Source: a bacterium | GTDB lineage: Bacteria > CG2-30-53-67 | Length of the DNA: 46,262 nucleotides | Assembly (NCBI GenBank): GCA_919901565.1 | Contig: CAKKPE010000038.1 | Coordinates: 1 to 46,262 of the forward strand | Reading direction: 5' to 3' | Part shown: positions 1 through 46,262 of the stretch, piece after piece | Layout: each line of letters opens with the position of its first letter | Numbering within the stretch: position 1 is the stretch's first letter | Notes under the pieces: generated by a model | What the model was told of the DNA's origin: nothing | Databases searched by the model: none | What the model saw: the letters and a program-made list of their open reading frames with translations, nothing else | Position numbers and translations under genes: made by a program

Positions 1-1891
1 TGCCTAATGAAGATGGGAGCCGCTACGGAATTTCAACTAAGAATGGGATTGACTCGATATTGCATGTGGTTCCGGTGCATTCCTTTTGGAATTATTTCAG
101 TTATTGAGTGATACTTTGGTCGATTTCTATTTAGTAAATGACACAACCAAGCTCATTCAGACCAATATTAATACATACAAACTTCCATTCAACCTAAAAA
201 GGAAACTTCTGCTGAATTGCATCTTTGGAACAGATAAAGATTACAATGCGGTTGAAGCAGCAAAGTTTGGTCTATTGCTCAAACTCCTCGAAGGAGAAGA
301 CAATAATTCTGTAAGTGCTAAAAATCCAATCTTACCCGACCTGAGTAGCAACATTCATTTTGGCAATACCTTAATAACGCCGCAAGATGTTAAAGACAGA
401 AAAGCTGCGATTAAAATAAACCCCTTTGATTTTGATAAAGAGCAGTATGACGTGATTGTGGGAAATCCGCCTTACATGAAATCGGAGGACATGAAGCAGT
501 TCACTCCTCTGGAATTACCGATTTACAAGAAAAAATACACTACCGCTTACAAGCAGTTTGATAAATACTTTGTCTTTATTGAACGAGGGCTTGAATTACT
601 AAAAGATGGCGGTTGGTTTGGCTATATTGTTCCAAGCAAATTTGCCAAAGTTGGTGCGGGTGTAAAACTCAGGGAACTTTTACAGGATAAACGATACATT
701 CTCAACATTGTTTCTTTTGGATCTAATCAGGTATTCAATAGTAAAACCACTTACACCTGTTTGCTGATTCTAAGAAAGAAAACTTCACCTTCATTCAGTT
801 ATACTGAAATACGAAACCTTACCGAATGGAAAGTCAGCGAGAAAGATGATATTGAATATCAAACGATAAAAACAGATAGCCTGAATAAAGAAGTTTGGGT
901 ACTTGTTTCCCCGGAACTTAAAAAGGCGTTTGATAAAATCAATACCCAAAGTGTTTCGCTCGAAGATATTGTTGGACGGGAAGGTATTTTCAATGGCATA
1001 CAAACGAGTGCCAACGCTATTTATATTTTCCAAGCCACAAAGAAGGATAAGACTTATTATTATTTCGAAAAGAAAGGTGAAACATGGAAGATTGAGAAAG
1101 CAATTACCAAACCTTACTTTCAGACTTCAATGGGAGACGATAACCTAAATACGTATCGTCCTTTCAAGCCCAATGCAAGGGTTATTTATCCATATAAAGC
1201 AACTAAAAAGGGTGTTGACCTAATTAGCCTGATAGAAATAAAAAAGAATTTTCCTGAAGCATACAAATATCTCCTGCATAACAAACCCGCTCTTGACAAT
1301 CCGAAAAGAGATATAAAACCTGAACCGCAAACCAAAGATGAATGGCACAGGTACGGACGACATCAAAGCTTGGATAAATGCGGTTTGCCAGAAAAAATCA
1401 TAGTCGGAGTTTTATCTGTTGGAGACAAATATGCCATTGATTTTCACGGAACATTAATTTCATCAGGAGGAACAGCAGGTTATTGTGTGGTTGCTTTACC
1501 TCCTGATTCACCTTATTCCATATACTACATTCAGGCGTTGCTCAACTCAAGATATCTGGAATGGTATTCGGCTTTATTGGGTGAAGTTTTCAGGGGTGGT
1601 TATATCGCAAGAGGAACAAAAGTTCTGAAACGTTTGCCCATTAGAAAAATAGATTTTACAAATAAGGACGATAAGGTTATTCACGACAAAATTGCGAAAG
1701 TCCAGAAAGAACTGATCCTGAAACAAGGTGAAATCGACCAAAACCACAATGACAAACGAACCCTGACAAGACTCAATAGAGAATTTGAGTTTTTGAAAAA
1801 TGACATCAATGAGCTTTTGAAAACGCTTTTTGATTTAGGAAATGACGATTCATTAATCCCTCTAATAAAAGAAATGTATGAAGCTAATTAA
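1..1891 (+). CDS. Eco57I/TaqI-type adenine-specific DNA methyltransferase, 5' end missing and frameshifted
   Basis: This is the C-terminal part of an N6-adenine DNA methyltransferase, probably the methylase/specificity half of a type IIG-like restriction-modification protein. The continuous frame opens at a stop at 50-52 and immediately encodes the SAM-binding motif LDIACGSGAFL (from 53). The catalytic motif IV reads VGNPPY near 453-476. The C-terminal half resembles a TaqI-like target-recognition domain and ends in a coiled-coil-like helix. A TTG at 86 would be an artificial start because it lies inside motif I. Upstream of 50 the reading continues sensibly in another frame from base 3, so the gene is broken there by a frameshift (natural decay or assembly error) and continues beyond the window. 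Any nuclease domain would lie upstream. The gene is AT-rich, unlike the core genes after 3654. It overlaps the next methyltransferase by 14 bp, indicating one operon. Confidence 0.8.
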
Positions 1892-3485
1892 ACACGCATC
1901 AGCAGAAAAACTTAGAGGTGGATTTTACACCCCTAAACCTATTGCAGCCTTCATTTTGAAATGGGGCCTCAATGGAAGTTCGTCTTATGATATTCTGGAA
2001 CCAAGTTGCGGAGACGGTGTGTTCCTTGAACAATTAAAGGAACAGAACCATAAGTTCAACAAAGTCACTGCCATCGAATTTGATGAAGCAGAAGCAGAAA
2101 AGGCTGATAATATTGATTTAGAAAGCAAGTCTATTATCAATAGCGATTTTCATTTGTACTGCAACGAAACTACGGAACGGTTTGATTTTGTTGTCGGAAA
2201 TCCGCCTTACATCAGATACCAATACTTTGATAAAGAACAACAGAGAGAAGCTGCTAAAATATTTAATCGTGCCAGACTTAAATACACCAAACTTACCAAT
2301 GCCTGGGTTTCATTTATCGTTGGTTCAAGCATCTTACTAAAGGAAAAAGGCAAAATAGGTTTTGTAGTTCCTGCGGAAATCCTTCAGGTTTCCTACGCCC
2401 AACAGCTAAGGGAGTTTTTGGCTTGCTTCTACAACAATATCAATATTGTTTCCTTCCAAAAGCTTGTATTCCTTGATATTCAGCAGGAAGTAGTTTTACT
2501 GCTTTGCGAAAAAAACGGCTCAGATAGCCACCTTATTGAACATTTGGAACTGACAGACGCATCCGAGTTGGAAACACTGGATGTAAACAAATTAAAAAGC
2601 CCCCAAAAGCAGATTGACTTCAAGAGCAATAAATGGACATTCTATTTCCTTGAACAGGAAGAAATCGATTTTCTTGAAACGGTTGCACAAAGGAAATCAA
2701 TTCCAAAAATTGGTGATTATGCCAATGTAGAAGTAGGGATTACTACCGGAGCGAATGATTATTTTACCGTTTCGCTACCAATTGTTGAAGGCTACAATTT
2801 ACAGGAGTTTGCCAAACCTATGGTGGGCAGAAGTGTGCAGGTGAACAGCATTGTTTTCAATGAAGAAGACTGGAAACACAATCGCCTGACAAAAGCAAAA
2901 GCCCATTTATTGGTATTCCCATCCAAACAGAAATTGAATGGACACAAAGGAGCGAACTCCTATATTTCAATGGGTGAATCAATGGGTATTAATAAAGGTT
3001 ACAAAACAGGTATTCGTGACGACTGGTTTGTAGTTCCTTCCATAAAATTATCAGAAGCCTTGTTTATCAGACGTAACAACTTTTTCCCAAAACTGATAGT
3101 GAATGAAGCAGGTGTATACACCACCGACACCATGCACCGGGTTTTTATGAGGCAAGGCGTAAACATCAATGCTTTTGTAGCTAGTTTCTACAATTCACTT
3201 TCATTGGCATTTTCGGAAATTTCAGGGCGTTCGTATGGCGGTGGTGTTTTAGAATTGATGCCCAGCGAAACAGAAAAAATCCTTCTCCCATACAAAGAAG
3301 AAAATGAGTCCCTGCTTCATCAGATTGACCAAATGATGCGGGCAAATAAAAGCATTGATGAAATTTTGAAAATCACCAATGAGCAAATTCTGGAAAAAGG
3401 ATACGGCTTCACAGATAAAGAAATAAAACTTGCGGACAGCATTTGGAAAAAGCTTTCGGCAAGGAGATTGAATAGGAACAAATAA
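1878..3485 (+). CDS. gamma-class N6-adenine DNA methyltransferase (Eco57I/PaeR7I-like)
   Basis: The 535-residue product is a second adenine-specific DNA methyltransferase. SAM-binding motif I is DILEPSCGDGVFLEQL (about residues 36-51) and the catalytic motif IV is VVGNPPYIRY (about 109-118), followed by a long variable C-terminal region that should hold target recognition. The motif order (I, then NPPY, then recognition region) is that of gamma-class enzymes. Near the C-terminus GRSYGGGVLELMPSE resembles PaeR7I/XhoI-type methylases. The ATG lies 14 bp inside the preceding methyltransferase gene, so translation is probably coupled. No restriction endonuclease gene follows; the next gene is housekeeping trmFO. 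Codon use is AT-rich and Bacteroidota-like rather than like the rest of the window, which points to horizontal transfer. The exact recognition sequence cannot be read from the protein. Confidence 0.85.
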   Translation: MKLIKHASAEKLRGGFYTPKPIAAFILKWGLNGSSSYDILEPSCGDGVFLEQLKEQNHKFNKVTAIEFDEAEAEKADNIDLESKSIINSDFHLYCNETTERFDFVVGNPPYIRYQYFDKEQQREAAKIFNRARLKYTKLTNAWVSFIVGSSILLKEKGKIGFVVPAEILQVSYAQQLREFLACFYNNINIVSFQKLVFLDIQQEVVLLLCEKNGSDSHLIEHLELTDASELETLDVNKLKSPQKQIDFKSNKWTFYFLEQEEIDFLETVAQRKSIPKIGDYANVEVGITTGANDYFTVSLPIVEGYNLQEFAKPMVGRSVQVNSIVFNEEDWKHNRLTKAKAHLLVFPSKQKLNGHKGANSYISMGESMGINKGYKTGIRDDWFVVPSIKLSEALFIRRNNFFPKLIVNEAGVYTTDTMHRVFMRQGVNINAFVASFYNSLSLAFSEISGRSYGGGVLELMPSETEKILLPYKEENESLLHQIDQMMRANKSIDEILKITNEQILEKGYGFTDKEIKLADSIWKKLSARRLNRNK

Positions 3486-3506
3486 ACGATGTTTGTTGTA
3501 ATACAG

Positions 3507-3568
3507 GGCTAACAAATCGCTCCAGCGGACGCAGTGACGCCTGCGCCGCTGACCTCAACCGTTCAAGC
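3507..3568 (+). repeat. attC-like hairpin (possible integron cassette end or terminator)
   Basis: Bases 3523-3534 and 3541-3551 form an 11-bp stem closed by a six-base loop, with a single bulged A at 3529. It is preceded by GCTAACAA at 3509. A stem with one extrahelical base preceded by a TAACAA box is the layout of integron attC sites. The expected GTTRRRY box on the right is not present (GTTCAAG instead). The hairpin could equally be the transcription terminator of the methyltransferase operon. Confidence 0.4.
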
Positions 3569-3609
3569 ACAAAAAAGATTGAACCCATATTATGGCACAA
3601 ACGATTTGG

Positions 3610-3643
3610 AAGCATATATTGGCGCTTGTGCCAATATATGCTT
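3610..3643. repeat. perfect 14-bp inverted repeat upstream of trmFO
   Basis: AAGCATATATTGGC at 3610-3623 is perfectly repeated in inverted orientation at 3630-3643, with a six-base loop. It lies 10 bases before the trmFO start, leaves no obvious ribosome binding site, and belongs by composition to the AT-rich methyltransferase segment rather than to trmFO. It may be a terminator-like or cassette-associated structure marking the end of the foreign DNA. Confidence 0.55.
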
Positions 3644-3653
3644 ACAATAACAC

Positions 3654-4979
3654 ATGAATAATACAAACCAGGAACTGATGGTTATCGGAGGGGGCCTGGC
3701 CGGAAGCGAAGCGGCTTTCCAGGCCGCGGAACGGGGGGCCCGCGTCCGGCTCTTTGAGATGCGCCCTACCCGGTACACCCCCGCCCATAAGACCGACCGG
3801 CTGGCTGAGCTGGTCTGCAGCAACTCGTTCCGTTCCGATGACCCCGCCAATGCCGTCGGCCTTCTCAAAGAAGAGATGAGGCGTGCGGGCTCATTGATCA
3901 TGCGGGCGGCTGATGCCCATCGGGTTCCGGCCGGTTCAGCCCTTGCCGTGGACCGGAACCGGTTTGCCGATGAGGTGACCCGGGCCATTACCGACCATCC
4001 CCTGATCCAGGTGATCCGTGCAGAACTCGCCGATATCCCGGAGAAGGGGGTCGTGATCCTGGCTACAGGCCCTTTGACCTCTGACCGTATGGCCGAGTCC
4101 ATCACCAGGCTCACCGGGTCCTCTCATCTCCACTTCTATGATGCCATCGCCCCCATTCTGGAAGCGGAATCCATAGACCGCTCTTTGGTCTTTGCGGCTT
4201 CCCGTTACGACAAGGGGGGTGCCGACTACCTCAACTGCCCCATGGACAGGAAAGAGTATGACTGTTTCTATGAGGCCCTGATGGCCGGTGAGAAGGTCCC
4301 GCCGGAACCCTTCGAGGAGCCCCGGTATTTTGAAGGGTGCATGCCCATCGAGGTTATGGCGGAGCGAGGCAGGGAGACCCTCCTGTTCGGCCCCATGAAG
4401 CCGGTGGGCCTGATTGATCCGCGGACAGACCGGCAGCCCTATGCCGTGGTTCAGCTCAGAAAGGAAAACCGGGAAGGGGCGGCATACAATATGGTCGGAT
4501 TCCAGACCAAGCTTACCTATCCGTCGCAGGACAAGGTCTTCCGGCTGATTCCAGGGCTGGGAAAAGTCGAGTTTCTGCGATATGGTAGTGTGCACAGGAA
4601 CACCTTTGTGGACGGGCCGCGGGTACTGGAAAAGACCCTCCAGTTCCGGCAGCGGGAAGATCTCTTCCTGGCCGGGCAGATCACCGGAGTGGAAGGATAT
4701 GTGGAATCCACGGCCATGGGCTGGCTGGCCGGAATCCATGCCGTCCGCATGATTCAGGGAAAACCCCTGGTGCCGCCTCCGCCGGCTACGGCCCATGGCG
4801 CCCTTGCGGAGCATGTGACCAACCAGTCCTACAAGGAATTCCAGCCGTCCAATGTCAACTGGAGCCTGTTTCCCGCTCTTCCGGAAAAGGTCCGATCCAA
4901 GCGTGAGCGGAGGGAGAAGATGCGAGAGCGGGCCCTTGGGCACTGGGAGGAGTATCTGAAACAGGTGACGGCTTCGTAA
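3654..4979 (+). CDS. trmFO: methylenetetrahydrofolate-tRNA-(uracil-5-)-methyltransferase TrmFO
   Basis: The 441-residue product makes 5-methyluridine at position 54 in the T-loop of tRNA, using methylenetetrahydrofolate and FAD instead of SAM. The N-terminal dinucleotide-binding motif [17 protein letters not shown] (about 12-28), the family block [20 protein letters not shown] followed by SNSFR, and [13 protein letters not shown] are clear. Cysteines in ELVCSNSF and LNCPMDRKE fit the two conserved family cysteines. The length is normal (family about 435-470). The start is uncertain: the ATG at 3654 has no evident Shine-Dalgarno, and an ATG at 3678 is preceded by AGGA only four bases away. The last codons and the stop are supplied by the end of a small repeat element beginning at 4966. 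Cytoplasmic housekeeping gene; its upstream region appears replaced by foreign sequence. Confidence 0.95.
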
Positions 4980-5086
4980 AAAATCCGTCTGCGGCGTTAC
5001 GCTTCATTCCTCAGGATTCGCGTGCCTTGCATCCGGAACTTTTTACTGTGCCGTCTCCTGTGATGACTCTTTACGAGACCATCAAT
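4966..5086 (-). repeat. MITE-like dispersed element, copy 1
   Basis: A roughly 120-bp element has imperfect inverted ends: TGACGGCTTCGTAAAAAATC at 4966-4985 and the related reverse complement at 5065-5084. Its interior matches, in opposite orientation, the element at 32093-32348 (for example the shared block CCGGATGCAAGGCA and TCCTGAGGAATGA when read on the minus strand). The left end overlaps the trmFO stop codon. No coding capacity. Such non-autonomous elements with palindromic ends are typical of Desulfobacterota genomes, which is background knowledge rather than something shown here. Confidence 0.7.
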
Positions 5087-5096
5087 AGGTGACGAC

Positions 5097-6047
5097 ATGA
5101 AACAGACACCGGACAAGCCGGCCGGCGCTGCGGCCTTTGACGCGCTCGTCTCTGAATTTGAATCCTACCTGAGGCATGAAAAAAATGCCTCGGAGCATAC
5201 GGTCAAGAACTACTTAAGTGATCTGATTCAGTTCAAGGTCTTCCTCGGGGCATACCCACCCTGTCTGGAGGATCTGGGCCGGATCGATCATCGGGTCATC
5301 AGGCATTTTCTCTCATTTCTCCATCATAAAAAATATCATAAGTCTTCCATGGGGAGGAAGGTGGCAAGCCTCCGGAGCTTCTTCAGGTTCCTGCACCGGG
5401 AGAGGGTCGTGGAACTCAACCCGGCCAAGGCCGTGGCCACACCCAAGGCGGAAAAGAGGCATCCCCGGTTTCTCTCCGTGGATGACGCCTTCCGATTGAT
5501 GGAGATGCCCGATGAGAAGACCGGATCGGGTCTCAGGGACAAGGCCATCCTTGAGGCCTTCTATTCTTCCGGAGTCCGGATCAGCGAACTGGCCGGGTTG
5601 AATGAAGAAGATCTGGACCTGTCCATGGGCCTGATGAAGGTCATGGGCAAGGGCCGCAAGGAGCGGATTGTCACCCTCGGATCACATGCCGTCCAGGCGA
5701 TTGAACGATACCTGAAGAGCAAGAAGGCTCCTCATGAAGAAATATTTCATGGGAAGAAGACGCCGTTATTCCTGAACCGGTACGGCACGCGTATCGGTAT
5801 TCGCGGGATCCGCAGGATTGTTGAAAAATACGTAAGGCAGTCTGCCGTGCCGTCCGGCATTTCGCCCCATGGACTGCGCCACTCCTTTGCCACCCACCTT
5901 CTGGACGGAGGAGCGGATCTCCGGAGTATCCAGGAACTCCTGGGCCATGTCAGCCTCTCCACAACGCAGAAGTATACACATGTAAGTATGGATAAACTCA
6001 TGGAAGTTTACGATAAGGCGCACCCGAGGGCCCACAAGAAACGCTGA
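5097..6047 (+). CDS. xerC: tyrosine recombinase XerC
   Basis: The 316-residue product is a site-specific tyrosine recombinase of the Xer type, expected to resolve chromosome dimers at dif with a partner Xer protein and FtsK. An N-terminal SAM-like core-binding domain (about residues 10-105) is followed by the catalytic domain. Catalytic residues are visible: Arg in SSGVRISELAGL, Lys in MGKGRKERIV, His-x-x-Arg in SPHGLRHSFATH, the LGH motif, and the nucleophile Tyr in TTQKYTHV. The ATG at 5097 follows AGGTGA at a suitable distance. The length is normal for XerC/D (about 300). XerC and XerD cannot be separated with certainty from sequence reading alone. It lies 118 bp after trmFO, with a repeat element filling the gap. 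Confidence 0.92.
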   Translation: MKQTPDKPAGAAAFDALVSEFESYLRHEKNASEHTVKNYLSDLIQFKVFLGAYPPCLEDLGRIDHRVIRHFLSFLHHKKYHKSSMGRKVASLRSFFRFLHRERVVELNPAKAVATPKAEKRHPRFLSVDDAFRLMEMPDEKTGSGLRDKAILEAFYSSGVRISELAGLNEEDLDLSMGLMKVMGKGRKERIVTLGSHAVQAIERYLKSKKAPHEEIFHGKKTPLFLNRYGTRIGIRGIRRIVEKYVRQSAVPSGISPHGLRHSFATHLLDGGADLRSIQELLGHVSLSTTQKYTHVSMDKLMEVYDKAHPRAHKKR

Positions 6048-6167
6048 TCCCGATTGACTTTGAGAGCCGTCCCGTTGTAAACTCCGGTAAAGAAAAAATC
6101 TCTGACGGAGTGAACTTCCTTTAAAGAAAGTTCATCTCCAAAAGAGTGAATGAAAATATAAGGGTTC

Positions 6168-6460
6168 AAGGGGCCAAGGATTCCAGGGGCCAAGTGAAGT
6201 GCTAAAAACATAAGGGACCGAGGGTCATCGTGTCGTGTCAACCTTGCAGTGTCTTTTGGTGTCACCCCATCATCCTAACCTTCTCCCCTATGGGGAGAAG
6301 GGATGTTTAAACCTCCTCTCCCCTTGGGGAGAGCTTGAGGTGAGGGGGAGAATGGGACACGACACTAGAGTTCAAGGATTGCAGTATTTTTCTCTGGAGA
6401 TTTTGCTTGGATTTCAGTATTTCACTTGACCCCTGGACCCCTGGAATCCTCGACCCCTTC
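6168..6460. repeat. nested palindromic element in the xerC-dnaE gap
   Basis: The 434-bp gap between xerC and dnaE holds no gene but a nested inverted repeat. Outer arms lie at about 6169-6198 and 6421-6458 (GGATTCCAGGGG against CCCCTGGAATCC). Middle arms GTGTCGTGTC at 6230-6239 and GACACGACAC at 6356-6365 are perfect. Inside are two local hairpins, TTCTCCCCTATGGGGAGAA at 6281-6299 and a CTCTCCCC/GGGGAGAG stem at 6317-6332. Translation of the enclosed frames is low-complexity and not convincing. Confidence 0.65.
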
Positions 6461-6481
6461 TTACTCATATAAGGACCGTGT

Positions 6482-9400
6482 ATGAAGAAACACGCTGAAT
6501 TTGTTCACCTCCACATTCACACCCAGTACAGCCTGCTGGACGGCGCCATCCGGTTGAGCGAGCTTTTTCAGAAGGCCGTGGAGTACAAGATGCCCGCCCT
6601 GGCCATTACCGACCATGGGAACATGATCGGCGCCATCCATTTTTACAAGAAGGCCATGAAGAGCGGGATAAAGCCGATCATCGGCTGCGAGGTCTATGTG
6701 GCCCCGGGTTCCCGGCTGGAAAAGCCTGTTGGGGATGAAGAGAGCGCCTACCATCTGATTCTCCTTGCAAGGAACAAGGCCGGATACCAGAACCTGATGT
6801 GGCTGGTCAGCGAGGGATATCTGAACGGTTTTTACCGCAAGCCCCGTATCGACAAAGAGGTGCTGAGGGAGCATGCCGAAGGCTTGATCGGCCTTTCGGC
6901 CTGCATGCACGGGGAGATCCCTTCGCATCTGCTGCATGGGCAACGGGACAAGGCCGCACGGGCTGCCGAAGAATATGCCGATATCCTCGGACGGGGAAAC
7001 TTCTACCTGGAGATTCAGGATAACGGGCTTGAGGAGCAGAAGATCGTGAATGACGAAATGATCCGGCTTGGGAGAGAACTCTCCATCCCGCTCGTGGCGA
7101 CCAATGACTGTCACTACCCGAGGAGAGAGGATGCCGCGGCCCACGAGGTTCTGCTTTGTATCCAGACCGGGAAGACCCTGATGGAAGAGGATCGTTTCCG
7201 TTTCTCTACGGACCAGCTCTATTTAAAATCACCCGAAGAAATGGCCCATGCCTTCAGCCATGTTCCCGAAGCGATCCGCAATACCGTCGAGATTGCGGAA
7301 CGCTGCAATCTCGAGCTTGAATTCAACAAGGTCCATTTGCCCGCGTACGATGTGCCGGAGGGCGTGAGTCTTGAGGTCTTTCTCAGGGACAAGGCCGAGC
7401 AGGGCCTCCTCGACCGGATGAATAAGGGAAAGGTGCCGCGTTCCAGGGAGGATATCTACCGGGCCCGTCTTGCAGAGGAACTCACCATCATTCATGCGAT
7501 GGGGTTCCCGGGGTACTTCCTGATTGTCTGGGACTTTGTCCAATGGGCCAAGGCCCAGGGGATCCCGGTCGGACCGGGAAGGGGATCCGGGGCCGGGTCG
7601 CTTGTGGCCTATGCCCTGGGTATTACGGACATCGACCCGATCCCTTACGGCCTCCTCTTCGAACGGTTCATGAACCCGGAGCGGGTGAGCATGCCGGACT
7701 TTGACATCGACTTTTGCATGGAGCGCAGGGGAGAGGTCATCGATTATGTGACAAAACGATACAGCATGGACAAGGGTTACGGGAATGAAGCCGTGGGCCA
7801 GATCATGGCCATCGGCTCCCTCCAGGCCCGGGGCGTGATCCGTGATGTAGCCCGCGTTATGGGGATCCCTTATGCTGAAGCCGACGTCATGGCCAAACTG
7901 GTCCCGAACGAGTTGGGGATCAAGCTGGAAGACGCGATCCGCCGGGAAAAGAAATTCACGGAAATGGCGGAAAAAGATCCTCAGATCAGGAAGCTGCTCG
8001 ATATTGCCATGGCACTGGAAGGCCTTTACCGGAACGCATCCACTCACGCGGCCGGCGTGGTGATCGGCGACCGCTCCCTCAGGGAGTGGACCCCGCTCTA
8101 CCGGAGTGACGAGGCCGAGATCGTGACCCAGTATGACAAGAAAATTGTGGAGGAAGTCGGCCTGGTCAAGTTCGATTTCCTGGGACTCCGGACCCTGACG
8201 GTCATCGACAAGGCCGTCAAGATCATCCATCGCCAGAGCAGGGCCGGGGCGAACCTTCAGGACGGGCCCTCCGGCGGTAATGCGCCGCTCAATATGGCGG
8301 ATATTCCCCTGGACGACCCCGCTGTTTTTGAACTTCTCTCGAGAGGGGACGCCATGGGGATCTTCCAACTCGAAAGTTCCGGGATGCGGGACCTCCTGGT
8401 CAAGATCAAGCCCCGGAACTTCGAGGACATTATCGCCCTGGTTGCCCTCTACCGTCCCGGGCCCATGGGGAGCGGGATGGTGGATGAGTTCGTCATGTGC
8501 AAGCACGGGAAAAAAGAGATGGAGGTCATCCTCCCCGAGCTGGAACCGGTCCTCAAGGAGACCTACGGGGTTATTGTCTACCAGGAACAGGTCATGGAGA
8601 TCGCCAAGGTCCTGGCCGGCTACTCGCTGGGTAATGCCGATCTTTTGAGACGCGCCATGGGCAAGAAGATACCTGAGGAGATGGACAGGCACAAGGCCAT
8701 CTTCCTTCACGGGGACGAGAAGTTGGGAATCCCCGGCGCTATCAAGAGGGGGGTCGATCCCAGGAAGGCGGAAAAGGTCTTTGACCGCATGGCTTATTTT
8801 GCAGGATACGGGTTCAACAAGTCCCACTCGGCCGCCTATGCCTTGATCGCCTATCAGACGGCCTATCTCAAGGCGCACTACCCCGTGGCGTTTATTGCCG
8901 CGCTGATCTCTTCGGACATGGACAACACGGACAAGGTGGTCCAGTATATATCCGAATGCCGGGAACGGGGGATAGAAGTCCTTCCTCCTGATTTGAATGA
9001 AAGCAATATGGATTTTACGGTCGTGGGAAACAAGATCCGCTTCGGGCTGGCCGCGGTCAAGAATGTCGGGGGATCGGCCATCGAAGAGATCCTGAAGGCC
9101 AGAGAGACTGGAGTGCCCTTTAAATCCATTTTCGATTTCTGCGAGAGGGCGGATCTGAAGAAGGTGAACAAGCGGGTCATCGAGGGGCTGATCAAATGCG
9201 GCGCCTTCGATTCCACGGGAGCAAAAAGATCACAATTGATGGAGGTCTTCGAGCGCGCCATGGAGATGAACCACAAGGCGCAGCGGGACCGCGAACTGGG
9301 GCAGGGGAGTCTTTTCGGCATCGGCGGAAACGAACACTCCTATGAGACGGAAGTTTCCCTGCCTGAAATCGAGGAGTGGCATGAGAATGAGCTTCTCCGC

Positions 9401-10015
9401 CATGAAAAGGAATCCCTCGGGTTTTACATATCCGGGCACCCCCTGGCCCGATGCACCGGTGAAATTAGAAAGTTTACCAATTCGGACACGGCCCGGATCA
9501 GGGAGCTGGGCGAAAATGCGGAGGTCTCCCTGTGCGGGGTAATCTCAGCCTGCAAGAAGAAGGTCACACGCAGGGGCGACAAGATGGCCGTGCTGACCCT
9601 CGAGGACCTTCAGGGCGTAACCGAGGTCCTGGTTTTCCCCAAGGTCTATGAGAAGACCCAGGATATCCTTGAAAGCGACCTCCCCGTGCTGATCAAGGGG
9701 CGGATCAAGAAGGATGAGAAGGGGGTCTCTATCATCTCCGAAGAGGTTACTCTGTTGAAGGATATACGAAAACGTGAGGCAAAGCGCGTGGACATCCGTC
9801 TATCTTCAACCGGCCTGAATGATGAACATCTGAGCAGGATCCGTGACGTCCTGATGCAGCATAAGGGGGGATGCGACGTCTATCTGCACATCGTCGTCCC
9901 CAACCACAGCGAAGCCGTGATCTCTGTAGGGAATGATATACGCGTGAGCCCGTCGGACAGAATGATCATGGATATCGAAAGCATTGCCGGCAACCGGGCG
10001 GTGACGGTCTCTTAA
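6482..10015 (+). CDS. dnaE: DNA polymerase III subunit alpha
   Basis: The 1177-residue product is the catalytic subunit of the replicative polymerase. Domains in order: an N-terminal PHP domain (about 1-280, starting HLHIHTQYSLLDG with AITDHGNMIGA and NDCHYPR), the C-family polymerase palm with the catalytic aspartates in MPDFDIDFCMERR (about 400) and a third in VKFDFLGLRTLTVID (about 565), fingers with the GYGFNKSHSAAYALIAYQT block (about 780), a helix-hairpin-helix region, and a C-terminal OB fold (about 1000-1080). The length is normal for DnaE1. AAGGA at 6471-6475 is a good ribosome binding site for the ATG at 6482. The PHP metal-ligand positions look intact, unlike E. coli DnaE, so PHP-based proofreading is possible; that is inference. 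A rho-independent terminator follows. Confidence 0.97.
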   Translation: MKKHAEFVHLHIHTQYSLLDGAIRLSELFQKAVEYKMPALAITDHGNMIGAIHFYKKAMKSGIKPIIGCEVYVAPGSRLEKPVGDEESAYHLILLARNKAGYQNLMWLVSEGYLNGFYRKPRIDKEVLREHAEGLIGLSACMHGEIPSHLLHGQRDKAARAAEEYADILGRGNFYLEIQDNGLEEQKIVNDEMIRLGRELSIPLVATNDCHYPRREDAAAHEVLLCIQTGKTLMEEDRFRFSTDQLYLKSPEEMAHAFSHVPEAIRNTVEIAERCNLELEFNKVHLPAYDVPEGVSLEVFLRDKAEQGLLDRMNKGKVPRSREDIYRARLAEELTIIHAMGFPGYFLIVWDFVQWAKAQGIPVGPGRGSGAGSLVAYALGITDIDPIPYGLLFERFMNPERVSMPDFDIDFCMERRGEVIDYVTKRYSMDKGYGNEAVGQIMAIGSLQARGVIRDVARVMGIPYAEADVMAKLVPNELGIKLEDAIRREKKFTEMAEKDPQIRKLLDIAMALEGLYRNASTHAAGVVIGDRSLREWTPLYRSDEAEIVTQYDKKIVEEVGLVKFDFLGLRTLTVIDKAVKIIHRQSRAGANLQDGPSGGNAPLNMADIPLDDPAVFELLSRGDAMGIFQLESSGMRDLLVKIKPRNFEDIIALVALYRPGPMGSGMVDEFVMCKHGKKEMEVILPELEPVLKETYGVIVYQEQVMEIAKVLAGYSLGNADLLRRAMGKKIPEEMDRHKAIFLHGDEKLGIPGAIKRGVDPRKAEKVFDRMAYFAGYGFNKSHSAAYALIAYQTAYLKAHYPVAFIAALISSDMDNTDKVVQYISECRERGIEVLPPDLNESNMDFTVVGNKIRFGLAAVKNVGGSAIEEILKARETGVPFKSIFDFCERADLKKVNKRVIEGLIKCGAFDSTGAKRSQLMEVFERAMEMNHKAQRDRELGQGSLFGIGGNEHSYETEVSLPEIEEWHENELLRHEKESLGFYISGHPLARCTGEIRKFTNSDTARIRELGENAEVSLCGVISACKKKVTRRGDKMAVLTLEDLQGVTEVLVFPKVYEKTQDILESDLPVLIKGRIKKDEKGVSIISEEVTLLKDIRKREAKRVDIRLSSTGLNDEHLSRIRDVLMQHKGGCDVYLHIVVPNHSEAVISVGNDIRVSPSDRMIMDIESIAGNRAVTVS

Positions 10016-10030
10016 AAAAAGAGTTCAAAC

Positions 10031-10103
10031 CGTTCAAGCCGTTTAATCCGTTCAAGCGGTTTAAACCGTTTAAACTCTTTGAACGGCTTGAACGATTTTT
10101 TTT
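10031..10103 (+). terminator. long-stem rho-independent terminator after dnaE
   Basis: CGTTCAAGCCGTT at 10031-10043 pairs perfectly with AACGGCTTGAACG at 10082-10094, and an inner palindrome CGGTTTAAACCG extends the stem. It is followed directly by a run of T residues. The structure separates dnaE from accA. Confidence 0.8.
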
Positions 10104-10133
10104 CCTGGAGAAAACAGAAGGAATAAAGAAACC

Positions 10134-11096
10134 ATGGCCAACAATTTTCTGGATTTCGAAAAACCGATCATAGAATTAGAGACCAGGATTGAAGAGATGA
10201 AACAGCTCTCTTCCAGGGACGGCTCGGATGCGACCGACGAGATACGGCGGATGCAGAAGAAGATGGAGCAGATGCAAAGGCATGTCTACTCCAGCCTGAC
10301 CCCCTGGCAGAGGACGCAGCTCGCAAGGCATGTCAAGAGGCCCTATGTGCTGGATTATATCTCTTTGCTCATGGAGGATTTCTATGAGCTCCATGGGGAT
10401 CGCCTCTTTGGTGATGATCCGGCCATGGTGGCGGGAGTGGCTTGTTTTCAGAAGGAAAAAGTTGCGGTTATCGGGCATCAGAAGGGCCGGAATACCCGGG
10501 AGAATATCGAGAGAAACTTCGGGATGCCAAACCCGGAAGGGTATCGCAAGGCCCTGCGTGTCATGAAGCTTGCCGAAAAATTCAGAATGCCGGTTATCAC
10601 GTTCATTGACACGCCCGGCGCCTATCCCGGAATGGGCGCAGAGGAGCGAGGCCAGGGCGAGGCCATTGCCCGCAACCTTTTTGAGATGTCCCGTTTGAGG
10701 ACGCCCATCGTGGTGGTGGTTTCTGGCGAAGGGGGAAGCGGGGGTGCACTGGCTATCGGGGTTGGGGACCGCGTTCTTATCCTGGAGCATGCAGTCTATT
10801 CGGTGATCTCGCCGGAATCGTGCTCTTCAATTCTATGGAAAGAGACCTCCAGGGCCGAGGAGGCTGCAAAGGCTTTGAAGATGACAGCCGAGGATCTCAA
10901 AAAAATGGGTCTGGTGGACCGCATTATTCCGGAACCGTTGGGAGGTGCGCACAGGGATTATGAAAAAATGGCTGAAACGCTCGGCTCGATCCTTGCGGAA
11001 GTCCTGGCGGAGCTGAAGAAAATGCCTCTGGATGAGCTTGTCCAGAACCGGTTCACCCGCTACCGGTCCATCTGGTCGTTCCGTGAAAAATCCTGA
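10134..11096 (+). CDS. accA: acetyl-CoA carboxylase carboxyltransferase subunit alpha
   Basis: The 320-residue product is the alpha subunit of the carboxyltransferase that moves CO2 from biotin on AccB to acetyl-CoA, the first step of fatty acid synthesis. Length matches E. coli AccA (319). The N-terminal helix LDFEKPIIELETRIEEMK, the Arg-rich stretch LARHVKRPYVLDYI, the acyl-CoA-binding/oxyanion region TFIDTPGAYPGMGAEERGQ (about 158-176) and VVVSGEGGSGGALAIGVGD (about 200-218) are diagnostic. The ATG at 10134 has AAGGA about a dozen bases upstream, which is rather far. The downstream DUF4911 gene overlaps its 3' end, so the two are probably co-transcribed. AccD, the partner subunit, is not in the window. 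Confidence 0.96.
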   Translation: MANNFLDFEKPIIELETRIEEMKQLSSRDGSDATDEIRRMQKKMEQMQRHVYSSLTPWQRTQLARHVKRPYVLDYISLLMEDFYELHGDRLFGDDPAMVAGVACFQKEKVAVIGHQKGRNTRENIERNFGMPNPEGYRKALRVMKLAEKFRMPVITFIDTPGAYPGMGAEERGQGEAIARNLFEMSRLRTPIVVVVSGEGGSGGALAIGVGDRVLILEHAVYSVISPESCSSILWKETSRAEEAAKALKMTAEDLKKMGLVDRIIPEPLGGAHRDYEKMAETLGSILAEVLAELKKMPLDELVQNRFTRYRSIWSFREKS

Positions 11097-11340
11097 TTCC
11101 GGCCGGGATACTTTGCAAATCTTTGCGCGGGTTGACCGAAACCAGATCGCCTACCTGAGCGCGATCATAGACTCCTATGAGGGGCTGGCTGTCATGCGGA
11201 CCCTGGACCCGGCCCAGGGCATCGTTTCCTTCTATGTCTGCCGCCCGCTTTATGAACAAGCCCGTGCCTTGCTTCAATCGCTGCAGCAGGAGATCGGTTT
11301 TGAATTTATAGACCCGCCACGGGATCAACAGGATATATGA
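11083..11340 (+). CDS. DUF4911 domain protein
   Basis: The roughly 85-residue product (from a GTG at 11083) resembles the DUF4911 family, small proteins found beside central-metabolism genes in Desulfobacterota. The conserved-looking core reads FARVDRNQIAYLSAIIDSYE, then MRTLDPAQGIVSFYV. An in-frame ATG exists at 11032 but would make a 65-bp overlap with accA and add a 17-residue, low-complexity N-terminus, so the GTG, which overlaps accA by 14 bp, is preferred. Neither start has a convincing Shine-Dalgarno. Function is unknown. Co-transcription with accA is inferred from the overlap; nothing in the sequence ties it to fatty acid synthesis. Confidence 0.65.
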   Translation: MKNPDSGRDTLQIFARVDRNQIAYLSAIIDSYEGLAVMRTLDPAQGIVSFYVCRPLYEQARALLQSLQQEIGFEFIDPPRDQQDI

Positions 11341-11420
11341 GACAGTTATGAAACGGCCTGCCTGCACAGAAATTTCCTGCGATATGGGATCAGCGGTTTC
11401 TGTGGCGGGGCCTTGTATGA

Positions 11421-12215
11421 ATGGAAAAATATTTCGATTCTGTGTATAATCAGCCCATGGACGCCTTTAAAGCCGCTTTTTTGATCATGCTCTTTTTATT
11501 TATGTCTCCGGTCCTGGCTTCGGCACAGAACAGTTGTGTCCAGTGCCATGAAGGCATAGAGAATCCGGCCATCAGGGAATTTCATAAGGAATGGAAGGCG
11601 TCTGCACATTCCCGTTCAGGGATCACCTGCGAGTACTGTCATGGCGGGGATCCGGGGAAGAGCGGGAAGGAGGCCGCTCACCAGGGCATTCGCAATGCGT
11701 TGGATCGTGAAAGCCTTGTCTATTATACAAAGATCCCGGCCCTTTGCGGAGGGTGCCACATCGCCGCATTCAGTGAATTCAAAACAAGCACCCATTACAG
11801 CAACCTTGTCACCAAGGGGGCCGGCCCCAATTGCGTGACATGCCATGATGCCATGGCCACGAAGATCATCAAACCGGGTGAGATTGAGATCTTTTGCGCA
11901 CTGTGCCATAATGCACAGATGAATCTGCTTCCGGGTGTCACAAGAGATGCCAGATCCTGCCTGGAACGGATGGACCTGATCGGGCAGAAGATTCAGGAGG
12001 CAGAGAAGGCCCTGGTGCAGGCAGAAAAGAGCGGAACCGATACCATCAAGGCCAGGGGATTTCTGTCCCTGGCCGGACGTGAATACGATGCCTCTAAACA
12101 GGACTGGCACAGCTTTCAGTTGAACCGCGTCGCATCCCGCCTCAAGGGGGTGGAACTGCTTGTGCAAAAAGCACTGGATTCATTAATCCGCCCCAAAGAA
12201 GATCGGACTGAGTAA
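11421..12215 (+). CDS. secreted pentaheme c-type cytochrome
   Basis: The 264-residue product has an N-terminal hydrophobic signal (about residues 16-35, AAFLIMLFLFMSPVLASA) and five CxxCH haem-binding motifs at about residues 39, 70, 109, 138 and 159, followed by a haem-free, helix-rich C-terminal third. It should be exported and matured by a cytochrome c assembly system in the periplasm. A second in-frame ATG at 11457 (residue 13) gives a more standard signal peptide and may be the true start. The histidine kinase gene begins one base after the stop, so the two are almost certainly co-transcribed. That arrangement suggests the cytochrome delivers a redox signal to, or is controlled by, the kinase; this is inference. 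It is not similar enough to NrfA, NapC or c7 types to be assigned. Confidence 0.88.
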   Translation: MEKYFDSVYNQPMDAFKAAFLIMLFLFMSPVLASAQNSCVQCHEGIENPAIREFHKEWKASAHSRSGITCEYCHGGDPGKSGKEAAHQGIRNALDRESLVYYTKIPALCGGCHIAAFSEFKTSTHYSNLVTKGAGPNCVTCHDAMATKIIKPGEIEIFCALCHNAQMNLLPGVTRDARSCLERMDLIGQKIQEAEKALVQAEKSGTDTIKARGFLSLAGREYDASKQDWHSFQLNRVASRLKGVELLVQKALDSLIRPKEDRTE

Positions 12216-12216
12216 T

Positions 12217-14331
12217 ATGAAAATCTTGAAGTTCCTGCAGCATCTATCCATTAATGCCAAGGTTGCTCTGGCCTACCTGGGGTTTGTGATCATCATCAGC
12301 GGCGCAGGGAGCATGCTTGTTGTCTACAATGAAAAGTCGGTCATCAGGCAGGGGCACATCGACCTGGTCCGGAACCTTGCAGAAAACACCCAGCCGGTCC
12401 TTCTGGTCGAACACAGGATGATGCTGAACCGGCTTGTCCAGACCGTCGGGAAGATGCCTGATGTGCGGTCCTGCGCCATCATGAACAAAAACAACCTGGT
12501 GGTGGCCCATACGGATATGGCCATGATCGGGCGAATACTTCTGGTCGGCGAACCTGTTATGGAATCCTTTAAAAAGAACGGATATTATTTTGAGATTTTT
12601 GGTAAACAGTTCGAGAATGTCTATGTTCCGGTTTACAGCTCCGGCCGGTATATCGGGAATGTTTTTGTAGGATTCGATGCCCCCAGCTTTGTGCGCCTGT
12701 TCCGACGGCCCGGGCGGGCTACCATTGAAAGCATCCTGATTGTTATTCTCTCTACGGCCTTGCTGGGGCTGATCGGGGCGTTTATTATCGCCAGGCTCAT
12801 ATCCTATCCCATCCGCATCCTGACCAAGAAGGTTTACAACGTTCATCAGGGCAAGATCCCCGAAAGGCACTTGCCCAAGAGCTACGTCTACTGCTGGGAA
12901 CAATTAGACTGCAAGCAAGTCCAATGCCCCTCTTACGGGAACAAGGCTGAGAAATGCTGGGCCGTTGCCGGGACCTTCTGCAGGGGAAAGGTGCAGGGGG
13001 TCTTCGCTCAGAAGATCGGTGACTGCCGGAACTGCATTGTCTTCAAGAAGAACTCCGGAGATGAGGTCGAGCAGCTCAACGATGCGTTCGACATCATGGT
13101 CCTGGACCTGGTCGACAATACCCAGAAGGCGGAAAAAGCCAAGATGGATATGGAAAAATATGCCTCGCAGCTGGAGGATGCCAACCGGGAAAATGTGGAT
13201 CTGAAGGCCTATACCGAAAGAATTCTCAACAGCCTCTCATCCGCTGTGATCTCCCTGGATGAGAATATGGTGATCAGGAAATACAACAGGACCGCTCAAT
13301 CCCTTCTGGGGTTGGACCTGGAAAGCCTTGTGGGTCGGGGTATAGCGGAGATCCCCCGATTTTGCAGCCGGTGCAATGATTTTTTCGGTTTGATCCTCAG
13401 GGCGCTGGAATCGTATAAAAAGCAAGGCAGGCCGATCATCGGGCAGGAGGTTTCCGTGACCAGGGCCGACGGGGAGCGGATGACCATCAGCCTGAGCGTT
13501 CTTCCTCTCCATGGAGATCCGGCCCTTGAAAAGACACCCATGATCGTGACATTTGAAGACATAACCGACAAGGAGAAGATGCGGGAGGAACTGACTCTCT
13601 CAAGGCAGCTTGCTGAACTGGGAGAGGTGGCCGCCAAGGTGGCGCATGACATCCGGAATCCCCTGAATGTCATTGCCGGGGGGGTCCATTATCTCAAGAC
13701 AAAGTACGTAAACGATTCGGAGATCCTGAATATGTCCAACCTGATCAGCGGCCAGGTCGAGCGCCTGAATAATGTGACATCGGGACTGCTGAAGGTCTCC
13801 AAGCCCATGATGCCGCATTACAATACTTGCGACTTCAACCGCCTTGTGGACGAATCCAGCTCTTTCCTTCTTGAGGAGATCAATCTGGCCGGGCTCCGCC
13901 TGGAAAAGGATCTCGATAAGGATATTCCTCCGCTGGTCCTCGATACCAACCAGATCCAGCGGGTTATCATCAATTTGATGGAAAACGCGATTGAGGCTAT
14001 GCTTCAGGGCGGGACCATCACCATCAGGACGCGCTACCTGCAGAATGGAGGCAGATCGGACGAGCAGGTGGAACTGTGTGTCCTGGATACCGGACCGGGC
14101 ATTCCCGATGAGATCGTGGATTCGGTATTCAAACCCTTTTACACGACCAAGGTTCACGGGACCGGGCTCGGACTTGCCATCGTCAGGCAGATTGTCACAC
14201 AGCACCGCGGCCAGGCCAGGATCAGACGGAGGGAACCCGGGCCGGGCACCGAGGTCCTGATCCTTCTTCCGGTCAAGACTCTACAAAAGGATATGTCCCA
14301 TGTCCATTCGTCCCAGCATCCTCGTGATTGA
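12217..14331 (+). CDS. membrane histidine kinase with Cys-rich module and PAS domain
   Basis: The 704-residue product is a sensor kinase. Order: transmembrane helix (about 16-37), an extracytoplasmic sensor region (about 38-165) with FGKQFENVYVPVYSSG, resembling a single-Cache fold, transmembrane helix (about 168-195), HAMP linker, a module with seven cysteines between residues 226 and 273 (CW...C...C...CW...C...C..C), a coiled coil, a PAS domain (about 335-450), a HisKA domain with phospho-acceptor His477 in KVAHDIRNPLNVI, and an HATPase domain with N, G1 and G2 boxes (NLMENAIEAM, LDTGPGIPDE, GTGLGLAIVRQ). The cysteine module could bind metal or sense redox state. The gene starts one base after the pentaheme cytochrome gene and overlaps the response regulator by 32 bp, forming one operon. 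It probably phosphorylates that regulator. Confidence 0.93.
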   Translation: MKILKFLQHLSINAKVALAYLGFVIIISGAGSMLVVYNEKSVIRQGHIDLVRNLAENTQPVLLVEHRMMLNRLVQTVGKMPDVRSCAIMNKNNLVVAHTDMAMIGRILLVGEPVMESFKKNGYYFEIFGKQFENVYVPVYSSGRYIGNVFVGFDAPSFVRLFRRPGRATIESILIVILSTALLGLIGAFIIARLISYPIRILTKKVYNVHQGKIPERHLPKSYVYCWEQLDCKQVQCPSYGNKAEKCWAVAGTFCRGKVQGVFAQKIGDCRNCIVFKKNSGDEVEQLNDAFDIMVLDLVDNTQKAEKAKMDMEKYASQLEDANRENVDLKAYTERILNSLSSAVISLDENMVIRKYNRTAQSLLGLDLESLVGRGIAEIPRFCSRCNDFFGLILRALESYKKQGRPIIGQEVSVTRADGERMTISLSVLPLHGDPALEKTPMIVTFEDITDKEKMREELTLSRQLAELGEVAAKVAHDIRNPLNVIAGGVHYLKTKYVNDSEILNMSNLISGQVERLNNVTSGLLKVSKPMMPHYNTCDFNRLVDESSSFLLEEINLAGLRLEKDLDKDIPPLVLDTNQIQRVIINLMENAIEAMLQGGTITIRTRYLQNGGRSDEQVELCVLDTGPGIPDEIVDSVFKPFYTTKVHGTGLGLAIVRQIVTQHRGQARIRRREPGPGTEVLILLPVKTLQKDMSHVHSSQHPRD

Positions 14332-15631
14332 TGATGAGCCGGCCATCCTGGAGGTCATGCGGTTAAACCTCGCCAAAGAGGGGTATCATGTCCTGACCGC
14401 TGCGTCAGGAGAGCAGGGCCTCGGCATCCTTTCGGAGAAGCTCGTGGATGCGGTGATTGTGGACTATAAAATGCCCGGGATGAGCGGGATCGATTTTCTG
14501 GAAAAGGCCAGGGCAAAGCACCAGGACATTCCGATCATCCTAGCCACGGCGCACGGGACCATCGAGATGGCGGTTAACGCCATGAAGCGCGGGGCGTACA
14601 ACTACCTGACCAAGCCATTGAATTATGAGGAGATGATACTGCTCCTCAAACAGGCCGTGGAGAAGAAGTGCCTGGTGGATAATGTGAAGGGGCTTCGGAA
14701 GGAGGTGCGCGGGCATTTCAGTTTTGAAAAGATTATTACCAACAACAAAAAAATGCTGGATCTGCTCGACATGGCGGCTCATGTCGCCGAAACGGATGCG
14801 ACCATTTTCATTCGCGGGGAGACCGGGACCGGCAAGGAATTGATTGCCAGGGCCATTCACTACAGCAGCCTGCGCGGGGACAAACCTTTTCTCAAAGTGA
14901 ACTGTACTGCGCTCCCGGAGGCACTTTTGGAGACTGAGCTGTTCGGGCACGTGAAGGGCGCCTTTACCGGGGCAACGAGAGACCGGAAAGGCCGTTTTGA
15001 GGCCGCGGATGGGGGCACGCTTTTCCTGGACGAGATCGGGGATATACCACATAATATGCAGGTCAAGCTTCTCCGGGTGCTCCAGGAGATGGAATTTGAA
15101 CGGCTCGGCAGCAATGAAACTTTCAAGGTCGACGTAAGAATTATTGTCTCCACCAACAGAAATCTTGAGGAGGCCATCCGCAACGGGGCGTTCAGGGAGG
15201 ATTTATTTTTCAGGCTTAATGTGGTTCCGGTCTTCATCCCTCCGCTCCGGGAAAGAAAGGATGATATCTATCTGCTGGCCAATGAATTCCTGGAAAGGTC
15301 CAACAGGAAACACAAGAAAAACATCCGTGTGATTCACCCCGACGTTATGCTGATCCTGCTCAACTACGGCTGGCCGGGGAACGTGAGGGAGCTTGAGAAC
15401 ATCATCGAACGGTCCGTAATTCTTTCCAGAGGCGATCAGCTTGATATCGAGCATTTCAAGGTTTTCTCTGGTGTCGTGCAGGCAGAAAAGAAGAAGAGCG
15501 AAAAGGAGACGATCATGGAACTTGAAGAAAAATACGCCGGTTTTCCCAACACACTGGAAATGATAGCCAAAGAACTTGGGATCGATTCTTCGACACTGTA
15601 TCGCAAAAGAAAAAAGCATGACCTGGCCTGA
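14300..15631 (+). CDS. sigma-54-dependent response regulator (NtrC family)
   Basis: The 443-residue product has a receiver domain (about 5-120) with the acidic pair in VIDDEP and the phospho-acceptor Asp55 in VDYKMPG, a sigma-54 AAA+ domain (about 145-370) with Walker A GETGTGKE, the sigma-54-contacting loop GAFTGA, Walker B FLDEIGD and the arginine finger region PGNVRELEN, and a C-terminal helix-turn-helix of the Fis type ending TLYRKRKKHDLA. It should activate sigma-54 RNA polymerase after phosphorylation by the kinase encoded just upstream. A near-perfect sigma-54 promoter lies 353 bp downstream, in front of the 9-haem cytochrome gene, which is the obvious candidate target. It is the last gene of the three-gene operon. 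Confidence 0.95.
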   Translation: MSIRPSILVIDDEPAILEVMRLNLAKEGYHVLTAASGEQGLGILSEKLVDAVIVDYKMPGMSGIDFLEKARAKHQDIPIILATAHGTIEMAVNAMKRGAYNYLTKPLNYEEMILLLKQAVEKKCLVDNVKGLRKEVRGHFSFEKIITNNKKMLDLLDMAAHVAETDATIFIRGETGTGKELIARAIHYSSLRGDKPFLKVNCTALPEALLETELFGHVKGAFTGATRDRKGRFEAADGGTLFLDEIGDIPHNMQVKLLRVLQEMEFERLGSNETFKVDVRIIVSTNRNLEEAIRNGAFREDLFFRLNVVPVFIPPLRERKDDIYLLANEFLERSNRKHKKNIRVIHPDVMLILLNYGWPGNVRELENIIERSVILSRGDQLDIEHFKVFSGVVQAEKKKSEKETIMELEEKYAGFPNTLEMIAKELGIDSSTLYRKRKKHDLA

Positions 15632-15983
15632 TTCACGGCATGGAGATTGCATTTTGCACGATTCATAGGAAAAGTTTTTCCCACTGGTTACCCGTCCATA
15701 ACCTGCATCGGATAATATGTGCTCCTTTTTCAGTTTATTCCCGATGAAAATTTTATTTATGCAAGATCAATGGGTTAGGAAGCATATCTCGGGCATATGC
15801 AAAAGATGGCGCTACGATTGTAATCTTTTGGTTTTAGGATAGGTTCTCCAAATATTTACATTAATATATTCTTGATTTGTTGACATTCCCAAATCCGCCC
15901 GAACCGCTGTCCAAACATTATTACACCCTGTTTTCAATAAGTTGGAAAGATACAAAGGCCGCATGCGCACCGGATGCCATTGT
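15632..15983. other. intergenic regulatory region, candidate enhancer
   Basis: No gene is visible in this AT-rich stretch between the response regulator and the sigma-54 promoter. A small dyad (GCATAT at 15782-15787 with ATATGC at 15795-15800) lies about 190 bp upstream of the promoter, at a typical distance for an enhancer bound by an NtrC-family activator. The assignment as an upstream activating site is a guess. Confidence 0.3.
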
Positions 15984-15999
15984 TGGCACAGGTTTTGCT
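15984..15999 (+). promoter_or_regulatory. sigma-54 (-24/-12) promoter for the 9-haem cytochrome gene
   Basis: TGGCACAGGTTTTGCT matches the sigma-54 consensus TGGCAC-N5-TTGCW exactly. GG at 15985-15986 and GC at 15997-15998 are separated by the required ten bases. Transcription would begin near 16011, leaving a leader of about 118 bases before the ATG at 16129. It faces the cytochrome gene and follows the gene for a sigma-54 activator. Confidence 0.85.
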
Positions 16000-16128
16000 C
16001 TATGAATTTATGTCTTACATACATTCATTATTGATCTGTTTAATGAAGGGGGGTGTTCGCAGGTCAGGTATTGATCTTGTTTGTGGGTTGTCTATGGATG
16101 AACGTAAAATTTGAAATGGGGGTTATCT

Positions 16129-19100
16129 ATGAAAAAGTTGATTAGAATGTCGGCCTTGTTTTTACTCATTGCAGTCATGGCCATGATCTATCCTGCCACT
16201 GGCTTCAGCAAGCCGGGTGGCGGAGGCGGCGGATCAACCACCCCTCCCAAGAACGCCTTCAATATCATGATGAACTACGAGCTGGGGATGCACTGCACGG
16301 GTTTTGAGTTTTCGTACTGCTGCATCCTCCCGCCGTACAACTCGATCCTGGCCCAGGTGGTCAAGACCGAGAAGGCAGGGGGAAAACCCAAGCTCATGCA
16401 AGCCGACCCCAACGTGGGGATCGACGGCCTGGGCCGTCCGACCGTAGTGCGGGACACGGCGCTGGACGGGAGCGGGAACTTCAAGAAGTACATGCTTCGT
16501 TACTGGCACGATGCCCAGCCGAGGAACGACGGCCGGGGCGCCCCTCAGACCAGCACCCTGATCAGCCAGGTCGAAGGGAACTCCATGCTCATGTGGAATA
16601 CGGTTTTTGACTCGGCCGCCCTGGACGCCAACGGGGCCCTGATCTACGGGACCAAGAACGGCGCCAGCGGTGTGGTTCTCGGCGACGGCGATACCTCTGA
16701 TTTCACCGACAACTATGCCAATGCCTGGATGAACCACCTGTATATTTATGCCGACCTGGAGGGGAGCAATCCCAACAATTCCAGTCTGGAGAAAGACAAG
16801 ATCCGCCTCGGCGTTACGGGCCATGTGGAATATCCCGAAAACGTGGGCGCCGCGCTGCACCCCATGGGCCCCATCGACCCGAATGACCCGAGCCAAGGGA
16901 CCTCGGGCGGTCCGTTTGACAACGTGCTCACCTTCTCCGGCGATACGGGGACCGTGGTCTTCACCCAGATGAAGGTGCTGGAGAACCTTCCGATCATGCT
17001 GACTTCACCGCGGATATGGGAGGCCCTGGGCCTTCCCCTGACGCCCTTTGAAGACAGCATCAACTTTTTCGGTGATCCCGGTGCCATTGATGAAGACTCG
17101 ATCCGTCCCTACGTCCAGATGCGCGCCCGATTGGTGGACTATACCACGGGGAGTGCGGTCCTGGACGGTGGCAAGCCAGTGGAAGGTCTGGGCACGGCGC
17201 CCATTGATATACCGAACTGCGAACGGTGCCACTCCCTGGGAGCGGGCCCGGTGAATAGCGCCCAGACGGCCCATCCCGATATTGCGGTCATGGTGCAGGG
17301 TGAGATTGACTTCTGGAACGGCTACTATGACATCGATACCGGGGCCGGAGATTCGGATTGGTACTCCCGTCTCAAGGGCGCAGCCATCAGCATTCTGGCG
17401 ATCCATGATGCCGAGCACGGGACCTCCTTTTTGGCCGGTTATCCGGGGACGGGATCCGGTCTCCCGCAGAATACCCGTCTGGGTGGCGAGACCGTGGTCT
17501 GCCAGCGCTGCCATGCGGACAACGTCATTGCCGTGGTCAAGTCAGCCAACTGCGGACCTGCGCAGGGCGACTGCGAAGCAGGCAACCTGATTCCTCCGAT
17601 GACCGAGGCGATCCACAACAACCACAAAGATAACCCGTTCTCCGACTCTCTGGGCCGGAACGGCGGGTGCCAGGGCTGTCACCCGGCGCACCGTTCTGAC
17701 GGGAGCCTTGCCGGCTACCCGATCACCGAAACCGGCGACAACGCCTATGCGGCCGGGGACAACCGAGATGCATCCGGCGGCTGTTTTGTGGGCCGCGACG
17801 TGCATTCCAACCGCAACAAGGACAATGACGGCGCCGGGACCCCGAGCCATCTGAACGCCGTGGGCCAGTGGCTGGTCACGAACGTGGCCAATGACACCGG
17901 GACATGGAAGGGGATCTGGTGCACCAACTGCCACAGCCAACTGGGCCAGGAACTCTGGAAGGCGGAAAACGTTCCGGACCTCGTGCATGCAAATCCCGGA
18001 GACCCTGGCCATGTGCGTGAGCCTTTTGCCGGAGCGGCACTATCCGACGTGGCCTCAGGACTGGGGATCTCCACATCCCAGGCCATCGCCTGGCTCGATC
18101 CCAAGAACAATGCCGACACGGCGGCGGTCTGGAAGGAGGATCCCGGGCTTTGCAACTACGTTGCGGGATACTTCGGAGTTATTCCTGTGGATCCCGGTCA
18201 TGACGGGAATGTAGCAACCGTTGAGGTCCAGGTGAACAGTGCTTCATCCTGTACCACAGGCGGGGGCACAGGCCTGATTGATTGCGGCGCGGCCTATCCC
18301 GGCGCTCCGGCTTTCTATATCTGCGGTTCCACAGATGCTGACGGCGATTTTTCTGTCAGCGCCCTGGATTTCTGCACCACTCCGGATTGTGTTGCTGCGG
18401 CCCAGGCAAGCCTGCCTGCAGGATCCGTAGCCGTGCCGGTGCCTTTCTCTGCGGCGACCGACGGCCGGGACCACTGGCTGTCAGCCGGCGAGCCCCATTG
18501 TGCGGACTGCCATGCGGCGCCATACGTGGAGCAGAGCGGGAACATCACGGCCTACCCGCCGTTTAACTACCCGAAGAAGGCCTCGCTCTTCCGCTACACA
18601 AGAGGTCATCAGGATATCTCCTGCCAGGGCTGCCATGAGTCGATCCACGGGCTCTATCCGGTCACGCCGGACATTGATACCACAACCTATGCCCAGGCAG
18701 CCGGCATGAACACGGACGGGTCCCACGGACCGCTCAAGTGCGGGGCGTGCCATAAAGTGAACAGTGCCGGTGTTCCGAGCTTTATCCAGAACATTAAGTA
18801 CAAAGGGACCAGCATCAAAAACAACTTCGATGCGGCGGTTTCCTGGTCCCATACCTTCACGGCAGAGTCTGATCCTACCACGAATCTTTGCGTGAACTGC
18901 CATGGGGACAATTCCTCCAAGGTCTCGTGCAGCAACTCGGAGTGGCTGAAGCATTCCATGGATGGACGGGTCTCCCGTGAACAGATGGACAAGGTGGAGA
19001 CCAAAAAGTACGGAGCTGTGTGCGGTTCCACGAATCCGCAGACTACGGTCTGTACAAAGTGCCACGGGAGCGAGTGGAGCGAAGTCTCATGCTCCGAGAA

Positions 19101-19194
19101 TGAATGGCTCAACCACCTGGTGCAAGGACGTGTCTCCGAGTCTGTGTGGGAAGCGGTCTCGACGACGCGGACCGGAGGGACCTGCGGATACTGA
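16129..19194 (+). CDS. large secreted nonaheme c-type cytochrome
   Basis: The 1021-residue product begins at the ATG at 16129, giving the signal peptide MKKLIRMSALFLLIAVMAMI and a signal peptidase I-like end after ATGFS; an upstream in-frame TTG is not needed. No lipobox is present. After a Gly-rich linker comes a haem-free N-terminal domain (to about 360) opening with the motif NYELGMHCTGFEFSYCC (residues 49-65), then nine CxxCH motifs at about 364, 458, 514, 598, 791, 832, 871, 921 and 975. The last two lie in a tandem duplication (about 921-968 and 975-1021) of the form CxxCH...VSCS..EWL.H...GRVS...CG. A weak G-rich ribosome binding site precedes it. It is driven by a sigma-54 promoter, followed by a terminator, and is a paralogue of the 7-haem protein at 20908. 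An extracellular or periplasmic electron-transfer role is likely; the partner is unknown. Confidence 0.9.
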   Translation: MKKLIRMSALFLLIAVMAMIYPATGFSKPGGGGGGSTTPPKNAFNIMMNYELGMHCTGFEFSYCCILPPYNSILAQVVKTEKAGGKPKLMQADPNVGIDGLGRPTVVRDTALDGSGNFKKYMLRYWHDAQPRNDGRGAPQTSTLISQVEGNSMLMWNTVFDSAALDANGALIYGTKNGASGVVLGDGDTSDFTDNYANAWMNHLYIYADLEGSNPNNSSLEKDKIRLGVTGHVEYPENVGAALHPMGPIDPNDPSQGTSGGPFDNVLTFSGDTGTVVFTQMKVLENLPIMLTSPRIWEALGLPLTPFEDSINFFGDPGAIDEDSIRPYVQMRARLVDYTTGSAVLDGGKPVEGLGTAPIDIPNCERCHSLGAGPVNSAQTAHPDIAVMVQGEIDFWNGYYDIDTGAGDSDWYSRLKGAAISILAIHDAEHGTSFLAGYPGTGSGLPQNTRLGGETVVCQRCHADNVIAVVKSANCGPAQGDCEAGNLIPPMTEAIHNNHKDNPFSDSLGRNGGCQGCHPAHRSDGSLAGYPITETGDNAYAAGDNRDASGGCFVGRDVHSNRNKDNDGAGTPSHLNAVGQWLVTNVANDTGTWKGIWCTNCHSQLGQELWKAENVPDLVHANPGDPGHVREPFAGAALSDVASGLGISTSQAIAWLDPKNNADTAAVWKEDPGLCNYVAGYFGVIPVDPGHDGNVATVEVQVNSASSCTTGGGTGLIDCGAAYPGAPAFYICGSTDADGDFSVSALDFCTTPDCVAAAQASLPAGSVAVPVPFSAATDGRDHWLSAGEPHCADCHAAPYVEQSGNITAYPPFNYPKKASLFRYTRGHQDISCQGCHESIHGLYPVTPDIDTTTYAQAAGMNTDGSHGPLKCGACHKVNSAGVPSFIQNIKYKGTSIKNNFDAAVSWSHTFTAESDPTTNLCVNCHGDNSSKVSCSNSEWLKHSMDGRVSREQMDKVETKKYGAVCGSTNPQTTVCTKCHGSEWSEVSCSENEWLNHLVQGRVSESVWEAVSTTRTGGTCGY

Positions 19195-19242
19195 TGGCTC
19201 CTCATAAAGCATAAAAGTGTCCCTGTGAAATAGCAAGCCGGA

Positions 19243-19277
19243 AACGGAGGGGAAGTTCTTTCCCCTCCGTTTTTTTA
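19243..19277 (+). terminator. rho-independent terminator after the nonaheme cytochrome gene
   Basis: ACGGAGGGGA at 19244-19253 pairs with TCCCCTCCGT at 19261-19270, followed by a T run. The rest of the 304-bp gap before the foldase gene (19278-19498) is AT-rich and shows no gene. A sigma-70 promoter probably lies there, but no convincing -35/-10 pair was picked out. Confidence 0.9.
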
Positions 19278-19498
19278 TCCGGTTTCCTGAAGATCATCCT
19301 GCAGGGGCCGTAACGGTTATCCAGCTAAGATCTTGGAGAATAAAAATTATATTTCCCCCCGATTCAATGGACAGCGCAAAGATTTTAATGATATGATAAA
19401 GCGTTTTTCTGTTTTAAGTATCCTGAAAATAGCTGATATTTACGGTTCAGGCTGCATGGGCAAGAGGTACTTTCCACTTTCACCAAAGGAGAGAGGTT

Positions 19499-20896
19499 AT
19501 GACGAGATTATTTGGGTTGACGGTCCTGGGTTTTTGGGTTTTCATGATTTTTAACGCGGTGCCGGGAGCCCAGGCCCAGGAGGCGAGCGATGTCATTGCA
19601 AAGGTGGGTGACCAGGTCATCACGTTTAGTGAAATCGATACCCTGATCAACAGCTCATCGATCATCGGGCTCGATATCCCGGCTTACGGAACCCCGGGGA
19701 GGAACACGGCGAGGCTCTCCATCCTGGACAAGATGATCTCGGCGGATCTTCTATACCTGGATGCCCTGAAAAATGATGCGGACAAGGACCCCGATTACGG
19801 CCGTGAGGCAGCGGATTACGACGAGTCTATGCTGGCCGTCATGTACAAGGAGAAATTCCTTGTGGGGGAAATCCCGGTGACCGGGAAAGAGATCCAGGAT
19901 TTTTATAAGACCAATATTCAGAAGGGGACAGAGCTTACGGACGATATGAAGCTGGCCATTGAGGCCTCGATACGAAAGAATAAATTCAAGGATCGAGTGG
20001 CGGGGATGCGCGAAAGGTTAAGAAAGGATATTTCTGTCTCAGTGAAGGAAGAGAATTTACGTCCCGAAGATGACGGGAAACGCGAAGACACGGCTGTGGC
20101 CGCGGCCATGGATAGCGTTGTGATCACCTGGGGAGAGGTGAAGAAGATTCTGACCGGTGGTCCGGGCAAGAGTTCCATGGCCGATCGTGTGGAAGCCATG
20201 AACCGCTTCATTGACAATCGGCTTATGGTGAACAAGGCCAGGGAAGAAGGGCTGGACAAGGATCTGATCTATCAGTCAAGGGTTAATGAGTTCAGGAAAA
20301 CGCACCTGATTAATTTCCACAGATCCCAACTGGTAGAGAGGTTCACGCCGACTGAAGAGGAGATCGATTCCTATTTTGAGAAGAACAAGGACAAGATCGC
20401 CGTGGCCGATGTGCGCAAGATTCAGATGGTGGTATTGAAGAGCAAGGAAGAGGCGGAGCAGGTCAAGAAGAAGATAGACTCAGGGGAGATCACTATTTTT
20501 GAGGCGGCCAGGGATTTTTCCATTGACCCGAATGCGAAACAGACCCTGGGGGAGATGGGATGGGTATCCAGGAGTACGGGTTTTCCCGGCCTGGAAAAGC
20601 TGACGTTTTCCCTGAAAGCCGGAGAATTGGGAGGGCCCGTGGAATCGCCGGCAGGATGGCATCTGGTCAAGGTCCTGGATGTCCGGGACAGCATGTATCA
20701 GGATATCAACGACAAAGGCGCCCGCGAAAAGACCCGGCGGATGTACATCCATGAAAAACTGGATCAGTATACGTCTGACCTCAGAAAAAAAGTCTTTCCT
20801 GTTGAGGTCTATGAAGACGTATTCAATCGTATAACCGGGGAAGAAATTGACCGGATCCAAAAAAAGATGGGAACTCCTCCGGGAGGCACGAAGTAG
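19499..20896 (+). CDS. periplasmic peptidylprolyl isomerase (parvulin, SurA/PpiC-like)
   Basis: The 465-residue product has a signal peptide (about 1-27, ending GAQA) and a SurA-like N-terminal chaperone region, followed by a parvulin rotamase domain (about 290-400) with the family blocks EAARDFSIDPNAKQTLGEMG and ELGGPVESPAGWHLVKVLD. It should assist folding of exported proteins in the periplasm. A strong ribosome binding site (AAAGGAGAG at about 19484) precedes the ATG. The 7-haem cytochrome gene starts 11 bases after the stop, so they form an operon, and the foldase lies between two paralogous cytochromes. A dedicated role in maturing these large cytochromes is therefore a reasonable inference. 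It is larger than a simple PpiC and resembles the SurA/PrsA group. Confidence 0.88.
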   Translation: MTRLFGLTVLGFWVFMIFNAVPGAQAQEASDVIAKVGDQVITFSEIDTLINSSSIIGLDIPAYGTPGRNTARLSILDKMISADLLYLDALKNDADKDPDYGREAADYDESMLAVMYKEKFLVGEIPVTGKEIQDFYKTNIQKGTELTDDMKLAIEASIRKNKFKDRVAGMRERLRKDISVSVKEENLRPEDDGKREDTAVAAAMDSVVITWGEVKKILTGGPGKSSMADRVEAMNRFIDNRLMVNKAREEGLDKDLIYQSRVNEFRKTHLINFHRSQLVERFTPTEEEIDSYFEKNKDKIAVADVRKIQMVVLKSKEEAEQVKKKIDSGEITIFEAARDFSIDPNAKQTLGEMGWVSRSTGFPGLEKLTFSLKAGELGGPVESPAGWHLVKVLDVRDSMYQDINDKGAREKTRRMYIHEKLDQYTSDLRKKVFPVEVYEDVFNRITGEEIDRIQKKMGTPPGGTK

Positions 20897-20907
20897 AGGA
20901 TAAAGAT

Positions 20908-23238
20908 ATGGCATCTTTTCCAAGGAGAATACGCTGGGTCTTCCTGCAATGCCTCTTTGCTGTTTTCTCGGTCTCTGCCCATGCAGGGCTGATCGACTTT
21001 TTTCACCGGGATCAGGTTCCACCCCGGGACTACCTCATCCTGATCAATTATGAGCTGGGCATGCACTGCACGGGGTTTGATTTTTCCTATTGCTGTATCC
21101 TTCCGCCCTACAATTCCATACTGGCCCAGGTGGTGAAGACCGAAAGGAACGGGCAAAACCCTCGCCTTCTCGGATCCGACCCCAAGGACCCGGAGGTGCT
21201 GGTCGACGGCGGGAAACGCTTCAAGCTTGCCTATACCCATGAAGACCCCGATGGAATTCCCAACACCTTCTCGGCCAGCAAGAAGCTCGTCTACTGGGGG
21301 GTGGGATACAAGGGAGGCGATCTCCCGGGCCACTATTTCAGCAGCCTCTACATCTACAAGGATCTGGAGGGGAACAATCCCGAAAACACGACCGCGGATT
21401 CGAAGAAACGCCATGTCGGGATCGACACCCCCATCAAATTTAATCAGGGACCTACAGGCCAGCACGTGGGCAAAGGTTTTCTCCGTTATTCCGGTGGAAC
21501 AGGGACCGTGGTTTTTGCGGATTCTCCGGCCATGGAGAACGTACCCATAAAGCTGACCAATCCCGGGATCTGGGAGGCTCTGGGCCTCCCTCTGACGCCC
21601 TTTAATGACCGCTTCACAGCATTATCGCAGGTAGAAGAGACCATGGTGCAGCCCTTCCAGAAATCGGTGGTGACCCTAATCGATGCCGATACAGGCGAGC
21701 CTGTGATCGACTCGTCCGGGCAGGTGGTCCGGTTCTTCGGCGTCAATCCGATTGACGTTCCCAATTGTGCCCGCTGCCATTCCAATGAACGTGCCAACGG
21801 GACCAGGTATGTGAAGTACAAGGAAGAATATAACTTCTGGAAGAATGTGAAATATTCCGGAGAATGGTATGCCGAACTCAAGGCGGCCGCGGTCTCCATT
21901 CTGGAGATTCATGATGACCATCACGGCACCAACTTTTTGGCAAAGTGGCCGGCAGGGACAAAAGTGCATAACCGGCTTGGCCGGGATACCATCCTCTGCC
22001 AGGATTGCCATGCCGACAATGTGATCGGGAGACTCTCTTCCAGGAAAGCCGGAAAAATGGATGAGAAAGACATTCAAAAAAACCATCCCGGCATCCCCGA
22101 TGCCGAGCACCTGATCTCCCCCCTGACCGAGGCCATTCACAGAGTCCATCAGCAGAAGAACCCGCTGCCCGACAGCCTGGGTTTTGCCGGCGGCTGTCAG
22201 CTCTGTCACCCATCTCATCGAAGCGACCGGACCATGGACGATTTTCCCCTCACAGCGGATGGCAGGAACCATTTCGCAGCGGGTGACATCCGGGACTCCA
22301 AAGGCTGCTTTACGGGGAGAGATCTCCATGCCAATCCCAGGCGGAGTAAGGACGGCGCCGGGACGCCGAGCTATCTCAATGCCGTGGGTAACCACCTCCT
22401 GCTCGAGGTCATGAATACCGGCGGCGGGGACAAGGGATTGTACTGCACCAACTGCCACAACAGGCTCTCACGCGAGCTTTACAAGGCAGACCACCTCACG
22501 GATGCGATCCATCAAAAGGGTCAGACCCTTCGGAACCAATCCCTGGACAAGATGGCCGAGGCTGTAGGTGTTACGCTTCAGGAACTGAAGAACGATTACA
22601 TCAATCCCAAGAGCCCCATCGGGCGGGCGGAAGACACTGCATCCGGCGTCTACCGGACCTGGGACCGAACGGGACAGATCATTGCTCCCATTGCCAGGAT
22701 TAAGGTGGACGATCAAGGAAAGCCGGTGCTGACGCCGCCTGATGAAGACGGGGATCGTTCGGTGGTCATTGAGGACACAGACCCGCAAGGCACCTCAGGG
22801 ATGGCGGTCCCCTACGATGCGGCAACACACGGGAGGGACTACTGGCTCGCTCCGGGGGAGCCCCACTGCGCGGATTGTCATCGGCCTCCCTTTGTGGAAA
22901 GCGTGGGCGGCGGCGCCTTCCCCATTGACCAGCCCGGCAAATATGCGCTCATGCGGTATTCCAAAGGGCACGCAGGGATCACCTGCCAGGGGTGCCACGA
23001 ATCGAGCCATGGCCTCTATCCCGTGAATCCAGGGGTGGATATTTCCGGATATCAGCAGGCCGGTCTTTTGAATCCTGACGGATCCCACGGCCCGGTCAAG
23101 TGCGGGGCCTGTCACAGGATCAATCAGCATGGGGTTCCGTCGAAACATCCGGATCAGATCAGCAAGAAGAGTTCGGTTTGGCGTAGTTATGAAGAAGCTG
23201 TAGAGCTGCAGCATACGCTGAGGAATGAAAAAGAGTGA
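20908..23238 (+). CDS. secreted heptaheme c-type cytochrome, paralogue of the nonaheme protein
   Basis: The 776-residue product has a signal peptide ending near SVSAHA (about residue 26) and the same opening motif as its upstream paralogue (NYELGMHCTGFDFSYCC, then ILPPYNSILAQVVKTE). Seven CxxCH motifs lie at about residues 287, 364, 430, 513, 654, 693 and 732 and correspond in order and spacing context to the first seven of the nonaheme protein. It stops shortly after the seventh, lacking the duplicated two-haem tail. The ATG is preceded by AGAGGA. It begins 11 bases after the foldase gene and overlaps the lipoprotein gene by four bases, so foldase, cytochrome and lipoprotein form one operon. 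Role in electron transfer across the envelope is inferred from the haem content and secretion. Confidence 0.9.
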   Translation: MASFPRRIRWVFLQCLFAVFSVSAHAGLIDFFHRDQVPPRDYLILINYELGMHCTGFDFSYCCILPPYNSILAQVVKTERNGQNPRLLGSDPKDPEVLVDGGKRFKLAYTHEDPDGIPNTFSASKKLVYWGVGYKGGDLPGHYFSSLYIYKDLEGNNPENTTADSKKRHVGIDTPIKFNQGPTGQHVGKGFLRYSGGTGTVVFADSPAMENVPIKLTNPGIWEALGLPLTPFNDRFTALSQVEETMVQPFQKSVVTLIDADTGEPVIDSSGQVVRFFGVNPIDVPNCARCHSNERANGTRYVKYKEEYNFWKNVKYSGEWYAELKAAAVSILEIHDDHHGTNFLAKWPAGTKVHNRLGRDTILCQDCHADNVIGRLSSRKAGKMDEKDIQKNHPGIPDAEHLISPLTEAIHRVHQQKNPLPDSLGFAGGCQLCHPSHRSDRTMDDFPLTADGRNHFAAGDIRDSKGCFTGRDLHANPRRSKDGAGTPSYLNAVGNHLLLEVMNTGGGDKGLYCTNCHNRLSRELYKADHLTDAIHQKGQTLRNQSLDKMAEAVGVTLQELKNDYINPKSPIGRAEDTASGVYRTWDRTGQIIAPIARIKVDDQGKPVLTPPDEDGDRSVVIEDTDPQGTSGMAVPYDAATHGRDYWLAPGEPHCADCHRPPFVESVGGGAFPIDQPGKYALMRYSKGHAGITCQGCHESSHGLYPVNPGVDISGYQQAGLLNPDGSHGPVKCGACHRINQHGVPSKHPDQISKKSSVWRSYEEAVELQHTLRNEKE

Positions 23239-23687
23239 ACGGATGTCCTGTGAAACGGCATGGTCTTGGAATTCTTCTGGTCTTCTGGATAGCGGTATCA
23301 GCCTGTGCCGGGACTCAGGGCGGTTTGAGGCCGGATGAGCCCGTTTACACTTTTCTGGAACTTCCCATGAAGCGGCTCTATTCGGAGACCGACAGCCATA
23401 TTGGAAAGGTCTTCGACGAGAGATTCAAATTTTATCGCATCTACCACGACAAGGAGACCGCCGATCCATCCAAAAGAGAGCAGACCATCCAGGGGAAGAC
23501 TCATTTTACGGCAAGGCCCATCACTCAATATATGCAGGTCGTCCGCATCCAGATCACCCCTCGCCAGGAAAAACTCCTCCTAACAATGGGTATTGAAAGG
23601 CAGGACGTGATCAGGGCAAAGGTCCGTTTTGCAGGCCTGGCTCCAGGAGGTTCATTGGCCTTCGACTTGCTGGAGGTCCTGCCATAG
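23235..23687 (+). CDS. small predicted lipoprotein of the cytochrome operon
   Basis: The 150-residue product begins with a GTG at 23235 that overlaps the cytochrome stop codon; AGGA at 23221-23224 supports it, and a second GTG at 23250 is an alternative. A hydrophobic signal (about 11-22) ends in a lipobox-like IAVSAC, so the protein is probably lipid-anchored at Cys24. The mature part is mixed alpha/beta with no motif I recognise, contains no CxxCH and no extra cysteines. It is the last gene of the foldase-cytochrome operon, so a role in anchoring or assembling the cytochrome on the membrane can be imagined, but nothing in its sequence proves this. Confidence 0.75.
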   Translation: MNGCPVKRHGLGILLVFWIAVSACAGTQGGLRPDEPVYTFLELPMKRLYSETDSHIGKVFDERFKFYRIYHDKETADPSKREQTIQGKTHFTARPITQYMQVVRIQITPRQEKLLLTMGIERQDVIRAKVRFAGLAPGGSLAFDLLEVLP

Positions 23688-23776
23688 CGGAGCATTAAGA
23701 GAAGATAGGTTTGGGGTTTACCCCGTTAGAAATTTAGGTTCTTCTCCCATTTAGTGGGTAAAAATGGGTCGAGGGT

Positions 23777-24338
23777 TCAAGGGGTAACGGCCCCGGTCCG
23801 ATCCAGGCGGCCCCTGGATAGCGAAATACGATTCCTTCCGGAGCGCTTGGATTCCCGGGTTGCCTCAACCGCTGAGCGGATCAGTTCGGTTTCATCGGTC
23901 CCATCCTCAGGATAACCGGCGACCCCGCCGCTTACGGTGAGTTTCCCTCCGTGCATGCGCTCTGCTTGCGGGAAGGAAGCATTCAGCATAGCCTCGTGAA
24001 GTTTTTCGGCCAGAATAAGAGCATCTTCACTGCGCGTCTCCGGACAGATCACAACAAATTCTTTCCCGCCGTAACGGGCCACTATATCGTGTTCCCGTAA
24101 ATGGTCTTTCAGGATCTTGCTGATCATGCGCAGCGCTTCGTCTCCGGCGAGATAACCGTTGATCTCATTGTACTTCTGAAAAAAATCTATGTTGAAATGA
24201 CATAAGGAGATGGTCCTTTTGTATCTTCTGGCCTTTGTATACCATAGGCGAGCAGATCCGGGTCGCCAGGTCAGTATCTTTATTTAAAAGAGTTATTCTT
24301 GACAGGGTGCTTTCCTGTGCAAGGTCCCGATCGGTCAT
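23777..24338 (-). pseudogene. decayed diguanylate cyclase (GGDEF) gene
   Basis: The intact 3' frame (23777-24127) encodes the C-terminal half of a GGDEF domain: DHLREHDIVARYGGKEFVVI followed by the family blocks LAEKLHEAM and VSGGVAGYPEDG. Upstream, GGDEF-like sequence continues (RRYKRTISL, NIDFFQKYNEINGYLAGDEA) but without a usable start, and an ATG at 24338 leads into a different frame that ends at a stop around 24168. The gene is therefore frameshifted or partly deleted. The signature reads GGKEF instead of GGDEF or GGEEF, so even the intact part would be expected to lack cyclic-di-GMP synthase activity. The ATG at 24338 overlaps the preceding small frame by ATGA. Confidence 0.75.
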
Positions 24339-24532
24339 GGAGATTCCCTTTTTTCAGAAGCGTTGATACGTTCAACCGCGTCCGGAAGCAGGGAGAGGAA
24401 TTCACTGAGCTGCCGGTTTTCATTTTTCATGGAAGCCAGAGACGACTCCAGGTTGCTCTTACCCTGCTTGAATGGGTTTAGGATTTCGTATTTTCTGCGA
24501 GACGCAAGGGAAACCCCTTCCAGGGGTAACAC
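24335..24532 (-). CDS. short coiled-coil-like frame upstream of the GGDEF relic
   Basis: A frame of up to 65 codons, with a better internal start at 24430, encodes a charged helical peptide (core ENRQLSEFLSLLPDAVERIN). Its stop overlaps the first ATG of the GGDEF relic by ATGA, which suggests that the two were once translated together. It may be the remnant of a small partner gene. No function can be assigned, and it may no longer be expressed. Confidence 0.35.
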   Translation of the reverse strand: MLPLEGVSLASRRKYEILNPFKQGKSNLESSLASMKNENRQLSEFLSLLPDAVERINASEKRESP

Positions 24533-24559
24533 AAAGCCACATCCTTTGGGCGTGGATGT

Positions 24560-25294
24560 TTACTTCTTGCCGGGGAGATAGAGCTGCTGCCCGTTATGGA
24601 GGACCTTGGGGTCGGCGATCTGGTCCCTGTTGGCCTTGTAGATCAACTCCCAGTAGGATTCATCTCCATAAAGCGGGGAGTTCCTGGCAATGCTCTTTAG
24701 GGTTTCACCCGGATGGACGATGTGGTAAACTGGGAGGTTGTTCTCCAGCCTTTTTTTGAAATTCATGGCCTTCTGCACGCTCTGCTCTGCATCCCGGACC
24801 GACTCCGTGGCTTTTTCCAGAGCGGTCTTATACCGGCATTCGTCCTGTGAGAGTTCCCTTGCCTCCCGCACACTCTGGACGGCGGTAAGGTATTCCTTCA
24901 ACGCGTACCGGTTGGCCTCGGCCTTTTCGCCTTCATGGATCTTCTTGATCGCCAGAACGATTTGCTGCTGGATCTGATCGTAGAGATCAGACTTGATCCG
25001 TGCCGCCTGGTTGATCATCTGCTTGGCTTGATGCTGGACATCCAGGGCCAGGTCTTTGAGCTGGCGGTTCGGCTTCCTGGTTTCTTTCCGGGTCCCCTCC
25101 TCGATCATGGTCAGTTTATTTTTCCCCTCCTCCAAGTCATCAGGCGTATAGACCCTCGCACAGGAGTTCTTGGCCGCTTCCATCAGGACCCTGGCATCGG
25201 AAATCTCTCTTTCCGGGAATCTTGCACAAGAGGCCAGAACCAGGATGATAGGTAAAACGGCTGATTTCATGCGCCGGGATTTTTTTATCGTCAT
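24560..25294 (-). CDS. LysM-domain lipoprotein with helical N-terminal region
   Basis: The 244-residue product has a basic start and hydrophobic stretch ending in the lipobox VLASC (Cys about 23), so it is probably a lipoprotein. A long, charged, helical region (about 30-185) resembles DUF4398-type envelope proteins. The C-terminus is a LysM domain (about 190-242) beginning YHIVHPGETLKSIARNSPLY and ending NGQQLYLPGKK, expected to bind peptidoglycan. A start at the internal ATG (25270) is also possible. It lies six bases after the aspS stop on the same strand, so it is probably transcribed with hisS and aspS. It likely acts at the outer-membrane/peptidoglycan interface. Confidence 0.85.
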   Translation of the reverse strand: MTIKKSRRMKSAVLPIILVLASCARFPEREISDARVLMEAAKNSCARVYTPDDLEEGKNKLTMIEEGTRKETRKPNRQLKDLALDVQHQAKQMINQAARIKSDLYDQIQQQIVLAIKKIHEGEKAEANRYALKEYLTAVQSVREARELSQDECRYKTALEKATESVRDAEQSVQKAMNFKKRLENNLPVYHIVHPGETLKSIARNSPLYGDESYWELIYKANRDQIADPKVLHNGQQLYLPGKK

Positions 25295-25300
25295 ATATGC

Positions 25301-27085
25301 TTACTCCAATATTTCAGTTTTGATCATCAGTTCCTGGAGCTGTTTCTGGTCCACCATGGACGGCGCACCGGTCATGAGGCACGTGGCCTTCTGGGTCTTG
25401 GGAAAGGCGATCACGTCCCGGATCGACGGCGCCCCGCTCAGGATCATGGCGATCCGGTCCAGTCCGAAGGCGATTCCGCCGTGAGGCGGCGCCCCGTATT
25501 CCAGGGCCTCCAGGAGAAAACCAAAGCGGTTTCCCGCTTCTTCCCTGTCCATGCCGAGAGCAGAGAACATCTGCTCCTGGAGTTCCTTGCGGTGGATACG
25601 GATGCTCCCGCCCCCGATCTCGGACCCGTTTAGAACCATATCATAGGCCCTGGCGCGAACCTTTGACGGGTGGGATTGAAGCAGGGAGAGGTCCGCCTCG
25701 CATGGCGAGGTGAAGGGGTGGTGCATGGCCGCGAAACGTTTCTCGTTTTCGTTCCACTCCAGGAGCGGGAAATCCGTGACCCAGAGGAAATTGTACCGGG
25801 ACTTATCGATCAGGTCCAGCCTCTTTGCCATTTTGTTCCGGAAGTTGCCCAGAGACTCGAAGACCACGCCTGACCGGTCAGCCACAAACACAAGCAGGTC
25901 CCCGGATGTGCCTCCGAGCCGGTCGGATATCTTCTGAAGCAGGGCCGGTTCAAAGAACTTGGTGATGGATGATTGGAGCCCATCTTCTGCGACCTTGAAC
26001 CAGGCCAGCCCCTTGGCCCCAAAGATCTTGACGTCATCGGTGAGATCATCGATCTCCTTCCTGGAATAGGCCGCACAGCCGGGCAGCCGGATGCCGCGCA
26101 CCATGCCGCCCGAGGCCACGGCATCCGTGAAGACCTTGAACCCGGACTCCAGGGCCAGGTCCGAGATATCCTTGAGCTCCAGATCAAACCGGGTATCGGG
26201 CTTGTCCAGGCCGAACCGGTCCAGGGCCTGGGAATAGGTGAGCCGCTGGAACGGTGTCTCAAGGGCGATGCCCCGGGCCTCCTGAAAGATTCGTGAGATC
26301 ATCCCTTCGGCGATGGACATGATATCCTCTTCGTCGACGAAGGAGAGTTCCATGTCGATCTGCGTGAATTCGGGCTGACGGTCGGCCCGGAGGTCCTCAT
26401 CCCGGAAGCACCGCACGATCTGATAGTACCGTTCCAGGCCAGCGACCATCAGGATCTGCTTGAAGAGCTGTGGGGACTGGGGAAGCGCATAGAAATGTCC
26501 CGGGTTGACCCGGCTGGGGACCAGATAGTCCCTTGCCCCTTCAGGTGTGGACTTGGTGAGGATCGGTGTTTCGATCTCCAGGAAACCCTGGCCGTTCAGA
26601 TACTCCCGGGTGGCCCTGCAGATCTGGTGCCGCAGGATCAAAGCGTCCCGCATGGGCTTCCTTCTCAGGTCGAGATACCGGTATCTGAGCCGGAGATTTT
26701 CAGATATATCTATATCATCCTCGATCATGAACGGCGGCGTGAGGCTCGTGTTCAGGATCGCAAGCTGGTTCACATAAATCTCGATCCCTCCGGTGGGGAT
26801 CTTTTCGTTGGCCATCCCTTTGGGCCGATTGCGGACCGCTCCCTTCACCTGGATCACGTACTCGCTCCTAAGGTCGTGGGCGAGCTGATGCGACTCGCTT
26901 GAAACCTCCGGGCTGAAGACAATCTGGCTGATTCCGGACCGGTCCCTGAGGTCAATGAAGATCAGCCCGCCGTGGTCCCGCCGCTTCTGCACCCAGCCGG
27001 CGATGGCAACCTCCTGGCCCACATCGGATAATCCGATCTCACCGCAATGCCTGTTTCGTTTGAATGTATTCACGGGTTCTGTCAT
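25301..27085 (-). CDS. aspS: aspartate-tRNA ligase
   Basis: The roughly 594-residue product charges tRNA-Asp (possibly also tRNA-Asn in organisms with the bacterial non-discriminating enzyme). An N-terminal OB fold that binds the anticodon (about 1-105, with GWVQKRRDHGGLIFIDLRDR) is followed by the class II catalytic domain: motif 2 region QIVRCFRDEDLRADRQPEFT, a GAD insertion domain (about 290-420), and motif 3 GLDRIAMILSGAPSIRDVIA near the C-terminus. Length matches bacterial AspRS (about 590). A GTG at 27088 and an ATG at 27085 adjoin; the ATG is listed. It lies downstream of hisS on the same strand, a common pairing in Desulfobacterota and Firmicutes. Confidence 0.97.
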   Translation of the reverse strand: MTEPVNTFKRNRHCGEIGLSDVGQEVAIAGWVQKRRDHGGLIFIDLRDRSGISQIVFSPEVSSESHQLAHDLRSEYVIQVKGAVRNRPKGMANEKIPTGGIEIYVNQLAILNTSLTPPFMIEDDIDISENLRLRYRYLDLRRKPMRDALILRHQICRATREYLNGQGFLEIETPILTKSTPEGARDYLVPSRVNPGHFYALPQSPQLFKQILMVAGLERYYQIVRCFRDEDLRADRQPEFTQIDMELSFVDEEDIMSIAEGMISRIFQEARGIALETPFQRLTYSQALDRFGLDKPDTRFDLELKDISDLALESGFKVFTDAVASGGMVRGIRLPGCAAYSRKEIDDLTDDVKIFGAKGLAWFKVAEDGLQSSITKFFEPALLQKISDRLGGTSGDLLVFVADRSGVVFESLGNFRNKMAKRLDLIDKSRYNFLWVTDFPLLEWNENEKRFAAMHHPFTSPCEADLSLLQSHPSKVRARAYDMVLNGSEIGGGSIRIHRKELQEQMFSALGMDREEAGNRFGFLLEALEYGAPPHGGIAFGLDRIAMILSGAPSIRDVIAFPKTQKATCLMTGAPSMVDQKQLQELMIKTEILE

Positions 27086-27154
27086 CACTCCATCCGGTCA
27101 AGCCGGCTCATGGATTCATAGGAAGCCATATTCCCCCGGCTTCTTACAGAGGTA

Positions 27155-28420
27155 TCATGTGTGCACTTTAAGGATCTGTTCCCAGACCTTCTCCACCGCC
27201 TGGTCCAGCGGGACTTCTGTCTGAACCTTGCTCTGCATATCCCGCAGGAGAAGGACTCCCCGTGCCAGCTCGTTCTCTCCAAGGATCCCTGCAAAGGCGG
27301 CCCCGATCTTGTCCGCCTGGCGCATCTGGCTTTTAAGGCTTCTCTCCTGATATTCGGATTCCGCACGGATCCCCCGGCTCCTCAGGCCGTGCAGCAACAG
27401 AAGGGCCCGGCGCCGGGCTTCGGCCCCGAGAGGGGCGAGGTAGATGTCGATCCGATTGGGCCGCTGCATCTCTTCGGGCAGCAGGGCGGCCATCCGTTCC
27501 ATACCCAGGGCGAATCCGATCCCCGGTATGGACGTGCCGCCGAGATCTTCCACGAGTCCGTCATACCGTCCTCCGGCCGCCACCGCATTCTGCGCACCGA
27601 GTTTATCGGTCGTGATCTCAAAGGTCGTCCGGGTGTAATAGTCGAGCCCCCGGACCAGGCGCCCATTAAACTTAAAGGGGACCCCCAGTTCCGTAAGGAA
27701 TTCCTTTACGGATTCAAAGTGCGTCATACAGGAACCGCACAGACAGGTCATCCCTTGCGGGGCATTCACGGCAGCGTCCTTGCATGCCGGATTCTTGCAG
27801 TCGAGCACGCGCAGAGGGTTGACCTCGTAGCGCCTGCGGCAGTCGCTGCATAAAAGGTCAAGTTTGGTTCCGAGAAAATCCTTGAGTGCCTTTCGGTATT
27901 CCGGTCTGCACGCACTGCACCCCAGGGAGTTGATCTCGATGACCGTGTCCCTGATCCCGAGCCGATCCATGAGCAGGTGGAGCATGGAGATGATCTCAGC
28001 ATCAACTTGCGGGCCCTCTGATCCGAATGCCTCGGCCCCGATCTGGAAGAATTGCCGGTATCTCCCCTTTTGCGGCCGCTCGTGCCTGAACATGGCCCCC
28101 ATGTAGTAGAATTTTTCCATGGACGGGGCGGAGATCAGGTTGTGCTCGATACAGGCCCGGACCACTCCGGCCGTCCCTTCGGGCCGCAGGGAGATATTCA
28201 CTCCCTTGCTGTCTTCAAAGGTGTACATCTCCTTCTCAACGATATCGGATGTCTGGCCGATACTGCGCAAAAAAAGCTCGGTATATTCAAAAAGAGGGAC
28301 CCGTATCTCGGCAAAACCATATTCCTCGAGGGTTTTTCTGGAAACCTCCTCGATGAACCGCCATTTCCATATCTCTTCGGGGAGTATATCCTTCACCCCG
28401 GTTACAGCCCTGATCTTCAA
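27155..28420 (-). CDS. hisS: histidine-tRNA ligase
   Basis: The 421-residue product charges tRNA-His. Class II catalytic features are clear: the N-terminal VTGVKDILPEEIWKWRFIEE block, motif 2 MFRHERPQKGRYRQFFQIGAE, the HisRS-specific LVRGLDYYTRTTFEI, and motif 3 GIGFALGMERM. A C-terminal anticodon-binding domain follows (about 325-415). Length is normal (E. coli 424). The start codon is TTG, preceded by GGAGAGGG at a good distance. A cysteine-rich insertion (CRPEYR, CSDCRRRYE, CLCGSCMTHF, about 170-235) is the zinc-ribbon-like insert seen in many bacterial HisRS. A sigma-70 promoter is visible just upstream, and aspS follows after 69 bases. Confidence 0.97.
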   Translation of the reverse strand: MKIRAVTGVKDILPEEIWKWRFIEEVSRKTLEEYGFAEIRVPLFEYTELFLRSIGQTSDIVEKEMYTFEDSKGVNISLRPEGTAGVVRACIEHNLISAPSMEKFYYMGAMFRHERPQKGRYRQFFQIGAEAFGSEGPQVDAEIISMLHLLMDRLGIRDTVIEINSLGCSACRPEYRKALKDFLGTKLDLLCSDCRRRYEVNPLRVLDCKNPACKDAAVNAPQGMTCLCGSCMTHFESVKEFLTELGVPFKFNGRLVRGLDYYTRTTFEITTDKLGAQNAVAAGGRYDGLVEDLGGTSIPGIGFALGMERMAALLPEEMQRPNRIDIYLAPLGAEARRRALLLLHGLRSRGIRAESEYQERSLKSQMRQADKIGAAFAGILGENELARGVLLLRDMQSKVQTEVPLDQAVEKVWEQILKVHT

Positions 28421-28446
28421 TAGACCCTCTCCATTTAAATCCTGTA

Positions 28447-28475
28447 AAGATATCTCCCAAGTGGTAAAATGTCAA
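28447..28475 (-). promoter_or_regulatory. sigma-70 promoter of hisS-aspS
   Basis: On the minus strand TTGACA (28470-28475) is followed after exactly 17 bases by TATCTT (28447-28452). The start of hisS lies 27 bases further on. Confidence 0.6.
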
Positions 28476-28504
28476 TAAAAAAGGGGTTTTCCATAACTTT
28501 TTGT

Positions 28505-28533
28505 TTGACAACCCCCATGTTTCTTGATAATTT
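28505..28533 (+). promoter_or_regulatory. sigma-70 promoter of the tRNA cluster
   Basis: TTGACA at 28505-28510 and TAATTT at 28528-28533 are separated by 17 bases. The promoter faces the tRNA-Gly gene. The leader contains a 9-bp hairpin (ATTCAGGAA at 28539-28547, TTCCTGAAT at 28565-28573). It is back to back with the hisS promoter. Confidence 0.65.
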
Positions 28534-28600
28534 TTAACATTCAGGAATACCCGGCGATTTTTGGTTCCTGAATGGTTCAAGTTCCATAATTTTTCCACAA

Positions 28601-28675
28601 GCGGGAATAGCTCAGTGGTAGAGCATCGCCTTGCCAAGGCGAGGGTCGCGGGTTCGAATCCCGTTTCCCGCTCCA
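28601..28675 (+). tRNA. tRNA-Gly(GCC)
   Basis: The 75-base gene folds as a full cloverleaf: acceptor GCGGGAA pairing with TTCCCGC, D-arm with AGCTCAGTGGTAGAGC, anticodon loop TTGCCAA (anticodon GCC), T-loop GGTTCGAATC, discriminator T and an encoded CCA. Confidence 0.97.
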
Positions 28676-28678
28676 ATT

Positions 28679-28719
28679 ATTAATTAAAAGAGCAGGCAAA
28701 TGCCTGCTCTTTAATTAAT
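28679..28719. repeat. near-perfect palindrome between tRNA-Gly and tRNA-Cys
   Basis: The spacer is almost wholly a hairpin: AGAGCAGGCA and TGCCTGCTCT around a two-base loop, extended on both sides by ATTAATTAA arms. It may be a processing signal for the tRNA precursor or an attenuating terminator. Confidence 0.7.
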
Positions 28720-28725
28720 TTATAT

Positions 28726-28800
<75 letters not shown>

Positions 28801-28836
28801 ATTTCCTGTTCTCCTGCCAAAAGATTCCTGCCTCAT

Positions 28837-28924
28837 GCCCGGGTGGTGGAATTGGTAGACACAAGGGACTTAAAATCCCTTGGAGCTTAGCTCCGTGCCG
28901 GTTCGATTCCGGCCCCGGGCACCA
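28837..28924 (+). tRNA. tRNA-Leu(TAA)
   Basis: The 88-base gene has acceptor GCCCGGG pairing with CCCGGGC, anticodon loop CTTAAAA (anticodon UAA), a long variable arm (GGAGCTTAGCTCC) typical of class II tRNAs, T-loop GGTTCGATTCC and encoded CCA. Confidence 0.97.
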
Positions 28925-29054
28925 TATTCAATTTTTCGCAGACTTTTACAGACAATAAACCGAGGGGATAGGTTAAATGAGAGGCCAGGTGTATAATGTA
29001 TTCCCAGTGATCGTTATGAGATCCCGAAATGCCAGGCCCAACTTGTTCACAAGA

Positions 29055-30245
29055 TCAGGTCTGATTGGATCCGCTGAGAGACTGGAGAATTTCCGACATC
29101 ACGCACCAGCCCGCAACGTGTCCACTCTTTCGGTCTTGTTTTTCTTTTCCTCCATAGATCAGATATCCCGTATCGAGTGCTGACCCTGTCAGTTTACTCC
29201 AGTGCTCGAGTCCTTGAAACATGGAGGAATGAATCGTTTCCCCGGACTTGATTTCAACCGGCACAATGCCGTGAGCTGAATCGATAAGATAGTCGACCTC
29301 GTGACCGTGACGGTCCCGCCAGAAGTGCCCCGTTCCGGACAGTTCTGCCACCCATCGGGCTTTCACCAGTTCAGAAACGATGAAGGATTCGAAGATACTG
29401 CCGCGAAGGTAATGCTGCGCAAGTTGTTCCGGGTTCTGGAGTCCAAGCAGAGCGCAGAGCAAACCAGAGTCATAAAAATAGAGTTTGGGTTGTTTGACGA
29501 TGCGTTTGTTGAAGTTCTCGTGATAGGGCTGTAGTCGAAAAACCAGATAACTTGCCTCCAGAACGGACATCCAGTCACGGGCCGTATTGTGGCTGATTCC
29601 GCATTCGCCTGCCAGGCCGTTCAGGTTTAATAGTTGGCCTGTCCTTCCCGCGCACAGACCAAGGAATTTCTGAAACAGCGCCAGGTCCGTCACCTTTCGC
29701 AAACTCCTCACATCGCGTTCGATATAGGTTTGGATATAGTCCATGTACCACGGGTGAGGCTCGTATCCCCGGTCGTACAAGGGTGGATAGGTGCCGGTGA
29801 ACAGATAGGTATCCAGGTCGTCATGTTCGTATGGCGAGGACTGGAGTTCAAGGAATGAAAAGGGCGGCAGCTTGAAGATGGCAACGCGGCCGGCCAAAGA
29901 CTGGCTGATCTGTTCAAGAAGCAGAAAGTTCTGCGAACCGGTCAGAATAAACTGGCCGGGTCTGCGTGACTCGTCCACAATGACCTGGATATAAGAGAAG
30001 AGGTCGGGCACCCGTTGTACCTCATCCAGGATCACACCATTGGTGAAAGTCCGCAGAAAGCGGTTTGGATCCTCCTCTGCCTGTTGGCGGTAGTCCGGTC
30101 GCTCAAGTGAGACGTAGGTATAGTCAGGGAAAAGCATCTTTGTAAGAGTTGTCTTGCCGGACTGCCGCGGACCGGTAATGGAAAGGACCGGGTATTTCCG
30201 GCTCCTGTCTAACACCCTTTTGCCGATATCACGAGAAATGATCAT
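29055..30245 (-). CDS. AAA_14/DUF4143 family ATPase
   Basis: The roughly 396-residue product has an N-terminal P-loop ATPase domain with Walker A GPRQSGKTTL (about residues 24-33), Walker B GVILDEVQRVP and sensor LTGSQNFLL, followed by a DUF4143 domain with the restriction-endonuclease-like signature DRHGHEVDYLID...VPVEIKSG (about 310-335). The preferred start is the ATG at 30245, preceded by AAGG; a TTG two codons upstream is not needed. The family is abundant in anaerobes and archaea and its function is unknown, perhaps DNA-related. It is divergent from the AbiE pair, sharing an 89-bp AT-rich gap. It looks intact. Confidence 0.88.
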   Translation of the reverse strand: MIISRDIGKRVLDRSRKYPVLSITGPRQSGKTTLTKMLFPDYTYVSLERPDYRQQAEEDPNRFLRTFTNGVILDEVQRVPDLFSYIQVIVDESRRPGQFILTGSQNFLLLEQISQSLAGRVAIFKLPPFSFLELQSSPYEHDDLDTYLFTGTYPPLYDRGYEPHPWYMDYIQTYIERDVRSLRKVTDLALFQKFLGLCAGRTGQLLNLNGLAGECGISHNTARDWMSVLEASYLVFRLQPYHENFNKRIVKQPKLYFYDSGLLCALLGLQNPEQLAQHYLRGSIFESFIVSELVKARWVAELSGTGHFWRDRHGHEVDYLIDSAHGIVPVEIKSGETIHSSMFQGLEHWSKLTGSALDTGYLIYGGKEKQDRKSGHVAGWCVMSEILQSLSGSNQT

Positions 30246-30334
30246 GCACAAACCTTACGTCTTCTTGGACAATATGTCAATCGAATTTTAAGTTTGTCAA
30301 AACAAGTTAAATTCTTTATCATGGTATCAATGAA

Positions 30335-30829
30335 ATGAGGGACGCCGGAATTCTGGAAAGGCTCAATCGAGGCCTTTACCGGTTGGCTGATCTGCCACCT
30401 CTTGGGAACCCTGATCTTGTATCGGTGTCCATGAAAATTCCGGGCGGTGTGATATGCCTTATTTCAGCGCCGGCCTTCCACGAGATTACCACGCAGATCC
30501 CTCATGAAGTCTACCTTGCACTGAAGCGGGGTGCTGAGCCCCCCAGGCTTGATCATCCCCCGCTTCGAATTTTCTGGTTCACAGGAGGAGCGTTTACAGA
30601 GGGCATGGAGATCCATGATGTGGACCATGTTTCCGTGCGTATTTACAGCCCTGAAAAGACGATAGCCGACTGCTTCAAATATAGAAACAAGCTTGGCCTT
30701 GATGTTGCCATCGAAGCCCTCAAACTATACCGCGATAGAAAGCGATTGAAGGTTGCCGAACTCATGAAGTTTGCAGGTGTATGCCGGGTCGAGAAGGTGA
30801 TAAGGCCTTATCTGGAGTCGCTGTTGTGA
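30335..30829 (+). pseudogene. abiEi: AbiEi-type antitoxin, N-terminally truncated
   Basis: The 164-residue frame encodes the AbiEi antitoxin family of type IV toxin-antitoxin systems: LERLNRGLYRLADLP (end of the winged helix) is followed by the ISAPAFHEITTQIP region and VRIYSPEKTIADCFKYR. Intact family members carry a DNA-binding helix-turn-helix of about 30-40 further residues before this point; here an in-frame stop lies at 30308-30310, so that part is missing. The frame ends with the GTGA overlap that starts the AbiEii toxin, the usual arrangement. The antitoxin may still bind its target but is unlikely to repress normally. The partner toxin is also broken. Confidence 0.75.
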
Positions 30830-31627
30830 GAAAAGAACCCATAAAAAATATTGCAGCTTCTGTGCGTCAGCGCCTGCTCAACCTTGCCAGAGAAGCGAAC
30901 CGTCCTTTCAGTGAGCTGCTTCAGTACTATGCCATGGAGAGATTTCTCTATAGACTTTCCAAATCTCCTCACCGAAAGAAGTTTGTCCTCAAAGGGGCAC
31001 TCATGTTCACGGTGTGGGAGGCGCCGCTTTCACGTACCACCATGGACATTGACCTATTAGGCAAAACTCGGAACAGTATGGATAACCTTGTTGCCGTAAT
31101 TCAGGGAGCATGCCTTCAGGATGTTGAGCCCGATGGCCTCTCTTTTGACGAAAAAAGCGTAGATGCCGAGCGCATCATCGAGGATGCCGACTATGAAGGT
31201 GTAAGAGTCCGCTTCCGCTGTGTGCTGGACACGGCGCGTTGCATGATACAGCTTGATGTGGCCTTCGGGGATGTGATCAGCCCCTCTTCTCTTTCCATCA
31301 TATTTCCAACCCTGCTGAATATGCCTGCACCCAGGCTTCAAGGCGACAGCTGTTGCCAAGACATTTTCAAACCGCCGGACCGAGCTTCCGCCGCACCTTG
31401 ATGATTTCATGGACCAACTCGGTCAGGATCCCTCGAAGTCTGCTCAATGGAGAGGCTTTGTGCGGAAAACCCGGCTCGAAAATGTCCCTGCTGAGTTTCA
31501 GGAAGTGATCACGGCCGTTGGCTGCTTCCTGGGCCCTGCTGCAACGGCCCTTGCTCAAGACGATCCGTTTGGAGAAACATGGAAGGCTCCGGGCCCCTGG
31601 TCAGAACATGCGGGTGAAGGATCATAG
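30826..31627 (+). pseudogene. abiEii: AbiEii nucleotidyltransferase toxin, internally deleted and frameshifted
   Basis: From the GTG at 30826 the frame reads as AbiEii: RPFSELLQYYAMERFLYRLS, KFVLKGALMFTVW and the nucleotidyltransferase motif TTMDIDLLGK. It remains normal to about 31340 (LLNMPAPRLQ) and then changes frame. The C-terminal part of the toxin resumes in another frame from about 31345 (TFSNRRTELPPHLDDFMDQ) and runs to 31627. Relative to the family the segment with the IAEKFEAM and SRMKDFYD region is missing, so about 50 residues were deleted at the junction, with a frameshift. The toxin should be inactive, which explains how the pair can survive with a defective antitoxin. Confidence 0.75.
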
Positions 31628-32092
31628 GCCATGATTTCTGAAAGCAATCAGTATGCCCAAAGGGTGCCCATATCGCATGACCAAAATTCTTGTTGCACAA
31701 GGTGGTTTGATAGGATAAAAGGGTCCAAATCAGTGCGTCATTTTTGATCCGCAATCTTGCTTCAGATCTAATGGTTCGGAGCTTTTTTCTGCCCTCAAGC
31801 GGGCCAACATTCTGATCCTCCATCCCATATCAAAAGCACTTCTTGCTATCCAATTCCGGTTTCCTTTCCAGGATAGTTTCGTCGTCTTCCTTCGGGTCTT
31901 TTCCCCCCTTTTGTTCTTTAGTTGTCTGCCGCCGGGGTTTTCCCCATCCCCCCCTCCTCTGTCATATCTCACCAAAGGGCTGACCGCTGAAAGGTTCCTG
32001 CTTTAAGGGTGAGGCAGGGGACTTTTTCCCCGCAAAATTTTTTCCAGGAAATGACAGGATCTGTCACGCCCCTGTGGTAAGGTTTTTCCAGC
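31628..32092. other. intergenic stretch without a recognisable gene
   Basis: Frames on the minus strand (31509-31823 and 31730-31975) are short, rich in basic residues, and not recognisable. No promoter, terminator or RNA gene was picked out. The region probably contains decayed accessory DNA between the AbiE relic and the repeat element at 32093. Confidence 0.4.
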
Positions 32093-32348
32093 ATTGATGG
32101 ACTCGAAAAAAGTCCTGAATTGGACGGCAAAGAAAAAAGCTCCGGATGCAAGGCATGCAAGTCCTGAGGAATGAGGCGTACTGATAGCTACACTGCAATG
32201 ACGAAGGACGCAGCGTACCCCAAGATTCAGAACTTTAACAGTCACCGGAGGCGGCAAAGATGATGCAAAGCGGTGAGCACGGCACTTCGGAACTTTGTTC
32301 CGAAGTGGAAAGTGCAACCCGCAGACGGACTTTTTACGAAGCCGTCAT
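32093..32348 (+). repeat. MITE-like dispersed element, copy 2, with internal extension
   Basis: This 256-bp element has the same end sequences as the copy at 4966-5086: TTGATGGACTCG at 32094 and ACTTTTTACGAAGCCGTCAT at 32329-32348. They share the internal block CCGGATGCAAGGCA and TCCTGAGGAATGA. An extra segment of about 135 bp in the middle ends in a hairpin (CACTTCGGAA at 32283-32292, TTCCGAAGTG at 32298-32307). No coding capacity. Confidence 0.7.
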
Positions 32349-32393
32349 ATAGGTTGAGTGGAGGACCAATTCCGTAAACAAGAGGGGGAGACC

Positions 32394-33380
32394 ATGGGCT
32401 ACACAGACAAAGAGATGAAGAGGATCGTATTGGATTTCATAGACGGGATGAGGATCGGGGAACCCGTACTGCACGAGGCATTCCGCGTCTTCCCGCTGAT
32501 TGCAAAACAGCCGCAGGCCGCCGTGGAGAACCAGGCCCGACTCAAGACCGTGAAAGAGGCCCTTGAAGAGGGGCTCCTCCTGATCCAGGAGACCGGAACC
32601 GTGGGTCACCTTCTGTTCGTCAACCAATCCAAAGAGCACAAGATTCTGGTCCTGGCCGGGGAGATCGTCAAGGGCGGGGCGCAGAACCGCGTGGTGAACG
32701 TGAACCTGATTATTGATGAAGGGGCCACTGTCCAGGTTCCGACGAGCTGTGTGGAGATGGGGAGGTGGGACCGTTTTGACGCCCCGTTTACAACAGCGGA
32801 ACACAAGGTCTCCCCGAGCGTCTTTTCGGAACTCAACCGCTCGGTCACCTGGAACCTGCGGTACTCCGGCGGGCAGGCCCGGTATTCGGACCAGCGCGGC
32901 ATCTGGGACAAAGTGGAAGAGATCCTGGCCGACAGTGATGCCCAGAACCCCACATCGGACCTGGGCGCCCTGTTCATGAAAAAGGACCGGAAGACCTATG
33001 AGACCCTGCATTCGGTCCTGAAAAACCTCAGGGCGCAGGGTGCCGTCGGGGTCCTGGCCGAAAGTGACGGGCGGTGGATCGCCGAGATCAATGACCGCGA
33101 AGAGATCGCACGGGTCCATATTCCCAAGGCCCTCGAATCCTTTATGGTCGAGGCCCTGCAAAGCACGCGGCGGCGTCCCGCGGACGAGGAAAAAGTGCGG
33201 TCCAGGAACATGGGAGATCCGACCCGGATCCTGGAATCCCTGGCCAAGGGGCCCTTTGAGCCGTTCGACTCCGGCCCGGATGCGCTGGAGATACGGCTGG
33301 ACAGGAAGGATGCAGGGGGCTCCGGGCTGATTTACAGCGGCCGACTGGTCCATCTCTCCGTGGCAGGAGGGGCGGCATAA
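32394..33380 (+). CDS. ARPP-1 domain protein
   Basis: The 328-residue product (ATG at 32394, preceded by AGAGGGGGAGA) matches the ARPP-1 family (ARG and rhodanese-phosphatase-superfamily-associated protein). Diagnostic blocks are LFVNQSKEHKILVLAGEIVK, GGAQNRVVNVNLII and VQVPTSCVEMGRWD in the N-terminal half, with a variable C-terminal half. The family has been linked by genome context to ADP-ribosyl-glycohydrolase and phosphatase systems, but its biochemical role is not known. No signal peptide or membrane helix. It precedes the WYL regulator by 200 bp on the same strand, and the DarT/DarG ADP-ribosylation pair lies 3 kb downstream. That thematic link is inference. Confidence 0.75.
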   Translation: MGYTDKEMKRIVLDFIDGMRIGEPVLHEAFRVFPLIAKQPQAAVENQARLKTVKEALEEGLLLIQETGTVGHLLFVNQSKEHKILVLAGEIVKGGAQNRVVNVNLIIDEGATVQVPTSCVEMGRWDRFDAPFTTAEHKVSPSVFSELNRSVTWNLRYSGGQARYSDQRGIWDKVEEILADSDAQNPTSDLGALFMKKDRKTYETLHSVLKNLRAQGAVGVLAESDGRWIAEINDREEIARVHIPKALESFMVEALQSTRRRPADEEKVRSRNMGDPTRILESLAKGPFEPFDSGPDALEIRLDRKDAGGSGLIYSGRLVHLSVAGGAA

Positions 33381-33580
33381 GTGGGGTAATCGGCGGCGGA
33401 TCGGTGCTTCTGGCAAATAAAACCTCCAAAATCTCAAAAATTTGTTGGAATTTGATAATAAAAATGGTAAAAAAGTATGTTACGGAACACAATTCAGGAA
33501 TCCATAACTATTACTTTGATCGGGTTGCATGCAAGGCGGTTCCCGCAAAAACCGGGGGCCGGGGTTGTCAGGGAGGGCGC

Positions 33581-34606
33581 ATGGCCACGGATCAGCTTGT
33601 CCGGCAGTGGAGCATCATCCAGAGTCTCATCGCGAAGAAGCTCTGCACCCTCGAACAACTGGCCGATGACTGCGGGGTCACCACGCGCACCGTCCGACGG
33701 GACCTGCAGAAGATCGAAGAAGCCGGATTCCCTCTCATGAATATCCGCCGGGAAGGGAAGAACACCTGGCGCTTCATAGACGGATTCGCCAGGGTCCCTC
33801 CCATCGCCTTCACCCCCACCGAACTCTTCGCCCTGGTCTGGACCAGCGATCTCCTGCGCGTCGCGAGCGGCCCTCTGCTCAAGGAAGATCTCAAGGCCGT
33901 GATCAAGAAGATCCGGTCCACCCTGGGCTCGGACAAGGTCGAATACTTCCAGCGACTTCAGCAGGGTTTTTCCGTCTCCCCGGGCGTGCAGAAGGACTAC
34001 ACTATGAGTCAGGAACTCCTCCGCCAGTTGACCGCCGCCGTGATCAGCCACACCACCACCGAGATCCATTACCACTCCCTCAACAGGGAAAAGCCAGAGG
34101 TCCGCAAAGTGGACCCGTACAAGATCTGGTACCAGAGCGGCGGGCTTTACCTCATCGGGTACTGTCATCTGAGAAAAGAGATCCGCATGTTTGCCGTGGA
34201 CCGGATCAAGTTTCTCAATGTCACCAGAGAGGGCTTCTTCGTCCCCGAGAACTTTGACTTCGACGAATACATCAAGGATGCCTTCAACGTGATCGTGGAC
34301 GAGCCCGTGACCGTGAAGATCCGGTTCGACAAGTCCATGGCCCGTTACATCGAAGAGCGCATATGGCATCCGAGCCAGAAGATAGCGCGGCAAAAGGGAG
34401 GCGGGATCACCATGACCCTGACCGTGGGCGGGACACTCGAGATCCGGAACTGGGCCATGAGCTTCGGCTCCCACGCCACGGTCCTGGAGCCTGATGGTTT
34501 AAGACAGGAGATCCAGTCAGACATCAACCGGATGCGGCAGAACTACGGCCTGGAGCCCACGAACACCCTTCGGGCCCCGGAGAGGCTCACGAGGTACGGC
34601 GCATGA
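33581..34606 (+). CDS. HTH-WYL transcriptional regulator
   Basis: The 341-residue product starts at the ATG at 33581 (GGGAGG immediately upstream); the upstream in-frame extension to 33404 is non-coding in character. An N-terminal helix-turn-helix of the HTH_11 type (about 8-65, with LCTLEQLADDCGVTTRTVRR) is followed by a WYL domain (about 140-235) with the motif region PYKIWYQSGGLYLIGYCH and RMFAVDRI, and a C-terminal WCX-like domain. WYL regulators sense nucleic-acid-like or nucleotide ligands and often control defence islands. Its last 50 codons and 28 bases of downstream sequence are duplicated at 38618-38800. It precedes the AlbA-type regulator and darTG, which it may control. Confidence 0.88.
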   Translation: MATDQLVRQWSIIQSLIAKKLCTLEQLADDCGVTTRTVRRDLQKIEEAGFPLMNIRREGKNTWRFIDGFARVPPIAFTPTELFALVWTSDLLRVASGPLLKEDLKAVIKKIRSTLGSDKVEYFQRLQQGFSVSPGVQKDYTMSQELLRQLTAAVISHTTTEIHYHSLNREKPEVRKVDPYKIWYQSGGLYLIGYCHLRKEIRMFAVDRIKFLNVTREGFFVPENFDFDEYIKDAFNVIVDEPVTVKIRFDKSMARYIEERIWHPSQKIARQKGGGITMTLTVGGTLEIRNWAMSFGSHATVLEPDGLRQEIQSDINRMRQNYGLEPTNTLRAPERLTRYGA

Positions 34607-34637
34607 TACCCGATTCAGGCAATGAGGGAATAATGAG
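34455..34637 (+). repeat. 183-bp direct repeat, copy A (WYL gene tail)
   Basis: This copy is the functional 3' end of the WYL regulator gene plus the following 31 bases. Copy B lies at 38618-38800, exactly 4163 bp further on, in the same orientation and without gaps; by eye about nine bases differ. The two copies bracket the AlbA gene, the hsdM relic, darT, darG and the hsdR relic. Confidence 0.9.
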
Positions 34638-34645
34638 GGACAGAC

Positions 34646-36031
34646 GTGAATAGCGACAAGGTAAGACTCCTCATCTGTGAGGGCGAAGGCCTCACCGTGG
34701 AATTTAAAGAGAAATACACCTCTCGCATCGATGAAGACATCGTGGCCTTCGCCAACGCAAGGGGCGGAACTCTGCTTCTCGGTGTTCGGAATGACGGGAC
34801 CGTCGGCGGTGAGCACCTGACCAACGACCTGAAGGCTAAGATCAACAGCCTCGCGCGGAACTGCAAGCCGAGCATCTCGGTAAGCATGGACCAGGTGGAC
34901 GATGTTGTTGCCATCGAGGTCGAAGAAGGCTCAGAGAAGCCGTATTCATGCGGATCCGGCTACTACCGGCGATTGAACGGCAACACGCAGAAGATGAGCC
35001 ACGACGAACTCCGCATGATGTTCGCTGAGAACGAGCCCCTGCCGTTTGAGGAGAAAACGGTCAGGGGATTCACCTTTGAGGATGTCTCCAAGGCCAAGAT
35101 ACGTGCGTTCACCAAGGAAGCGGGCATCCGCATCGGCTCCACCGCCGTGCCCGACTTCCTTCGCAGCCTCAAGGTGGCGGACGAGAAGCGGGTCAAGAAC
35201 GCCGGTATCCTCTTCTTCGCAAAGGATGTCTATGGGCATATTCATCAGGCACAGATGACGCTGGTCGCGTTCAAGGGGGCAGACAAGTTTCATATCTACG
35301 ACAGGCGCGACATACGGGACGACCTTCTCACCCAGTTCAAGGAGGCCATGTCGTTTATTATGAGGCACCTCAATGTCCGTAGCGACATCCGAGGTGTCAA
35401 CCGGTACGACATCTATGAGATCCCTCTTGAAGCATTGCGTGAAGCCGTGGTGAACGCTCTTATGCATCGGGATTACAGCATTACAGGCACCCAAGTGAGC
35501 TTGGAGATCTATGACGACCGGGTGGAGATTGTAAATCCAGGAGGACTTCCAAGAGGACTGACACCAGAGAAATTCGGGTCGGTTTCAATCCGGAGGAATG
35601 AGATCATTGCCGACTTGTTTTACCGTTTGCAGAAAGTGGAACGTCTCGGATCCGGCATCAGAAAGATGAAAAAGATAATGGCGGAAGCAGGATTGACCCC
35701 GCCCGAATTTGATCCCAACGGGTTTTTCAGGGTGGTGTTTCGCCGATCACCCGATTTTGCCCTTAAGCGGACAGGACGAGAGCCGAGTGGAATTAGGGAG
35801 AAAATTAGGGAGAAAACCGGGGAGAAAACCGGGGAGAAAACCGGGGAGAAAACCGGGGAGAAAATCATCAAGGCCATTCGAGAAAGGCCCGAGATTACCA
35901 CTGCCGAACTGGCGGAGTTGACCGGCCTGACGGTCAAAGGGATTGAATGGAACCTGAAAAAGTTGAAGAACAAAGGCATCCTTCGCCGCGTCGGCCCCGA
36001 CAAGGGTGGGCATTGGGAGGTGGTCGGGTGA
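34646..36031 (+). CDS. AlbA_2 (Schlafen-type) ATP-binding regulator with C-terminal winged helix
   Basis: The 461-residue product has an N-terminal AlbA_2/Schlafen-AlbA domain (about 1-125, LTVEFKEKYTSRIDEDIVAF and GGTLLLGVRNDG), a middle region, a GHKL-type ATPase domain (about 255-360; REAVVNALMHRDYS, EIVNPGGLPRG and LGSGIRKM), a linker of repeated EKTG units (about 384-406), and a C-terminal winged helix (about 408-455, TTAELAELTGLTVKGIEWNL). Members are annotated as ATP-binding or RNA-binding-domain regulators in mobile and defence regions; the target is unknown. It starts nine bases after copy A of the direct repeat. The start ATG-like codon is GTG; the ribosome binding site is weak (GAGGGA). 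Confidence 0.88.
   Translation: MNSDKVRLLICEGEGLTVEFKEKYTSRIDEDIVAFANARGGTLLLGVRNDGTVGGEHLTNDLKAKINSLARNCKPSISVSMDQVDDVVAIEVEEGSEKPYSCGSGYYRRLNGNTQKMSHDELRMMFAENEPLPFEEKTVRGFTFEDVSKAKIRAFTKEAGIRIGSTAVPDFLRSLKVADEKRVKNAGILFFAKDVYGHIHQAQMTLVAFKGADKFHIYDRRDIRDDLLTQFKEAMSFIMRHLNVRSDIRGVNRYDIYEIPLEALREAVVNALMHRDYSITGTQVSLEIYDDRVEIVNPGGLPRGLTPEKFGSVSIRRNEIIADLFYRLQKVERLGSGIRKMKKIMAEAGLTPPEFDPNGFFRVVFRRSPDFALKRTGREPSGIREKIREKTGEKTGEKTGEKTGEKIIKAIRERPEITTAELAELTGLTVKGIEWNLKKLKNKGILRRVGPDKGGHWEVVG
35792..35863 (+). repeat. 12-bp in-frame tandem repeat (six units)
   Basis: Six 12-bp units lie head to tail: two ATTAGGGAGAAA units followed by four ACCGGGGAGAAA units. Each encodes four residues (IREK or TGEK), so changes in copy number keep the frame and only alter the length of the hinge before the winged helix. 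Confidence 0.9.
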
Positions 36032-36135
36032 ACACCCTGTTTGACATAGTGGGTAACGGCACTAACCGGTTGGCGGAAATGTGCCGCAAGGCCGGCAGCG
36101 GCACGCTCGATCGTCATCTGCCATCTGGTCTTTGA
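36028..36135 (+). CDS. short coupled frame after the AlbA gene
   Basis: A 35-codon frame starts with a GTG overlapping the AlbA stop codon (GTGA) and reads MNTLFDIVGNGTNRLAEMC, then ends. Translation coupling is possible, but I do not recognise the peptide. It may be the beginning of a lost gene. Confidence 0.25.
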   Translation: MNTLFDIVGNGTNRLAEMCRKAGSGTLDRHLPSGL

Positions 36136-36249
36136 GAGGGGGGATTAGTTCTATGAAACCGTAGGATATCTTATTGGCGAGGCCGTAAGATTGAAGATGG
36201 TTTTTTTTGTTTTTGGGTAAAGTATCTGATTCATTATTCAAAATCTGGC

Positions 36250-36579
36250 ATGCAGGAGCTTTCTGACATGGAACAACCTCAACTCAACTGGATAGCCAAC
36301 TTCATCTGGGGCGTCGCCGACGATGTCCTGCGGGACCTCTATGTCCGGGGCAAGTACCGGGATGTCATCCTGCCGATGACGGTTCTGCGCCGACTCGACG
36401 CGCTGCTGGAGCCGACCAATCAGGCTGTCCTCGACATGAAGTCCTCCCTCGACAAGGCTGGCATCGTCCATCAGGATCAGGCGCTGCGGCGGCAGCGGGA
36501 CAGGCATTCTACAACACCTCGAAGTTCACCATTGGATACGGAGGAGATCACGGAAACTGCGGAGGTTGAAGAAGCATGA
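36250..36579 (+). pseudogene. 5' fragment of a type I restriction methyltransferase gene (hsdM')
   Basis: The frame encodes the N-terminal HsdM_N helix bundle of a type I modification subunit: PQLNWIANFIWGVADDVLRD, KYRDVILPMTVLRRLDALL and SLDKAGIVHQDQAL. After about residue 80 the frame shifts: bases 36490-36530 read on as AAGQAFYNTSKFT in another frame, which is the expected continuation, and then the gene is cut off at about 36534. The original frame continues through unrelated acidic sequence to a stop that overlaps the darT start (ATGA). The SAM-binding and NPPF motifs are absent, so no methylation activity remains. The likely start is at 36268. It differs in sequence from the intact hsdM at 40140. 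Confidence 0.8.
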
Positions 36580-37223
36580 GCGAACCACCTGACAGACCGA
36601 AAATCTATCATATTACTCATGTGGATAATCTAACCTCTATTCTGGCTGCGGGCGGTCTTGAGTCAGATGCAAGGGGGCTTGCTCAGGAAGCAGGGCATAC
36701 GACTATCGGCATGACGGAGATCAAACAGCGTAGGTTGACTCTGGAGGTTGACTGCCACCCAGGAACCAAAGTCGGTGAGTATGTTCCATTTTACTTTTGT
36801 CCCCGTTCGATCATGTTGTATCTGATCCACATGGGAAATCACCTTGACTTGGCCTACACGGGCGGGCAACGGCCTATTTTACATCTCGAAGCGGACCTCT
36901 ATTCTGTGGTACAATGGGCCAGGGAGAACAGCCACCGATGGGCCTTCAGCAAGAGCAACGCAGGGGCCTATTATACGCGGTTTAAGAAAAGCTTGGACGA
37001 TTTGAACGATGTGAACTGGGACGCAGTTGAAGCCATGGATTTTCGCGACTCAAGAATCAAAGAAGGCAAACAGGCCGAGTTCCTGCTTCACGACACTTGC
37101 CCCTGGAAACTCATAGAACGAATCGGCGTGATTGATGAGCCGACAGCGGAGCGGGTCAACACGATTCTCAGGCAGAACAGGCATCGGCCCGGCGTTAGCG
37201 TTCAGCCTGATTGGTACTATTGA
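36576..37223 (+). CDS. darT: DarT DNA ADP-ribosyltransferase toxin
   Basis: The 215-residue product matches DarT (DUF4433), a toxin that transfers ADP-ribose from NAD+ to a base (thymidine or guanosine, depending on subtype) in single-stranded DNA. Features: the N-terminal IYHITHVDNLTSILAAGGL, an Arg-rich NAD-loop segment (EIKQRRLTLEV), the block PFYFCPRSIMLYLI, and the catalytic glutamate E168 in KQAEFLLHD. Length is normal (about 200-220). It overlaps the stop of the hsdM' relic by four bases, and darG starts 20 bases downstream, the usual order for the pair. DarTG modules are commonly embedded in type I restriction operons and act against phages. It appears intact, and the presence of intact DarG is required for survival. 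Confidence 0.9.
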   Translation: MSEPPDRPKIYHITHVDNLTSILAAGGLESDARGLAQEAGHTTIGMTEIKQRRLTLEVDCHPGTKVGEYVPFYFCPRSIMLYLIHMGNHLDLAYTGGQRPILHLEADLYSVVQWARENSHRWAFSKSNAGAYYTRFKKSLDDLNDVNWDAVEAMDFRDSRIKEGKQAEFLLHDTCPWKLIERIGVIDEPTAERVNTILRQNRHRPGVSVQPDWYY

Positions 37224-37243
37224 AACATATAGGAGATAATGCC

Positions 37244-38290
37244 ATGATTGATCTGAAAAAAGACGACATTCTGGCAGCCGACGTAGAGGCCCTGGTCAAT
37301 ACGGTAAACTGCGTGGGCGTTATGGGGCGCGGTATTGCGCTTCAGTTCCGTAAGGCCTTTCCGGAGAACTTCAAGGAGTATAAGGGCGTTTGCGAGCGGG
37401 GTGAATTGAAACCCGGCAAGATGTTCGTTCATGAGCAAGGCCAACTGACGAATCCTCATTACATTATCAATTTTCCCACCAAGGACCATTGGAAGGGCAA
37501 GAGCCGGCTTGAGTATGTCGATGCAGGATTGGAGGCGCTGATAAAGGAAGTACGGCAGCGAGGCATTCGCTCGATCGCTATTCCACCGTTGGGCTGCGGC
37601 CTGGGCGGGCTGAAGTGGAGTGATGTGCGATCACGCATCGAACGCGCTTTTGAATCCATGCCCGATGTGCGGGTGCTGCTTTACGAACCGAAAGGAGCTC
37701 CGCAAGCTTCCGTCATGGTCAAAACAGAGCGAAGACCGAAGATAACCGTCGGTCGCGCTGCGTTACTCGGGCTGATGAATCAATACCTGAATGCCTTAAT
37801 GGATCCTTTTGTATCGCTGCTCGAAATCCACAAGCTTATGTATTTCATGCAGGAAGCCGGCGAAGAGTTGAAGCTCCGATACAGCAAGGGTCTTTACGGC
37901 CCCTATTCCGAGAACCTGCGCCATGTGCTCAGCCTCATTGAAGGACATTTCATCCAGGGCTATGCCGATGCAGAAGACAACCCCGAGAAGCAAATCGAAT
38001 TACTTCCTGGATCGGCCGACCACGCAATGACATTGCTTGCGCGCCATGCTGAAACTCGCAAACACTTTGACCGGGTGACAGACCTGGTGAAAGGATTTGA
38101 GACGCCTTTTGGTATGGAGCTGCTTTCAACCGTTCACTGGGTTGCTACACGCGAGGAATGTGTCACTGTGGATCAAGCCATCGAGAAGACGCATGCATGG
38201 AACCCCAGAAAGCAAATGTTTGAACCGTACCATATCCGGATTGCCTGGAATGTTCTTCAGCAGAAGGGCTGGCTGTCCAAGGTCAGTTGA
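37244..38290 (+). CDS. darG: DarG macrodomain ADP-ribosylglycohydrolase antitoxin
   Basis: The 348-residue product begins at the ATG at 37244, with AGGAGA seven bases upstream. The N-terminal macrodomain (about 1-150) shows ALVNTVNCVGVMGRGIALQF and IPPLGCGLGGLKW, which in the family remove ADP-ribose from DNA and so reverse DarT. The C-terminal part (about 165-348) is an all-helical domain reminiscent of DUF4065/Panacea proteins (LLEIHKLMYFMQEAGEELKL, KGLYGPYSENLRHVL). In DarG it also contributes to toxin neutralisation by binding DarT. Together with darT it forms a complete, apparently intact toxin-antitoxin pair. An upstream in-frame GTG/ATG start at 37211 would overlap darT and is less likely. 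Confidence 0.92.
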   Translation: MIDLKKDDILAADVEALVNTVNCVGVMGRGIALQFRKAFPENFKEYKGVCERGELKPGKMFVHEQGQLTNPHYIINFPTKDHWKGKSRLEYVDAGLEALIKEVRQRGIRSIAIPPLGCGLGGLKWSDVRSRIERAFESMPDVRVLLYEPKGAPQASVMVKTERRPKITVGRAALLGLMNQYLNALMDPFVSLLEIHKLMYFMQEAGEELKLRYSKGLYGPYSENLRHVLSLIEGHFIQGYADAEDNPEKQIELLPGSADHAMTLLARHAETRKHFDRVTDLVKGFETPFGMELLSTVHWVATREECVTVDQAIEKTHAWNPRKQMFEPYHIRIAWNVLQQKGWLSKVS

Positions 38291-38368
38291 GGCCGAGTCC
38301 TTGGAGCGGAATATCCTCTCCGTCTTTCTTGTTGATAGAACTATGCTCTTTTGCAAAGCCATCTTTTA

Positions 38369-38475
38369 CTTGATGGGCACTTGATTACTCGTGCCGTATT
38401 TATTGTGCTGAGGGCTGTGACCATTCATAAAAACAACAGGTTACATGGTTTACCGGTACTTGATGGGTACTTGAT
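38369..38475 (+). repeat. 18-bp direct repeat pair downstream of darG
   Basis: ACTTGATGGGCACTTGAT at 38369-38386 recurs with one change at 38458-38475. Each copy itself contains two ACTTGAT units. They lie in the 229-bp gap between darG and the hsdR relic and could be a recombination scar. Confidence 0.55.
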
Positions 38476-38519
38476 GCTTTGGCCGGTTGCCGGGCTTATA
38501 CGAGAGAAAGAACGCATAT

Positions 38520-38657
38520 ATGAAAAGTGATACCAGCGAACGCGGGCTCGAACGGCTGATCTGCACGGCGCTGACCGGCGCGCCCTGCGATCCGGGCGCA
38601 GAATTGGCGGACTCGGTCCATGAGCTTCGGCTCCCACGCCACGGTCCTGGAGCCTGA
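38520..38657 (+). pseudogene. 5' fragment of a type I restriction gene (hsdR'), fused to the WYL-tail repeat
   Basis: The ATG at 38520 opens a 45-codon frame whose first 30 or so residues read MKSDTSERGLERLICTALTG, the characteristic N-terminus of one HsdR subfamily. At about 38617 the sequence enters copy B of the 183-bp direct repeat, in a frame different from WYL, and stops at 38655-38657. All nuclease and helicase motifs are absent. Together with hsdM' at 36250 it marks the two ends of a vanished type I restriction operon in which darTG was embedded. Confidence 0.7.
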
Positions 38658-38800
38658 TGGTTTAAGACAGGAGATCCAGTCAGACATCAACCGCATGCGG
38701 CAGAACTACAGCCTGGAGTCCACGGACACCCTTCGGGCCCCGGAGAGGATCACGAGGTACGGCGCATGAGACCCGATTCAGGAAATAAGGGAGTAATGAG
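38618..38800 (+). repeat. 183-bp direct repeat, copy B (WYL gene tail duplicate)
   Basis: Copy B matches 34455-34637 without gaps and with about nine differences. It includes the WYL stop codon region but no start, so it is not a gene. The duplicate ends where the GTG/ATG region of the AT-rich DUF6602 gene begins. Confidence 0.9.
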
Positions 38801-38869
38801 TGGAAGGGCCAGGGGGGCAGATCTTTATAAATGACAAACTGTTCCAAATAATTAATAAAGAGTTAAGCG

Positions 38870-39583
38870 ATGTCAATAATAAAGATCCGACCCCAAGAGC
38901 GACATTCGTCGTCCAAAGGAACAGAAGCAGAAAGAATGCTATCCGAGCTTTTGCGCAAATATCTTCCACAAAAATACTCTATCGGGAGTGGCTTCCTATC
39001 TGAAAACGAAAAGCTATCTCCCCAGACGGATATTGTCATTTATGACAATATGTTGAATGTTCCTGTTTATAAAGGGGTTGCCAGTAGTGTTTTCAAAGCA
39101 GGATCCGTTTATGGTTGTATTGAAGTCACTATCGGAAAGCTAACTCGACAGAAGCTTGAGGCAGATATTAAAAAACTTGGAAAGCTCCGCAATATGCTCA
39201 AGAAAAATATTGGATTTAAAAAAATACGCACTCAGCCACATCCAACTGGGAGAGGAAGTGTAGTCGCCGAAGAAACATTCAAGGCGGGGCCACCCCCAAG
39301 AACCTATATTCGTGCCCTTTCCGGAACAACTTATACCGCACCAGAAAAATTAGCGGCAGACGTAAAAAAAATAACAACAAAATACGAAGCACATATGCAT
39401 GGCGTATTAGTTATTGACAGTAATAGGTCAAATAGCCCAGAAAAAGAATGGCTGATTTGGACAAAAGCTTTTAGTGATTATGAAACGGATTATATAAAAA
39501 CTGATGCGTTTTATACACTATTAAAAACAATGAACGCGAATTTTATGGGTATGCACGTTGGGATATACCCAGCAGCAAATTGA
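38870..39583 (+). CDS. DUF6602-like protein with restriction-endonuclease-like fold
   Basis: The 237-residue product shows the pattern of DUF6602: RHSSSKGTEAERMLSELLRK, KYSIGSGFLSENEKLSPQTD, VIYDNM and GCIEVTIGK. The D...EVx arrangement resembles a PD-(D/E)xK nuclease core, but the expected lysine is threonine (IEVT), so catalysis is doubtful. The gene is AT-rich compared with hsdM downstream. It may extend upstream: a frame starting with GTG at 38800 (INDKLFQIINKELSDV) reads plausibly but in a different frame, so a frameshift near the CCCC run at 38892 is possible. It ends 28 bases before the HEPN-like gene; the two may act together. Function unknown. Confidence 0.6.
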   Translation: MSIIKIRPQERHSSSKGTEAERMLSELLRKYLPQKYSIGSGFLSENEKLSPQTDIVIYDNMLNVPVYKGVASSVFKAGSVYGCIEVTIGKLTRQKLEADIKKLGKLRNMLKKNIGFKKIRTQPHPTGRGSVVAEETFKAGPPPRTYIRALSGTTYTAPEKLAADVKKITTKYEAHMHGVLVIDSNRSNSPEKEWLIWTKAFSDYETDYIKTDAFYTLLKTMNANFMGMHVGIYPAAN

Positions 39584-39611
39584 GAAAAGGGGTTCTCTAA
39601 TCGTTCGCCCT

Positions 39612-40061
39612 ATGAAGAAAAAGATGGAATACATCAAATGGAAAGAGTACCCCACGGATCATGCGATGCGTGCTTACGAGGGGGGCTTCTTTCTCGAAGC
39701 CGTCCAAGTGCTCCACGGATTCCTTGAGGCCAAGATGCGCGACCTCCTGATGGTGTCTCGCCATGGCAACATCAAGCGCGGTTATCAGGAAATATGGGAC
39801 ATCACCCAGGAAATGGGATTCAACGTACTCGCAAGGGCACTTCTCGTCAGCGGGAAGCTGACCAAGGCGGAATACGATGAGCTACAGAGATTCAACGCCA
39901 TGAGGAATCGAGTTGTTCACAAGTTCTTCTGGGAGCCCTACGCGAAGGACTACAAAGGAGTACCGAAGAAGGACTATGACCTCGTTTTCGAGACGGGGAT
40001 GAGACTGGTAGATCAGATAGACTTCAAGGCTGGCACTGTGCTGTACCGAAGACGGAGGTAA
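39612..40061 (+). CDS. HEPN-like protein with RNxxxH-type motif
   Basis: The roughly 149-residue product is all-helical, and the segment ELQRFNAMRNRVVHKFFW (about 90-107) contains R-N-R-V-V-H, which fits the R-x4-6-H active-site motif of HEPN ribonuclease domains. The N-terminal part (AYEGGFFLEAVQVLHGFLEA) resembles the first HEPN helix. The ATG at 39612 is preferred; an earlier start at 39558 would overlap the previous gene. HEPN proteins commonly act as toxins, RNA-cleaving effectors of defence systems, or structural partners of nucleotidyltransferases. Neither a nucleotidyltransferase nor a known antitoxin lies beside it; the neighbour is the DUF6602-like gene. Intact, but assignment rests on one motif and predicted helices. 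Confidence 0.6.
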   Translation: MKKKMEYIKWKEYPTDHAMRAYEGGFFLEAVQVLHGFLEAKMRDLLMVSRHGNIKRGYQEIWDITQEMGFNVLARALLVSGKLTKAEYDELQRFNAMRNRVVHKFFWEPYAKDYKGVPKKDYDLVFETGMRLVDQIDFKAGTVLYRRRR

Positions 40062-40139
40062 ACACCCGCCCCGCTTACAGCCGAGGACAGCGCGACTAAA
40101 TCGTTAAATGGCAAATTGAAATTGATCCAGGGAGAACGC

Positions 40140-41693
40140 ATGAATCATAATGGCAACAACATAGAATCACGACTCTGGGCCGCGGCGGATGAGCTACGGG
40201 CCAATTCCAAGCTCAAGTCCTCTGAATATTCCGTGCCGGTGCTGGGGTTGGTCTTTTTGCGCTATGCCGACCATAAGTTCCAGGCGGCGGCGAAGGAACT
40301 GGCCGGTAAAGGCGGCGGACGGCGTAAGATCGGCCCGTCGGACTATCAGGCGCGGGGCGTGCTCTACCTGCCGGAGGCGGCGCGCTTCTCGGCGCTGATC
40401 ACCCTGCCGGAAGGGGGCAACATCGGTGCTGCCATCAACGATGCCATGCGCGCCATCGAGGCGGAGAATCCCGACCTCAAGGATGTGCTGCCCAAGACCT
40501 ATAACCGCTTCGACAACTCCCTGCTCAAGGAACTGCTCAAGACCATGAACTCCGTCCCCATGGACATCGAGGGGGACGCCTTCGGCAAGATTTACGAATA
40601 CTTCCTCGGCCACTTCGCCATGAGCGAGGGCCAGAAGGGCGGCGAGTTCTTCACCCCCACCGCCATCGTCCAGCTCATCGTCGGCATCATCGAACCATTC
40701 CACGGCTACATCTTCGACCCGGCCTGCGGCTCCGGCGGCATGTTCGTGCAGAGCGCCCGCTTTGTGACCGAACACAAAAAGAACCCCGGTGCCGAACTGA
40801 GTGTCTATGGTCAGGAGAAGGTAGCCGAAACCGTCCGGCTGGGCAAAATGAACCTCGCCGTGCATGGTCTGGCAGGTGACCTCCGCCAGGGCAACGCTTA
40901 CTACGAAGACCTGCACAAATCCACAGGCAAATTCAACTTCGTGATGGCCAATCCGCCCTTTAACGTGGACCGGGTGGACAAGGACCGGCTCAAGGACGAT
41001 CCGCGCTTTCCCTTCGGCCTGCCCCGTCCCGACAACGCGAACTATATCTGGATTCAGCTTTTCTATAGCGCCCTCTCCGATACCGGCCGGGCCGGGTTCG
41101 TCATGGCCAATTCCGCCTCAGACGCGCGTAGCTCGGAAATGGACATCCGAAAGCAGATAATTGATGCCCGTGCCGTTGATGTGATGGTCGCCGTCGGCGC
41201 CAACTTCTTCTACACCGTGACGTTGCCCTGCACCCTTTGGTTCTTCGACCGGGGCAAACGCACCACCGCCCGCGCCGATCAGGTGCTCTTCATTGACTCC
41301 CGCCACTTCTACCGCCAGATCGACCGCGCCCACCGCGACTGGACCCCGGCGCAGATCGAGTTTCTGGCCAACATCGCCCGCCTCTACCGGGGGGAGGCCG
41401 TCGAGAACCTGCACCACAGTGCCGACCTGCTGGCCGAACACTTTGGAAAGAAACCCAAATACGCCGATGTGGCGGGGCTGTGCAAGGTGGCGACGCTGGC
41501 CGAGATCGAGGCCCAGGGATGGAGCCTCAACCCCGGCCGCTATGTGGGCGTGACCGCCCGCGAAGAAGAGGACTTTGACTTCAAGGTGCGGCTGGAGGAG
41601 CAGAACGAGGAACTGGAAACCCTCAATGCCGAGGCCCGGGAACTGGAAGAGCGGATAGCGGAGAATGTGGTCAAGTTGTTGGAGAGTGAATGA
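40140..41693 (+). CDS. hsdM: type I restriction-modification methyltransferase subunit HsdM
   Basis: The 517-residue product is the N6-adenine methyltransferase subunit of a type I system. An N-terminal HsdM_N helical domain (about 5-130) precedes the SAM-binding motif [11 protein letters not shown] (from residue 193) and the catalytic NPPF (from residue 271). The C-terminal coiled coil (about 470-517) docks HsdS. The ATG at 40140 follows AGGGAGA; an in-frame TTG at 40116 is not needed. hsdS begins four bases before the stop, so the genes are translationally coupled. It is clearly GC-richer than the DUF6602 gene before it and differs in sequence from the hsdM relic at 36250, so it represents a separate system. 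Confidence 0.96.
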
Positions 41694-42919
41694 TGAACAC
41701 GTTACCTCTCTCCGAATTGGTAGAGATCAATCCTCGCGTTAAAATCGAGAGATCGAAAGAGTATCCGTTCGTTGAAATGGGCATAGTTGAACCGGAGAGG
41801 CGTTATGTACGCGCAGACCAGAACCGCATATTCCAAAGTGGTGGAGCAAAATTCTTACCTGGTGATACTTTGTTCGCAAGGATAACCCCCTGTCTTGAAA
41901 ACGGAAAAATAGCGCAATATCAAGCCGATGGTGGACAGGCGGGATTTGGTTCAACTGAATTCTTCGTGTTTCGTGCGCGTCCAGGGGTGTCAGATTCTGG
42001 ATTCGTCTATTATCTTGCCAAATCAGATTTGATCAGAAAACCGGCTGAAAAAAGTATGTCGGGTGCTTCTGGCCGACAGAGAGCTGATCTCAAATCAATT
42101 GTTGATCTCGAAGTGCCTTCCCCCCCTCTCCCCACGCAGCGGAAAATAGCGGCTATTCTCTCGGCCTACGACGACCTAATCGAGAACAACCTGCGGCGGA
42201 TTAATATTCTGGAGGGGATGGCGCAGAACCTCTACCGCGAGTGGTTCGTCAAGTTCCGTTTCCCCGGCCACCAGAAAGCCCGCTTTACCGATTCCCCCCT
42301 TGGCAGGATTCCGGAGGGGTGGAAGGTGAAAAGGCTTGATCAAGTGGCTTTGTTTCAAAATAATGGAACAGACGCCGGTGAGCATTTGAGAGATCGTGTC
42401 TACCTGCCCATTGACTGTATTCCAAGAAGAAGTTTGGCTATTACCGAAATAAAATTATGGAAAGAAGCGCAAAGTAGCCTTCACTTATTCGATGAAAGGG
42501 ATATTCTGTTTGGAGCGATGCGCCCGTACTTTCATAAGGTGGTCGTTGTACCATTCAAAGGAGTAACTAGGAAAACTTGCTTTGTCTTTAAGAGCGTATT
42601 GCCCGAGTATCATGCCTTTACTGCGTTGACTTTGTTTCAAGACTCAACTGTTTCGTTCGCCAATGCGCACAGCAAAGGAGCTACTATCCCTTATGCTGTG
42701 TGGCCACAGTCTATGGATGGCATGCCTGTTGTTGTTCCATCAATTGAACAAGCAAAACGATTTGAACATGCCGTCGGGCCGATGATTACCAGAATTGGAA
42801 CTATGTTTTTTCAAAACACTTCCCTCCACAGCACCCGCGACCTGCTGTTGCCCAAGCTCATCTCCGGCGAGGTGGATGTATCGGAACTGGAGATCGCCGT
42901 TCCCGAGGAGACTACATGA
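41690..42919 (+). CDS. hsdS: type I restriction-modification specificity subunit HsdS
   Basis: The 409-residue product determines which DNA sequence is recognised. It has the usual two-half layout: target-recognition domain 1 (about 1-140), a central conserved helix with [20 protein letters not shown] (about 143-175), target-recognition domain 2 (about 205-380), and the C-terminal conserved helix with [20 protein letters not shown]. The start codon overlaps the hsdM stop (ATGATGA; the second ATG, three bases on, is equally possible). The two recognition domains are more AT-rich than the conserved blocks, as expected for frequently exchanged parts. The bipartite target sequence cannot be read from the protein. 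Intact. Confidence 0.95.
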
Positions 42920-42940
42920 TGATCGTTGGAGGCATTAAAT

Positions 42941-44755
42941 ATGGAAGCGCGTAATAGAAATCTGAAAGACTGGTACGGAAAGATCCAGCGCGGTGAAATT
43001 AAGTTACCGCGTTTTCAAAGGCATGAGGTGTGGGACCGGCAACGTATATCCAGCCTCATCGAGACGGTTGTCCATGACCTCCCCTTGGGCATTACTCTGA
43101 CACTGGAAGTCGGCGATAAGGAAAAATTTATCTCCCGCTTTCTGGAAACAACCACACCGAAAGAAAATCAACGCGTTCTTGAACACCTCCTGGATGGACA
43201 GCAGCGACTTACCGCGCTGTGGCGAGCGTTTCACAATAACTATGATTGGGAAACCTACTTCATCTACCTTAAAGACTTCGACAACTATGATGGTGACAAA
43301 GACCAAACCGATATGTCCGCTTTCTTCCGGGGGCGTTATATCAAGAACAATGGCGAGAAGTATCCCATCTGGTGTGACGATCCGGCCCAATGTTTGCAGC
43401 GGGGCTACATTCCCACGCACCTGCTTAAGCCCGAGGACATTCAGAGCGAAATTGATGAATGGCTAAGTAAGGCAACCGCTCCGCGGGAGCCGGAAGGGGG
43501 CAAAGACGAACTTAAAGCATTCTATGACTTCCAAAAGAAAGTGAGTGACCGGATCAAGGATCTGCGATCAATCATCGCCAATTACAACCTGCCATACCTG
43601 TCGTTGCCATCTGAGACGGACAAGAGCGTTGCGCTGGACGTGTTCATAAAAATGAATACAAACAGCAAGCCGCTTTCCCAATACGACGTCATTGTCGCAG
43701 AAGTGGAAAGTGTCATGGGCAGCTCCCTGCACGATCTGCAGGATGCCTTGGATAAGAAGCACTCAGCCGTCGGGCGATATGGGGAGCTATCCGATATGAT
43801 CCTGACCACTTCCGCACTTTTGCAGGGTGCCCTTCCTAACCAACGGGGCGCATGGGATATGGACAAGAAGGTCATGGTGGAAAAATGGGATATCATGGAA
43901 ACCGGCTTGAACCGGATGGCCGAATTCCTGCGCATCGAAGGCATCTATGACAGGGAACGTCTGCCGACCAACGCGGTGTTGGCGGTTATTGCGGCGCTCT
44001 ACGAGGACATTCCGGAATCTGGTGACAAGCGAGGCCAGGACGAGCTTCTGCTGAAGAAGTATCTCTGGTATGCGTTCTTCACCGATCGCTACGAGAATTC
44101 GGCGGCGACGCACGCCTTTTCGGATTTCACCGCGCTGAAACGTATCATTAATGGGGAACGCAAAGAGAACGGCACCAAGTATGCCGAGACCGATGTTCCT
44201 ATTTTCGCCGATCACCGCCTTGTTGAAAAAGAGGAGCTTTTGGATGCCGAATGGCCAAAGCGGGGCACAATCCGTGGACGTGCGGTTCTCGCTGTGGCTT
44301 GTCGCCTGGGAGCTCTGGATTTCTCGACCGGCGAGCGTCTGGATGCAAGTAACATTCAGCAGCGTCATTATCACCATCTATATCCGGATGCCTTGCTAAA
44401 AGAGGCAGAAATTAACAGCTATCTTGCGCTAAACTGCGCGTTGATCTCAGACAAGACGAATATGACGATCGGACGTAAAGACCCTTTAAAATATCTCAAA
44501 GACCGCTATGAGTGGACTACAGAGGAAATTGTGAGCGAGCGACTTCAGTCTCATCTTGTTCCTATTCCTGAGTTGGCTAACGGTGGATATGAAGGAATTA
44601 CGGATTCGGTAAGGAAGGATAAAATAAAAAAAGACTTTGACCAATTTCTTCGGAGAAGGGCTGAGTTTGTGATGAATGCTGTCCGGTTGTTGGTGGCAGG
44701 ACGGCAGATTAGTGCCTCAATCATGTTCCAAGAACACGTTAAAGAGGATGCATGA
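42941..44755 (+). CDS. GmrSD-like DUF262/DUF1524 (HNH) protein
   Basis: The 604-residue product starts at an ATG with GGAGG eight bases upstream. The N-terminal DUF262 domain holds PRFQRHEVWDRQRISSLIE and the nucleotide-binding signature LDGQQRLTALWR (about residues 84-95). The C-terminal part has an HNH-like DUF1524 signature HYHHLYPDALL (about 476-486) and, after a spacer, the Asn-rich NMTIGRKDPLKYL. That two-domain layout is the one of GmrSD/BrxU type IV enzymes, which cleave DNA carrying modified bases in phages, using nucleotide binding. It sits between hsdS and hsdR, two bases after one gene and one base before the other's start region, so it belongs to the operon. It may extend the type I system to modified phage DNA. 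This is inference; activity is not shown. Confidence 0.88.
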   Translation: MEARNRNLKDWYGKIQRGEIKLPRFQRHEVWDRQRISSLIETVVHDLPLGITLTLEVGDKEKFISRFLETTTPKENQRVLEHLLDGQQRLTALWRAFHNNYDWETYFIYLKDFDNYDGDKDQTDMSAFFRGRYIKNNGEKYPIWCDDPAQCLQRGYIPTHLLKPEDIQSEIDEWLSKATAPREPEGGKDELKAFYDFQKKVSDRIKDLRSIIANYNLPYLSLPSETDKSVALDVFIKMNTNSKPLSQYDVIVAEVESVMGSSLHDLQDALDKKHSAVGRYGELSDMILTTSALLQGALPNQRGAWDMDKKVMVEKWDIMETGLNRMAEFLRIEGIYDRERLPTNAVLAVIAALYEDIPESGDKRGQDELLLKKYLWYAFFTDRYENSAATHAFSDFTALKRIINGERKENGTKYAETDVPIFADHRLVEKEELLDAEWPKRGTIRGRAVLAVACRLGALDFSTGERLDASNIQQRHYHHLYPDALLKEAEINSYLALNCALISDKTNMTIGRKDPLKYLKDRYEWTTEEIVSERLQSHLVPIPELANGGYEGITDSVRKDKIKKDFDQFLRRRAEFVMNAVRLLVAGRQISASIMFQEHVKEDA

Positions 44756-44756
44756 T

Positions 44757-46262
44757 ATGAGCCCCAGCGGCTACAGCGAGAACTCCCTGGTCGAGCAACC
44801 GGCCATTGCCCTACTGGCGGAGTTGGGCTGGGATACGATTAACGCATATTACGAATTCGATAACGGCGCCAGCACGTTGGGCCGAGAGACCCGGGCCGAG
44901 GTCATCCTGACCGCCCGCCTGCGCCCAGCCTTGCAGCGGCTCAACCCGGCCGCCCCATCTGCGGCGATAAACCAGGCCATCGAAGAATTGAGCCGAGACC
45001 GCTCGCGCATGAGTATGGTGGCCGCCAACCGGGAGATCTACCACCTGCTAAAGAACGGCGTGCGCGTTCCCGTGCCCGATCCCGAAGGCGACGGAGAGAC
45101 CGTGGAAGTGGTGCGGGTGATCGACTGGGACAATTCCGCCAACAACGACTTTCTGCTCTGCTCACAGTTCTGGGTCACGGGCGAGATGCACACCCGGCGG
45201 GCCGACCTGGTGGGTTGTGTCAATGGCCTGCCGCTGGTCCTGGTCGAACTCAAGGCCGCCCACCGTCGTCTGGAGACCGCCTTCACCGGCAACCTACGCG
45301 ACTACAAGGACACGATCCCGCAGCTATTCTGGCCCAATGCCATGATCATCCTTTCTAATGGCAGCCAGAGCCGTGTGGGCAGCGTAACTGCCGGGTGGGA
45401 GCACTTCGCCGAATGGAAGAAGGTGGACAGCGAGGACGAAGCGGGCCGGGTGTCGCTGGAGACCATGCTGCGCGGTGTCTGCGACCCGGCGCGGCTGCTC
45501 GACCTGATTGAAAACTTTGCCCTGTTTCAGGAGGCCCCCGGCGGGTTGATAAAGCTGACGGCCAAGAACCATCAGTATCTGGGCGTCAATAACGCGCTGG
45601 CGGCCATGGCCGACATCCGGCAGCGAGAGGGCAAGCTGGGGGTGTTCTGGCATACCCAAGGCAGCGGAAAGAGCGTGGCGATGATATTCTTTGCCCAGAA
45701 GGTGCTGCGCAAGCTGCCGGGCAACTGGACCTTTGTGGTGGTCACCGACCGGCAGGAGCTGGACGGGCAGATCTACAAAAACTTCGTCTCGGCCGGAGTG
45801 GTGACCGAAGGCCGCGCCCAAGCGGAAAGCTGCAAGCATTTGCGGGAGTTGCTCAGAGAAGATCACCGCTATGTCTTCACCCTGATCCACAAGTTCGGCA
45901 CCGAAAAGGGTGAGGCGCACCCGGTCCTTTCGGAGCGGCGCGACATCATCGTCATCACCGACGAGGCGCACCGCAGCCAATACGACACGCTGGCGCTGAA
46001 TATGCGCACGGCCCTGCCCAATGCCGCTTTTCTGGCCTTTACCGGCACACCGCTGATCGTGGGTGAGGAAAAGACCCGGCAGGTTTTTGGCGATTACATC
46101 AGCGTCTATGACTTCCAGCAGTCGGTGGCCGATGGAGCGACGGTTCCGCTCTACTACGAGAATCGCATCCCCGAACTGCAGCTTGTCAACGAAAACCTCA
46201 ACGAGGACATGGAGCGCCTGCTGGAAGAAGCGGAGCTGGACGAGGCGCATGAGAGGAAACTG
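44757..46262 (+). CDS. hsdR: type I restriction endonuclease subunit HsdR, 3' end outside the window
   Basis: The first 502 codons of hsdR are present, open to the window edge. The ATG lies one base after the DUF262 stop. An N-terminal HSDR_N nuclease domain carries D150 in RRADLVGCVN and E164-x-K166 in LVLVELKAA, the PD-(D/E)xK pattern. The first RecA-like domain has Walker A HTQGSGKS (from residue 299) and the DEAH box DEAHRSQYD (from residue 402), followed by TGTPL. Residues after about 430 belong to the second helicase domain. No frameshift is visible. With HsdM and HsdS it should form the ATP-dependent restriction complex. It shares no early sequence with the hsdR' fragment at 38520, whose start is a different HsdR subfamily. 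Confidence 0.95.
   Translation, partial: MSPSGYSENSLVEQPAIALLAELGWDTINAYYEFDNGASTLGRETRAEVILTARLRPALQRLNPAAPSAAINQAIEELSRDRSRMSMVAANREIYHLLKNGVRVPVPDPEGDGETVEVVRVIDWDNSANNDFLLCSQFWVTGEMHTRRADLVGCVNGLPLVLVELKAAHRRLETAFTGNLRDYKDTIPQLFWPNAMIILSNGSQSRVGSVTAGWEHFAEWKKVDSEDEAGRVSLETMLRGVCDPARLLDLIENFALFQEAPGGLIKLTAKNHQYLGVNNALAAMADIRQREGKLGVFWHTQGSGKSVAMIFFAQKVLRKLPGNWTFVVVTDRQELDGQIYKNFVSAGVVTEGRAQAESCKHLRELLREDHRYVFTLIHKFGTEKGEAHPVLSERRDIIVITDEAHRSQYDTLALNMRTALPNAAFLAFTGTPLIVGEEKTRQVFGDYISVYDFQQSVADGATVPLYYENRIPELQLVNENLNEDMERLLEEAELDEAHERKL

Follow-up and report, generated by a model that had tools for sequence, protein, structure and literature searches.

The regulatory operon and the output gene

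We analysed a 46,262-nucleotide stretch of DNA (hereafter, the window), which is contig C38 of a 2.96-Mb bacterial draft genome (G000 in the comparisons). Downstream of dnaE and accA, the window carries three tightly packed genes (11421–15631) for a pentaheme cytochrome, a histidine kinase with a two-CW domain and an NtrC-type response regulator (Table 1). Because the kinase ORF begins 1 nt past the pentaheme stop codon and overlaps the regulator ORF by 32 nt, the three genes form one operon, as the first-pass annotation had claimed for a pentaheme gene, a kinase with a cysteine linker and a sigma-54 activator. About 500 bp of non-coding DNA separates the regulator from the gene for a secreted nonaheme cytochrome, referred to here as the output gene.

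Table 1. Features of the locus, with coordinates in the window
Feature	Position	Strand	Remarks
Pentaheme c-type cytochrome, 264 aa, with signal peptide	11421..12215	+	Five CXXCH; Cytochrome_C7, E 2.7e-7; first gene of the operon
Membrane histidine kinase, 704 aa	12217..14331	+	sCache_3_2, TM, two-CW, PAS with CxRC, HisKA, HATPase_c
NtrC-family response regulator, 443 aa	14300..15631	+	Receiver, sigma-54 AAA with GAFTGA, atypical Fis-type HTH
Element A, GCATTTTGCACGAT	15649..15662	+	Candidate site of the adjacent regulator; GCATN{1,2}TGCACGAT
Element B1, palindrome TAGGAAAAGTTTTTCCCA	15666..15683	.	Box of the exopolysaccharide/PEP-CTERM sigma-54 regulon
Element B2, GGATAGGTTCTCC, a second, degenerate palindrome	15837..15849	.	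Perfect in G001 (-148), one mismatch in G005 (-150)
Sigma-54 (-24/-12) promoter, TGGCACAGGTTTTGCT	15984..15999	+	Consensus match, shuffles, conservation; predicted start near 16010
Secreted nonaheme c-type cytochrome, output gene	16129..19194	+	Nine CXXCH; ORF open from TTG 16111
Strong intrinsic terminator	19244..19276	+	-30.8 kcal/mol, z -5.65
PpiC-type peptidyl-prolyl isomerase, neighbour	19499..20896	+	Rotamase match; separate unit
Heptaheme paralogue of the output cytochrome	20908..23238	+	Seven CXXCH; separate unit

Eight of the genomes compared belong to the same class, and six of these (G000–G005) form the family described below. A pentaheme orthologue is present in each of G001, G002, G003, G004 and G005, and the five heme motifs are invariant across eight homologues. 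Translation of this protein is likelier to start at a conserved in-frame ATG at 11457 than at 11421.

The kinase contains a periplasmic single-cache domain (sCache_3_2, E 1.6e-7) and, at about residues 226–279, a cytoplasmic seven-cysteine linker corresponding to the NCBIfam two-CW domain NF045718, the cut-off of which (35 bits) was exceeded by both the linker alone (41.8 bits) and the kinase input half (37.4 bits). The seven cysteines of this domain and the CxRC pair of the PAS domain are invariant in the six family kinases. Over its whole length, the input half was matched only by the six family members in a search of 386 genomes, and it weakly resembles DcuS/MalK-type kinases (E 5e-4).

NtrC-family activators act solely with sigma-54. 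The regulator was assigned to this type based on its receiver (Response_reg, 3e-29) and activator (Sigma54_activat, 2e-71) domains and on GAFTGA at residue 220, while HTH_8 scored below the cut-off (17.1 versus 22 bits). At 363 bits against a curated cut-off of 502.6, it falls short of an assignment to PrsR (TIGR02915). Its orthologues are 68–84% identical, and the genome encodes about 18 NtrC-type activators.

The nonaheme protein probably starts at ATG 16129 rather than at the listed TTG 16111. Its orthologues in G001 and G005 are 71–73% identical (71% in G005) and likewise have nine CXXCH motifs, in agreement with the earlier statement that the next gene encodes a secreted multiheme cytochrome. 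Along their full length, neither the nonaheme nor the pentaheme protein scored above the threshold of any curated family. With extracellular nanowires of the OmcS/OmcE/OmcZ type in view, the nonaheme sequence was compared with the PDB, which yielded no significant relative; its AlphaFold model was poor (pLDDT 43) and was set aside. The strong terminator 3′ of the nonaheme gene indicates that the output unit is a single gene, excluding the peptidyl-prolyl isomerase and heptaheme genes. The heptaheme paralogue is 38–39% identical to the nonaheme proteins and lacks a sigma-54 site, the window having no further consensus site.

The sigma-54 promoter and its surroundings in related genomes

The 16-mer TGGCACAGGTTTTGCT is the sole match to TGGCACRNNNNTTGCW without a mismatch within the window, for which 0.69 matches are expected when one mismatch is permitted, and none of 15 dinucleotide shuffles of the window contained a site scoring as high. 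It is intergenic, with -24 GG and -12 GC elements at a 10-bp spacing. Genome-wide, TGGYAYRNNNNYTGCW gave 34 matches, compared with six for the reversed control, and rpoN was found in the genome. Counterparts of the site lie upstream of the cytochrome in relatives, as an identical 16-mer in G001, as TGGCACACATATTGCT in G005 and as a weaker CGGCACGGGGATTGCA in G003, and this conservation rules out a chance origin. The consensus -24/-12 promoter that had been placed ahead of the nonaheme gene was thus confirmed at the sequence level. Compared with the Geobacter RpoN consensus, TTGGCACGGTTTTTGCT, the sequence here, TTGGCACAGGTTTTGCT (one base longer than the 16-mer), shows two differences (PMC2725144).

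The order of pentaheme, kinase and regulator genes is conserved in all six family genomes, downstream of dnaE/accA where the contig shows these genes. Among these draft genomes, the order of regulator, sigma-54 site and cytochrome is kept in three relatives from two genera (G001, G005 and G003), on which the footprint rests and of which G001 is close. The site is followed by the orthologous nonaheme gene in G001 and G005, with a NIDO/TSP3/dockerin protein inserted between promoter and cytochrome in G001, and by a gene for a porin (an outer-membrane protein of family DUF3034) and one for a heptaheme protein in G003. G002 and G004 keep the pentaheme, kinase and regulator genes and have neither an output cytochrome nor a sigma-54 site nearby; they have lost the cytochrome and the promoter while retaining the regulators, which indicates that the regulator acts, or once acted, on other targets. 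As a search for the same gene order in other genomes, this comparison upheld the adjacency with its promoter in three relatives and not in the other two. G070, in which a regulator adjoins a heptaheme gene and a peptidyl-prolyl isomerase gene, was rejected as an instance of the same circuit, because the HTH of its regulator differs and a sigma-54 site is lacking.

A parallel locus was detected at G001:C135, where genes for a histidine kinase, a response regulator and a pentaheme protein precede a sigma-54 site, behind which lies a decaheme/outer-membrane/MtrC-like/molybdoenzyme operon; the locus at G007:C181 is similar but has no decaheme gene and a weaker sigma-54 site. As in the window, an operon of pentaheme, kinase and NtrC regulator genes precedes a sigma-54 site and respiratory cytochromes. 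Unlike the window, these paralogous loci have another order within the operon, a HAMP kinase without the two-CW domain (preceded in G001 by a gene for a PhnD-like binding protein) and a terminal reductase in the output. These parallel loci suggest that the pentaheme protein, kinase and NtrC regulator constitute a recurring device that switches respiratory cytochromes in the class.

The signal perceived at the present locus may be the redox state, through the hemes and the cysteines of the two-CW domain, or else some ligand that the cache domain binds. Redox sensing by the kinase and pentaheme protein is plausible, and the presence of the sCache domain makes a small ligand at least as likely as the redox state. 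With the wiring otherwise the same, the cache domain could bind a small molecule (e.g. an acceptor or a carboxylate), with the pentaheme protein as a mere electron carrier. The cache match and the DcuS/MalK-type likeness of the input half are consistent with such a non-redox signal, as is the parallel-locus kinase of G001, with its HAMP domain, its lack of two-CW and its position behind the PhnD-like gene. In contrast, the invariant cysteines of the two-CW and PAS domains fit a metal- or redox-active module, and the pentaheme gene stays beside the kinase even after loss of the output cytochrome. Taken together, a non-redox signal is a serious possibility, at somewhat less than even chances.

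Sequence elements upstream of the promoter

Alignment of the regulator–cytochrome intergenic regions revealed two elements. Element A lies a few tens of bases past the stop codon of the regulator gene in four of the four genomes with this layout, even in G003, the intergenic region of which otherwise hardly aligns. In G000 it occurs once, at this locus. Other matches in the eight genomes were present in the number predicted by chance and were therefore not counted as further targets; those examined were rejected, being in or overlapping coding frames or having no sigma-54 cytochrome unit nearby. The 8-mer TGCACGAT was shared by chance in 37 of 2000 shuffled triples (p about 0.02), and chance becomes much less likely once the GCAT half is added, though the pattern was picked post hoc from four sequences. 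Element A is the best candidate for the site of the adjacent regulator; it could instead be something else, such as a transcript-end or IHF-like site.

Element B is a palindrome, TAGGAAAANNTTTTCC, which is perfect at 15666 and also in G001 at an equal distance (-316/-317 from TGG). Its positions are kept across G001 and G005, at -310 to -317 and at -148 to -150, with some copies degenerate, and the distances are conserved in three species. In the window, no more than 450 bp separate the perfect copy from the -24/-12 site downstream of it, and the two boxes stand singly, about 170 bp from each other, instead of forming the usual arrays of matrix genes, in which boxes are spaced by 21 bp. In G000, a further 12 sigma-54 promoters have element B upstream, mostly in such 21-bp arrays. 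The genes behind these promoters encode secreted proteins, and two of these proteins terminate in a classical PEP-CTERM signal (IPEPASLLLLGTGLAALIAIKRRK and VPEPASLVLIGSGLLAMVGLSRRRNRR). The figure of 13 in 37 refers to regulon loci collected for a sigma-54 or box match and is not a genome-wide frequency. In all six family genomes, element B precedes the activator gene that heads an exopolysaccharide operon (G000:C158 type), and the G000 contig with this activator also bears the gene for the exosortase EpsH. Judging from its position, the exopolysaccharide-operon activator is the best candidate for binding element B, and the palindrome-bound activator probably differs from the adjacent regulator. 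PrsR was rejected as the binder, since G006 and G007 have PrsR without the box, while G000 and G001 have the box and no PrsR above cut-off. The palindrome was also rejected as a general cytochrome box, as the sigma-54 cytochrome loci L168, L179 and L187 lack it.

The exopolysaccharide-operon regulator might by itself drive the promoter via the palindromes, with the adjacent two-component system acting elsewhere and its adjacency incidental; the nonaheme protein would then be a cytochrome of the biofilm matrix, produced alongside exopolysaccharide and PEP-CTERM proteins. The perfect box at 15666, its conserved positions in G001 and G005 and its occurrence at the 12 other promoters and ahead of the exopolysaccharide activator in the whole family agree with this possibility, as do the matrix-like NIDO/TSP3/dockerin protein in G001 and the persistence of the regulators without the cytochrome in G002 and G004. 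However, the single boxes of the window depart from the matrix-gene arrays, G003 has the regulator, the sigma-54 site and a multiheme output but no box, and element A is specific to the regulator–cytochrome intergenic region. We consider control by the exopolysaccharide regulator alone rather unlikely. Binding of the palindromes by the adjacent regulator itself, which would share the box with the exopolysaccharide regulator, is improbable: in three species the box does lie at a distance expected of an enhancer, but the recognition helices differ (GIDSSTLYRKRKKHDL versus VSYKALLYKIKENKI) and no box is present at the orthologous G003 locus despite a regulator that is 71% identical.

Proposed control of the output gene and comparison with known systems

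The first-pass annotation regarded the locus as a complete circuit, a reading that is supported in part. In its favour, three relatives keep the regulator next to the cytochrome and, with this adjacency, the sigma-54 site and the locus-specific element A. Against it, the promoter region bears the palindrome of a separate exopolysaccharide/PEP-CTERM regulon, and G002 and G004 have the regulators without the cytochrome. With about 18 NtrC-type activators in the genome and a regulon that has its own activator gene, the adjacent regulator is not the sole candidate, and the promoter is probably not wired to this regulator alone.

In the mechanism that we propose, the membrane kinase, with its cache, two-CW and PAS domains, and the pentaheme cytochrome would report the state of respiration on its electron-acceptor side. 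Once phosphorylated, the NtrC-type regulator would bind the distal element A (15649–15662) and, via DNA looping, would activate the sigma-54 polymerase at 15984–15999, so that the secreted nonaheme cytochrome would be made from a single-gene unit ending at the terminator. A second activator, from the head of the exopolysaccharide operon, would act via B1 and the degenerate B2 and would link the cytochrome to matrix production. Of this scheme, sequence and conservation establish the operon, the promoter, the elements, the gene order and the terminator; the pairing of activators with elements and the nature of the signal are inferred. We slightly favour the adjacent regulator, acting through element A, as the likely main activator; the exopolysaccharide activator is a probable second input through element B, for which the balance is close to even. 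The account as a whole, namely, a family-specific respiratory control locus with the adjacent regulator acting via A and a second, matrix-related input via B, seems to us evenly poised.

That the pentaheme/two-CW-driven and the exopolysaccharide-driven activators jointly control the nonaheme gene from a dual-input sigma-54 enhancer is a more tentative proposal, and on the whole an unlikely one. If it is true, extracellular electron conduits would be made only when the respiratory signal and matrix construction are both on. We infer a role of the nonaheme protein in extracellular electron transfer, and the locus suggests that production of an extracellular ‘wire’ is coupled both to a respiratory signal and to the building of biofilm. 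The locus bears on how electroactive bacteria choose among their many multiheme cytochromes and match this choice to the biofilm matrix in which the cytochromes are held; it offers a compact conserved case, in which elements A and B and the promoter can be tested with reporters without culturing the source organism.

The earlier statement that no described system has this exact layout holds in so far as the exact layout is restricted to one family, as judged from the kinase input half across the 386 genomes, but comparable systems exist, including the paralogous locus in relatives. The locus stands apart from these in how its parts are combined, in being confined to one family, in its two-CW sensor and in sharing a box with a matrix regulon. 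In Desulfovibrio, the gene for the NtrC-type activator DVU3142 adjoins the octaheme cytochrome unit ohcBAC, which likewise has a conserved sigma-54 promoter and upstream sites, and ohcB retains its sigma-54 site where ohcA and ohcC are lost. Unlike the present locus, that arrangement is divergent, its description includes no pentaheme protein or two-CW kinase, and its output is a membrane-bound electron-transfer complex rather than a single secreted nonaheme protein (PMC4641369). In the TorC–TorS–TorR system of Escherichia coli, a pentaheme c-type cytochrome is also encoded with the system it helps to regulate, and TorC binds the periplasmic domain of the sensor kinase TorS; however, TorC, a NapC/NirT quinol oxidase, belongs to a different family, TorR is not an activator of the sigma-54 type and the output is TMAO reductase (PMC11727998).

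The PilR–pilA pair of Geobacter sulfurreducens resembles the locus in that the activator gene lies directly upstream of its sigma-54 target. The RpoN targets of that species are pilin, dcuB and fdnG, and its control of cytochromes is general, with no dedicated pentaheme/kinase operon (PMC2725144). The PrsK–PrsR regulon shares with the present one a repeated upstream box combined with a -24/-12 promoter, secreted matrix proteins as products and an activator near exopolysaccharide genes; in contrast, the published PEP-CTERM box motif ends in TTTACA, whereas the box here is TAGGAAAANNTTTTCC and lies farther upstream (PMC1569441).

Cytochrome genes with sigma-54 sites

Cytochromes under sigma-54 control seem to be common in the source genome, G000. 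At three further multiheme cytochrome loci of this genome, outside the window, with strong sigma-54 sites (L168, L179 and L187), the palindrome of the exopolysaccharide/PEP-CTERM regulon was absent, and an NtrC regulator gene was found near the cytochrome at two of the three. The long CXXCH-rich frame of family member G003 is a relative of the nonaheme and heptaheme proteins.

Circuits parallel to the pentaheme–kinase–regulator locus of the window were observed in family member G001 (L077, G001:C135:1-18000) and in another genome of the same class (L078, G007:C181), each with genes for a kinase, an NtrC regulator and a pentaheme protein, followed by a sigma-54 site. In G001, the operon 3' of this site comprises decaheme, outer-membrane, MtrC-like and molybdopterin-oxidoreductase genes, and a PhnD-like binding protein is encoded upstream.

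Palindrome regulon and element-A-like sequence

A lineage-specific sigma-54 regulon of G000 carries TAGGAAAANNTTTTCC palindromes, 3' of which lie genes for secreted proteins, PEP-CTERM and dockerin proteins among them, and for the exopolysaccharide-operon activator. PrsR was rejected as its regulator.

In G007, a half palindrome immediately adjoins the element-A-like TTGCATATGCACGATCAAAACTTTTTCC, with a weak sigma-54 match nearby on the opposite strand; this arrangement may be due to chance.

Positions of features in the window and in the genomes compared
Feature	Location	Detail
Multiheme cytochrome genes	L168 (G000:C80), L179 (G000:C152), L187 (G000:C64)	strong sigma-54 sites
Open frame	L087 9907-15084 (G003:C22)	1725 aa, 16 CXXCH motifs
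Palindrome regulon loci	L149, L150, L155-L160, L165, L176, L180, L182, L185 (G000)	TAGGAAAANNTTTTCC at 21-bp spacing
Element-A-like sequence	L226 (G007:C111:19050)	TTGCATATGCACGATCAAAACTTTTTCC
Type IIG-like restriction-methylase and type II methyltransferase	window 86-3485	at window edge
Defence cluster	window 36250-46262	
DarT	window 36576-37223	
DarG	window 37211-38290	

Defence genes of the window

In the defence cluster, a DarTG pair adjoins a type I restriction system in which hsdM is partially duplicated; the order is HsdM N-terminal fragment, DarT, DarG, DUF6602/NucC-like protein, complete HsdM, HsdS, GmrSD_N protein and HsdR.
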